DNA of 44,589 bases, taken from IMG/VR virus record IMGVR_UViG_3300047554_000370, positions 1-44,589 of that record; one strand, 5' to 3'. This DNA is from a virus. A program made the translations under genes and the position numbers. The notes below the pieces were generated by a model. The model was not told the origin of the DNA, searched no databases, and was given only the letters and a program-made list of their open reading frames with translations. Shown piece by piece: positions 1 through 44,589 of this stretch. Positions within the stretch are counted from its first letter, which is position 1. Each line of letters begins with the position of its first letter.

Positions 1-127
1 GATATTACATCTACCAACGAGAAAGATCTGGCCAAAGCGTCGTATCGCCATCCGCTTAATTCATTACTCATTGGAAAGATCCTTGAGATTCGCGGCTTCC
101 GTAAACTCAGCTCAACATATCTGAGGA
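1..127. repeat. 127-bp terminal identity, left copy
   Basis: The first 127 bases are identical to the last 127 (44463-44589). Both copies lie inside the DNA polymerase reading frame, and joining them keeps that frame open. This shows a circular map, either a circular or circularly permuted molecule or a terminally redundant one. The length of 127 is also a common largest k-mer of short-read assemblers, so the duplication is most simply an assembly overlap and not a physical direct terminal repeat. Confidence 0.95.
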
Positions 128-1236
128 CAGATGATGATGCCAAGCAAACTGGAATCCATGCTGGAGAAGGTGGAGCTAAGGAATTTAACGGACGAATCCT
201 TTACGCTCTCAATCCTCATGGAACAGACACCGCAAGATTGGCAAGCCGTGAGCATCATTTCTGGACCGGGCTGCAAATCCAGAATGTTCCTAGAGGCATC
301 GAAGTTAAGCAGACAATATGTGCCGAGGATGGATTCTGGTTGGGTGAATGCGATCTGGAACAAGCTGAGTCTAGAGACACAGCACACATTGCGGGAGATA
401 CTGCCCTCATTCAAGCCGTATCAAGTTCCAGAGATTTCCACAGTGTTAATGCTTCGGCTTTTTTCGGCGTCCCTTATTCTGATATCTATTCAGACGAACA
501 CAAGAAAACTAAAAATAAGCCACTGCGAGACTTGGCAAAACGAGTCAATCACGGGGCTAACTATAACATGGGACCACAAGTCCTTGTAGATACGATGGGA
601 CTGGGGAATATCTGGGAAGCTAAACGATTGCTAGGATTGAGCTACAATGACCCACTTAAAATCGCAGAACATCTCCTCGCTTCTTTCCATCGCACGTACC
701 CTAAACTCCGCGGCCCGAAAACTCCGTTCACTGAAGGAACTTACTACGCTTGGGTCGCCGGAGAAATCATACGCCATCGACGCTTGGTTAGTAGAGCATT
801 TCATCATACTCGATTTAATCTTGACAACTATCGACCAGATACATACATATCAGAAGGAGACTGGACCCGATATTGTTTTGGAGCACCAGATAAAAACAAA
901 TCTGATCTCAATTCATACGTCGCTCATTGCCCACAATCGCTTAACGCAAGAACTTTGAATGAAGCTTTCATGAGGGTGTTCTATGAAGTCGCCTTACCTA
1001 ACCCTACTATATTTAGACTCCACGCACAGATACATGATTCGATCCTCTTTTCTTATCGAGAGGGCCATGACTATTTGACGGAGAAGGTCCAGCAATGTAT
1101 GGAGATTCCTGTCACAGTCCGCGATGTATCTGGAACAGACAGAACATTTACAGTGCCGGCCGCACTTAAACTTGGAAAGACAGATAAGGCCACTGGGGAA
1201 TTTAAGCGAGCTAAATACTGGAGTGAAACAGAATGA
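1..1236 (+). CDS. Family A DNA polymerase, C-terminal (polymerase) part
   Basis: This is the continuation of the polymerase gene that starts at 43332; joined across the overlap the protein is 788 residues. This part (residues 378-788) holds the palm and fingers of a Pol I-type replicative polymerase. Motif A reads CDLEQAESR with Asp at about residue 495. Motif B reads KRVNHGANYNMG, with Lys about 557, His about 561 and Tyr about 565. Motif C reads QIHDSILF with Asp about 723. Both metal-binding Asp residues are present. Two sites differ from E. coli Pol I: His stands where Phe762 would be, and motif C has HDS instead of HDE. The stop overlaps the next ATG (ATGA). It very probably replicates the phage genome. 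Confidence 0.93.
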   Translation, partial: DITSTNEKDLAKASYRHPLNSLLIGKILEIRGFRKLSSTYLRTDDDAKQTGIHAGEGGAKEFNGRILYALNPHGTDTARLASREHHFWTGLQIQNVPRGIEVKQTICAEDGFWLGECDLEQAESRDTAHIAGDTALIQAVSSSRDFHSVNASAFFGVPYSDIYSDEHKKTKNKPLRDLAKRVNHGANYNMGPQVLVDTMGLGNIWEAKRLLGLSYNDPLKIAEHLLASFHRTYPKLRGPKTPFTEGTYYAWVAGEIIRHRRLVSRAFHHTRFNLDNYRPDTYISEGDWTRYCFGAPDKNKSDLNSYVAHCPQSLNARTLNEAFMRVFYEVALPNPTIFRLHAQIHDSILFSYREGHDYLTEKVQQCMEIPVTVRDVSGTDRTFTVPAALKLGKTDKATGEFKRAKYWSETE

Positions 1237-1421
1237 TCGCCTCGGTAGATGAGTTCTGTGCACAGCTAGAGGCTGTATTCCAAGCAGCAGAATCGAACTC
1301 TTCACCTCGCTATATCTATGTGCATGCTAGGGCAGCAAAACTTCTTCGCAGATACAGACCTAAACCTAGTCGTACCGTTCGTACATTCAAACTTCGTTAT
1401 AAGAGAAAGAAACTGAAATGA
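1233..1421 (+). CDS. Small basic hypothetical protein
   Basis: A 62-residue protein whose start overlaps the polymerase stop by ATGA and whose stop overlaps the next start in the same way, so it is probably translationally coupled in the replication operon. The C-terminal 25 residues are very rich in Arg and Lys (RRYRPKPSRTVR, KRKKLK), which would suit nucleic acid binding, but I recognise no family and see no fold motif. Confidence 0.65.
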   Translation: MIASVDEFCAQLEAVFQAAESNSSPRYIYVHARAAKLLRRYRPKPSRTVRTFKLRYKRKKLK

Positions 1422-1756
1422 TCCACGCAGCTATCCACCGTACCCCTGATTCTCAGATCGGAGAAATCAAACTCTCTATTACTGCAGAATCTATTCCTCT
1501 CTTCAAATCTCTTGTTGACCGAGCATTGAACTGTTGGGACTCTGCACCAGTAGAACTCAAAGAGCTTGGCGATATGCTAACCCACGGAAGGATCACACAA
1601 GATCATAGGTATCAACCGATCAATACGAATCAGAATACGGACTATCGGAATGCTGAAGAGTATCTTCGCATTGATGCCTTCATTAAGAAAGAAGGTCTTG
1701 ATGCTTGGCTAGACCATATCCGTAACGGAACTACCTCGGAAGTAACCCGAGGATAA
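1418..1756 (+). CDS. Hypothetical protein, 112 aa
   Basis: Soluble protein of 112 residues without a recognised motif. Its ATG overlaps the preceding stop, and it ends 12 bp before the DUF3987-type ATPase gene. The predicted composition is mixed alpha/beta with no signal peptide or membrane segment. Its position between polymerase and helicase-like genes suggests a replication-associated role, but that is context only. Confidence 0.65.
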   Translation: MIHAAIHRTPDSQIGEIKLSITAESIPLFKSLVDRALNCWDSAPVELKELGDMLTHGRITQDHRYQPINTNQNTDYRNAEEYLRIDAFIKKEGLDAWLDHIRNGTTSEVTRG

Positions 1757-1768
1757 CCTGGAACTCCT

Positions 1769-3025
1769 ATGCTGGGGGAATCTAACTTTTTCGATCAGTA
1801 CCTAGCGTACACTTCAGGAATCGAGCCCCCGGCTGTGTTCCAAAGATGGTGTGCGATTGCAGGTATAGGCGCTTTGCTAGGCCGACAGTACTATTTCCAG
1901 CATGGCCACTTCACGATTTATCCTAATACTTATGCAATGCTCATTGGTTCTCCAGGTACACGTAAGTCCTCAGCAATCAAGCTAATGAGATCCATCCTGC
2001 TTCAATCTGGTTATACCACCATTGCAGCAGACAAGAGTACGAAAGAGAAATTCCTTTTAGACCTAGCAGGAGAAGATAATGGAATGTCCAGTGTCGATGA
2101 TATCTTGGATCAAAACCTTTTTGGAAATGGAGATGACAAGTCTGATTCCGAAATGTTTATCATGGCCGACGAGTTTAATGATTTCTTCGGTAATGGGAAT
2201 ATTGAGTTCGTATCTTTGCTTGGTACTCTTTGGGACTTTTCTGGTGTTTATCGAAACCGGATCAAGAATGGTAAGAGTGTTGACATCAATAATCCTACCG
2301 TTTCTATCCTTGGTGGTAATACTCCTACCGGCTTCAGTCTGGCTTTTCCAACTGATATCTTAGGACAAGGTTTCTTCTCTCGCATCCTACTAATCTACGG
2401 CGAACCAAATGGAAAACGAATTGCCTTCCCAACTAGGCCAACAGACGCAGCCACTGCCAATCTTATTGAGTCTCTTAGATCAATTAAATCCACAGTATTC
2501 GGACCAGCCCAGCTCACTCGAAGTGCAGAGAGACTCCTTGAAGAAATTTATACAAGCAACCCTACAGTTGATGATGTCAGATTTGCCTCATACTCTAACC
2601 GCAGATTTGTCCACCTCATCAAACTCTGCCTTATTGTTAGTGCAAGTAGAGCATCTTCAGAAATTGCAGACTGTGATGTTATCTATGCAAACACAATACT
2701 TACACACGCTGAGCAATTTATGCCGAGGGCTCTCGGAGAATTCGGAAAGGGAAAGAACTCAGACGTAACTCATAAGGTGCTTCAGGTTATTCTAGATGCC
2801 CCCGGTGTGGTAACTATGAAAGAAATCTGGAAGCATGTGCACGCAGATTTGGAAAAGATTTCTCAGCTCCAAGAAATTCTAATCAACCTACAGCAAGCAG
2901 ATAAGATTCAGACTGTCCCTCAGATGGGCGGCTTCCTCCCTAAAAGAAAGATAGTCGATGGAACTAATGAGCTTGCTGTTGACTTCTCACTTCTTACTCC
3001 TGAAGAAAGGAACATGAAAAAATGA
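1769..3025 (+). CDS. DUF3987-like P-loop ATPase (putative replicative helicase)
   Basis: A 418-residue ATPase. The Walker A motif GSPGTRKS is at residues 60-67. A Walker B-like strand, MFIMADEF, ends with Asp134-Glu135. A later segment, NPTVSILGGNTPTGF, resembles the sensor region of DUF3987/primase-helicase-associated proteins in phages and mobile elements. The C-terminal 90 residues look like a winged-helix domain (VTMKEIWKHV...). I infer that it unwinds or loads on DNA for replication next to the DNA polymerase. No separate DnaB-type helicase or TOPRIM primase is visible in the genome, so it may be the main replicative motor. The ribosome binding site before this ATG is weak. Its stop overlaps the MazG-like gene by ATGA. 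Confidence 0.75.
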   Translation: MLGESNFFDQYLAYTSGIEPPAVFQRWCAIAGIGALLGRQYYFQHGHFTIYPNTYAMLIGSPGTRKSSAIKLMRSILLQSGYTTIAADKSTKEKFLLDLAGEDNGMSSVDDILDQNLFGNGDDKSDSEMFIMADEFNDFFGNGNIEFVSLLGTLWDFSGVYRNRIKNGKSVDINNPTVSILGGNTPTGFSLAFPTDILGQGFFSRILLIYGEPNGKRIAFPTRPTDAATANLIESLRSIKSTVFGPAQLTRSAERLLEEIYTSNPTVDDVRFASYSNRRFVHLIKLCLIVSASRASSEIADCDVIYANTILTHAEQFMPRALGEFGKGKNSDVTHKVLQVILDAPGVVTMKEIWKHVHADLEKISQLQEILINLQQADKIQTVPQMGGFLPKRKIVDGTNELAVDFSLLTPEERNMKK

Positions 3026-3612
3026 ATGCATCCCCAGGTACCTACGCTGATTTTGTGTCAGTCACTATTGCTTCCCCTGAAGCTCCTCCAGTTCAAGAGA
3101 CTATTCGATACGATCAATTTGTTCGTTGGCTATTTAAAGCTGATACTGAGCCAATGATGGCATTGCACTCAGTTCTTGGTTTGAGTGGAGAGCTTGGTGA
3201 ATTGATAGAAGCTGATCAGAGTTTTGATGAGAGAGGTGTGATCGAAGACGCAGGTGACTTTGAATTCTATCTGCAAGCTGTGCGGAATCACTATGGAATT
3301 GTTAGGTCATCTGTTCAGGATTTTGGGCAAGTTCTAATGCCCTCAGAGCATCCTGAAGTTCGACTCACCATTGCAGTAGGAGAACTTGTTGATGTTGTGA
3401 AGCGAGAATATATCTACGGTAAGCCTCGTGATATGGAAGCACTGCGTATAGCGATTACGAAAACTGAAAATGCAATGCGAGCTTACTACCCAATTCCTCG
3501 AATCTCTATCCTTCAAGCAAATGCAAACAAACTCTCTAAGAGTTATTCTGCGCTCCGCTACTCAGATGCAGATGCAATTGCAAGGGCAGACAAGAATGCA
3601 CCTGGGACCTAA
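3022..3612 (+). CDS. MazG-like NTP pyrophosphohydrolase
   Basis: A 196-residue all-alpha protein. LGLSGELGELIEADQ (near residue 50) carries the ExxE motif and EDAGDFEFYL the ExxD motif that bind Mg-nucleotide in MazG and dUTPase-2 folds. The C-terminal NANKLSKSY...DADAIARAD matches the closing signature of phage MazG-like proteins. The family hydrolyses nucleoside triphosphates to monophosphates; in phages it may act on dNTP pools or on alarmones. Between motif and tail there is an extra block of about 60 residues with a second GELVDVVKREY segment, which looks like a partial internal duplication. A good ribosome binding site (AAAGGAA) precedes the start. Confidence 0.8.
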   Translation: MNASPGTYADFVSVTIASPEAPPVQETIRYDQFVRWLFKADTEPMMALHSVLGLSGELGELIEADQSFDERGVIEDAGDFEFYLQAVRNHYGIVRSSVQDFGQVLMPSEHPEVRLTIAVGELVDVVKREYIYGKPRDMEALRIAITKTENAMRAYYPIPRISILQANANKLSKSYSALRYSDADAIARADKNAPGT

Positions 3613-3955
3613 AACTAAGCCCATAGCAGAAATAGCAGTGCAGAAACATTTGCTAGGTCTGCTATGTAAGTTCCACTATTCCAAGCGCCAACTGGTAGAA
3701 CTAACTGGCGTGAGGATGACAACGATATGTAGGTGGATTGAGACATATCATCGAGGTCCCAATAACCTAGTGTATATTGCAAAGTGGGAACGATCTAAAA
3801 CTGTTGGACCTTACACTGCATTCTTTGCTTTCGGTTACTGTCTAGAGGATGCACCTAAACCGTTGCCTCTGACTAAGAAAGAGAAGAATCTAAAAGCCCG
3901 ACGCCCCCGTCGAATTGAACGAACAGAGAAAGGACTTATCCATGTCGCTTGTTAA
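3596..3955 (+). CDS. Helix-turn-helix protein
   Basis: A 119-residue basic protein. I chose the ATG at 3596 because AAGGG lies just upstream; a longer start at 3470 would lie wholly inside the MazG-like gene. Residues 28-52 (HYSKRQLVELTG then TTICRWIETY) read as a helix-turn-helix of the kind found in small phage regulators. The C-terminus is Lys/Arg-rich (KKEKNLKARRPRR). It probably binds DNA or RNA and could regulate the operator-like dyads in the early arm, although nothing ties it to a site. Its 3' end overlaps the exonuclease gene by 14 bp. Confidence 0.7.
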   Translation: MHLGPKTKPIAEIAVQKHLLGLLCKFHYSKRQLVELTGVRMTTICRWIETYHRGPNNLVYIAKWERSKTVGPYTAFFAFGYCLEDAPKPLPLTKKEKNLKARRPRRIERTEKGLIHVAC

Positions 3956-4490
3956 TCTCCCCGGAGAATCTGTGCACGTGATGGTAGATATTGAGACTCT
4001 TGATACAGAAGAGACCGCAGTAATTCTATCCATCGGCGCTTGCTTGGTTCCTAGAACTACTTGTCAGTTCTATGTAGAATGCGAACAGGGCCTAGGCCAG
4101 TTGAATAGAACAATTTCTCAGAGTACCCTTGATTGGTGGAATACTCAGCCTGTTGGATTGAAACCTAATGGTCATGATCTTCTGATTGATTCACTAACTT
4201 GGTTCAGTCACTGGCTTACACAACTTCCAGGTAAGCCTATCATCTGGGCAAAGGGAATTGATTTCGAGACCAAGATTCTGGCTAACGCGTACAAGATGTA
4301 TGGACTTCCAGTACCTTGGAAATACAATGATGTACGAGATTTCAGGACACTGAAAAAGGTATTCATCTCTGTACTAGGAGATTCTATTCCTGAAAACGCT
4401 CAACCACACAATGCACTAGCTGACGCAAAACATCAAGCTGATGTATTGGAAATGATTATCCGAAACTCCCCAAGTCTGATCCTATCATGA
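3942..4490 (+). CDS. DEDDh 3'-5' exonuclease (DexA/DnaQ-like)
   Basis: A 182-residue nuclease of the DnaQ superfamily. MVDIETL gives the first metal ligands Asp16 and Glu18. The motif TLDWWNTQ is typical of the DexA / Rv2179c-like subgroup. GIDFE supplies Asp107, and PHNALADAKHQAD supplies His156 and Asp161 of motif III, so all DEDDh residues are visible. Such enzymes degrade single-stranded DNA or RNA from the 3' end. The start at 3942 has GAAAGGA 8 bp upstream. The polymerase in this phage has its own proofreading domain, so this enzyme probably serves host nucleic acid breakdown or RNA turnover. Confidence 0.85.
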   Translation: MSLVNLPGESVHVMVDIETLDTEETAVILSIGACLVPRTTCQFYVECEQGLGQLNRTISQSTLDWWNTQPVGLKPNGHDLLIDSLTWFSHWLTQLPGKPIIWAKGIDFETKILANAYKMYGLPVPWKYNDVRDFRTLKKVFISVLGDSIPENAQPHNALADAKHQADVLEMIIRNSPSLILS

Positions 4491-4756
4491 GCGAACATAC
4501 ACGTAAACTAGCCCTTGAGATGTTCCCCAATCAGATCATTGATCTGCATACCGAGGTTCGTAAACATCCAAGGCTAATGCAAATCCTTCACGACCAGGAC
4601 AATAAGGATGTCTACATTCAACTTCTCGAAATTGCTACATACTGTGATATCCTTGCTGTTGGAGATTTCACAAGAGATCAGATTCTTGATCTGTGTGTGC
4701 AGATGACTAGGAAGCTTTATTCGATGCGAAGCAGTATCATCATCCCAATGGCTTGA
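4487..4756 (+). CDS. Hypothetical protein, last gene of the rightward arm
   Basis: An 89-residue, mostly helical soluble protein. Its start overlaps the exonuclease stop by ATGA. It is the final gene before the convergent terminator at 4785. I recognise no family or catalytic motif. Confidence 0.65.
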   Translation: MSEHTRKLALEMFPNQIIDLHTEVRKHPRLMQILHDQDNKDVYIQLLEIATYCDILAVGDFTRDQILDLCVQMTRKLYSMRSSIIIPMA

Positions 4757-4784
4757 TCGCTACGAAATCTATGGACAAAAGAAT

Positions 4785-4808
4785 GCCCCCGTAATTGGGG
4801 GCTTTTTT
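4785..4808 (+). terminator. Convergent intrinsic terminator
   Basis: A perfect 6-bp stem, GCCCCC / GGGGGC (4785-4790 with 4797-4802), with a 6-nt loop and then six T residues (4803-4808). It ends the rightward transcript. Read leftward, the same stem is followed by ATTCTTTTG, so it may also stop the structural operon, whose last stop codon abuts the T-run. It sits in the 50 bp between the two convergent arms. Confidence 0.9.
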
Positions 4809-4992
4809 ACGCCTGTTGATTTGGCGCCATATATTCAAAGTAGAGCTTCTTAGCTTCCTGGCTCTTCTTGAATATCTGAGCTTCAGAGATGTAGAGAGGA
4901 AACCTTGGAGCCCAAGCTACCCAGCGATTAGAAGTTAGCTTCTTCATCTGGTCCTCTACTTCTCTAACCTTTGGAGTGTCTAGGTTAATCAC
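4807..4992 (-). CDS. Hypothetical protein, last gene of the leftward arm
   Basis: A 61-residue protein starting with GTG, overlapped with the upstream stop by GTGA, so probably coupled to it. It is hydrophilic, with Trp- and Lys-rich stretches and no recognised motif. It ends in the loop-proximal T-run of the convergent terminator. Confidence 0.55.
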   Translation of the reverse strand: MINLDTPKVREVEDQMKKLTSNRWVAWAPRFPLYISEAQIFKKSQEAKKLYFEYMAPNQQA

Positions 4993-5276
4993 ACTCTCTT
5001 CACTCCAAGCAGATCATAGAGCTTCAAGTATTCTTGAGTCAGATCTTTTGCCCAAATGACTGCATCATCTGAAGTTGCTGCTAGTTTGCCAATCAGCACA
5101 CTCTTCAGAATTTCAAGGAAGATACCACCTTCTGTACTCGGAGCGCCAGCTTCTGCGGCTGCCATCTTTTCCATGGCCTCAGCTTGACGCTGACCAATAG
5201 CTACAGATTTAGTTCTCCACTCTAGCAGACTAGGATCAGTCGGGGGAACTCCAGGATTGGTAGGATCAAGGGCCAT
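4989..5276 (-). CDS. Hypothetical protein, 95 aa
   Basis: A 95-residue protein with a Pro-rich N-terminus (LDPTNPGVPPTDP) and a helical remainder. The ribosome binding site TTGGAG precedes the ATG. It lies after the LamG-like virion protein, so it may be a minor virion or accessory protein; no family is recognised. Confidence 0.6.
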   Translation of the reverse strand: MALDPTNPGVPPTDPSLLEWRTKSVAIGQRQAEAMEKMAAAEAGAPSTEGGIFLEILKSVLIGKLAATSDDAVIWAKDLTQEYLKLYDLLGVKRV

Positions 5277-5300
5277 GTTAACTCCAATGTGTAAATAGAT

Positions 5301-6665
5301 CTAAGAAACTCTAGTAGCCCTATCTAGGCCAATAGAGATACGATTCAGAGTGACTGCGGTAACTGAGCCTGCAGGAATAAAGATGATACTTGCAGAACCA
5401 GAGAATACAATCTGCCCTGAGGGAACAGTGACACGAGTGCGAACTAGAGGAACTGTACCAGTGAATGTGATATTACCTGCTGGCACCATCACACGAGTAC
5501 GAAAAAGCGGTACGGTTCCTGAAAAAGAAAGACCTCCAGATGGAATCTGTACTCTTGTACGCAGAAGAGGAACAGCTCCTGAAAGAGTAAACCCTCCGCT
5601 AGGTGTAATAGTGTAGATTGTTCCACCAGTTGCAGGAACAAAAGTGATGGGCGCCGTACCACTAAAAGTTATCTGTCCGCTAGGAACTTGAGCGCGAGTG
5701 CGAAGAAGAGAGACTCCGCCCGAGAAAACAATTCCACCGCTAGGAACTTGTACATGAGTACGTCTCAGAGAGGCTGAACCGGAAAATGCTATAGACCCAG
5801 AAACAGGTTGAACATGAGTACGAAGAAGTGATGCAGCTCCAGAGAATGCAATTCCCCCAGAAGGAGTGATGGTATAGATTGTACCACCACCACCTGCAGG
5901 AGTCCAGATTCTCTCTCTTGGCGCAGAGTAGATATGCCAAGGATTATCAGCAAGATCCTTTATCTCTTTTGCAGAAAGCCTGCGATTCCAAACTGCGCCA
6001 TAATAGTAAGTGGCACCGACGCCAACAATACCAAAAGGATTAGCTGCACCCCCCAGAGATATTTGAGTGAAAGAGGCATCATAAATTAGTGATGTTCCTC
6101 CGACAGCTACTGTACCGAGCGAAACTCCATTATTGTAGAGTTCCATAGTTGAACCATCGCAGGTCATTACAACCACGTTCAACTGATTCAGTAGAAGTTT
6201 TCCCGAGGCTGAACCTATAGCTCTAGTTGAGCCATCCCAAATAATGGCTTGAAGTGTTCCATCAGAAAATCGAGATTGAAGATTCCAGCCAGTTCCTGTG
6301 CCAATACCTGCTGCAAAGATATTATCCGCAGAACTATATACGTATGGATTAAATACTGCTACGACAGTAAAGATGGGACTGGTGAATCGAAAACTATCTG
6401 GGCCGATAGTAGGCTGCCCATTGGAAATTCGATCCCAGCTTACGCCTGTAGTCCCAGAAGTTGCAGACCCAATACCTCTACCATCTTTAGCATTCAGCTC
6501 AGTTTGGGAAAACTGCCAAGCTTGGATACCGGAAACTAGATCGCCTTTTAACCCAGGTCCAGCATTCGCCAGCGCAGTTAGGCCTCGTGTTATCGAAGCC
6601 TGCCTGTTAATTAACGGAACTAGAGGTTGTCTAGTTTGAAGCCGAGAGCTATAGAAGAATCCCAT
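5301..6665 (-). CDS. LamG-like virion protein with tandem beta repeats
   Basis: A 454-residue putative surface or tail protein. Residues about 85-255 resemble a concanavalin A/LamG-like lectin domain, including MELYNNGVSLGTV and the closing KDLADNPWHIYSAP, a phrase typical of phage LamG proteins. Residues 262-436 form two modules of 87 residues, each starting TIYTITPSGG and each made of four units of about 20 residues (consensus near VPSGxIxFSGxxxLxRTRVQ). LamG domains commonly bind glycans, so a role in host recognition or capsid/tail decoration is likely. GGAG lies 5 bp before the ATG. Confidence 0.7.
   Translation of the reverse strand: MGFFYSSRLQTRQPLVPLINRQASITRGLTALANAGPGLKGDLVSGIQAWQFSQTELNAKDGRGIGSATSGTTGVSWDRISNGQPTIGPDSFRFTSPIFTVVAVFNPYVYSSADNIFAAGIGTGTGWNLQSRFSDGTLQAIIWDGSTRAIGSASGKLLLNQLNVVVMTCDGSTMELYNNGVSLGTVAVGGTSLIYDASFTQISLGGAANPFGIVGVGATYYYGAVWNRRLSAKEIKDLADNPWHIYSAPRERIWTPAGGGGTIYTITPSGGIAFSGAASLLRTHVQPVSGSIAFSGSASLRRTHVQVPSGGIVFSGGVSLLRTRAQVPSGQITFSGTAPITFVPATGGTIYTITPSGGFTLSGAVPLLRTRVQIPSGGLSFSGTVPLFRTRVMVPAGNITFTGTVPLVRTRVTVPSGQIVFSGSASIIFIPAGSVTAVTLNRISIGLDRATRVS
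5358..5882 (-). repeat. Two 87-residue coding repeat modules (8 subunits)
   Basis: Within the LamG-like gene, module 1 spans 5882-5622 and module 2 spans 5621-5358, directly abutting with a 261-bp period. Each module starts TIYTITPSGG, continues with RTHVQ/RTRV-type units of 20 residues, and closes with an F(V/I)PA segment. The copies have diverged at both protein and DNA level, so the duplication is not recent or is under diversifying selection. Confidence 0.85.
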
Positions 6666-6677
6666 TATAGCTCCAGA

Positions 6678-7154
6678 TTAGGAGTAATAGCCTTCTCGCC
6701 AAGTTGCACCGACAGTTGCACCAAGTGCAGTGCCTGCATCATTATAGAGAACAATACCCCACTTCACAGGAACGCAGCCAAAGATAGAAACCAGTTCGAA
6801 AGTTTCTCGCACAGTTACCGCTACTGCGCCCTGATTCAGTTGCAATGTGCCGATGCGAATTAGATTCGTAGGATTACCAATTGCAGTAAGTGCCTTATCG
6901 GTACCATCCACGTTATCAGTGGTGCCTGAGTTACCTAGATAGTTCGTTCCATCCTCTGACCAATACCCATACACAATGATCTGCTTATTCCCGGACGGAG
7001 CGGTAGCAGTTGTGAGTGCAGATACGGTCAGAAGAATAGAATCAGTGTTATTCGTAGTTCCGGAAGTTACTGCTGCGGACGAACGATTAGCTCCCGAAGC
7101 CAGAGAGGCAGCAGTAATAGTTAGCGAAGCAGAGCTAGTAAACTGCTTGGCCAT
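6678..7154 (-). CDS. Putative virion structural protein
   Basis: A 158-residue Ser/Thr/Ala/Gly-rich protein of predicted beta structure, with AGGAG before the start. The composition and its place in the run of small structural genes suggest a minor capsid, tail or decoration protein. It contains the phrase VYGYWSEDGTNYLG but no motif I can link to a named family. Confidence 0.6.
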   Translation of the reverse strand: MAKQFTSSASLTITAASLASGANRSSAAVTSGTTNNTDSILLTVSALTTATAPSGNKQIIVYGYWSEDGTNYLGNSGTTDNVDGTDKALTAIGNPTNLIRIGTLQLNQGAVAVTVRETFELVSIFGCVPVKWGIVLYNDAGTALGATVGATWREGYYS

Positions 7155-7157
7155 ATC

Positions 7158-7715
7158 TTAACTCCTCAATGCATTGAGAATGTCATCGTTAGAAACAGTG
7201 CCTTCAAACGCGCCGAGACTCCCAGGAACTCCAGTGCTGCCAGTTCCGGTAGTCCAAATCTTTTCTGCACGAGTGCAAGGACGAGAGATAATATCTTTCA
7301 CTTTCCCTGTACCTGCCCAACCTGCATCCAGAAGTGCACCACCTACACCAGAAGGAACATTGGTCAAAGCATCTTGAAGAGTCTGGCGAATGTTGAGTTG
7401 GCCAACAGGAAGTGATCCATCTTTTTGCAAGTACATCTGCAAATTGATTTGTTTAGCTTGGCACACCAATGCACGATTTGTGAACATGGCAGTACCGTCA
7501 GGAGAATCTAGCGGAGTCAGATTCGCACCAACAACTCCATTAAGAATCTCAGACGTAGTTGCTGACGACCTCCAAACAGTAAACATTGGAGATTGTTCTT
7601 GGTTATACCAAAGAGCCATCTGACCGGATTCACCTGCATTACGAAGTGCAACAAAAGTAGGATCGGTCTCAGCCAGAATAGCTTGCTTGAATGCAGGATA
7701 GAGAGAAGCTTGCAT
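7158..7715 (-). CDS. Conserved phage protein of unknown function
   Basis: A 185-residue protein. The opening (FKQAILAETDPTFVALRNAG) and later phrases (QTLQDALTNVPSGVGG, then RAEKIW) look like a protein I recall in many tailed-phage structural clusters, where it has no assigned function. It lies between two beta-rich small virion proteins. AAAGGA precedes the start. Confidence 0.65.
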   Translation of the reverse strand: MQASLYPAFKQAILAETDPTFVALRNAGESGQMALWYNQEQSPMFTVWRSSATTSEILNGVVGANLTPLDSPDGTAMFTNRALVCQAKQINLQMYLQKDGSLPVGQLNIRQTLQDALTNVPSGVGGALLDAGWAGTGKVKDIISRPCTRAEKIWTTGTGSTGVPGSLGAFEGTVSNDDILNALRS

Positions 7716-7724
7716 GATAGTCCT

Positions 7725-8123
7725 TTAAGAAGCAGAGATGGCAGGAGTAATCTTCACTGCATCGCCAGAGTTAGCAATTGCGAAAGGCGCAGAAGCATCA
7801 CGCTCAGACCAAAGCAGTTTAGCAGAAGTAGTGGACTTTATGAAATATCCATACACACTCTGAGAAGCTGCACCGGAGCAAGTAAAGGTTTGCTGAGAAC
7901 CATAAGAGATAGAACCACCTAATGCATTATTCCAGGATGCGCCAGTAATTGTGATTGCAGCATATCCAGTAAAGTTAGATTCTGTATATGTGGCTACAGT
8001 ATCTGTATCTGCTGGAGTAGTATTCGATTGGAAGAGACACAGAATAGGAGCTGTGGCTGCTGTCTTGCCAACAAAGGCTTCGAGCGCATAGTTCTCCCCT
8101 TCGTCTGGGACATTCAATGCCAT
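7725..8123 (-). CDS. Putative minor virion protein
   Basis: A 132-residue beta-rich protein. The pattern PILCLFQSNTTPADTD... then FTGYAAITITG resembles small phage proteins found with tail or head genes. No catalytic motif or signal peptide. A ribosome binding site (AAAGGAAA) is present. The function is inferred from neighbours only. Confidence 0.6.
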   Translation of the reverse strand: MALNVPDEGENYALEAFVGKTAATAPILCLFQSNTTPADTDTVATYTESNFTGYAAITITGASWNNALGGSISYGSQQTFTCSGAASQSVYGYFIKSTTSAKLLWSERDASAPFAIANSGDAVKITPAISAS

Positions 8124-8135
8124 GATCTATTTCCT

Positions 8136-8537
8136 TTAAAAGTATCCGAGGGAAGCAGCACGCTCACGAGTAAGACCTACTCGACGAGGTTCCGGAATTT
8201 CTTCATATCGTGCAAGTTTCAGGTTACCTGCAGGAGTACGATAAGTACCCACAGTTTCTCCAGAAGCTGCAACCAAATGAACTTCAGCATATCCAGAGGA
8301 ATCAAGTTCCCAGACAATGCCAATTCGATTAGAAGAATCAACCACCCACTTCAGACGCTTTAGGAGAATACCTCCCTGCATGTGAGGAATGATAAGCTTC
8401 ACATTTCGATTACCTGCGTGCTGGAACTCATGCACATTTCCTTCAGGGGCCGGCGGCTCCTCAGGAAGAATGATAGGAGAAGGAGTGGATGGAGCAGGCT
8501 GCGGCTTAGGTCCAAAGAGTCGAGACATCAGATTCAT
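8136..8537 (-). CDS. Hypothetical protein with Pro-rich N-terminus
   Basis: A 133-residue protein. Residues 9-32 are rich in Pro and form a likely disordered linker (PKPQPAPSTPSP). The remainder alternates short beta strands. The first ATG is preferred over the one three codons later because AAGGAG lies 6 bp upstream. It is located among small structural genes; no family recognised. Confidence 0.6.
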   Translation of the reverse strand: MNLMSRLFGPKPQPAPSTPSPIILPEEPPAPEGNVHEFQHAGNRNVKLIIPHMQGGILLKRLKWVVDSSNRIGIVWELDSSGYAEVHLVAASGETVGTYRTPAGNLKLARYEEIPEPRRVGLTRERAASLGYF

Positions 8538-8547
8538 ATTCTTCTCC

Positions 8548-8784
8548 TTAACTCAGTGCTAGAATATTCGTGGCAGTTGTATTCGTAGCATTCACTCGTG
8601 TGACTTGCACAGGGAGAATACCTACAGGCACAGAAGAAAATACAGCAGTGCCGCCACCGTACATTTCAACTGAGATATTACCAGTACCGCCCACATATAG
8701 AGAGCGGGCAGGATTTGCCAAATCTGTGATATCGCTAGGAGTAACTGCAACTGCTAGTCGTGCGGGATCGCCAATGTTGCTCAT
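8548..8784 (-). CDS. Spike base protein, RCAP_rcc01079-like
   Basis: A 78-residue protein matching in outline the small spike-base proteins first named in the Rhodobacter gene transfer agent and common in tailed phages. The run DPARLAVAVTPSDITDL, then RSLYVGGTGN, GGTAVFSSVP and ILPVQVTRVNAT shows the conserved order of that family. It probably forms a base for spikes or fibres on the capsid or tail. I chose ATG 8784, which overlaps the upstream lipoprotein stop by ATGA and has GAAGG upstream, over a TTG six codons earlier. Confidence 0.72.
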   Translation of the reverse strand: MSNIGDPARLAVAVTPSDITDLANPARSLYVGGTGNISVEMYGGGTAVFSSVPVGILPVQVTRVNATNTTATNILALS

Positions 8785-8978
8785 TTCATCGCCTTCTTGC
8801 AAAGTTCAGGAATATCAGAGGATGACACTTTAGTTGCCAAACCTACTGGGCCATACATAGAAACTAGATAAGCCTGATCTGAGTTTGCAGAACAAGCTAG
8901 TCGATTCTCAAACTCACCTTTCAAGGAAGCACAGCCTCCCAGAAAAAGAGCTAGAGTTAGAACAGCTAGAGATTTCAT
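8781..8978 (-). CDS. Small lipoprotein
   Basis: A 65-residue protein with a short signal peptide (MKSLAVLTLALFLGGC) and a clear lipobox, LGGC, placing the lipidated Cys at residue 16. After processing about 50 residues would remain, exposed in the periplasm. Possible roles are an outer-membrane spanin component, superinfection exclusion or blocking of re-adsorption. No partner inner-membrane spanin is visible beside it. The start overlaps the stop of the 1640-residue ejection protein by ATGA, with GGAG upstream. Confidence 0.75.
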   Translation of the reverse strand: MKSLAVLTLALFLGGCASLKGEFENRLACSANSDQAYLVSMYGPVGLATKVSSSDIPELCKKAMK

Positions 8979-11900
8979 TGCTCTTCTCCGCCCATAAGGA
9001 GTTGTACCTTATAGGAAAAAGGATTTGTAAGAGAACTAGAAAGCTTCTCTGCTTGAGAAGTATTTGCCGACTTGTACATTTCCATCATGTACTTGTTGAA
9101 CTGCTTTTGCTTTCCGCCAAGCTCTGCATATCTTCCAGCAAAGGCGTTGATCTGTTCTGGAGTTGGATCGTTTCCTTGGATGAGTGAAGCCTTAACCGTC
9201 TCAGAAAGTTGTGACATGCGATCACGTCTTGCTGCTTCGTAAGTCTTAACCCGGAACATAGCATCGTTGACAATGGCTTCATCAAGCGGCCTTCCCCCAG
9301 CAAGTCTAGTAAGTGTAGCAAGACTCATCAAATCATTTTGATAGAGGATAGTGCCCTTGGAGGAAGTAGAATAAGCTTGCCCACTTGGACCGAAAGCTTG
9401 AAGAGTCTGAGCCATTCCTGCTAGTGGACGACTCACACCATTATGCTCCACTCCTTGAAGGAAAGTTTCCCAGACAGGACCGCCGCCAGCAATTTTCTTA
9501 GTTGTGTCGTAGATGCTAGCAAAGAACTTTCCCCAGCCTGCAACGATCGGAGTTTCCTGAAGTGATGTTGGCAGAATAGTCAGGTGCCTAGGATTGATGT
9601 CGCCGCGAGAATAAAGGTTCACACCATTACCTTCGCCCCATCCTAGAATCATTCGACTGGGCAGACCATACAGAAGGAAGTCTCCAGCAGTACGACCTGC
9701 AATTCCATACACTGCATCGTACATATCACGGTGTTCTTTATTCCCAGACATCTGCCCAATCAGATGAGTATTGACTGCCTGGAAACCTGGAAGAGACTGA
9801 GCACCATAAAGAGTAGATTGCAGACCTGCGAGCATAGCAAGATCTTTTGCCTTACCTTCAGCAGAATATCGGAGAAGCTGTTGAATCAGATTGAACTGAT
9901 AGGATTGGAACAGAGAGATAGCTTGGCCGATTGGTCCCTGGAACACAAGAGGCCGCTGGGATGCTACGATGTTTCCTTCTACTCGATTCACAAAGGTATT
10001 GATATATGTGCGAGCAACACCTTCGTCCATCAGCCCATGCTTGATTGCAATCTGAGTGAGCTGATCCATCACATTAGCAGAAATGAATCGGTTGAATTCT
10101 TCTGCCAGTGTATTTCCAGTAGCCTTCTCTGCCTTATCTAGCGCACCTGAGGTCATCTCTTTCGCGCGAGCAAATCCCTTTCCAAGCTTCTTCTCAAGCT
10201 CAGAAACGGTTTCAGTTCCTTTCAGTGTGAAGTCCTCCACCAAAAGTTTGAGCTGCTCAGCGCGATCCTTAATGAGTTGCATCTCACGATACTTCCCAAC
10301 CAGCGCACCATTATCTTCCCAGAAATTCTTAATCGCCCGTGCGATAAGTTTCTGAGGTGCCAGCATTTCAGCTTCGGCGCCTGGGAGTTTAATCTTAGCT
10401 AGTGCACTCAACTCCCCTGCGAGCGTGGTATTACCTTCTCGGATTGCACGAGTGATCAATCCAAGTTCAGTGCCTCGGAGAATATTAGATCCGATTACAT
10501 TGAGCAGGGCATTGAGTGGATCAAGGCCAATGGTAAAACGAGACAAGATACTATTAGCACCGCGAACAAAACGGGTAAGATCACCTCGCGGAGCTGTGTG
10601 ATTAGCAAGTGCCTGAAGTGCTGCATCGTAGTAAGCTGGCTTCATTCCCCATTGATCAAGCAGTGTGTTAATCTTATCCAGATCTTTCACACTATTAGTC
10701 TGTGCCCAAGTATCCCGAATAGCAGCAGTAGCTCTAGAGAAAGCACCATCCAGGAGACGATTCGCAGAATAGACAATCGGATGTTCATTGATCTTAGAAA
10801 TATCCAGAGCTGTCTTGATCAGATTGAAATACGGATTCTTCGAGGTCTGTTCAATCATGTCCGCACGAGAGGCGAACTTAGAAGTTTCCACTCGAGAATA
10901 CTGAGAACCAAGATCCTCTAGCAGCGCAAACTCAGGTTCGTAGCGCAGACGTACACTCTCGTAAACAAGAGTTTCTTGCTCACGGAAGTGCTGTTGCAGG
11001 ACATCATCCACAATCTTCTGCGGATCACTCTTAGGGAAGAAGTTACTAAATACGCCACGAGAAGCCAAATCACTGTTGATATAGTTCTCATTCAGAGTAC
11101 GAGTGTAATCGTATTCGCCACGCGCCTTAAAGTATTCTTCAGAGTCTTTCTTATAGATCACCCGATATTCTGGGGGCACACGATTCACCAAAGCAGCAAG
11201 CTCTTTCTCAGATGCTGCATGAATCATTGTCATGTGACCTTGCCCAGTTACCCGAGGATCGGTAACAAAAGCGAAGTGCGGATACTGCTTCAGGTCAGGA
11301 CGAATAGGACGAAAGATTTCTGCATCCTTATTATCTACCTTACCTTGTGCAGCATGAAGGTCACGGAAGTTCTGAGTGCGCCTGCCAGTTGTAGAAATGT
11401 GATCGCGAATCAGGGAGACAGTTTCTTGATGCTCGATATTGAAAGCATTTACACCATCTTCAGCCAACTCCCAATTGATTTCTTCAGCTCCGTCAGCAGT
11501 TCGCTTAACCAGAGTACGATCAACCAGAACCATAGTTCCATCATCAGCCTCACGAAGATAGAATTGTTTTCCTGTGCGAGTGATCTTCTGATTCAAACTC
11601 TCGAACTCAAACGCAGCTTCAGGCTTCTGAGCTGTACGCAGGAGAGAAGATTCAAGAGCGTCACTAGCATTCTTACGGAACTCTTGCTTAATAGCTCTTG
11701 TAATCCCACCTACAAATGACATCGCAGAGCCAACAGTTCCGTAAGCAGAAGAGTCAGACGAGAACAGGCCCGCAGAAGTATCATTCCGCGTAGCAGTTAC
11801 AAGCTTATCTTTAGGAATCGCAGGGAGTTGTTCTGCCCACTTACCTAGAACTTTGGCTACTGCGCGATCAGCAGAATCCCGGAACATTTTCTCTTGCACC

Positions 11901-13897
11901 TTATAGTGGGCAATACCGTCGAGAACATGTTCATTGACTGCACTGACATCTTCAGCCATCTCATAGACTACCTTACCATACTTCGGCAAGAACATCACAT
12001 GAGTTTCTGCTTCAGGAGTTCCAAGAGAAAGCTTACGCTCTTGAAGTTGACTCAGATACTTTCGCTGGGCTGAGGCAGTTGCAAACAGATCGTTGATTTC
12101 TACTCCAGAAGGATTACCTTCCAGATAGTTCGTGCGTACATCAGTAATCTTAGAGATTGCTTGAATGGCGTCTTGCCTAGGAATCTGCCCATCACCCTTC
12201 TTAGGCTTACCTCCAGGCGTAAGGAAAGAGCGATTGAAATGATCAGCAACTTCTTGCTTAGATTGCTTGATCTGCTGATACAAGTCTTGCAGAGAAGAAA
12301 CTTGACGCACTTGCAGAGATGGGCCTTCTCCAGACATCACCTTGATATTCCACACTCCATCATCGTATGCACGAGAGAGTACAGGAATATCATATGCGTG
12401 GATAACTGATTGCTCGGGAATTTCCTTCAGCATTCCAGAAGCTTTAGATGCCCAGATGTAGCGAGCTTCAGCTTCCCGATGTGCATATACACCTTTCAGT
12501 GCTGTTGCATTCCAGGAAGTTACAGGATCAAGAGCTTGCTTCCACTTATAATCTTGGCGGATTGCTCGCTTAATTGCATCGACGCCAGACATGCGATCGC
12601 CGAAGGACAGAAGCGTAGGAGCAGTAGTAGAAACAGATCCTGCATCTTCACCAAAGAGTTTCACATATCGAGCAGCAACCAGAGTTTCAGGAACTTCTCC
12701 CTTAATCAGCGCCTTACTCATGGCAGTTTCAAGGGGATGAATCTCACCTGCACGCAGAATGGCGCGAGCCCCTGAGAAAGATTCATAGGTCTGCTGAGAA
12801 AACCCGCTCACCAATCTACCCTCCTTTTGCACAGGCGTAGAAAGGTTAGCAAAGATATTACCCAGCTCGCCATCTTTACGAGCCAGAGTATTTATCTCGC
12901 TGCGGATATCATTCAGGCCCTTGGTAACTTTCTGCCAATACAACGTATCTGTGGCGGCGAAGTTATTGATAATCTGGGTACCTTCAGCATTCCGAATAGC
13001 AGCAGGACCTGCTGCCATATCCAGATCATAGGAGAGTTGAACAATCCGATTCGAGGAAGGAGTAGCAGTCGAGAAAGAAGGAAGCTCTTGGAATGGGCGA
13101 CGAAGAACTTCTTCTCCAGTGATTGCAGATTTCAGAGCACCTCGGAGTTTGGCTGCACCAAAGATTCCAGATACCGTACCAGCAAAAGCGCCGCCAATAC
13201 CAATGTTCTTTGCGATATCCCAGCCATCTTGTTCTTGCAAGATAGGTGACTTGAACATGGTAGCTTGTACCATAGTTTCAAATGCAGCCGCTTCCATCAC
13301 ATTCTGCCACAATCCACTAGCAATAGCCCGAGTCGTATTGACATTCAGGAGTTGCAAAGTAGTGGTTGATGCAGTAATTTCCTGCACCGCGGCCTTCATA
13401 TAAATGTCTGTGCGAGGAACTAGCAAACCCAAAGCTCGCGCAGTTCCACCGCCCACTGTTCCTTCAGCAATCGCAGTCTTAAGAGCGACCTGTCCAGCAT
13501 TGAAGATCTTAATACCACCCATGCCAGGAACAATTGCACCCAGAACAAAACCCGTCAGATCAGCAGCTTCCTGATTAACCTTGTAGTAATCTGCAAGATT
13601 TGTATCCAGGGAAGTGATCCAAGTAGCAGTATCTCGCTCCTGTACGCCAGGATCAAAGAATCTACCTACCGCTGCACCAGTATTGTAGAAAGAGTTAATC
13701 CCAGAAAGAGCTGAGACCGCAATAAAGCGGCCAGCATTCTGAAGTTTATTCACCCAAGTTGCAGGGTCGCGCCACGAAACTCCACCATTCATCTGATTGT
13801 GAAGATCAGTGATTTGGAATTGAGGCGCAGAGTAGTAAGGTTGCTCACCCGTATCTTGAGTGAGCACCGAACTGAGTGCAGAAGTGATTTCACTCAT
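8975..13897 (-). CDS. Very large internal virion (ejection) protein
   Basis: At 1640 residues this is the largest gene of the phage. Size, position after two other ejection-type genes and composition fit the large internal virion protein of podoviruses (the T7 gp16 role), which is ejected to form a conduit or motor for genome entry. Hydrophobic glycine-rich segments near residues 112-128 and 231-250 could insert in membrane. The rest is helical and soluble. I see no lytic transglycosylase or protease motif, so a peptidoglycan-degrading activity is not supported. AAGGA lies upstream, and the start overlaps the previous stop by 8 bp. Confidence 0.75.
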   Translation of the reverse strand: MSEITSALSSVLTQDTGEQPYYSAPQFQITDLHNQMNGGVSWRDPATWVNKLQNAGRFIAVSALSGINSFYNTGAAVGRFFDPGVQERDTATWITSLDTNLADYYKVNQEAADLTGFVLGAIVPGMGGIKIFNAGQVALKTAIAEGTVGGGTARALGLLVPRTDIYMKAAVQEITASTTTLQLLNVNTTRAIASGLWQNVMEAAAFETMVQATMFKSPILQEQDGWDIAKNIGIGGAFAGTVSGIFGAAKLRGALKSAITGEEVLRRPFQELPSFSTATPSSNRIVQLSYDLDMAAGPAAIRNAEGTQIINNFAATDTLYWQKVTKGLNDIRSEINTLARKDGELGNIFANLSTPVQKEGRLVSGFSQQTYESFSGARAILRAGEIHPLETAMSKALIKGEVPETLVAARYVKLFGEDAGSVSTTAPTLLSFGDRMSGVDAIKRAIRQDYKWKQALDPVTSWNATALKGVYAHREAEARYIWASKASGMLKEIPEQSVIHAYDIPVLSRAYDDGVWNIKVMSGEGPSLQVRQVSSLQDLYQQIKQSKQEVADHFNRSFLTPGGKPKKGDGQIPRQDAIQAISKITDVRTNYLEGNPSGVEINDLFATASAQRKYLSQLQERKLSLGTPEAETHVMFLPKYGKVVYEMAEDVSAVNEHVLDGIAHYKVQEKMFRDSADRAVAKVLGKWAEQLPAIPKDKLVTATRNDTSAGLFSSDSSAYGTVGSAMSFVGGITRAIKQEFRKNASDALESSLLRTAQKPEAAFEFESLNQKITRTGKQFYLREADDGTMVLVDRTLVKRTADGAEEINWELAEDGVNAFNIEHQETVSLIRDHISTTGRRTQNFRDLHAAQGKVDNKDAEIFRPIRPDLKQYPHFAFVTDPRVTGQGHMTMIHAASEKELAALVNRVPPEYRVIYKKDSEEYFKARGEYDYTRTLNENYINSDLASRGVFSNFFPKSDPQKIVDDVLQQHFREQETLVYESVRLRYEPEFALLEDLGSQYSRVETSKFASRADMIEQTSKNPYFNLIKTALDISKINEHPIVYSANRLLDGAFSRATAAIRDTWAQTNSVKDLDKINTLLDQWGMKPAYYDAALQALANHTAPRGDLTRFVRGANSILSRFTIGLDPLNALLNVIGSNILRGTELGLITRAIREGNTTLAGELSALAKIKLPGAEAEMLAPQKLIARAIKNFWEDNGALVGKYREMQLIKDRAEQLKLLVEDFTLKGTETVSELEKKLGKGFARAKEMTSGALDKAEKATGNTLAEEFNRFISANVMDQLTQIAIKHGLMDEGVARTYINTFVNRVEGNIVASQRPLVFQGPIGQAISLFQSYQFNLIQQLLRYSAEGKAKDLAMLAGLQSTLYGAQSLPGFQAVNTHLIGQMSGNKEHRDMYDAVYGIAGRTAGDFLLYGLPSRMILGWGEGNGVNLYSRGDINPRHLTILPTSLQETPIVAGWGKFFASIYDTTKKIAGGGPVWETFLQGVEHNGVSRPLAGMAQTLQAFGPSGQAYSTSSKGTILYQNDLMSLATLTRLAGGRPLDEAIVNDAMFRVKTYEAARRDRMSQLSETVKASLIQGNDPTPEQINAFAGRYAELGGKQKQFNKYMMEMYKSANTSQAEKLSSSLTNPFSYKVQLLMGGEEQ

Positions 13898-15590
13898 TAG
13901 GGAATCCTTGAGTGTTACGAGTCAGCTCACTAGCCAAGCCAAGATTAACTACCTTACCTGTACGATAATCTTGGAATCGAGATCTCACCATAGCTTTCAC
14001 AATGGCATCAGCTACTTTGGAATAGTTAGTTGCATCTACTGTTCCAACAGTACCAAAGCGCACATTGTAGGAACCGCCATCTGGAGGGAGAAGAATACCA
14101 AACTTACGGAAGTCCATGCCAGCACGATGCAATGCACTCATGCGACGATAGACATTAGAAAGATCCGCAGCAGCCTGAGCAATACTTAGATCACCGCGCT
14201 TGATCGCAGACAGCGTAAGATTGAACACCGTAGTAGGATCAGACAGCGGAACATTCGCAGCAATTGCAGGATTGAGAACCTTCTGGACCAAAGGATAGGC
14301 TTGGAAAGCAGCCACGCCTGGATTAGTTGCAGTACCAATGTAGGAAGAAGGATCGCCAATGTAGAACAGGTTATCCGGATTATTCCCCACGAATCGAAGC
14401 TGCTTCCCAACTTCTTCTTGAACCTTGTTCGATACAGCTTTCAGAGCCTTAGCTCCAGTCTTATCGTCATCTAGTCCTTCGGTTATTCGAACTTTCTTAT
14501 CTCCAAGTACTTGAGTGGCTTCTTTGAGAAGTGCTGCGATTTTCCTTTGCTGTTCCGGAAGTGTTTCCGCAAGAGAAGGATCACGAGCGTAAATAGAAGC
14601 AGACTCACCAGGAGAATTTCCGACAATGGCTTGTCCAGTTGTTGCAGCAGCTCTTCCTTTAATGTAGAGATCTGCATAGTCAGCTCCAAGGCCTTTATTC
14701 AGCTTGATGTGATCTTTAATCTGGCGCGCAGTGCTGGGAGTAAGTCCTCGTGCAGCTTCACCAAGATTGATATAAGCAACTGTACGATCTTCAAACTGCT
14801 GCTCATCAATCTTTTCTTGACGAGCTGCAATCTCTTTCTCTTTCATCCAATTGAACTGTTCACGCCGACGTTCTTCTTCTCGCAGTGCGAGTTCATATTG
14901 TTGCTCTTGACGAGTGAAATTCCCAAGCTGGAACGTATAAGCCAGATCCTTATCGGATGCAGCAGCAACTGCTTGAACTCCGGCAGTGTTGTATTTCAAT
15001 CCATCCAGTTGAGCTTTCCTTGCTTGAATTGCCGCCTCTTGCTCTATCAAAGAAGTAGAAGCTTCGATAGATGTAGCTGTAATAGTCTGAGCAGAAGCTC
15101 TGGCAAGTGCACCTACTTGAGAGAGTTGATTTGTCAGATTGGTAGAGACTTCATGCAAAGTTCTAAGCTGCTGCGTTCCATTCTCCAGTCGACGATAAGT
15201 ACCCTCCGCGTCTGTCATGATACGGAAGCGTCGAGCAGGATCAGTAAACCAACTTACTTCTTGATCGCTACGAACTTGATCTGTAAGTTTTGCTACTTCT
15301 TTACCGGTCTGCGCAGTTTTAGCAATAAATCCGTATAGAGTATCAAATCCACCAGCAGCTTCAATAGCTTTACTGTTAGCTTGCTGAGCCTGCATATTTG
15401 CAGTTTGAACAGCACGAGTCACAATAGCCTGACTTTGGCCCATTGAAGTCTGTAAATTTGCAATCTCCGCTAGAATTCCTTCAGCCTTTACTGCATTGAC
15501 AGCTTCCGTAGTAGCTAGTTCTTGATTCGCAGACCGAGCACTTTCGGCCTTATTGCGAATAATCTCAAGCAGATTGTCCGGACTGGGCAT
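13890..15590 (-). CDS. Internal virion/ejection protein, coiled coil
   Basis: A 566-residue protein, almost entirely helical and rich in Ala, Gln and Glu. Residues about 226-268 form a strongly charged coiled coil (ALREEERRREQ). Such proteins commonly occupy the T7 gp15-like slot of ejection complexes. It sits between the 227- and 1640-residue ejection genes, with GGAG upstream, and its start overlaps the preceding gene by 26 bp. The assignment is by synteny and composition. Confidence 0.65.
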   Translation of the reverse strand: MPSPDNLLEIIRNKAESARSANQELATTEAVNAVKAEGILAEIANLQTSMGQSQAIVTRAVQTANMQAQQANSKAIEAAGGFDTLYGFIAKTAQTGKEVAKLTDQVRSDQEVSWFTDPARRFRIMTDAEGTYRRLENGTQQLRTLHEVSTNLTNQLSQVGALARASAQTITATSIEASTSLIEQEAAIQARKAQLDGLKYNTAGVQAVAAASDKDLAYTFQLGNFTRQEQQYELALREEERRREQFNWMKEKEIAARQEKIDEQQFEDRTVAYINLGEAARGLTPSTARQIKDHIKLNKGLGADYADLYIKGRAAATTGQAIVGNSPGESASIYARDPSLAETLPEQQRKIAALLKEATQVLGDKKVRITEGLDDDKTGAKALKAVSNKVQEEVGKQLRFVGNNPDNLFYIGDPSSYIGTATNPGVAAFQAYPLVQKVLNPAIAANVPLSDPTTVFNLTLSAIKRGDLSIAQAAADLSNVYRRMSALHRAGMDFRKFGILLPPDGGSYNVRFGTVGTVDATNYSKVADAIVKAMVRSRFQDYRTGKVVNLGLASELTRNTQGFPNE

Positions 15591-16248
15591 TTTTCATCTC
15601 CGAAAAGTGTGCCACATGAGCAAGAATGCAGCCGATAACCCAGCAAGGAGCTTCGCAGATTTGGGTGATGCGGCCCAGAATATGCAAGCCAGGAACATGC
15701 GTGAGAAGTTCGTAGCGAGAGCGAACCAAAGGCAGAAGGGCTTTCGACAGTAGAGTAGATTTCTGCATCAAAGGAACCACCTTAGTTGCCCAGACATGAT
15801 AACCGCGCCAGGTGAAATAAGATACTTGCTTATGTGGACCGCCAACTGAACGATAGAGTTCCTGAGAAAGCAAACCTTGGCGAGCAAGCTCTGTGCAAAT
15901 CACACTCTTGCCCAAACCCAGGTTCTCAGAATCACGACCTTCCTTAGTATTCTTTTCTCCAACCTGATCTTCCTGGACCTTAGCTGTGACGTTCGCCAGT
16001 TCGCCAACCAACTTAGTCATCATATCTTGGGCAAGCAAGGTTTTAGAAGAACTCTTAAAACCTCCAGAAAGGTTCTCACCTGAACTCAACGCAGCCAATC
16101 CTTGATCAGAACTTAGCGCATCATAAATGAGTTTATTGATGCCCTCCTGAGTGAGCATCTTCTGTGTTGTTTTACTACTAGTAGTTTGGTAGTTGTTCTC
16201 CATGGCTTTGCCCCACAGACCCAAGGCACTATCCCAAGGTGCACTCAT
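15565..16248 (-). CDS. Putative internal virion protein (ejection module)
   Basis: A 227-residue protein. The N-terminal 110 residues are Ser/Lys/Gln-rich and probably flexible. Residues 115-185 hold a phage-typical block: SVICTELARQGLL, then RGYHVWATKVVPLMQ, then a helix. I recall this Cys-Thr-Glu ... Gly-Tyr-x-x-Trp-Ala pattern from podoviral internal or tail proteins, without a known activity. The C-terminus contains a hydrophobic patch (CWVIGCILAHV). AGGAG lies before the start. Confidence 0.6.
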   Translation of the reverse strand: MSAPWDSALGLWGKAMENNYQTTSSKTTQKMLTQEGINKLIYDALSSDQGLAALSSGENLSGGFKSSSKTLLAQDMMTKLVGELANVTAKVQEDQVGEKNTKEGRDSENLGLGKSVICTELARQGLLSQELYRSVGGPHKQVSYFTWRGYHVWATKVVPLMQKSTLLSKALLPLVRSRYELLTHVPGLHILGRITQICEAPCWVIGCILAHVAHFSEMKNAQSGQSA

Positions 16249-16251
16249 GAT

Positions 16252-16533
16252 TTAATCTCCTGAAGAAAGATTACCGTTATCTGTATCAGACTCTCGTGAC
16301 TTAAGAATATCAGCCTTACGCTTGACAATCTTATCTCTCACGAGTACGAAAATGTTGAGCAGTACGTAGACCAGACTTGCTAGAGTAAACAAATCTGACA
16401 GCCCGATGCCTGCAAAAAACCCAGTCCACATGACTGTCAGTTTGGCAATCATACCATCTAGAGACGAATCATGTGGAGAAAGCTTATCCACGAAACTTCC
16501 TTTTATTGTTGAAGTGGAGTGATCTGAGACCAT
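16252..16533 (-). CDS. Putative holin
   Basis: A 93-residue membrane protein. A hydrophobic helix at about residues 46-66 (FTLASLVYVLLNIFVLV) is followed by the basic tail RDKIVKRK, and a weaker, more amphipathic segment precedes it (residues 28-44). This is the shape of small phage holins, which open the inner membrane to let endolysin out. I prefer ATG 16533, which has AGGAAG 9 bp upstream. A GTG at 16617 in the same frame, overlapping the upstream stop, would add 28 residues, so a dual start is possible. The endolysin gene lies 7.6 kb upstream in the same operon. Confidence 0.55.
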   Translation of the reverse strand: MVSDHSTSTIKGSFVDKLSPHDSSLDGMIAKLTVMWTGFFAGIGLSDLFTLASLVYVLLNIFVLVRDKIVKRKADILKSRESDTDNGNLSSGD

Positions 16534-16609
16534 ACGTTGCTTCTTCCTGAAGTCTACAGTAATGATAGAGGATTGAGGATTGGATTGCAGCGAGGGATCG
16601 AAAGCTTTC

Positions 16610-16948
16610 TTATACACCTATGGCCCACCAATAATAGAACCTATCCCCAACACCGTTGTACACAGTGAATTCATCTAAGGCAGGAATAGGATCAATGTAT
16701 GCACCATTCTCTGCACCTTCAAGAACTTGGAGGAATACACCTAGAACTTGTTTCTCATAAGGTGCGTGGAATGGCACTGTTTGGTTGGCGCCGCTGAGTA
16801 TAGAGATTCGACCGCCCTGAATCTGAAGTCCATTAACTAACTGATACCAACCAGTGGAGCTAGGGAACTGTGTTACTCCAGCAGCTTCTTGAAGTTCTTC
16901 GGCCTTTACATCTGAGTACGCAGAGACTGAATTGGTATTAGCTCCCAT
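16610..16948 (-). CDS. Gp53-like fibre-tip protein
   Basis: A 112-residue protein whose last 80 residues resemble the C-terminal domain of gp53-like tail fibres: GWYQLVNGLQIQGG, then VPFHAPY, and the closing FYYWWAIGV (compare the usual FYWIAIG ending). This beta domain usually sits at the distal end of fibres and contacts the host. Here it is a separate short protein, so it may attach to the tailspike or nozzle. Its ATG overlaps the preceding TAA (TAATG), with AGGAG upstream. Confidence 0.6.
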   Translation of the reverse strand: MGANTNSVSAYSDVKAEELQEAAGVTQFPSSTGWYQLVNGLQIQGGRISILSGANQTVPFHAPYEKQVLGVFLQVLEGAENGAYIDPIPALDEFTVYNGVGDRFYYWWAIGV

Positions 16949-18657
16949 TAACGGTCTCCTGCGGGAGTGAATCTAAGCTGAAGAGTGCTCAGACTAAAAG
17001 CACCTTTCGCAAGCACTGAATGGTTCTGTGCAGTATTGTGTAGGGAATATGTAGCCAGGCCGCCAGTATTACTCACAAGTGCAGGAGTAACAGCGGGCTT
17101 AAAGTTCTTTCCATCCAGGGTAGGAAGGACTGCAACAGAGAAGTTAGGAGAGCTGATAACCGTAGAATCCTGTGAGCCTTCAAACTCAACTTGTTCCAGT
17201 TTAATCAGTCGCGAGCGCACATACTGGAACTTACCAAGAAGCAAGGCCGCGACCATTGCATCATAGGTTACTCCAGTATATGAAGTCTTCTGATAGATAT
17301 CGAATGTCAGATACTTGATCGTATTGTTCCGGGTATTGACGAAACCGATCAGAGTATCCTGATAATCTGTGACAGTGTTGATTGACTTATCAGGGCAGAT
17401 TACATAATCATGTGCAATATCTAGCCTACCAACTCTACGAGTCTGAGCATCAAACACTAGCACAGCAGTGTATTGTGCGTAGGTAGGATTAGCGCCAATC
17501 AGATTATCTATCGAAATCAGCACATAGCGATTGGCGAAGATCTTGATGGCGGCGAAGTCTGTACGAACTTGAGTCTGTGTGAATTCATTCGTTGCATAGT
17601 TCAGCTCAGCTCGAACACTATTCTTGAAATAGTTATTCAGCTCAACGAACTCTGTGCCACTATCATATTCGGAATACAGCTTAACCTGCTTATCGCTCTC
17701 GAATACAATGGTATAGGAGGAGTCTACATATCCGCAAACAAGCTGTTCCGACGGATAAGCAATGCCCAGACCTCCCTTAACAGCAGCAAACTTCCAGGGG
17801 TATCGTGCATTACCAGTGTACTTCGCCAACAGTGTATTGTTATTGCTGTGGATATAGAATCCAAGCTGAGTGTCTGTCAGATACCAAATAGCTCCATCAG
17901 TATTATTCGGGTCAATCTGACCAGCGCCAGACACCAGAGAAGCTACAAAATCTGTGGGAGTGGTAGTGGAGGAATAGTAGATTGTGTCTACGTCTGCCAT
18001 CACCAAGTAGTTATTCGAACCTACAATTGCAATCTTATTCGTACAGAAAGCGCCAGGAGTGACCGTACCAGTCACATCTCGAATGATTACCTTAGGAGCT
18101 ACTGCCAGATCGAAGATATGTTCTACAGTGTACAGCTTCTGATTGTGGAAAAGATAACAAACTCCAGCCACATTCGCAGTGCTGAACAGATTGAATAGCG
18201 GATTACTGTTATAGGTGATAGTAGTGGGAATGCCCGCACCATCTAGAATAGCTACTTCAATGTCACCATAAACACCTGCTGTAGCTTCTCCACTGCCCCA
18301 GAAATACAAGGGCATCTTACAAATTACAGTGCTCTGCCACCGAGCAGGAGTACCTGTAGCAGTTTGTGGAGCTGACCAGGATTCAAAGACTTTTACAATT
18401 GAACTTGCAACTACTGGCGCCCGCATTGCAGCAGTAGGAGACAGGTATCCTGCACTCTGGTATCCTGAGATTGTAGGAAGTACATTCTCTAAATACAGAG
18501 CCTGAGGAATACCTGCATCTTTCTGCGCGCCTGTAGGATCTACACGACGATCAAAGTTGTTATCAGGGCCAGGAATGATAACAGTGCGGCCACCTTCCGC
18601 AACTGTCATGGGAAAGATAGCCGAAGAAAGATTAGCTCTATAAGCTACTTGTCCCAT
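16948..18657 (-). CDS. Putative tail nozzle/tubular protein
   Basis: A 569-residue beta-rich protein without catalytic motifs. The opening segment (FDRRVDPTGAQ then ALYLENVLPTISGYQ) resembles large podoviral tail-tube proteins that announce a linker before a propeller-like beta body. Position after adaptor and tailspike genes suggests the role of T7 gp12 or P22 gp10, closing the tail channel. The assignment is from synteny and general composition, so only moderately sure. AAAGG precedes the start. Confidence 0.55.
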   Translation of the reverse strand: MGQVAYRANLSSAIFPMTVAEGGRTVIIPGPDNNFDRRVDPTGAQKDAGIPQALYLENVLPTISGYQSAGYLSPTAAMRAPVVASSIVKVFESWSAPQTATGTPARWQSTVICKMPLYFWGSGEATAGVYGDIEVAILDGAGIPTTITYNSNPLFNLFSTANVAGVCYLFHNQKLYTVEHIFDLAVAPKVIIRDVTGTVTPGAFCTNKIAIVGSNNYLVMADVDTIYYSSTTTPTDFVASLVSGAGQIDPNNTDGAIWYLTDTQLGFYIHSNNNTLLAKYTGNARYPWKFAAVKGGLGIAYPSEQLVCGYVDSSYTIVFESDKQVKLYSEYDSGTEFVELNNYFKNSVRAELNYATNEFTQTQVRTDFAAIKIFANRYVLISIDNLIGANPTYAQYTAVLVFDAQTRRVGRLDIAHDYVICPDKSINTVTDYQDTLIGFVNTRNNTIKYLTFDIYQKTSYTGVTYDAMVAALLLGKFQYVRSRLIKLEQVEFEGSQDSTVISSPNFSVAVLPTLDGKNFKPAVTPALVSNTGGLATYSLHNTAQNHSVLAKGAFSLSTLQLRFTPAGDR

Positions 18658-18665
18658 GATTGCCT

Positions 18666-20186
18666 TTACTTAGCAGACTGAATGAAAACCATGTGGCAAC
18701 GATGACGAGTAACTGCGGCACCTGCACTGGTAACAAGCTTCAGGCTATACACAATCTTCGAATCAATGCTGATCAGAGATGCTGGGATTGGGATATCCAC
18801 ACCAAAAGAAGCAGCACCTGAGATTACACCAGTCATTGCAGTATCAACACCGTTCACACGCAAAGTGTAGGTGAAAGTTTGACCGGCTCCGGGCACAGAT
18901 TCAACTGCACACTTGATCTTAAAGGCCTTCTTAGGCAGACTATTGTAGAATTCAGATTCATTCTCAGAAGCCGACGGACCATCTACGCCAATGTAGACAG
19001 TAGAGCCTGCTGCAACAGTTCCCTTAGAATTCAGATACTGAGTTTCAGACCCCAACGGAATCAGCTCAGCAGTACCAGTTTCCGTAATCTGATATCCAAC
19101 AGTACCGAACGCAGTCCAGTTAGGAGCAGACACAGTCAGCTTGGAAGAGTCTTCCAGCAGAATGTCTTGGAAACTAGAGTAACCTCCAGATGAGAAGAAG
19201 TTAGTACCGCCCCAGCCCGGAATCAAGCCAATGTGTTGAGTGCGTAGTTGGCCGAATTGATTTACCTGAGATGTACCAGAGCTGCGAATACCTACGCCAG
19301 CAGTTCCCATGAATGCTGAAGCAAAATCACAGTTTGTAGTATTACCCGCCAGCCAGATACCTTCGCCAGAGAGACTATCTGCAATCAGATTAGCAAAACG
19401 AAGATAGTTCGTGTCGATCAGATGATAGCCACGCTGACTATTGATTGCTACAGTGTTAAGCAGTTGATGACCGCCGAAAGCGAGAATTGAGCCAGTGGCG
19501 TTAAACTTAAAACCAGTAGCGCCAGTTCGCGGAATGAGACCACCACTTCCAGAGATAGATCCAGCATCCATATAGAGATTGACAAACATGCCATCTGAAC
19601 TATTAGGTGCAATTTCAAGTCCGATGCCTGTGAAAGTATCACAAACGATATTAGAGAGCTGAGCGCGAGCTGCTCCAGGAACACTTCCCAAGCCATTAGA
19701 ACTCGACTTGAGTTTAATGCAATTCGACCCATTGATGATCCTCAGAGAATTGAGTTCTGCAAACCGAGAGTCGTCAATAATCACAGCCGCTTCACTTGCC
19801 TGGAAAGCACTGGTGAAGTAAGCCCCATGCAGTTTAGGAGCATAGCCGGCCAGGCTAAAACCATACGCTGCGCCAGAAAGAATATTGAAGTAAGCTCCAT
19901 ATGCTAGTACGGTCTTACTCCCTGGGATATCCAATTCTCCAATGTTCCAAGTACCTGAAGGAATGATAATCGTATTGTACTGAGAATTCAGTGCAGCTTG
20001 AATTGCAGCAGTAGAGTCTGCAGCTCCAGATACAGCACCAAAAGGAGCATCAGTTACAGAGATTCCTCGACCTGTAAGTGCCAAACCAGCAGTTCCTGCA
20101 GCATATGCAGTATTGGCATTGTATAGAACATCACTAGCAGCCAAAGGCAAACTAGCAGCAATCGGACTCCAGATAGATGCAGACAT
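18666..20186 (-). CDS. Tailspike with pectate-lyase-like beta-helix
   Basis: A 506-residue protein. Residues about 45-70 read VTDAPFGAVSGAADSTAAIQ, the start signature of the Pectate_lyase_3 / glycosyl hydrolase 28-like beta-helix of tailspikes. A repetitive beta-helical body with many Asn/Gly turns follows (to about 330), and a C-terminal beta sandwich probably trimerises it. Such spikes bind and often cleave capsule or O-antigen polysaccharide. The catalytic carboxylates cannot be placed from sequence alone. The first 40 residues probably anchor it to the tail. AGGAG precedes the start. Confidence 0.82.
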   Translation of the reverse strand: MSASIWSPIAASLPLAASDVLYNANTAYAAGTAGLALTGRGISVTDAPFGAVSGAADSTAAIQAALNSQYNTIIIPSGTWNIGELDIPGSKTVLAYGAYFNILSGAAYGFSLAGYAPKLHGAYFTSAFQASEAAVIIDDSRFAELNSLRIINGSNCIKLKSSSNGLGSVPGAARAQLSNIVCDTFTGIGLEIAPNSSDGMFVNLYMDAGSISGSGGLIPRTGATGFKFNATGSILAFGGHQLLNTVAINSQRGYHLIDTNYLRFANLIADSLSGEGIWLAGNTTNCDFASAFMGTAGVGIRSSGTSQVNQFGQLRTQHIGLIPGWGGTNFFSSGGYSSFQDILLEDSSKLTVSAPNWTAFGTVGYQITETGTAELIPLGSETQYLNSKGTVAAGSTVYIGVDGPSASENESEFYNSLPKKAFKIKCAVESVPGAGQTFTYTLRVNGVDTAMTGVISGAASFGVDIPIPASLISIDSKIVYSLKLVTSAGAAVTRHRCHMVFIQSAK

Positions 20187-20194
20187 GTATACTC

Positions 20195-20785
20195 CTAGTA
20201 TCCTTGGACTTGAATGTTAGACATACGAAGCTCTGCCATTTGTTGTGCGGCAAGAGCATTGAAGGCTGCAAATTGATCTGTATCTCCTACCATCTTAAAC
20301 ACGGTGGCAGCAGCTTCATACACAATTGCATAGGGATGATCTAAAGCAATCCAGGAGTTATACCCAGATGCTGTGATGTTAGGATTCTCGTACCTTCCGA
20401 GAAGGATGTATTGAAACTGAATAGATGAGCGAAGCTGAATCACGGCGCCTGCAACATAACAGACATTTGTGCGATTCAGGTTGTAATCATCTACTACATT
20501 CTCAGGAGGGATGATGTCAAAGAAAGCTCCTTGATCGTATCCTTGAGAATCTGTCTTTCGAATATATTTCAAAGCCCTGTAGAGAGGGAAGAGAGTTCGA
20601 TACTCAATTTGCTGGAGATATTCCAGAGTACTAAACTGAACTCCGCTCTCAGCCAGATCCTTGAAATAGTAATCCGATTGATGCATCTTCAGAGTAGCTG
20701 ACCGAACAGCCGTCAGGGTTTCATTCACCAAATCAGGACGATTGGTGAGTGTATAAACTTCTTGGGTAAGTTCGGTCAGCGTCAT
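20195..20785 (-). CDS. Head-tail adaptor / tail tubular A-like protein
   Basis: A 196-residue helical protein with a conserved opening (EVYTLTNRPDLVNETL) and middle (IIPPENVVDDYNLNR, SWIALDHPYAIVYEAAA) that I associate with the podoviral adaptor (T7 gp11 role) joining portal and nozzle. It sits between the capsid cluster and the tailspike. The ribosome binding site is weak, so translation may depend on the upstream gene, 10 bp away. Confidence 0.65.
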   Translation of the reverse strand: MTLTELTQEVYTLTNRPDLVNETLTAVRSATLKMHQSDYYFKDLAESGVQFSTLEYLQQIEYRTLFPLYRALKYIRKTDSQGYDQGAFFDIIPPENVVDDYNLNRTNVCYVAGAVIQLRSSIQFQYILLGRYENPNITASGYNSWIALDHPYAIVYEAAATVFKMVGDTDQFAAFNALAAQQMAELRMSNIQVQGY

Positions 20786-20795
20786 GATAGATTAC

Positions 20796-21236
20796 TTATT
20801 TGGTAGCTTGAACCATATTGACAGGGCCTGCCCCCAAAGCCACTGAAGCAATATCACTGGTAGATGCAGCCTTCAGCGGACTTTGCACAGAGCTTCCCAT
20901 ATCGTTTTCAGGATTCAGATGGGCGGCCTGCTCTGCCAAGAATTCTGCAAAGAACTTCTTACGAAGCGCCAGCATAGGATTCTCTTGCTCAGCAGAAATA
21001 GTGCGGGCGTTCGGATCAATGTAGATCGAACCATTAAATGCACCACTTGCAATCTGTTCATCCAGATATGCAATCTCTTTCGGAGAATCTGTGATATACA
21101 TGCCATGCTTGAATCGGAGCATTTCGCCCTTCTCCATGATGACATTGAGGAACTTCGTAGTTGACTTATACAGTCGCTTCGAAGGAACTTCGGGGGCTTG
21201 AGCAGTCGAAGCTGCCAGTGCAGAAAGTGCGGACAT
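20796..21236 (-). CDS. Conserved small protein after the capsid gene
   Basis: A 146-residue protein. The centre reads LNVIMEKGEMLRFKHGMYITD, then EIAYLDEQIASG, a pattern seen in proteins encoded directly after phage capsid genes, probably a minor virion component. Its ribosome binding site (CTCAGGAG) lies inside an arm of a long inverted repeat that starts just after the capsid stop, which may limit its translation. Confidence 0.6.
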   Translation of the reverse strand: MSALSALAASTAQAPEVPSKRLYKSTTKFLNVIMEKGEMLRFKHGMYITDSPKEIAYLDEQIASGAFNGSIYIDPNARTISAEQENPMLALRKKFFAEFLAEQAAHLNPENDMGSSVQSPLKAASTSDIASVALGAGPVNMVQATK

Positions 21237-21244
21237 ATTAAATA

Positions 21245-21313
21245 CTCCTGAGGTTGGGTTGGTAAGAGTTTAGTGACCAGCAAACCCCTACCAGAAAACT
21301 GTTCCCTCAGGAG
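21245..21313 (-). promoter_or_regulatory. Long RNA hairpin after capsid gene, covers next RBS
   Basis: In the leftward transcript, an outer 9-bp stem (CTCCTGAGG with CCTCAGGAG; arms 21305-21313 and 21245-21253) encloses an inner 11-bp stem (GGTAGGGGTTT with AAACTCTTACC; arms 21282-21292 and 21261-21271, two G-U pairs) with a 10-nt loop. No U-run follows, so it is not a standard terminator. The 3' outer arm contains the CAGGAG ribosome binding site of the next gene. Likely roles are translational control or 3'-end protection of capsid mRNA. Confidence 0.75.
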
Positions 21314-21315
21314 GA

Positions 21316-22536
21316 TCAGCCAGAGGCTGCTGCCGTCAGATTGGTGATGATTGCATTGGCCGGAGGATTCTTGACAACGCAAGTCAGTTCACTGGTAAGA
21401 GTACCACCAACTGCGTCGATGCCATTATCCACAACTTGACCACTCACGTTGAACTCTTGCTTGGAAGTCTTACGACCATTCAAGTAAGCCAGACGGAAAG
21501 TGCTCAGGTCAACTGCAATCGCGTACTTGCTCCAGTCGGCATTGCTATTGAACAGCGGATGCTCAATCATGTTGAAGCTACCACGAGCAATGTTGAAACT
21601 GCCGAATTGCAGACCGTAGTTGGTCTGACCATTCTGGATGAAGTAAGTACCATTCAGACGACCAATGTTATTGATCACCTTACGAGCGGCGCCGCCAACA
21701 AACAGAACACGTTGATTACCAACCTTCGGATCAGTTGCCTGATTGAAAACCGGATCAAGAGCAGTTTCGAGCTGAGTAAAGTTCGTAGTACCGCCAGCAG
21801 TCGTGTTATTGACAACACCACCGTAGCTAGCAGGATAATACGCCGGATTCAGGATGATGTTACGCAGACCATCCATGGTACGGAAAGGTTGACCGTTCCG
21901 AGTACCTTGAGATTTGGTACCAAAGAACAGAGCCTTTTCGATATCAGCCGCATGGAAAGCAGCACAATCCATACGAGATTCTGCAATCGTCGTATCACCG
22001 GCAATAACTTGAGTAGCCTGAGCAGAGCCAGACAGAGCCCAAGTATTACGGAAAATCTGAGTCAGATTGGTAATACGAACCGGGTTGATTTGCAGAGCAT
22101 TCGGGCGCACCGAAGATTCTTCAAATGCATTACCGACTTGATAGAAGTTCACATTGTCTGCAATTGCAGCAGCGGTGGAACCAACACCACGAGTCACGCT
22201 AACAGTAGTGCTCGACAGGACAGAGTTGATAATCACAACTTCACCAGTCGATTCAGCGCGCATCAACATACCAGGCAAAAGATCGGTAGTCGAAGCAACA
22301 GTGAAAGTGGTATCAGTAGCGTTAGCAACTGCGGCGTCCAAGTTCATGCTGGGGAAAAGCATAGTCTTGGTGAAGAAGCCGTGTTCGACTTGAACAGCAG
22401 TTTCTTCCGGAAGCATGGCAGTCATACCAAACAAAGGTGCTTGGCCATTAGGCATCAGACGAGTGATCGTCGATGCAAATGACTTCTTAGCCAGGTCGGT
22501 AGTAAAGCCAGAGCTATTGAAAATAGCGGTAGTCAT
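21316..22536 (-). CDS. Major capsid protein (SU10/DUF5309-like)
   Basis: A 406-residue HK97-fold candidate. A beta insertion (TDTTFTVASTTDLLPGMLMRAE, in parts) followed by the ADIEKALFFGTKSQGTR ... FRTMDGL stretch resembles the SU10-type major capsid family. It comes directly after scaffold and decoration-like genes, as expected. Codon use differs from most neighbours: it favours CTG, CGT/CGC, GGT and CCG, which is consistent with very high expression. A ribosome binding site (TAAGGA) precedes the start, and a long hairpin follows the stop. Confidence 0.85.
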   Translation of the reverse strand: MTTAIFNSSGFTTDLAKKSFASTITRLMPNGQAPLFGMTAMLPEETAVQVEHGFFTKTMLFPSMNLDAAVANATDTTFTVASTTDLLPGMLMRAESTGEVVIINSVLSSTTVSVTRGVGSTAAAIADNVNFYQVGNAFEESSVRPNALQINPVRITNLTQIFRNTWALSGSAQATQVIAGDTTIAESRMDCAAFHAADIEKALFFGTKSQGTRNGQPFRTMDGLRNIILNPAYYPASYGGVVNNTTAGGTTNFTQLETALDPVFNQATDPKVGNQRVLFVGGAARKVINNIGRLNGTYFIQNGQTNYGLQFGSFNIARGSFNMIEHPLFNSNADWSKYAIAVDLSTFRLAYLNGRKTSKQEFNVSGQVVDNGIDAVGGTLTSELTCVVKNPPANAIITNLTAAASG

Positions 22537-22576
22537 TTTGTGTATTCCTTAGAAAAGATTGATTCGGTATGGAAGA

Positions 22577-22981
22577 TTAGAGCGGAGTCCACAGCACAGT
22601 AGTGGCTGAAGTCTTTTCAATCACAACCATAGACCAGCCAGATGCAGGAACAGTTGCGCGACCTGCCAAAGTTACCCCCGTGCCAGCAACCCAAGTACCT
22701 GCAAAGGCATCCTGGATAGACACGATGAAACTGTATGTATCGCCAATATCCATATCCGGAAATGCGGCCAGAATTGCAGCAGCAGTAGGAGTAGTCAAGT
22801 TACGACCAGCACTAAAGCCAGTGTAATTGATTGCACCTGCCGAAATTTGCGGAATGGTAAGAGTTGCATTGGCGTCTGCGGAAACAACTTCCACCTTAAC
22901 ATGCGCCAGCAAACCATCACCAGCACGTGCCGGACGAACAAGAGCAGCAGCGCTACTCACCTGATTACGAAGAAAACCCAT
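22577..22981 (-). CDS. Capsid decoration-like protein
   Basis: A 134-residue beta-rich protein, Ala/Thr/Gly-rich. The pattern IGDTYSFIVSIQDAF, then GTWVAGTGVTLAGRATVPASG, is typical of small phage proteins made beside the capsid protein and thought to decorate or cement the shell. It lies between scaffold and capsid genes, with TTAAGGAAA upstream. Decoration is inferred from position and composition. Confidence 0.6.
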   Translation of the reverse strand: MGFLRNQVSSAAALVRPARAGDGLLAHVKVEVVSADANATLTIPQISAGAINYTGFSAGRNLTTPTAAAILAAFPDMDIGDTYSFIVSIQDAFAGTWVAGTGVTLAGRATVPASGWSMVVIEKTSATTVLWTPL

Positions 22982-23020
22982 GATATTTCCTTAAAGAGTT
23001 TACAGAACTGAACAGAAGAT

Positions 23021-23794
23021 TCAGGAGCCTGAACCGATTGTGACCGGAGAAGTTGCCCAGCTATCCCAGTCGAAATCATTGGAGCCAGAAGCAGGCTTGG
23101 GAGATTCCGTAGGTTTGCCAGACAAGACACCGGCAGCAGACTTGAAGTATTCTTGAGCCATTTCAGCGAGTTCGCTGGAGCTGGCATTCGGAAACTTCGT
23201 TTGAAGTTGGGATTGAATTGCTGCCACAACTGGGGCAACTGCAGGATCTTTGAACGCAGGATTTTCTCGGAGGAGACTCTCTTGCGCAGTCTGTCGTTTC
23301 ACCAACCCAGGCAATTGTTCTGTAAACTCTCGCCGTGCTTTATCTACAGCAGTTTCCACAAGTTTTTGTGCTACTACAGTAGATTGTCCATAGACAGTTT
23401 GAGCTGTCTTATTCAGAAGTCCTGCAAGTGCTTGAACTGCTTCTTCTCCACCTGCCTGAATCTTTGCCAGCGAAGCTTGATCCAGAACTCGAGTGAAGTC
23501 TACTTTACTAGCAGCTTCGAGCATTTGCTCAGGAGTAAGGCCCGCAGATTGTTGTGGCTGCTTGCCTTCTTCCACCTTCACAGGTTCCCACAAGTCCTTA
23601 AATCGCTCAGTAGGGGATTGCGTAGGAGCAGCTTGATTACCTTCGGGAGGAACAACACCATTAGGTGCAGTTGCCTGAGATTGATGAGGCTGGGCGCCAG
23701 GTTGGTTCTGAGCAGGATTGTTCGTAGGAACTTGCTGGGGAGCAGCTTGCTGGGGTGCGGGAGAATTGCCAAAGATCTTATCGAAGAAAGACAT
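23021..23794 (-). CDS. Scaffolding protein
   Basis: A 257-residue protein, hydrophilic and mostly helical. Residues 12-75 are very rich in Gln, Pro, Asn and Ala, and likely disordered. Residues 85-215 form long helices with Ala, Glu and Gln. The C-terminal tail has DFDWDSWATSP, a Trp/Asp motif of the kind that contacts capsid subunits in other scaffolds. Length, composition and place between portal and capsid genes support a scaffold. No protease motif is present. Confidence 0.75.
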   Translation of the reverse strand: MSFFDKIFGNSPAPQQAAPQQVPTNNPAQNQPGAQPHQSQATAPNGVVPPEGNQAAPTQSPTERFKDLWEPVKVEEGKQPQQSAGLTPEQMLEAASKVDFTRVLDQASLAKIQAGGEEAVQALAGLLNKTAQTVYGQSTVVAQKLVETAVDKARREFTEQLPGLVKRQTAQESLLRENPAFKDPAVAPVVAAIQSQLQTKFPNASSSELAEMAQEYFKSAAGVLSGKPTESPKPASGSNDFDWDSWATSPVTIGSGS

Positions 23795-23797
23795 GAT

Positions 23798-24109
23798 TTA
23801 TTCCTGAGGGTTGTGATCCGAAGAAAGATTAACAGGCCTAAGTCCCGGATCTAATTGGACTTCTGCCGACTGGGAAAGCGTAATGAGATATTGCAGAGCT
23901 TGGATTTGACCTTTAAGAGCAGCTTCCTCCTGCAGAAATTTCATGGGATGGTCTGGATCGAATTCGAGATTAGACTTCTGAGTAGCTACTTGAGCAATCT
24001 GATTCTGCACTACCTGCTTTTGCAGTGAGGTGAGAACAGAACCTTGAAGGAACTCTTGTTCAGTAAGAATCCAAGATTGAAAGAGAGAGTCAGGATTGAG
24101 GCGTGCCAT
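23798..24109 (-). CDS. Hypothetical helical protein next to scaffold
   Basis: A 103-residue, Gln-rich helical protein. Its ATG overlaps the endolysin stop (TAATG), so it is coupled to it. The phrase EFDPDHPMKFLQEEAALKGQI recalls small proteins near phage portal genes. It might assist head assembly; the function is unknown. Confidence 0.6.
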   Translation of the reverse strand: MARLNPDSLFQSWILTEQEFLQGSVLTSLQKQVVQNQIAQVATQKSNLEFDPDHPMKFLQEEAALKGQIQALQYLITLSQSAEVQLDPGLRPVNLSSDHNPQE

Positions 24110-24456
24110 TATTTATGCCCATCATGTTCAAGAGAATAGTGATTACCATCACCGAATCGACCACCCCAAGAACCTCCAATAGATTCCCAGAACTGTCCCA
24201 GAGGAAGATGATCACTAGTGTCTTTTAACCATCTGCCATTCTTAAACAAATTGATATCTTCCGCGAGTCGAACCTTGTGCTGAGAGTATGATTCTCCATA
24301 ACCTTTGCGCTCTCCCATCTTACCAAAGACCAACTCAGCTCGATATCCATCACCCTGAGTAATCTCATATCCATTCTTCCAAGCAAAAGCATAGAGCTGA
24401 GCTTTCATCCGCATGAAGCGGAATTGTTTCTGCAGAAGAGTTTCACGCTGCGCCAT
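24109..24456 (-). CDS. M15-family peptidase endolysin
   Basis: A 115-residue zinc peptidase of the VanY/M15 type, cutting peptide cross-links in peptidoglycan. SQHKVRLAED supplies zinc ligands His60 and Asp67. GDGNHYSL supplies catalytic Asp103 and the third ligand His106 (DxxH). The run GQFWESIGGSWGGRFGDGNH is a hallmark of phage M15 endolysins, and the length is normal for the single-domain form. No signal peptide, so it needs a holin. The start lies 14 bp inside the portal gene with GGAGG upstream, which is an unusual place for a lysis gene. Confidence 0.88.
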   Translation of the reverse strand: MAQRETLLQKQFRFMRMKAQLYAFAWKNGYEITQGDGYRAELVFGKMGERKGYGESYSQHKVRLAEDINLFKNGRWLKDTSDHLPLGQFWESIGGSWGGRFGDGNHYSLEHDGHK

Positions 24457-26464
24457 TTGTCATACCTCCACCAGTTCCAGGATTAGAAAGAGCTGCCTGA
24501 GCTTGAGCAGCAGGAGAAACTTGTTGAGGATTCCAACCAAAATCTGCTGGCTTAGGTTGAGGTGTAGAAATCTGTGCACCCTTCTTAGCAGCTTCCATTG
24601 CTACAGCTTGCCAAGATCCCATTGCTTGTTCATACGCCATCTGCTCAGGAGACTTCTCGAACGGAGCGAAGTCTACATTCTCAACCTTCATCAGATACGA
24701 GAACAGAGGAGCAATGTTATATGCCTGAGCAATCGGAGCTGAAGAGCCAATAACTTGCATGGCAATCTTCATGTTATCCGACGAGATTACCTTCTCACTA
24801 GGAAGGAGACCATCAGTAACCTTGAAATTCAGAATAGCCTTCCGGAGTGCAACAGGATCAACATCCACAACTTGTTTCTGGGACTCAGAATAAATGGAGG
24901 CCGCGCCCTGGTATTGCAGAACATTCAGCTTCAGAATCTCTTTCAGATGAGTAAACACCTGAGCTTCATACAAGAGAGATGTAATCTGATCCTGAGATGT
25001 TGCATTAGACATTGTGGACTGCCATTGTCCATCAGTCTTATTACCTTTTACGAATTGACCTTGGCGCGCCTGGTTCTGTCCAAGAAGTACATTAGAGAAC
25101 TGAACAAGGCCCTGAATCTCCTGCATATTAATGCCAGATTGATCGTCACGATATGGGAACTGATAGACAGATTCACCAACTGGCTTACCATACGCTGAGG
25201 GGCGAACAGGAATCTTTGCAGAAGGGTTCGCAGAATTCATGTGAGACTCTGAGACCCGAGAAGGATCATAGAGAACTCGATCAGTAATGGAACGGCGACG
25301 AGCTGCCAGAACTGAGTTCATCAGTGCAGAAGATACTTGCTGGAAAGGCAGAGCATCTTGGGCCATAGATTTAGTTTGGTAACCCAGGCCATCTTCCGCA
25401 GGACATCCGAACAACACAGGAATCTTCTCGTGAGCATTTGTCTGGCGCTCAGCATAGATGATCACCGAATGATTCACAATGATAAGTTTCCATACCTGGG
25501 GAGTATTCGGTGCAGGAACCCTCATGTTATAGTCGGAGGGAATGATACGAACATACTCGGTAGATACTTCGTAGATCCCACGATAGTTGATCCGGCCGGC
25601 ATTCTTAGAGGAGTTCGCCAGACCAACCCAAGTATCCCAATCTGTATACCCAATCAGCTCAGGGTCCAGAAGTGCATCTGGATTGATCAGAGGAAGATAG
25701 TACGAAGCTCCGTATTGTCCACCTCCGATGGGAGAAAGAAGAGAAGGAGATTCGAAAGCGGGTTGGATATTCTCAATGATCTTATTCTCAAGCTTTGCAA
25801 TGAAAGTCTTGAGAGCAGTACGAGACATGAGAACTGTATGACCTACGAATTCACCCTTATCTGGGATTTCATAAGGCTCCACACGGCAGTCGAAATATGT
25901 ATTATACGGGTCCCAACGAGTAATCCGATTCCCAGACCAGATTACATTCTTAATCTTCGAGCCAGAAGAAGACGTGGGATCAGTTTCCAGAGCAGCAGTT
26001 GCAACAGTATCCCAGCAGCATTCAATAGCTGAGAGGTTGTACTTAAATCCATCTTGGAAGAAAAGAAGGAATTCACGAACCCAGGAACCCCGAACTGAAT
26101 TCTCCTCGAAAACTGCCTGCATTTGGCGCGCGGCATCAATAAACTGAGGAGCAGCAGTTACCCCAAAGAAGGGGTAGTCAGTCAGAAAGATTGCAGCTTG
26201 GTAAGCTACAGCAGCTCGGATCTGAGGCTTGATGATCGGAATGGTGACATTCTGGATACGATTCGAATCGCCCATCCGATTGAGAATCTTGGCACGTTGA
26301 TTCTCTTCAGTATTATCCTGCTCACGAATGTAAGCTAGGTCAATCTGCCTAAGCTGTTCTTTGATATTCCATTGACGATCTACCAAAGTAGATGCTGTGC
26401 GATGGTATTGAATAAGCCCTTCTTGAGCAGGCTTAGAGATTTGAAATGCTTGGGGAGGTGCCAT
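24443..26464 (-). CDS. Portal protein
   Basis: A 673-residue portal, forming the dodecameric DNA channel at one capsid vertex. The helical start and the NVTIPIIKPQIRAAVAYQAA region are typical of podovirus portals, followed by a long alpha/beta stem-clip-wing body and a QSTMSNATSQDQ crown segment. The C-terminal 60 residues are Pro/Gln/Ala-rich. It lies after large terminase and a zincin-like gene, and before endolysin and scaffold. The ribosome binding site is within a 10-bp palindrome, AGGATATCCT. Confidence 0.85.
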   Translation of the reverse strand: MAPPQAFQISKPAQEGLIQYHRTASTLVDRQWNIKEQLRQIDLAYIREQDNTEENQRAKILNRMGDSNRIQNVTIPIIKPQIRAAVAYQAAIFLTDYPFFGVTAAPQFIDAARQMQAVFEENSVRGSWVREFLLFFQDGFKYNLSAIECCWDTVATAALETDPTSSSGSKIKNVIWSGNRITRWDPYNTYFDCRVEPYEIPDKGEFVGHTVLMSRTALKTFIAKLENKIIENIQPAFESPSLLSPIGGGQYGASYYLPLINPDALLDPELIGYTDWDTWVGLANSSKNAGRINYRGIYEVSTEYVRIIPSDYNMRVPAPNTPQVWKLIIVNHSVIIYAERQTNAHEKIPVLFGCPAEDGLGYQTKSMAQDALPFQQVSSALMNSVLAARRRSITDRVLYDPSRVSESHMNSANPSAKIPVRPSAYGKPVGESVYQFPYRDDQSGINMQEIQGLVQFSNVLLGQNQARQGQFVKGNKTDGQWQSTMSNATSQDQITSLLYEAQVFTHLKEILKLNVLQYQGAASIYSESQKQVVDVDPVALRKAILNFKVTDGLLPSEKVISSDNMKIAMQVIGSSAPIAQAYNIAPLFSYLMKVENVDFAPFEKSPEQMAYEQAMGSWQAVAMEAAKKGAQISTPQPKPADFGWNPQQVSPAAQAQAALSNPGTGGGMTNGAA

Positions 26465-26479
26465 GTGGAGGATATCCTA

Positions 26480-27583
26480 TTAAGGGTTTGATTTCTTAGA
26501 TGCGAGGGCGTCGCGAATGATCTGTTGGATTACAGGATCATTGTCTACTTTTCGAACTTCTTCGTGACCACGAATCATACGGTTTAGCTCATACTCATCC
26601 CCATAGTAAGAAAGAGCTGGGCGACCAGACTGCATTGTTCCGCGTTGCATTGTTTCAACTGCACGAGCTTCTGCTTCTCCCGCAGACTTCTTGTACATAG
26701 AATTTGCATCCCCATAAGCATTGCTAAGAACTTCAAATTCTTTGTACTGTTTCGAAGAGAGCAGAGCTTTTTGAGCATCTCGAAACTGATCTGGGTCAGA
26801 CATGAATAGCCAAGGATTAGATCCTGGATTCATGTTATACTTACTCTGAACACCGTGCTGAGTTTCGTGGAGAATAGATTGAATAATCTCCATCTGGTCT
26901 CGTTGAGGCCCAAGAGAGATATAGTTTGAGGCAGAGTTAAAAGAAGCTACTCCAGGATCGTATGCAGGATTATGACCTACCATCAGATTTCTTGTGAAGG
27001 GAGCTGATTGATAGAGTTGAGGAAAGTCAAGGACTTCTGGGAGTCGGAATACAACCCCAGAGGCTAATTCAGTTCCTGCAGTATTAGTAACTCCAGGGCG
27101 TAGATTTACGTAAGATGGATCAATGACAGCTCGGAGAACGCCATCATCGATATTATCAGGAAGCCGGAAAATCCCGGTATACTTCTCAACCTGGGCTGCA
27201 TCAGTTCCAGAGTTCAGTGCTTGTTCAGCTTTCTTCACAGTTTTCAGAGACTTTGTGAGGAATGCGGGAACTACGATTGCCTTGAGAATATTCCCTGGAT
27301 TCGACAGAGATCCAATGAATTCGCTTGTTCCATCTTTCTTCTTCGTTCCTGTGGCGGCCGAGAACATTTGCTCAGACCGATCTTTCTCGCCAAGATAGGA
27401 GGTATCACCAGCAAGCCTATCTGCCACATCTGCAAGGAATCCAGGAATATCAGTAGTAATAGCTTTAGCGGCTCCTCGAATCATTCCGAGAATGCGATTA
27501 CCAACTTCCTTGTCTTCTGCCTGATAGCGTACTTGCCGTTCAGCCAGAGTTTCGTATTTCTTAATTGGCGCCGGATCAGCCAT
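26480..27583 (-). CDS. HExxH zincin-like protein between terminase and portal
   Basis: A 367-residue protein. The helix IIQSILHETQHGVQ contains the zinc-protease motif HETQH (residues 239-243), and a downstream Glu lies in the helix AGEAEARAVETMQRG (residues 301-315), as a third ligand should. The arrangement recalls the metallopeptidase-like LPD domains of phage polyvalent proteins. Residues 1-135 are helical and Lys/Ala-rich, and may be a packaging or anchor domain. It may be a head-maturation protease or an injected enzyme acting on host proteins. AAGGA precedes the start. Confidence 0.68.
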   Translation of the reverse strand: MADPAPIKKYETLAERQVRYQAEDKEVGNRILGMIRGAAKAITTDIPGFLADVADRLAGDTSYLGEKDRSEQMFSAATGTKKKDGTSEFIGSLSNPGNILKAIVVPAFLTKSLKTVKKAEQALNSGTDAAQVEKYTGIFRLPDNIDDGVLRAVIDPSYVNLRPGVTNTAGTELASGVVFRLPEVLDFPQLYQSAPFTRNLMVGHNPAYDPGVASFNSASNYISLGPQRDQMEIIQSILHETQHGVQSKYNMNPGSNPWLFMSDPDQFRDAQKALLSSKQYKEFEVLSNAYGDANSMYKKSAGEAEARAVETMQRGTMQSGRPALSYYGDEYELNRMIRGHEEVRKVDNDPVIQQIIRDALASKKSNP

Positions 27584-27591
27584 GAGATTCC

Positions 27592-29217
27592 TTAGAACGG
27601 AGATGTTTCGTAGGCGTCTCGTACAGGAATCTCATTGACTTCCTGAACATTAAGGGTAAGCTGACTTGCAATGAACTCTCCATATAGTTCGATCACTTTA
27701 GGAGAATATGTGAGCAAGTCAAGAATACCGTCTACGTTATTTGTTTTCGTTGCATTGAAAGAAGTAACCTGAGAGAACACTTGTGCTCGAGTAGCTTGGG
27801 CGAGCCAGATATCTTTCGCCATCAACTGCTTGAACATATCCAGGATACGAGAATTCTTAGATCGTTGTCCTGAATAAATGTCTAGGAAGTGGATACCAAT
27901 CACTCCCATCTGCTGACAGATGAAATTACTCCAGTAGAGGTATGAGTATTGATAGGCATTGGACTCTACTGTTACGACGGCACAATTGTACTTGAAGCAC
28001 AGTTTAAGGGATTCCCGGATTGAATCACCGGGGGAGAGTCTACCTTCTATGATTTCCCTACACACGGGTTTTCCATCCCAGATTTCAAAGTATCCTAGAG
28101 AGACAGCATCTGAGTTAGCTTTATCATTTGAAGGGTCGATGATGATAAAGTTTCCTTGGTGTTGCCCAGAAGATAATTCTTCTTCATAAGGACAAGGAGG
28201 AACCTTAGATGTGTCGATCAGTAGGTTAACAGATGCATTCTCATCATTGAGCACTTCAGCATGGAAAACCTCTGGGCGCCCTGCTTGCAAATCGTTCTGA
28301 TATTCTTTCAGAAGCTGTTCAAGAGGCTGAAGATCTTCCCAGAGAGATTCTACATTACCATCTTCTTTCTGAATAATTCCGCCCGCAATGAATTTCACCC
28401 AATTAGGATTCTGCTTGAGGCGACGAAGGATACTCCACTTTGTGGGATACATATTCCCAATGAAGATGAACAGACAACCATGAGGCGACTTTGCCTTCAT
28501 AGCTGTACCGTACATATCTGTTTCTATCTGCTCTGAAATAGTTTGGGAATCTGCATCAGCCCTAGATTGGATATCATCAAACACCATTACATCTGGGCGC
28601 TGGTGTTTCACATTTAGACCGCGAACGGATTCTACAGTACCTGCGTGAAGTACAATAGTACGACCACGGAAACCGAACTTCTTTAGGATCTGGTTATCAG
28701 TTTCTAGTCCTAGGCGCCAATCTCCGAAAATAGCTTTTACATTAGGCTCATCTAGGAAGTCACAAACGTCAGCTAGAATTGCAACCGCCTTAGGAAGTGA
28801 GTTTGCGAGGACAAGAATGAATGAGCGGCGAGTAAATAGGATTACATAGAGCAGGAAGATTTTTACGAATGTGGTTTTTGCGAAACCTCGTGGAAGTCCA
28901 ATAGCGAGTTGGGAGAAATCCCGCTCTTTATGCACATATGAGACTAGCCACTTCCACATCTGCTGGAACACAGAAGGAAAGAAGTAGCGAAAAACTGTTG
29001 GGAGCGCGAGAGCAGCTAGAAAGTCTAGAGAATTTCGGGCAGTTTCTTGGGCTTCTTGAGCAGAAACAGATACTGCCTGCACTGGGTCTACTGTTTCAGC
29101 ACTTTTCTGTTGAGATTCATAGGCTGCAAGCTCTGCCGCAGCTTTAGAATGCACAGAAGGAGTGTCGGAAGGGGGAAAACCCAGAGCGCGCGAGATATCT
29201 CCAGACTTAGGAAGCAC
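27592..29217 (-). CDS. terL: Terminase large subunit
   Basis: A 541-residue DNA-packaging motor. The N-terminal ATPase has Walker A GLPRGFAKT (107-115) and Walker B VMVFDD (210-215), followed by a coupling motif near IFIGN. The C-terminal RNase H-fold nuclease shows FIIIDPSND (Asp361), VVTVESNAY (Glu418) and NNVDGILD (Asp496/Asp500). The start is GTG, with CGGAG 9 bp upstream, overlapping the previous gene by 11 bp. It works with the small subunit just upstream and the portal downstream. Confidence 0.93.
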   Translation of the reverse strand: MLPKSGDISRALGFPPSDTPSVHSKAAAELAAYESQQKSAETVDPVQAVSVSAQEAQETARNSLDFLAALALPTVFRYFFPSVFQQMWKWLVSYVHKERDFSQLAIGLPRGFAKTTFVKIFLLYVILFTRRSFILVLANSLPKAVAILADVCDFLDEPNVKAIFGDWRLGLETDNQILKKFGFRGRTIVLHAGTVESVRGLNVKHQRPDVMVFDDIQSRADADSQTISEQIETDMYGTAMKAKSPHGCLFIFIGNMYPTKWSILRRLKQNPNWVKFIAGGIIQKEDGNVESLWEDLQPLEQLLKEYQNDLQAGRPEVFHAEVLNDENASVNLLIDTSKVPPCPYEEELSSGQHQGNFIIIDPSNDKANSDAVSLGYFEIWDGKPVCREIIEGRLSPGDSIRESLKLCFKYNCAVVTVESNAYQYSYLYWSNFICQQMGVIGIHFLDIYSGQRSKNSRILDMFKQLMAKDIWLAQATRAQVFSQVTSFNATKTNNVDGILDLLTYSPKVIELYGEFIASQLTLNVQEVNEIPVRDAYETSPF

Positions 29218-29365
29218 GTTTCTTCTCCGGAATTGGATTCCTAGCGAGATACACTTGGATTGCTAGAAGGTGATGGCGCGCACGCTCTTTATTTCTAGCA
29301 TCTTCTGCTAACTTAGCTGCCAGAGCTTGCATTGCTTGCTGCTCCTTGAGTGAGAAGTTCGACAT
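29207..29365 (-). CDS. Small hypothetical protein between terminase genes
   Basis: A 52-residue, strongly helical and charged protein. I chose ATG 29365 because AAAGG sits about 8 bp upstream; earlier in-frame starts lack a ribosome binding site. It overlaps the small terminase gene by 53 bp and the large by 11 bp. No family recognised; position suggests a packaging accessory. Confidence 0.55.
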   Translation of the reverse strand: MSNFSLKEQQAMQALAAKLAEDARNKERARHHLLAIQVYLARNPIPEKKRAS

Positions 29366-29879
29366 TTGCATTACCTTTCTGTAAAAGTGAGGTGGCAAGA
29401 CCTGCCATTCGACCTGATTGTACAGTAATCAGATCTTGATTGCCAGCTCGTACCACCTGATTCGCTTGATTCACTTGGAAATGTTGTACGATTTGGACAG
29501 GAAGATTGAGAGAGATGACTGTTTGCTGTTGCGTAATGTGTTCTGGGGCTGACATTCCACGACGCTTTGCTCCATTGATCACTTGGATTGCACGGAGGAT
29601 TTCAAATGGCTTAGAGAGATATGGAATGATATCTTTCATCCGCTTGATAAGAGAATCTTCTAGTGAATCATATTCTGAATCACGATTATTGTGCTTGAGT
29701 AGATTACGATAACGAGCTTCCGCTACTTTATTCGCGAAAGTTTCATCAGCTAGAAACTGAGAAATAGCTGAAACTGTAACTCCTAAGGCCGCAGCAGTTT
29801 GCTCAGGTCCAACTCCAGAGCCAAGAAGATCTAAAGCTCTAGCTTCTGTGGTAGATGCAGTAATTGAATGATTTGACAT
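29313..29879 (-). CDS. Putative terminase small subunit
   Basis: A 188-residue protein and the first gene of the leftward arm. Residues 12-48 form a helix-turn-helix (ARALDLLGSG, EQTAAALGVTVSAISQFLAD) typical of small terminases that bind pac or cos DNA. The middle is helical (DSLEDSLIKRMKD, NGAKRRGM). The C-terminus is Asn/Gln/Ser-rich. Its place 96 bp before the large-subunit start supports the call. The ribosome binding site is weak (CAGG about 10 bp upstream). Confidence 0.65.
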   Translation of the reverse strand: MSNHSITASTTEARALDLLGSGVGPEQTAAALGVTVSAISQFLADETFANKVAEARYRNLLKHNNRDSEYDSLEDSLIKRMKDIIPYLSKPFEILRAIQVINGAKRRGMSAPEHITQQQTVISLNLPVQIVQHFQVNQANQVVRAGNQDLITVQSGRMAGLATSLLQKGNANVELLTQGAASNASSGS

Positions 29880-30030
29880 GGCGCGCGACCTGAGGAAAAT
29901 TGCGGGGACTGTTGGGAGTATGACAGGGAGTTTGGAAAAGTGTGTGGGGGATTCTGCTGCGCAGGGGGGAGTAGGAAAAAATTTAGAAAAATTTGGGAGT
30001 GTCTATAGGATACGCAGCCCACAGGAATCC

Positions 30031-30053
30031 AAAAAAGCCCTGGGGGGTGGGCT
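30031..30053 (-). terminator. Leftward terminator/attenuator before terminase operon
   Basis: Read leftward, AGCCC and GGGCT form a 5-bp stem with an 8-nt loop rich in C, followed at once by a run of six T. It lies about 150 bp before the small terminase start, so it would stop any leftward transcript begun further right in the control region, unless it is read through or antiterminated. Confidence 0.55.
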
Positions 30054-30348
30054 AAGTTAGTGAGTACGCACTAGCGTGCAGTGTCTATGTTAGTTAGTGC
30101 TCACTTAGTTAGGTGAGATAGGTAAGTGAGTGAGTACACACTTCGCACTGGTGGAGACATGCACTATAGTGCTGTAATATAAGTCTCCGATGATTTTACA
30201 GGTTATGTTGTAACAAGAGGCCTCTAAGTGGTTGATTCTAAAGGGTTTTTCATATTGTGGGATTTAGTAGTGTCGGATAGGTTTACAGTCGGTGGAATGC
30301 TGGCAGGGTGGAATGCGCTAAGTGCTTGATTTATAAGGCTTTTTCGGG

Positions 30349-30365
30349 CTGGCACAGTGAGTGCT
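30349..30365 (+). promoter_or_regulatory. Candidate sigma54 promoter
   Basis: CTGGCACAGTGAGTGCT matches the sigma54 consensus YTGGCAC-N5-TTGCW except for two bases. The invariant GG (30351-30352) and GC (30363-30364) are separated by exactly 10 bp, as required. Transcription would start near 30376, upstream of the membrane peptide gene at 30423. Direct repeats GGTGGAATGC lie 33-58 bp further upstream of the site and could bind an activator. It is a motif match only. Confidence 0.4.
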
Positions 30366-30422
30366 ATATATAGGGTGTAGATCGGTTGTTTGTTTTTCTC
30401 TAGTTTAGGTAAGGGGCACAGA

Positions 30423-30512
30423 ATGAAAGAATCCACTAAGGACACACTGTTAGCTGTGGCTGTAGTGCTTGCATTCTGTGCTTGCTTCCTTGTCCCTTTC
30501 TTGTCGCACTGA
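30423..30512 (+). CDS. Small membrane peptide, 29 aa
   Basis: A short gene with a strong ribosome binding site (AAGGGG, 6 bp before ATG). The peptide begins MKESTKDT and continues as one hydrophobic helix of about 18 residues (LLAVAVVLAFCACFLVPF) ending at LSH. It should sit in the inner membrane with a short cytoplasmic N-terminus. It is the first gene of the rightward arm. It could be an early membrane-acting factor such as an exclusion or host-takeover peptide; no homologue is recognised. Confidence 0.6.
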   Translation: MKESTKDTLLAVAVVLAFCACFLVPFLSH

Positions 30513-30542
30513 TTTAGTGCATAACCCGTAGGAGTATCTATC

Positions 30543-31214
30543 ATGTCAAACATTTCCAATCAACACTCTGTCGTGCCTTTCAAGGCGGGCGATAAGGCAT
30601 TGTCAGGCCAGCGTCTCGCTAAGGTCGGATATAAGTCTAGTAAGAAGAATCCGGCACGGTTTAAGGGTGTGGCAGTCTCTGTGCCCTTCCTGCCTGTTTC
30701 CGAGATTCAAGAGAATCTGCAAGCACTTCTCCCTCACATTGGCACGATGCTTGAGAATGCCCAGGATGGATTGATCCGCACTCTGTATGAATCGGCCGAT
30801 GGCGCACTGTCTCAGGTTTCCGATGATGAAATTTCTATTCCTGCAATCATCGGATGGTTGAATGCGGAAGCCGCAGGTGATCGGATGACAAAGGATCGGA
30901 TTGAATCTTGGTTCGATTCTGAATTGTCCGAGAATCTCACTGCGCACATTGCAGACAAACTCGGATATATGTCCGGTGATGGCGCACTCACGGAAGCACA
31001 AGAATCGACCATTGGGAAGCATGTGCGAGTGTATCGTGATGTTCTCTCCATGCTTGCAGGTGGAAAGACTCTTTTGGCTGATAAGCAGATTAAGGGCTGT
31101 AGAAATGCACTGGCACTCTGCCCAGATGATTCTGATTCTATGGCTCAGAAGTTGATTGCACGGCTCGATGCGATGGAAAAGAAGGAAAAGATTGAAGATC
31201 TGTTGGAACTCTGA
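30543..31214 (+). CDS. Early protein of unknown function, 223 aa
   Basis: A soluble, mostly helical protein. A basic N-terminal segment (KVGYKSSKKNPARFKGV) precedes helices such as GLIRTLYESADGALSQV and a central IPAIIGWLNAEAAGD. The C-terminal pattern (DKQIKGCRNALALCPDDSD ... LLEL) resembles the product of the gene at 37336 in order and spacing, so the two may be diverged paralogues. TAGGAG lies upstream. Codon choice is closer to highly expressed genes than that of the following small genes. Function unknown. Confidence 0.75.
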   Translation: MSNISNQHSVVPFKAGDKALSGQRLAKVGYKSSKKNPARFKGVAVSVPFLPVSEIQENLQALLPHIGTMLENAQDGLIRTLYESADGALSQVSDDEISIPAIIGWLNAEAAGDRMTKDRIESWFDSELSENLTAHIADKLGYMSGDGALTEAQESTIGKHVRVYRDVLSMLAGGKTLLADKQIKGCRNALALCPDDSDSMAQKLIARLDAMEKKEKIEDLLEL

Positions 31215-31600
31215 ACCCTGATGGTTTATCGGTGGATTAGTTTAGGCTGATCCACTCATTAAACTTTCAGAAACTCTTTAATCTTGTCCACCAGACCGCC
31301 AGACTACGCACGGGTACGTGTGCCCCCTTTGGCTCTCACCTGCTAATCTTATATCTGTGTATCTGTGCTTATATGTGATATATAACTTATATACCTATAT
31401 CTCTCTATTAATTTTTTAGTAGGGTATGGTGTGTAAGGTTCCCCATGTATACATTTGCACATATAGGAGGAGTATAGATAAGAGTGAGTATCCTAGTTCT
31501 AAGCCCCTGCCCCTTGACACCTGCACATGCAGGGTCTACAGTCTGGCAGTCCCACGGACAAGATTCAGGTTTCTTTTTATCGTAAACAAAAGGAGTTATC
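31215..31600. other. Intergenic region with AT-rich block and promoter
   Basis: A 386-bp stretch without a gene I can support. It starts with a 6-bp hairpin, GTGGAT/ATCCAC (31232-31255), which is not followed by a U-run. From about 31335 to 31425 it is very AT-rich with repeated TTATAT and TATCTGTG elements. It ends with the strong sigma70 promoter at 31514. The AT-rich block, with the DnaA-box hairpin 510 bp downstream, is a candidate origin neighbourhood. Confidence 0.6.
31514..31542 (+). promoter_or_regulatory. Sigma70 promoter with dyad operator in spacer
   Basis: TTGACA (31514-31519, perfect -35), a 17-bp spacer and TACAGT (31537-31542, -10, 4 of 6 matches). Inside the spacer lies the dyad CCTGCA-CA-TGCAGG (31520-31533), the right place for a repressor to block RNA polymerase. 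It would drive the small early genes from 31601. Confidence 0.75.
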
Positions 31601-31897
31601 ATGTCATATTCATTTAAACCAGGTGAACGTGTAATCGTTGTTGGCAATTGGGATGAACCAGATTCTATAAAATTCGCAACAATCTACTTTATCAATGATC
31701 CTGAGTGGCCTAATATAAAACTGGCCGATACAGGACATAATGTAAAACGCCACTCACACACCATATTTCCAATAAATATGGAAAAGCATGTGAGAGAAAC
31801 GGTTGAAATTAGAGCAAATCTGAAAAGTCAGTATGACAAATCAATTGCCCTGATCTACAAGTTGAATAATGTTAAAGGAATGTTGATTCCTGATTGA
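31601..31897 (+). CDS. Early hypothetical protein, 98 aa
   Basis: The first gene after the 31514 promoter, with AAAAGGAG upstream. Its first 55 residues (FKPGERVIVVGNWDEPD ...) look like a small SH3-like beta barrel, followed by a charged helix. I recognise no family. Early position suggests host takeover or anti-defence work, but this is only context. Confidence 0.65.
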   Translation: MSYSFKPGERVIVVGNWDEPDSIKFATIYFINDPEWPNIKLADTGHNVKRHSHTIFPINMEKHVRETVEIRANLKSQYDKSIALIYKLNNVKGMLIPD

Positions 31898-31906
31898 TTC
31901 AATCAT

Positions 31907-31935
31907 GCCCACCTAATTCGTGGGCTGAGTCTTTT
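31907..31935 (+). terminator. Weak hairpin terminator candidate
   Basis: GCCCAC (31907-31912) pairs with GTGGGC (31920-31925) around a 7-nt loop, followed by TGAGTCTTTT. The T-run begins six bases after the stem, so termination would be partial. It lies just after the 98-aa early gene. Confidence 0.4.
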
Positions 31936-31936
31936 C

Positions 31937-31971
31937 TTATCCACACGGTGATCTTACCGTAGTGTGGATAA
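31937..31971. other. Inverted pair of consensus DnaA boxes (hairpin)
   Basis: TTATCCACA (31937-31945) and its reverse complement TGTGGATAA (31963-31971) are both exact matches to the E. coli DnaA box consensus TTATNCACA. The arms extend to 10 bp (TTATCCACAC / GTGTGGATAA), with an inner GGT/ACC pairing. It could bind DnaA near an origin, or act as an RNA hairpin between two early genes. No other clear box was found nearby. Confidence 0.55.
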
Positions 31972-31988
31972 ATCAAGGATTCTATACC

Positions 31989-32198
31989 ATGGCTCGATAT
32001 AACTCAATTGAAGAATTCAAGCGTGCTGCTCCTGAAATAAATGAAGCAATGCAGTGTGTATTTGTTTCAGACTCTGGGGAAATCCACGAATATATCATTC
32101 CTGTGGAAAATTGGCACAGTGAAATTCATAATCTCATGACAAGCTATGTCTTTATCAATGGATGGAAAAGCATTGTTCACACAATCAAAGGATTCTGA
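31989..32198 (+). CDS. Early hypothetical protein, 69 aa
   Basis: I chose ATG 31989, with CAAGGA about 9 bp upstream; an earlier in-frame ATG lies inside the DnaA-box hairpin. The protein is acidic to neutral, opening with a helix (NSIEEFKRAAPEINEAM), then beta strands (CVFVSDSGEIHEYIIPV). No family recognised. Confidence 0.6.
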   Translation: MARYNSIEEFKRAAPEINEAMQCVFVSDSGEIHEYIIPVENWHSEIHNLMTSYVFINGWKSIVHTIKGF

Positions 32199-32201
32199 AT
32201 C

Positions 32202-32336
32202 ATGCCCAAATCTTTCACTCCATCAATCTATCCAATAGATTATGCATCCTATCCATTCAGTGCAACAGATGCATTTAATGAGTGGCTTAGTTGGGTTATT
32301 GCTATTGCCCATCTTGATAATGGTATATATGATTAA
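32202..32336 (+). CDS. Short early ORF, 44 aa
   Basis: A 44-residue ORF starting 3 bp after the previous stop, with AAAGGA 9 bp upstream and ending 21 bp before the next gene, so it fills the gap in operon fashion. The peptide is aromatic-rich (PSIYPIDYASYPFSATDAF). Real translation is likely but not proven; function unknown. Confidence 0.5.
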   Translation: MPKSFTPSIYPIDYASYPFSATDAFNEWLSWVIAIAHLDNGIYD

Positions 32337-32357
32337 ACAAGGAAAGACCACAATTCT

Positions 32358-32726
32358 ATGAGCGGAGCATCCCAGAAATTCAGACCATATTTCACAGCAG
32401 ATGAACTCACTGAAATCATTGTCTGCTTGAAATCTTCTCCATCCACGCGGAGAATCCAACTAGCTCAGTATCTAGAAGGATTCCTCATCAAAATCAACCA
32501 CGGAGTAATATCACCTGCACACACAACCCGACCGAGTATTGAGCAGAAACTAGGATTTACTCCTATTCCTGCATCCCATCATCTAACAGGAGAAGCTGCA
32601 TATGAAAAGTGGCTAATCAATCCTCTATCTGCGACTCCTAAAGAAATACAGGAAGCGCAAGATTGGAGATATCGTAATGATCTTATGTCACCTGATGAGG
32701 AGAGAGAATATGAATCTCGTACCTGA
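32358..32726 (+). CDS. Conserved early phage protein, 122 aa
   Basis: The N-terminal half (FRPYFTADELTEIIVCLKSS, then STRRIQLAQYLEGFLIKI) forms an amphipathic helical pattern that I have seen in small early proteins of several tailed phages without known function. The C-terminus is acidic (SPDEEREYESRT). The next gene starts inside its 3' end. Confidence 0.65.
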   Translation: MSGASQKFRPYFTADELTEIIVCLKSSPSTRRIQLAQYLEGFLIKINHGVISPAHTTRPSIEQKLGFTPIPASHHLTGEAAYEKWLINPLSATPKEIQEAQDWRYRNDLMSPDEEREYESRT

Positions 32727-33021
32727 TACTACAGCTAATTATTCTGATGACATTCCATTCGATTACGACACAGTAATCCCAGAAGATTGGATTGAATTTG
32801 CAGAATGGATAATATTCAATCCTAAACATCGTCTGCCTTTCAGCGAGTTCAGAAAGGTAAAGAAATGGGAAACAAATGTATCTTTCCTGAACTATCAATT
32901 CCAGGCATTCAAAGGAAGATTAGTAGATTTCCATGATTTTCGTATACACACCCCAGAAGATCATGCAATGTTCATTCTTCTATTCGTAGCAGCTATTGAA
33001 GCAGGAGATACTTTCGTATGA
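32710..33021 (+). CDS. Early hypothetical protein, 103 aa
   Basis: ATG 32710 is preferred for its GAGGAG 7 bp upstream; the longer start at 32677 lies deeper in the previous gene. The protein is acidic, with many aromatic residues (IPEDWIEFAEWIIFN) and a helical end. The composition recalls small DNA-mimic or host-binding proteins, but no family is recognised. Confidence 0.6.
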   Translation: MNLVPDTTANYSDDIPFDYDTVIPEDWIEFAEWIIFNPKHRLPFSEFRKVKKWETNVSFLNYQFQAFKGRLVDFHDFRIHTPEDHAMFILLFVAAIEAGDTFV

Positions 33022-33302
33022 ATATCACAGTCAATCCCACTCCTACACCTGTTTCTGCTCCTGTGCCTGATCAACTGAAATATATTCGTACAGCTTCAGG
33101 TTTCGTACTCTGGGCAGACATGACAATGACATATCATGCACATATGGCTAGACTAATTCGTGAACCTGTAATCTCAGCAGGTTTTTGTCGTCTAGAATTA
33201 GATGGTTATTTCAACTGCTACGGTAAGTCTGAATCTCTCGGCATTTCTTGCCATCCTACAGATTCACACGAACTCAATCGTTTTATGGGAATCCTACCAT
33301 GA
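33018..33302 (+). CDS. Early hypothetical protein, 94 aa
   Basis: It overlaps the previous stop by ATGA. The N-terminal 20 residues are Pro/Val/Thr-rich, followed by a compact domain with three Cys residues and HAHMARL. No recognised motif. Probably translated by coupling. Confidence 0.6.
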   Translation: MNITVNPTPTPVSAPVPDQLKYIRTASGFVLWADMTMTYHAHMARLIREPVISAGFCRLELDGYFNCYGKSESLGISCHPTDSHELNRFMGILP

Positions 33303-33460
33303 GCATTCAACAAACTCCTTCTGAACATTACTTACAGGCCGCCAGAGTAATTGTCAACCAATTATCTCCTGACCTCAGTCTCGCAGAGCAGCATCAAAAA
33401 GTAATGTATGTGTGGCGTACAATCATGGAAGCTGTACTTGATGCTCCAACTAAGAACTAA
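33299..33460 (+). CDS. Early hypothetical protein, 53 aa
   Basis: I chose ATG 33299 because it overlaps the upstream stop by ATGA, as do other pairs in this operon. The 53-residue protein is helical (HYLQAARVIVNQLSPD, AEQHQKVMYVWRTI). Function unknown. Confidence 0.55.
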   Translation: MSIQQTPSEHYLQAARVIVNQLSPDLSLAEQHQKVMYVWRTIMEAVLDAPTKN

Positions 33461-33471
33461 GGAATCCTACC

Positions 33472-33687
33472 ATGAATACTGGCTCAACAATCCAATCTCT
33501 CCGTGAAACCAAGCCTAACCTATTCAATCATCTAGTAGAGCATCCTTCTATTCGTGTGGTTGAATGCTATCTTCATCTAGCTTCCCTAGAATTCCACACT
33601 CTTTGGCATGTAGCAGAGAAGCTGAAGAATGCAGGATTCACTGAAGAAGAAATCTCAGAATCCATGAAAATCTACATGAAGTTCTGA
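33472..33687 (+). CDS. Early hypothetical protein, 71 aa
   Basis: A 71-residue helical protein starting 11 bp after the previous stop, with AAGGAA upstream. It ends with a clear amphipathic helix (FTEEEISESMKIYMKF). No family recognised. Confidence 0.6.
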   Translation: MNTGSTIQSLRETKPNLFNHLVEHPSIRVVECYLHLASLEFHTLWHVAEKLKNAGFTEEEISESMKIYMKF

Positions 33688-33756
33688 TCACCGCGACCAT
33701 CATCCCAATCCACACATCATTCCGATTCGACCATAGTGTCAACGTAAGGAAAACTG

Positions 33757-34761
33757 ATGAAAATCCTATGCTCCCTATCAGGAGTAGAATTCACCTGTGA
33801 ACATTTTCCAGGTACATTCTTCTCTAGAGAAACATTCCACCCAATCTTCAATCTCTCCCAAAAACGTCTGCTTTCCTACACTGGAAAGTGGGCAGGTGGA
33901 GAACTCACCCGTACTGATTCCTACCTTCTATTCCTCGCAATTCTCCGTTCTAGCGATCAAATAGAATTCAGAGTTCCTGCTTTCCGCTCAGAGCAGACTG
34001 ATTCAATCATCGCAATCAATATGGAGCCACTTGTTCGCACTGTGATTAAACTCAACAGTGTGACTGCTCCTTCTGTAGTCTTTCCCCGCTTTGTAATCTC
34101 ACCAGAAACAAAGACACTACAGAATGTCCATCATTGGATTGAGTCCTGGCAGTCAGCTTATCAAGATTTCCTAGATGGCTATAAATCTGCCCACGAATCC
34201 CGGAAACTCATAATCCGTGAGACTGCACTCCAGAGGATGATTAAGAATCCTCATAAAGCAATCTCAGAATATGCTGGCCAGATTGCAGAATGGGCCGCAC
34301 TAGCTGGAGAGTTCCCACAATTCCTGATCCAATCACCATACAATAATCTGAAGATCACTTGTGCAGAGTTCTGGAAATCAATCATCGTAAGGTGTGCGAG
34401 AGATGAATATCTCTATCAGATTCCTGCACCTGATCTTCAGGAACTCATCGAGCACTGTGAAGATAAAATCCCTGTAGGTTCTATCTACTCTAATGCTCTA
34501 TTCAAGCTTCTTCGCCATGCACAAGATAGGCAGAAGAACTTCCTTGGTCTGGGAGATATAGATGTTCGTTCAACCTATACACTTCTGGATGATTCAGTCA
34601 CTGTAGAAGCAGCAAACATGAGAGCACTAATTGATTCTGCTCCCCAAGAACTTCCTAGGCCAGAACAGTATCCCAATAAGTTCAAGTATCTTCAGGCGAA
34701 ACTGAAGTGGGATATGGCACAGAAACATGGGCGCAACTCAGTGGAAGGAACCTCAGAATGA
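33757..34761 (+). CDS. Hypothetical protein, 334 aa
   Basis: The largest unassigned early gene, with TAAGGAAA upstream. The first 120 residues are beta-rich, and the C-terminal two thirds helical. There is a Cys-x10-Cys pair near the start, but no complete metal site. It precedes a conserved phage protein and the SF1 helicase, so a replication or recombination role is possible. I do not recognise a family. Confidence 0.65.
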   Translation: MKILCSLSGVEFTCEHFPGTFFSRETFHPIFNLSQKRLLSYTGKWAGGELTRTDSYLLFLAILRSSDQIEFRVPAFRSEQTDSIIAINMEPLVRTVIKLNSVTAPSVVFPRFVISPETKTLQNVHHWIESWQSAYQDFLDGYKSAHESRKLIIRETALQRMIKNPHKAISEYAGQIAEWAALAGEFPQFLIQSPYNNLKITCAEFWKSIIVRCARDEYLYQIPAPDLQELIEHCEDKIPVGSIYSNALFKLLRHAQDRQKNFLGLGDIDVRSTYTLLDDSVTVEAANMRALIDSAPQELPRPEQYPNKFKYLQAKLKWDMAQKHGRNSVEGTSE

Positions 34762-35294
34762 ATATCTTTGCACTTTCCACTTCTCCACAGGAAGCTGCAT
34801 CATTTCATTGTGACCAGCATATCCACAAGATGATCCTTGAATCTGCACAGATGCTATCTAATGCAGCTCGAAAATTCTATCCTAACCTAGCACGAGGTAG
34901 AGTCTATGAAAAAGCTCATGAAAACCATCCTTGCACTATCTGGGTTTCTTCTTCCCATTCTAATATGGCTTGGCTTTGTGCTCTTGCAACTTCCCTCGAA
35001 GAAATCAGACTTGACCAAGGACACAATCCACATGCATCAATGGACATTGTTAGGATCGTCGAAGATTTCTTAGGCTCCGCTGCTAATCCTGCGGATCATA
35101 CTCCTTTCGCAGAAGCAATGTATCCTCACATTCGTATTCGACAGGATCTTACTACAGTCCAGAAATATCGACTGTATTACCGTAAGAAGCACGTCGAATG
35201 GAAAACTAATACAGGCCGCGGCATGACATATAAGAATCGTGCTGTACCTGAGTTTCTTGCTGATCTTCTGGCTCAACCAACTATCCATGCATAA
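34758..35294 (+). CDS. Conserved phage protein with HxxKMILE motif
   Basis: I chose ATG 34758, overlapping the previous stop by ATGA. The opening (MNIFALSTSPQEAASFHCDQ, then HIHKMILESAQMLSNAAR) is a familiar signature of a protein found in many unrelated tailed phages. Conserved HENHPCTIWV and YRLYYRKKHVEW follow. The His, Cys and Asp residues suggest an enzyme or metal site, but the activity is not known to me. 178 residues. Confidence 0.7.
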   Translation: MNIFALSTSPQEAASFHCDQHIHKMILESAQMLSNAARKFYPNLARGRVYEKAHENHPCTIWVSSSHSNMAWLCALATSLEEIRLDQGHNPHASMDIVRIVEDFLGSAANPADHTPFAEAMYPHIRIRQDLTTVQKYRLYYRKKHVEWKTNTGRGMTYKNRAVPEFLADLLAQPTIHA

Positions 35295-35303
35295 CACCCT
35301 GAT

Positions 35304-37031
35304 ATGAGTAAACCATCTACACCTCAGTCTCTCACAATTTCTAAAACCCGACTAGCTGAGCTAGTTGAGAAGATGAGAGCAGCGAAAGCTACCGCAGTTG
35401 TTATCGAGGAATCTACAGATGTCCCAACAATCGAAACCACGCCTGAAATCCGTACAATCGAAATCTCTCCGCCAGTCATCCAAGGTTCCCAGATCACAGA
35501 TAAATACGGGAATCAAATCACACTCAATGAAAAGCAACTTAGCTTTGTCAATCTTGCTGGATCAGGAAAATCGTGCGTTCTTATCGGGGCTGCTGGTACA
35601 GGTAAAACAACGTGCCAAAAGGCAGTTGTCCAAACTCTCATCGAATCTGGAAAAGCCGGAGTTCTCGCAGCAGATGGACATTCCTACCTTACTTCAGGAA
35701 CTCCAGGAATTGTCATCTGTGCATACACTCGCAGAGCAGTGGCAAACATTCGTAGAAACATGCCCGCAGACTTGCAAGGTAACTGTGTCACTATCCACAA
35801 ATTGCTCGAATACAAACCAGTCTATTACGAAGTAGATGATCCAGTCACAGGAGAGTCGAAAACTAAGATGAGGTTTGAAGCTACACGTAACCAACTTCGT
35901 CCACTTCCTGCTTCTATCCATACAATTGTGATTGAAGAAGGATCAATGCTAGGAACTGATCTTCATGCTGAACTTATGGCCGCATGCCCACACAATCCGC
36001 AGATCATTTATCTTGGTGACATTCAACAGTTACCTCCGGTTTTTGGGCCTGCTATTCTTGGCTTTAAACTTCTTGAGCTTCCTGTTGTCGAGCTTACTGA
36101 AGTTTACCGACAAGCTCTTGAGTCTCCTATCATCTCACTTGCTCACCGCATCCTTTCGGGAAAGGCGCTTCCGCTTGAAGAATTCGATCAGTGGAATCAC
36201 CCTGGAAAGCTAAAGATCCGCCCCTGGAAAAAGAAGATTGACGCACTCAATGCAGTAATCACTCTAGGTACAGTATTCGCTGCATTTGAGAGAGAAGGTC
36301 TATACGATCCTGAAGAGGATATGATTCTTCTTCCCTTCAATACAGCATGTGGAACAGTAGAGCTAAACAACTCTATTGCTAATCATCTGGCCCGTAAACG
36401 TGGAGCAGTCACTTATGAAATCATTGCAGGTTTTCAGAAAGTCTATCTATCCGCCGGTGATAAAGTGCTGTATGACAAGGAGGATGCGATTGTTCTGGAA
36501 ATTGAAAGGAATCCAGCATATGGTGGTAAGATGCCTCAGAAAGAATCGACCACGTTAGATTACTGGGGTCATAACTCAGCACCAGACTCCTCCGTAGCTT
36601 CTGAGCTTTCTGAAGATCCTATGGATTTCGTACTCTCTCAAGCTGCTGCCGCAGAAACTTCAGAAGAGCGAGTGAATAAAGCATCTCATAGAATCAAACT
36701 GAGGATGCTAGATTCTGAGCGCGAAATCTATGTAGAATCTGCAGGGGATGTTAATTCTCTACTCATGGCTTATTGCCTAACTGTGCATAAATCTCAGGGC
36801 TCTGAGTGGAGGAAAGTATTCTTCTGTCTGCATCAAACACATGCAACTATGATTCAGCGTGAACTTCTCTACACTGGTGTTACTCGTGCAAGAGAAGAAC
36901 TCTATATCATCTGTGAACCTAACTCTCTAGTGAAAGGAATTGAATCTCAGAAAGTAAAGGGTGATACTCTGGCTGAGAAAGCTGAGTGGTTTAAGGGTAA
37001 GAAGGATCGTATGGAAAAGGAGATGATGTGA
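35304..37031 (+). CDS. SF1 DNA helicase (Dda/RecD-like)
   Basis: A 575-residue helicase. Motif I is GAAGTGKTT (residues 95-103). Motif II is IVIEEGSM with Glu211-Glu212 in place of the usual Asp-Glu. Motif III is GDIQQLPP, motif IV region LTEVYRQ, motif V TVHKSQGSEW and motif VI YTGVTRAREEL. The family moves 5' to 3' on single-stranded DNA, and T4 Dda does so in replication start and recombination. The first 75 residues are a Thr/Ile/Glu-rich extension. The stop overlaps the next start. Confidence 0.9.
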   Translation: MSKPSTPQSLTISKTRLAELVEKMRAAKATAVVIEESTDVPTIETTPEIRTIEISPPVIQGSQITDKYGNQITLNEKQLSFVNLAGSGKSCVLIGAAGTGKTTCQKAVVQTLIESGKAGVLAADGHSYLTSGTPGIVICAYTRRAVANIRRNMPADLQGNCVTIHKLLEYKPVYYEVDDPVTGESKTKMRFEATRNQLRPLPASIHTIVIEEGSMLGTDLHAELMAACPHNPQIIYLGDIQQLPPVFGPAILGFKLLELPVVELTEVYRQALESPIISLAHRILSGKALPLEEFDQWNHPGKLKIRPWKKKIDALNAVITLGTVFAAFEREGLYDPEEDMILLPFNTACGTVELNNSIANHLARKRGAVTYEIIAGFQKVYLSAGDKVLYDKEDAIVLEIERNPAYGGKMPQKESTTLDYWGHNSAPDSSVASELSEDPMDFVLSQAAAAETSEERVNKASHRIKLRMLDSEREIYVESAGDVNSLLMAYCLTVHKSQGSEWRKVFFCLHQTHATMIQRELLYTGVTRAREELYIICEPNSLVKGIESQKVKGDTLAEKAEWFKGKKDRMEKEMM

Positions 37032-37231
37032 TGACACATCCACGTGCAATTGACCCAGGAAATTCTTTCACACTCCACACACTTGAACGCTGTAAAACAT
37101 GGGCTACATATCATTCAGGCTACTATCGTTGGATGGTGAAACACTCTTCTCCACTCTTAGCTGAGTCTAACTATAATGCATCCACTTGGAAAGACCGTAT
37201 GATTCAACAGAGACTGATCGCACCCCCTTGA
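37028..37231 (+). CDS. Hypothetical protein, 67 aa
   Basis: A 67-residue protein overlapping the helicase stop (ATGATG). It is rich in aromatic and basic residues (WATYHSGYYRWMVKH). The -35 element of the following promoter begins at its stop codon. No family recognised. Confidence 0.55.
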   Translation: MMTHPRAIDPGNSFTLHTLERCKTWATYHSGYYRWMVKHSSPLLAESNYNASTWKDRMIQQRLIAPP

Positions 37232-37256
37232 CACGGTATCCCCGTCCTGTTAGTAT
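37228..37256 (+). promoter_or_regulatory. Sigma70 promoter
   Basis: TTGACA (37228-37233), a 17-bp spacer and TAGTAT (37251-37256). Transcription should begin near 37263 and give a leader of about 73 nt before the ATG at 37336. This supplies extra transcription to a gene with highly expressed codon use. Confidence 0.75.
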
Positions 37257-37272
37257 CCCCTCACTGGCTCAG

Positions 37273-37296
37273 GCGAAGTGCCAGAAAAAACTTCGC
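37273..37296 (+). promoter_or_regulatory. 5' leader hairpin
   Basis: GCGAAGT (37273-37279) and ACTTCGC (37290-37296) form a perfect 7-bp stem with a 10-nt A-rich loop, about 10 nt from the predicted transcript start. The T-run at 37311 is too far away for termination. A 5' hairpin of this kind often stabilises mRNA. Confidence 0.5.
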
Positions 37297-37335
37297 TGTA
37301 TCCTCCCTAGTTTTTTCAACCAAGGAAACTTAGAA

Positions 37336-37959
37336 ATGAATGCTCCCCAAACCGTGCAATCTGCCATCGACTCTACCTTCACGATGGAAGAATTCACTTT
37401 CCGTTTCAAGAAGGATAAGCTGGGCAATCAGCGTCCGACGATTAAGTTCAAGGCTCCTGTTCCCTCAGATGAAGGTGTTGCACAAATCCTGACCAGTGGA
37501 GATGTGAAGCAATTTGGTCTGATTCGTGATGCAATGTATGATGTTGTTCGCGATGTTCTGGCAGGTTATGTTGCTGAGAATGAAAGCCTGACTCAAGAAA
37601 CTCTGGATCTTTCCAAGCTGACTTGGGCTGCCATTGCCAACATGCCGAAGGAAGATCGTCGTTCTTCGACTATTCCCGAGGAACTGTGGACTGCATTTAC
37701 TGCTGAATACATTGCAGTTATGCCTGGTCTGACTGGTAAGTCTGTCGATGCAGTTACCAATGCAACGATGGTTTACGCCAAGAAGTTCGCTCCTTGGAAG
37801 AGCCAGAAGGAAGTTATCCGTAAGCTGAAGGAACAACTGGCTTTGTTTGCTGGCCATCCTTCTGCCGAACCGTACACTGAAATTCTGGATCTGTTGGTTC
37901 GTCGTGCCGATACTTATCTGGCTGCGGATGATCTGGTTGCCATCGCAGGTAACCTGTAA
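37336..37959 (+). CDS. Abundant early protein of unknown function, 207 aa
   Basis: ATG 37336 has AAGGA 9 bp upstream and lies downstream of its own promoter, so a longer frame from 37186 is unlikely. The protein has a beta-rich, basic N-terminus (FRFKKDKLGNQRPTIKFKA), then helices with a conserved-looking DLSKLTWAAIANMPKED and KKFAPWKSQKEVIRK. Codons CTG, CGT, GTT and GGT dominate, as in the capsid gene, so large amounts are expected. The order of segments matches the 30543 product. It may be a DNA-binding protein, which is inference only. Confidence 0.75.
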   Translation: MNAPQTVQSAIDSTFTMEEFTFRFKKDKLGNQRPTIKFKAPVPSDEGVAQILTSGDVKQFGLIRDAMYDVVRDVLAGYVAENESLTQETLDLSKLTWAAIANMPKEDRRSSTIPEELWTAFTAEYIAVMPGLTGKSVDAVTNATMVYAKKFAPWKSQKEVIRKLKEQLALFAGHPSAEPYTEILDLLVRRADTYLAADDLVAIAGNL

Positions 37960-38003
37960 TTCTCCCGAATAAGCTGGCCAAGTAAGACTGTGATCAATAG
38001 CAG

Positions 38004-38033
38004 TTGAAACCAGCATCCTGGACATGATATAAA
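38004..38033 (+). promoter_or_regulatory. Sigma70 promoter with flanking dyad
   Basis: TTGAAA (38004-38009), an 18-bp spacer and TATAAA (38028-38033). A dyad, TGGACA (38019-38024) with TGTCCA (38036-38041), brackets the -10 element and would suit a repressor. It would drive the genes from 38076. Confidence 0.6.
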
Positions 38034-38075
38034 ACTGTCCACTCATTCGACTATGCTCTTTAAGAACATAATCCA

Positions 38076-38336
38076 ATGCGTCAGTACCAACCAATCTGGG
38101 AAAAATTAAAAGCCATGCCGTTATCTGAAGCCTCAACTAAAGGGGTTTCTGTAACGGCTAATCGCGTTCTTCATCCCAGAATTATCAAGGCTGTCGTGAA
38201 AGAGAAGTGGCTTGATCTAGGATATAAACTAACCATTGAACCTAGGAAATGTATTCTCACACACTCCCGGAAGAATTCAATTCTCACATTCTATCTTGAC
38301 CTATCAGTGTCATCTATAGATGAACGCTCACTCTAG
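38076..38336 (+). CDS. Hypothetical protein, 86 aa
   Basis: A basic 86-residue protein downstream of the 38004 promoter, with a weak ribosome binding site. It has a helical N-terminus and two or three beta strands at the end (CILTHSRKNSILTFYLDL). No recognised family. Confidence 0.55.
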   Translation: MRQYQPIWEKLKAMPLSEASTKGVSVTANRVLHPRIIKAVVKEKWLDLGYKLTIEPRKCILTHSRKNSILTFYLDLSVSSIDERSL

Positions 38337-38350
38337 CAAAGGAGTCTACA

Positions 38351-38584
38351 ATGGCAACAAACACTTATCATTCAGTCAAAGGTTTCATCAAGCGTGATAC
38401 AGACAAAGCACTTCTCATGGAAGTGACTACTGTTGGTACAGTGGAACTTGATCCTGAAGATGTGAAGTCTCATTGGTTCTCGATTTCCCAGATTGATAAG
38501 ATCTTCCGGCAACCTAAGAACTCTCAGGAACTTGATGAGATTCATGTAGCTCAATGGATTCTTGCATCGAAAGGACTAGCCTGA
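38351..38584 (+). CDS. Hypothetical protein, 77 aa
   Basis: A 77-residue protein with AAAGGAG upstream. It starts with beta strands (YHSVKGFIKRDTDKALLMEV), then WFSISQIDKIFRQ and a C-terminal helix. This may be a small OB- or SH3-like fold. Located in the cluster before the recombination genes. Confidence 0.6.
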   Translation: MATNTYHSVKGFIKRDTDKALLMEVTTVGTVELDPEDVKSHWFSISQIDKIFRQPKNSQELDEIHVAQWILASKGLA

Positions 38585-38585
38585 T

Positions 38586-38864
38586 ATGAATGACTCAACA
38601 GTTATCCTCCGTGAAAAGGTAGCTTCTCTAGAGGCAGCACTTCTCGCCAGACATCCTACTATCCCAATGCTTCTTCGGGATATCCATTCAGCTTTGCGCG
38701 CCCAACCCGAGAATGTTACACTCCTTTCTGAGGAAGAAATACAATCTCTAGTCAAGGGCTTGCAAGTTCAGACTAATACTTTCCTAGCTACATCAGTGAC
38801 GAAAGAAAGTAAGAAGAGTGCAGGGACTAAAGCCTTGCTCGCTAAGGGTGCAGATGCATTCTGA
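38586..38864 (+). CDS. Hypothetical protein, 92 aa
   Basis: A helical protein starting directly after the previous stop. The phrase VTLLSEEEIQSLVKGLQVQT resembles a helical motif I recall in phage proteins near recombination genes. The C-terminus is Lys/Ser/Ala-rich. Function unknown. Confidence 0.6.
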   Translation: MNDSTVILREKVASLEAALLARHPTIPMLLRDIHSALRAQPENVTLLSEEEIQSLVKGLQVQTNTFLATSVTKESKKSAGTKALLAKGADAF

Positions 38865-38904
38865 GTTGTACTCACTTGTAAATGTGTAATCAAAGGAGAA
38901 TGAA

Positions 38905-39276
38905 ATGAAAGCATGGCGTAAACATAACATGAAACAAGCAGCTATCGTAGCGAAGTATGAGAAGGAGATTGTAGAGTGTCAACACAGTCTCAGATTCTTC
39001 TCTGAAAATGAAGGAGACGGAAAGTACTATAGTGATACCATTGCCAATGCTCAAGTAAAGATCAAGCAAGCTGAGGCATTCAAGCTCCGTACTAAGCATG
39101 AACGTCGTACTCATTATGCAGCAGAAGTAGCAACTCCTTCTCAGAATCTGTATCTTATCATGGCACATGCACGTTTGCCTGTTCCTGAAGAATTCATGTC
39201 TCAGATTCTGATGCAAGTGAAGAGGCAGGCTCAGCAAAATGCAGCTCGATCCACTGCATCAAATCCTAGTACTTAA
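38905..39276 (+). CDS. Hypothetical protein, 123 aa
   Basis: A basic, helical protein with AAAGGAGAA upstream. It has a coiled-coil-like stretch (AAIVAKYEKEIVECQHSL) and a Gln/Ala/Ser-rich tail. Possibly a nucleic-acid-associated accessory; no family recognised. Confidence 0.6.
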   Translation: MKAWRKHNMKQAAIVAKYEKEIVECQHSLRFFSENEGDGKYYSDTIANAQVKIKQAEAFKLRTKHERRTHYAAEVATPSQNLYLIMAHARLPVPEEFMSQILMQVKRQAQQNAARSTASNPST

Positions 39277-39730
39277 GTCTATCTTCATTCCATACCTAGA
39301 ATATGCTGCTATCCGCGACAGTCTGGGTATGGAATACGGAAGATACAAACAGTACTCTTTTATCCACCGAGAACTTATCCAAGCTGTAATCGAATGTCTA
39401 CCGCAGAATTCAACCTCGATACATTTCTCGATGATATTCCAGTGGGAGCAGAAAATCCTGCCCGATCTTTGTTTAGCGAACCAGCAGGCTCTCCATACGT
39501 TACTCTGCGAGAGGAAGGTTATGAGGGAACTGTTGATTACAGGATTCGCCAACTATCCTACTCCAGTCTCACAACACTACACAACTGCCCCCGTAAGTTC
39601 CAACTCTATCGGCTCCGCACCACACATAGAGAAGAAGAACACGTTAAACAAACAATCACTTTCGCTTTCGGTCACGTCGTTGGAGAAGCTATCCAGCTTG
39701 CTCTCGAAGGGTATACCGAAGAACAAGTGA
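39239..39730 (+). CDS. Overlapping ORF across the nuclease start, uncertain
   Basis: A 163-residue open frame that starts inside the previous gene and overlaps the Cas4-like nuclease gene by 337 bp. It covers the 117-bp gap between those genes, where its translation looks protein-like (IFIPYLEYAAIRDSLGMEYG, then FIHRELIQAVIECL), while the nuclease frame there does not. Its last 60 residues look like an out-of-frame by-product. It may be a true overlapping gene, or a shorter gene that lost its stop. Confidence 0.35.
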   Translation: MQLDPLHQILVLKSIFIPYLEYAAIRDSLGMEYGRYKQYSFIHRELIQAVIECLPQNSTSIHFSMIFQWEQKILPDLCLANQQALHTLLCERKVMRELLITGFANYPTPVSQHYTTAPVSSNSIGSAPHIEKKNTLNKQSLSLSVTSLEKLSSLLSKGIPKNK

Positions 39731-40458
39731 TCCTCCGAATGTTCCTTGGGTGGCATACAGATCTTCTTGCTGAAGATGCAATGGGAAAGAAATCTTTCTG
39801 GGAAGCTGTCATTGCTCTCCAAAGATTCCTTTCCCTTCGTGCATCTGGATTCTTAGATGACTACGAACTTGTGTACTATCAAGGAAAGCCGGCCTGTGAA
39901 CTATCTTTCTCAATTGATTTCCCAGATGGATTTCGTTACCGTGGTTTTGTGGATGCTGTATTGCGGCATCGTATATCTGGTAAGGTCCTTGTCTTGGAAT
40001 GCAAAACAACTGGTCTTGCAACAGTCAACCCAGCAACATACAAGAACTCAGCTCAAGCGATTGGGTATTCAATCGTTCTAGATCATATCTACCCTGAGCT
40101 TTCTTCCTATGATGTTCTCTATCTGGTATATCAAACCAAAGGCAGAGAATATCTTTCCATTCCGTTCACGAAAACCTATCTGCAACGGGCGCTTTGGATT
40201 CGAGAACTCCTGCTTGATATCGAAATGATTAAGCTCTACGAATCAGCAGGTGTTTATCCAATGCACGGTGAATCTTGTATCTCATTCGGCAGAGACTGTG
40301 AATATATCAACTCCTGCACAATGAGCACTTCATATCTTGCGCGCCCAGGATCTGAACAGGATTTCGATAACACAGAATACCAAGTGCAGATTACTATTAG
40401 CGATCTATTGAATACTCAACTGTCTAAGACAGAGACAACACAGGATACAACTCTATGA
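39394..40458 (+). CDS. Cas4/RecB-like PD-(D/E)XK nuclease
   Basis: A 354-residue nuclease. LSYSSLTTLHNCPRKF (ending near 69) is the opening motif of the RecB/Cas4 family. GFVDAVL gives Asp187, VLVLECKTTG gives Glu202 and Lys204, and SAQAIGYSIVL gives the QxxxY motif. Cys65 plus Cys295, Cys302 and Cys308 match the one-plus-three pattern that holds a 4Fe-4S cluster in Cas4 and AddB. It probably resects DNA ends for the Sak4-like ATPase encoded just downstream (ATGA overlap). No Cas1/Cas2 or CRISPR array is present, so this is a recombination enzyme. Confidence 0.82.
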   Translation: MSTAEFNLDTFLDDIPVGAENPARSLFSEPAGSPYVTLREEGYEGTVDYRIRQLSYSSLTTLHNCPRKFQLYRLRTTHREEEHVKQTITFAFGHVVGEAIQLALEGYTEEQVILRMFLGWHTDLLAEDAMGKKSFWEAVIALQRFLSLRASGFLDDYELVYYQGKPACELSFSIDFPDGFRYRGFVDAVLRHRISGKVLVLECKTTGLATVNPATYKNSAQAIGYSIVLDHIYPELSSYDVLYLVYQTKGREYLSIPFTKTYLQRALWIRELLLDIEMIKLYESAGVYPMHGESCISFGRDCEYINSCTMSTSYLARPGSEQDFDNTEYQVQITISDLLNTQLSKTETTQDTTL

Positions 40459-41417
40459 GACTCCATAAAGATGACGCATCAATCTACACTCGTGTAGCAA
40501 TCTTCGGGCTCCCCGGCTCTGGTAAATCTACCCTGGTATCTAAGCTCGCAGCTACTCATCGACTGACTTGGATCTGTCTAGACAATGACAAGGATGTGCT
40601 ACTGAAATTATCTGATGCAGAGCTAGAGAATGTGAACTTCATTGATCTTCCCGACTCTGCATCTTTCCCAGTAGCTGCCCCTACCCTGCTATCTCTTTTC
40701 AAAACAGGGAAAGGCAGAGTGTGTAATACTCATGGTATGTTCACGTGCGCACTGTGTACGAAGAACAAAGCAGGCTTCTCTGAGATTGATTTCTCTAAGC
40801 ATACTTCCCGAGATATTGTAGTCATTGATACTGGCTCACAACTTGGACGCTCAATCCTCGCTCACGTAACTAAGGATGATCCAGTAGACTACAAACCTGA
40901 GCGAGATGACTGGGGCTCACTGAGAAAGTTCACTGAGTTCTTTGCCTCACAGTTCCAAGGTTTCCGTGGTAATCTAATCGTAATCTTCCATGCAATTGAG
41001 ATGGAAGTGAAGTCAGGAGATAAGGTAATTGGAGTGAAGTACATTCCAGACTTTGGCTCTCGCGGAATGGCACTCACAATCGGTAAGAACTTTTCTCATG
41101 TCATCTACATGGAGGTGAAGAATAAGAAACACCGAGCCTATAGTTCTACGACTGCAAACAATGATTGTCTCACTAAGTCACGAACAGATTTTGCAATTGA
41201 AAGTCTCCCAGAGCCTTCACTTGTACCGCTTTTTCCGATCAAGGAATCCGCACCAATGGAAGAAAGTTCATCCTCCAGCACTACACCTACGGAAGTTCCA
41301 TCTAACCAGAGTACCCAAGCATCTACTCAAATCTCAAACAGTCCAGCCCAAAATGCTGTGTCAGGATTGAATGATCTGAAAGCAAGACTGGCAGCTCAGA
41401 CTGCAAAGAAAGGATAA
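40455..41417 (+). CDS. Sak4-like RecA-fold ATPase
   Basis: A 320-residue ATPase of the phage AAA_24/Sak4 type, which pairs single-stranded DNA in recombination. Walker A is GLPGSGKST (18-26) and Walker B-like VVIDTGSQ. A small zinc knuckle, Cys90-x2-His93-x4-Cys98-x2-Cys101, is inserted between them. The C-terminal 60 residues are Ser/Thr/Pro-rich and disordered, ending in a helix (LNDLKARLAAQ). Encoded between the Cas4-like nuclease and a dNMP kinase. Confidence 0.8.
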   Translation: MRLHKDDASIYTRVAIFGLPGSGKSTLVSKLAATHRLTWICLDNDKDVLLKLSDAELENVNFIDLPDSASFPVAAPTLLSLFKTGKGRVCNTHGMFTCALCTKNKAGFSEIDFSKHTSRDIVVIDTGSQLGRSILAHVTKDDPVDYKPERDDWGSLRKFTEFFASQFQGFRGNLIVIFHAIEMEVKSGDKVIGVKYIPDFGSRGMALTIGKNFSHVIYMEVKNKKHRAYSSTTANNDCLTKSRTDFAIESLPEPSLVPLFPIKESAPMEESSSSSTTPTEVPSNQSTQASTQISNSPAQNAVSGLNDLKARLAAQTAKKG

Positions 41418-41421
41418 TCTC

Positions 41422-42096
41422 ATGGCCGCAGAAGAAATCATTCCTCTCGCATCTCTGAAACTTATCGGGATTGCAGGAAGGGCGGGCTCCGGTAAAAGTA
41501 CAGTAGCTTCTTTCTTGACAAGCTCTTATCAGAATGTATACGAGGAAGCTTTTGCTGATCCTTTGAAAGCTGCATGTGCTGCTGCATTTCATCTAGATGT
41601 AGGACATTTCAGTGATCCTGCATTTAAGAATGAAACACACGATTACTGGGGAGTGAGTCCTCGGAAGATTGCACAGTACACAGGAACAGAACTCTTTCGT
41701 ACTTACATGGCTAATCTTCTAGGAACTGAAGTTGCTGATAACTTCTGGATTCGTACTCTAGAAGGTAGACTCACTGGAGCACTCGATGCACCTACCAATG
41801 AAGGGTATTATAAGCGAGGTGATACAGTAATCATCAGCGATGTACGTTTCCAGAACGAATATGACTGGATCGTAGCAAATGGTGGAAATGTAATCCACGT
41901 GAATCGTTCAGGTCTGAATGAAGTAGGCATCGCTAATCATCCATCAGAAGCCGGCTTTAACTGGTGGAATCCTGAACGGACTTGGAATCTTGTTAATGAA
42001 TCAACCTTGGAGGATCTTTATGCGCAAGTAACTAAGACAGCTCGTTATCTAGGACTCACACTCAAGCCTCTTGAGAATGATCCTTTCCCCCTCTGA
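41422..42096 (+). CDS. Deoxynucleoside monophosphate kinase
   Basis: A 224-residue P-loop kinase. GRAGSGKST (residues 19-27) is the phosphate-binding loop. FADPLKAAC, SPRKIAQYTGTELFR and VIISDVRFQNE are hallmarks of phage dNMP kinases (T4 gene 1, T5 dmk types), and HPSEAG closes the core. It phosphorylates dNMPs from host DNA breakdown to dNDPs for phage DNA synthesis. It stands 4 bp after the Sak4-like gene. Confidence 0.87.
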   Translation: MAAEEIIPLASLKLIGIAGRAGSGKSTVASFLTSSYQNVYEEAFADPLKAACAAAFHLDVGHFSDPAFKNETHDYWGVSPRKIAQYTGTELFRTYMANLLGTEVADNFWIRTLEGRLTGALDAPTNEGYYKRGDTVIISDVRFQNEYDWIVANGGNVIHVNRSGLNEVGIANHPSEAGFNWWNPERTWNLVNESTLEDLYAQVTKTARYLGLTLKPLENDPFPL

Positions 42097-42143
42097 TACC
42101 TATCATAGTTCTCTCAACACTCTCTATTAGAAAGCTTATACAA

Positions 42144-42638
42144 ATGAATACCGTTAACACTTCTGATTCCACCCTCGACGAAATGGACGCATTGCTGGAT
42201 GGTACGCTGGATGATCTGGCAGACATTCCTGAGTTTCGTAACTATCCTATCGGCGCCCACAAGGTGAAGCTTGATTGGGATCTGGCTAAGACTCTTGGTG
42301 GTGTGTACAATACCAAGGAAGTGGAATCTTCTGGCCTGAAGAAGTTTGTTGAAATGCAGATGGTTGCTATCGAAACTGTTGAACTGCCCGCCGGTTCGAC
42401 GGATACTCCGCTGAAGGGTGGAGAGAAAGCCCAGATGCTTTTCGATCTGAAGAATGAATTTGCTCAAGGTAAGTTCAAGAAGGTCATGGCAGCTTTGGCT
42501 CAGCACTACGGCTCTAAGAGCAATCGTGAATTGCTGGCAGATTCCAAGGGTGCTGAAGTTGTGGTTGTGATTAAGCACCGTGAAGATAAGAAGTCTGGTA
42601 AGACATACATTGAAATCGACAATGTGATGGTGGTCTGA
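42144..42638 (+). CDS. Putative ssDNA-binding-like protein, highly expressed
   Basis: A 164-residue protein with an acidic N-terminus (TLDEMDALLDGTLDDLADI) and a beta-rich body ending VVVVIKHREDK ... YIEIDNVMVV, which could be an OB-like fold. It comes after the Cas4-like nuclease, Sak4 and dNMP kinase genes, where phages often encode their single-strand binding protein, and its codons (CTG, GGT, CGT) match the capsid gene. The function is inferred from position and abundance; no diagnostic motif is seen. Confidence 0.6.
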   Translation: MNTVNTSDSTLDEMDALLDGTLDDLADIPEFRNYPIGAHKVKLDWDLAKTLGGVYNTKEVESSGLKKFVEMQMVAIETVELPAGSTDTPLKGGEKAQMLFDLKNEFAQGKFKKVMAALAQHYGSKSNRELLADSKGAEVVVVIKHREDKKSGKTYIEIDNVMVV

Positions 42639-42662
42639 CTCTCTGAAGTGATCTAACACCTT

Positions 42663-42686
42663 GCGCCCAGCTTATTCAGTGGGCGT
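42663..42686 (+). terminator. Hairpin, possible weak terminator
   Basis: CGCCCA (42664-42669) pairs with TGGGCG (42680-42685), with a G-T closing pair outside and a 10-nt loop. TATTAGTTAGATTATTT follows, which is only loosely T-rich. It may reduce transcription after the abundant 164-aa protein or protect its mRNA. Confidence 0.4.
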
Positions 42687-42733
42687 ATTAGTTAGATTAT
42701 TTCCAGCCCCTCATCCTGTAATGGAGTGCTTAC

Positions 42734-42952
42734 GTGACAGATAAGATGCACATTCGACATCAGCGTACTCGGAACATAACTGAGTTTTCTAAGCACAGAT
42801 TGAATGTTCTAAAAGTGCGACTCACTGATTGGATTGCAGACATTCGCAGATTCTATCCTTGGACAGCTCTGGAACAGTCAGTATCCCAGGATCTAGAAGC
42901 TGTTTGGCAAGAACAAAAGCGCCGAGGTGCGCAGAAAGGAAAGAAGTCATGA
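42734..42952 (+). CDS. Small basic hypothetical protein, 72 aa
   Basis: It starts with GTG, with TGGAG 8 bp upstream. Basic and helical (RTRNITEFSKHRLNVLKVRL), ending with KRRGAQKGKKS. It may bind nucleic acid. Its stop overlaps the next ATG. Confidence 0.6.
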   Translation: MTDKMHIRHQRTRNITEFSKHRLNVLKVRLTDWIADIRRFYPWTALEQSVSQDLEAVWQEQKRRGAQKGKKS

Positions 42953-43335
42953 CTCTGTTCTGTGTAAAAGATGGTGATCCTAGCTCCGATGGTTGGAATC
43001 AACCTCTGAAGAAAGTAGTTCCTCCTACTCCTGTACCTCCGAAATATGTACCTACGGAAACTAAAGGCATTGTTCGGAACACGGAGACTGGGAAACTAGA
43101 GACTGACTTTCCTGAGTTGGAACCTCCTGCTTTGGTTGCTCCGCCCCTTAAGCCTACTGAGCTTGATAGTGATGTGTTTCTGCTGGCAGAAGCATTGCGT
43201 AAACAGGTCTATCAAGACATGCTAGCTAACACTTTCAAGCAGTTTGAATCTGACGCTGACTGGAGAGTTCGCCAGATTGAAGGAATATCTACTCGCTCCT
43301 GCAGGAACTACGCAGCTAAGATTTCTAAGAAATGA
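42949..43335 (+). CDS. Hypothetical protein with Pro-rich linker, 128 aa
   Basis: ATG 42949 overlaps the previous stop by ATGA. Residues 20-75 are Pro/Thr/Glu-rich (VVPPTPVPPKYVPT), and the last 50 residues are helical. The gene ends with an ATGA overlap to DNA polymerase, so a polymerase accessory role is possible but unproven. Confidence 0.6.
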   Translation: MTLFCVKDGDPSSDGWNQPLKKVVPPTPVPPKYVPTETKGIVRNTETGKLETDFPELEPPALVAPPLKPTELDSDVFLLAEALRKQVYQDMLANTFKQFESDADWRVRQIEGISTRSCRNYAAKISKK

Positions 43336-44589
43336 CTCACGCGCTTTTTCTCGGCACTGAGGATGATCGTTCTTATGTGCCACATCTTAAAGGTATGTTC
43401 AATGGCTTGACTACTTACGTAGTTCTTGAGCCTTGGTCATACCTTATTCAATTGGAGACTTATTGTGCAAAACGTGATGTCACGAAAGTCGTATGTACTA
43501 ATACCAAAATCTTGGCGTGCCTTCTCGCACTCGAAGGGAATATCAAGACTGATCCTAGTCTCGCCGATTATGCGGGCTCCGTCTTTGCATACAAGTCCAT
43601 CGAGATTGTATTCATTAGTCCATTGTCGCAACTGTTCAGTGTCAGCTACGGTAAATTCTTGGCTGGACGATATGTCTCGAAGGTCGCTAACCCAAGTGCG
43701 TGGAACGAAGCAACACCTTTTAAGTGGGCACTTCTAACTCCTGAGAATGCAGATGCAGTCTATCAACGCGCGCTTTCAGCATATGCTATCGCAACTGACA
43801 TCGAGACATTTAAGTCTCCTTTGTCTATTCGTTGTATTGGCTACACATTTATTTATCTAGATTCATCTGGGCGGCTGACCACTGAATCTGTGGTCCTTCC
43901 TCTTGACTCTGATTGGTCTCTATCTTGGATGCGGATTCTCAATCTGCTGCCTGCTCCTAAGATTTTTCAGAATGGAAAGTACGATGTTAGCTATCTACTG
44001 CGGTACAATGCCGTCCCGTTCAACTGGCTCTGGGATACAGCACATTTATTTCACTGTCACTATTCCGAGCTACCAAAAGATCTTGCTTTCCTTAATGCCT
44101 TCTTTCTTCGTAAGGTGGTATACTGGAAAGATCTTGCAGAAACAAATGATCTTCAAGAGTATTATAGATATAATGCTCTCGACACCTGGGCTACTGCAAA
44201 TGTCTGGATTAACCAGATGCTCCAGATGCCTGACTGGGCAAGGAAAAACTATCTTCTGGAATTCCCACTTGTTTATCCATGTCTCCTTGCTGAGATGACA
44301 GGACTGAAGAGAGATACAAATGCGTTGCAAAAAGCCAGAAAAGAAGTTGATGCACAGATTGAAACACAGCTTACCTCGTTGCGTAGATCGCTCGGGTCTA
44401 GCTCGTTTAATCCTAACTCGCCCGTCCAAGTCAAAACTCTACTCAAGATCCTTGGCTGTGGAGATATTACATCTACCAACGAGAAAGATCTGGCCAAAGC
44501 GTCGTATCGCCATCCGCTTAATTCATTACTCATTGGAAAGATCCTTGAGATTCGCGGCTTCCGTAAACTCAGCTCAACATATCTGAGGA
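43332..44589 (+). CDS. Family A DNA polymerase, N-terminal (exonuclease) part
   Basis: The gene starts at 43332 and runs off the right end, continuing from base 1. This part holds an N-terminal domain of about 150 residues with no named fold, then a 3'-5' proofreading exonuclease: ATDIETF (Asp156, Glu158), FQNGKYDVSYLL (Asn214, Asp218) and YRYNALDT (Tyr280, Asp284). All DEDDy residues are present, so the enzyme should be high-fidelity. The polymerase motifs follow in the left-end part. Confidence 0.92.
   Translation, partial: MTHALFLGTEDDRSYVPHLKGMFNGLTTYVVLEPWSYLIQLETYCAKRDVTKVVCTNTKILACLLALEGNIKTDPSLADYAGSVFAYKSIEIVFISPLSQLFSVSYGKFLAGRYVSKVANPSAWNEATPFKWALLTPENADAVYQRALSAYAIATDIETFKSPLSIRCIGYTFIYLDSSGRLTTESVVLPLDSDWSLSWMRILNLLPAPKIFQNGKYDVSYLLRYNAVPFNWLWDTAHLFHCHYSELPKDLAFLNAFFLRKVVYWKDLAETNDLQEYYRYNALDTWATANVWINQMLQMPDWARKNYLLEFPLVYPCLLAEMTGLKRDTNALQKARKEVDAQIETQLTSLRRSLGSSSFNPNSPVQVKTLLKILGCGDITSTNEKDLAKASYRHPLNSLLIGKILEIRGFRKLSSTYLR
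44463..44589. repeat. 127-bp terminal identity, right copy
   Basis: Identical to 1-127. See the left copy: it closes the map in frame within the DNA polymerase gene. Confidence 0.95.

Follow-up and report, generated by a model that had tools for sequence, protein, structure and literature searches.

Between the large terminase (TerL) and portal genes of this virus lies a gene whose 367-aa product is, on profile comparison, a solo LPD23–zincin, a module otherwise found inside phage polyvalent proteins of 1,400–3,700 aa that are presumably injected. We propose that this protein is probably a virion-packaged and ejected zinc metalloprotease with an N-terminal delivery module, encoded in a cassette slot between TerL and the portal gene. 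The ORF occupies positions 26480..27583 of the minus strand of the window, i.e., the whole 44,589-nt stretch analyzed here (ATG at 27583, stop at 26480), exactly where the preliminary description had placed it. Both ends of the window (238-1236 and 43332-44589, plus strand) match one 810-aa gene of a relative, so the IMG/VR record probably represents a complete circular genome opened within this gene.

The gene forms part of one operon-like run in the order TerS, TerL, the ORF, portal, a 103-aa ORF, scaffold, a 134-aa ORF and major capsid protein (MCP), with TerS, TerL, portal, scaffold and MCP on the minus strand like the ORF itself. Its 5' neighbor is TerL (27592..29217; PHROG 38, E=6.8e-42), preceded by a helix–turn–helix protein that we regard as a putative terminase small subunit on the grounds of conserved synteny and a weak HTH_23 match (29313..29879), and its 3' neighbor is the portal protein (24443..26464; PHROG 15554, E=1.3e-71). 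Further along lie a 257-aa putative scaffolding protein (23021..23794), assigned by its position between portal and MCP and by conserved synteny, with a weak match to phrog_16263 (a PHROG of unknown function), and an SU10-type MCP (21316..22536; PF17236, E=7e-40, residues 9-401). Directly after the portal gene, we also observed a 115-aa M15-type, endolysin-like peptidase (24109-24456, minus strand; PF13539, E=6e-7), which among the synteny loci compared recurs only in L001, the 100%-identical copy.

Both motifs on which the preliminary description had based its reading of a zinc metalloprotease site are present. HETQH spans residues 239-243 (26855..26869, minus strand), with H239 and H243 as predicted zinc ligands and E240 as the predicted general base, and GEAEAR spans residues 302-307 (26663..26680, minus strand), where E303 is the predicted third ligand and E305 is likewise invariant; the predicted ligand residues are invariant in all 31 family members compared. 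When the window protein was shuffled as a composition control, HExxH arose in 0.2% of shuffles, and in 0.01% GExxA also came no more than 120 residues after it, rates which, together with the 31/31 conservation, rule out a chance motif. A second HExxH in the window, HEFQH in a 133-aa ORF at 8136-8537 (minus strand), lacks a zincin context and is probably due to chance.

In direct searches, the window protein had no match in Pfam, PHROGs or PDB sequences, and its family was placed only through relatives and profiles. Weak tblastn matches were obtained to polyvalent proteins of Pseudomonas phages and to gp3 of EBPR podovirus 3 (AEI70965), the sole annotated phage record matching the window protein at E<0.001; gp3 is also a solo LPD23–zincin, of 335 aa, but it is encoded upstream of TerL and lacks the C-terminal tail of the window protein. 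When a profile of 12 window-type proteins was compared with one of 12 modules cut from giant proteins, the two aligned over 221 columns at 99.9% (E=9e-36), running from KAEQALNSGTDAAQVEKYTGIF in the LPD23 part through LLHExQHxxQ to YxRxAGExEAR, whereas two unrelated control profiles reached 0.2% each against the window family. On the strength of this alignment, the window protein is identified as a solo LPD23–zincin, and the earlier suggestion of a link to LPD-domain polyvalent proteins holds as a statement of homology. The LPD23-like segment itself lies at residues ~110-156 (27116..27256, minus strand; KAEQALNSGTDAAQVEKYTGIFRLPDNIDDGVLRAVIDP) and was recognized by its profile match to the LPD23 of polyvalent proteins.

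Searches with the curated profiles followed the same lines at lower scores. PF18838 (LPD23) matched 17 of the 31 family members at E<=0.01, the window protein not among them; at the curated cut-off of 27 bits the window protein again gave no match and three relatives fell short with 21.1, 15.6 and 13.6 bits, while polyvalent homologues scored 74-83 bits. DUF6782 was matched at E<=0.01 by 17/31 relatives and MPTase-PolyVal by 1/31, in both cases below the Pfam cut-offs where individual scores were given. Searching for similar folds in BFVD returned 14 matches at E<=0.001, including several annotated as large-polyvalent-protein (LPD) domains. Across the family, LPD23–zincin modules occur both in solo ORFs of 250-560 aa and in ORFs of about 1,400-3,700 aa. 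The polyvalent representatives, e.g., Pseudomonas phage F116 gp60, phage AF gp16 and a protein of Myoviridae ctsTn925, share with the window protein the LPD23 segment, the HE[TI]QHxxQ helix and the (Y)...GExEAR helix in identical order, and homologues in Pseudomonas phages H66, Epa33, 8P and phiC725A are labeled "structural protein" or "internal virion polymerase." Unlike these modules, the window protein stands alone, with its own N-terminal module and its own gene between TerL and portal; whereas a polyvalent protein joins at least two disparate domains in one large polypeptide, its 367 residues hold only the N-terminal module, LPD23 and the zincin. F116 gp60 (L008:11395-16803) additionally carries an ADP-ribosyltransferase domain and, downstream of its LPD23–zincin, a second HExxH (HEMIH). 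A bacterial origin of the family was considered and rejected, the single genome-contig match lying inside a 3,360-aa ORF of an Oscillospiraceae MAG.

The AlphaFold model, built from 31 sequences, had a pLDDT of 82, with residues ~101-367 mostly >90 apart from a dip near 311-320, and residues 1-100 below 66. Its secondary structure delimits a zincin core at residues 181-314 (26642..27043, minus strand), in which a helix (188-199) and three strands (201-204, 213-216 and 221-224) are followed by the HExxH helix (230-248), insert helices and a Glu helix (301-314) carrying E303 and E305. The MPTase core as described by Iyer et al. 2017 consists of a helix, three strands, the HExxH helix and the Glu helix (PMC5512222), and the element order of the window protein in the model is that of this MPTase/zincin core: HExxH sits on a helix, the distal Glu on a following helix, and an N-terminal helix and three-stranded sheet precede HExxH. 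The same order is common to the MPTase-PolyVal and DUF6782 zincins (PF18818, PF20573), neither of which the window sequence matches. E303 rather than E305 may be the third zinc ligand, and zinc binding and proteolysis are predicted activities. The preliminary description had also suggested a search for a match to metzincins, which are marked by HExxHxxGxxH plus a Met-turn, an assignment that does not fit the sequence HETQHGVQSKYN, which lacks HExxHxxGxxH and has no third His/Asp at +10, showing HExxHxxQ plus a distal Glu instead. Foldseek against the PDB gave no match at E<=0.001, with PprI as a non-significant second match; the family profile searched against PDB sequences had IrrE (3dte) as its sole match, non-significant at E=0.13 and confined to the stretch leading into HExxH (G-x-Y ... 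I-x-L ... LLHExxHA). In contrast to IrrE/PprI and ImmA-type (M78) proteins, no DNA-binding or GAF-like domain was recognized in the window protein.

We then asked how the site behaves among relatives. To avoid circularity, these were gathered via homology of the neighboring portal and not via the motif, after which the TerL–portal content was read; a few loci (e.g., L012, L013, L015, L021 and L022) had initially come from a zincin scan, with their slots tied to the portal. Equivalents of H239, E240, H243, Q246, Y297, E303 and E305 were found in 31/31 LPD23-type slot proteins, and the motif, whose loss in close relatives would have spoken against the preliminary reading, was kept wherever the slot gene was of the LPD23 type. 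Over the relatives compared, identity to the window was 24-50% for the zincin, 54-80% for TerL, 46-79% for the portal and 61-89% for the MCP. Such a fast-running sequence around a fixed active-site set is as expected for an active enzyme with changing constraints elsewhere. A purely structural or idle HExxH domain has a precedent in the virion RNA polymerase (vRNAP) of phage N4, which is packaged unprocessed though its HExxH is kept (PMC5512222, PMC12633501), but for the window family we judge it improbable, since the His pair and both the catalytic and the distal Glu are kept by 31/31 proteins despite high divergence, where loss of E240 in some lineages would be expected.

The space between TerL and portal proved variable. 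When 70 loci having both genes were classed by slot content, 31 held an LPD23–zincin, 4 another HExxH protein and 15 a different ORF, while 20 were empty; explaining the LPD23 label on the portal tree takes no fewer than 10 gains or losses. L115 carries the zincin and L114 does not, although their portals are identical; of L163 and L175, with near-identical portals, only the latter has another HExxH protein. Three near-complete relatives (L167, L149 and L173; 42-44 kb) were devoid of HExxH genes in the sets built, with MCP matches of 66 and 68% for two of them and of 66%, in a separate comparison, for the third. A zincin profile search of 20 zincin-free records found nothing, and in the positive control the same search recovered 10/10 known carriers plus the divergent L145. 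The TerL–portal gap is a swapped cassette, and the zincin gene is dispensable and exchangeable. Other occupants of the slot include HNH-like nucleases and, in one clade (L117, L119 and L122), Gly/Ser/Asp-rich proteins of 218-236 aa that start with KYYPSFDPTALDGFY. Two loci with an empty TerL–portal slot encode HExYH proteins directly upstream of TerS (L128:100-1116 and L125:2889-3743), the former also with an ExxAN-like motif.

This distribution bears on the proposal of the preliminary description that the protein might be an unusual prohead or capsid maturation protease, cleaving MCP or scaffold. The gene does sit among the head genes, adjoining the portal; its catalytic residues are invariant; and, in line with the preliminary description, which saw no further capsid protease, scanning the head genes with Pfam and PHROG profiles detected no classical prohead protease. 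However, about half of the relatives with equivalent head genes do without the zincin (the 20 empty slots and 15 with a different ORF, n=70), as do the three relatives of ~42-44 kb in the sets examined; portals are identical (L115/L114) or near-identical (L175/L163) despite differing HExxH content; and the zincin sequence changes far more rapidly than those of TerL, portal and MCP. The MCP itself has no N-terminal propeptide: its fold begins at residue ~9, positions 3-292 of the SU10_MCP profile align to residues 9-401, and the start is alike in zincin-free relatives, so that, whether or not the zincin is present, MCP N-termini begin at the fold. The zincin is not retained together with MCP and scaffold, and the MCP offers no cleavable propeptide. 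Because the MCP lacks a propeptide region and the head genes include a separate putative scaffold of 257 aa, no capsid protease would be needed. Given the absence of the gene from close relatives that keep the capsid genes, the MCP N-termini, which its presence leaves unchanged, and the gene exchange, we rejected a capsid maturation protease, which we rate as highly improbable.

A second type of zincin recurs at the same place. In L098, L111 and L168, the slot holds a different protein of 195-214 aa, whose motif is HExTH and whose distal E belongs to YRxxxxE, and its relatives occupy precisely the TerL–portal gap of phages that are otherwise unrelated: L199 (3989-4603, with Terminase_6N and SU10_portal neighbors), L209 (3965-4585, with a P22_portal neighbor) and L205 (2860-3504). 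In L212, the second zincin lies within a 1,523-aa ORF right after TerL (2144-6712). The two families align around HExxH only. With Foldseek against the PDB, zincins led the list for the second family, none of them significant, and a weak match was obtained to positions 2078-2198 of the profile of N4 vRNAP, overlapping the HExxH-bearing C1 domain of that protein, which spans 2124-2375 (PMC12633501). L175 has yet another HExxH protein in its slot. The recurrence of at least two zincin types at one place in the head operon suggests that an enzyme class, and not one sequence, is selected there.

The N-terminal module of the window protein (residues 1-114, 27242..27583, minus strand) reads K-A-x-TTD-x-P-G-F-x-x-D ... 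AxxVPAF and was modeled at low confidence. It resembles a module that heads many slot zincins, with the consensus KGNTxDLLGAPVDxxN ... PVGGSxxLR ... ETAG ... KAMIV, and hhalign of the window family against the module alignment gave 98.7% (E=2e-16). In L226 (3929-5266), the module (97.8%, E=6.6e-13) shares one polypeptide with a C5 cytosine-specific DNA methyltransferase (PF00145, E=1.3e-25), and in L126, it stands before a non-zincin C-terminus and aligns over 80 residues with the L121 module at 45% identity (E=4e-18). A module common to the window family, a C5 methyltransferase and an unrelated C-terminus would correspond to an architecture of delivery module plus exchangeable effector, and a constant front with exchanged effectors, among which is a DNA methyltransferase, would be in keeping with delivery alongside the DNA. 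The module relatives were reached only via IMG/VR and profile comparison; tblastn with the module in isolated phages gave one match at E=3, and two other queries gave none. A ~90-aa C-terminal domain is common to the slot proteins L126:153-710 and L132:1111-1533, behind differing N-termini.

Two further N-termini were compared. The gene just before the portal of an Octadecabacter phage, gp20, showed a weak module match (51.9%, E=1.5e-4). For gp20 of Octadecabacter DB virus 2 (L093:9824-11335), there is a match to PHROG 21712, "major head protein," and since gp26 is annotated as the MCP of this virus, that PHROG label is probably erroneous. In the solo relative L056, the N-terminus shows 41% identity to gp19 of phage H6/1, a "putative ejection protein," and the protein ends in a GNAT domain common to DarB-like proteins. 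Profile comparison of the window family with this gp19 found no similarity, and only the L056 solo protein matches gp19; the ejection-like N-terminus of L056 may therefore be a module other than the window's, whose link to known ejection proteins is weak or indirect.

For the role of the module, the closest functional analogy is with DarB and DdrB of phage P1: an N-terminal segment targets the protein to the capsid, and after ejection it works inside the host (PMC9024508, PMC12810830). In DarB, the first 30 residues are enough for this targeting (PMC9024508), and DdrB carries an MPTase (PMC5512222). P1 has a separate prohead protease, and the likeness is one of function. By this analogy, residues 1-114 form a putative packaging/delivery module. 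We infer a course of events in which the N-terminal ~110 residues would bring the protein into the head during assembly, as in DarB, and the protein would then exit the particle together with the DNA. In the new host, H239, H243 and E303 would hold zinc and E240 would activate water, allowing the protease to cleave a host protein, most plausibly one belonging to a defense system, or a regulator; alternatively, the substrate may be a co-ejected phage protein processed by the zincin. Zinc binding, proteolysis, packaging, ejection and target are inferred steps of this proposal; the comparisons made here demonstrate LPD23–zincin homology, catalytic invariance, MPTase-like element order in a confident model, exchange of the N-terminal module, and dispensability and exchange of the gene.

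The main rival reading keeps the protease inside the cell: made early or late and never packaged, it would be a superinfection-exclusion or regulator-cleaving (ImmA/IrrE-like) moron. The patchy, swapped distribution would suit such a gene, as would the resemblance of the HExxH region to IrrE (3dte) and PprI, a Peptidase_M78 match in two family members and the presence of HNH-like nucleases in the same slot. On the other side, a common N-terminal module and homology with polyvalent proteins point to delivery, and the occurrence of zincins between TerL and portal in unrelated phages favors a link to head assembly. We regard an unpackaged protease as rather unlikely and prefer the packaged, ejected metalloprotease.

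Neither the LPD23–zincin module nor the concept of injected MPTases is new (PMC5512222), and LPD23 is also a Pfam family. In open-licence full texts, a search on LPD23 or a TerL–portal zincin yielded nothing relevant, and we found there no report of a solo form with an exchangeable N-terminal module in the TerL–portal slot, replaced by other zincins. As a small solo version in its own gene, with a separable N-terminal module, the protein is tractable for studies of activity, target and packaging, and the recurrence of two zincin families in the TerL–portal slot of unrelated phages offers a simple rule for finding candidate ejected effectors. A wider and more tentative possibility, which we put forward with considerable reserve, is that several podophage-like lineages, unrelated to one another, use the TerL–portal gap as a recurrent cargo slot, where a conserved N-terminal delivery module (or the slot itself) would be combined with interchangeable effectors. 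Most of these would be zinc proteases from two or more separate families, and they would be injected to cut host defense proteins. If true, this would constitute a modular, virion-borne anti-defense protease system, with effectors swapped as in polymorphic toxins.
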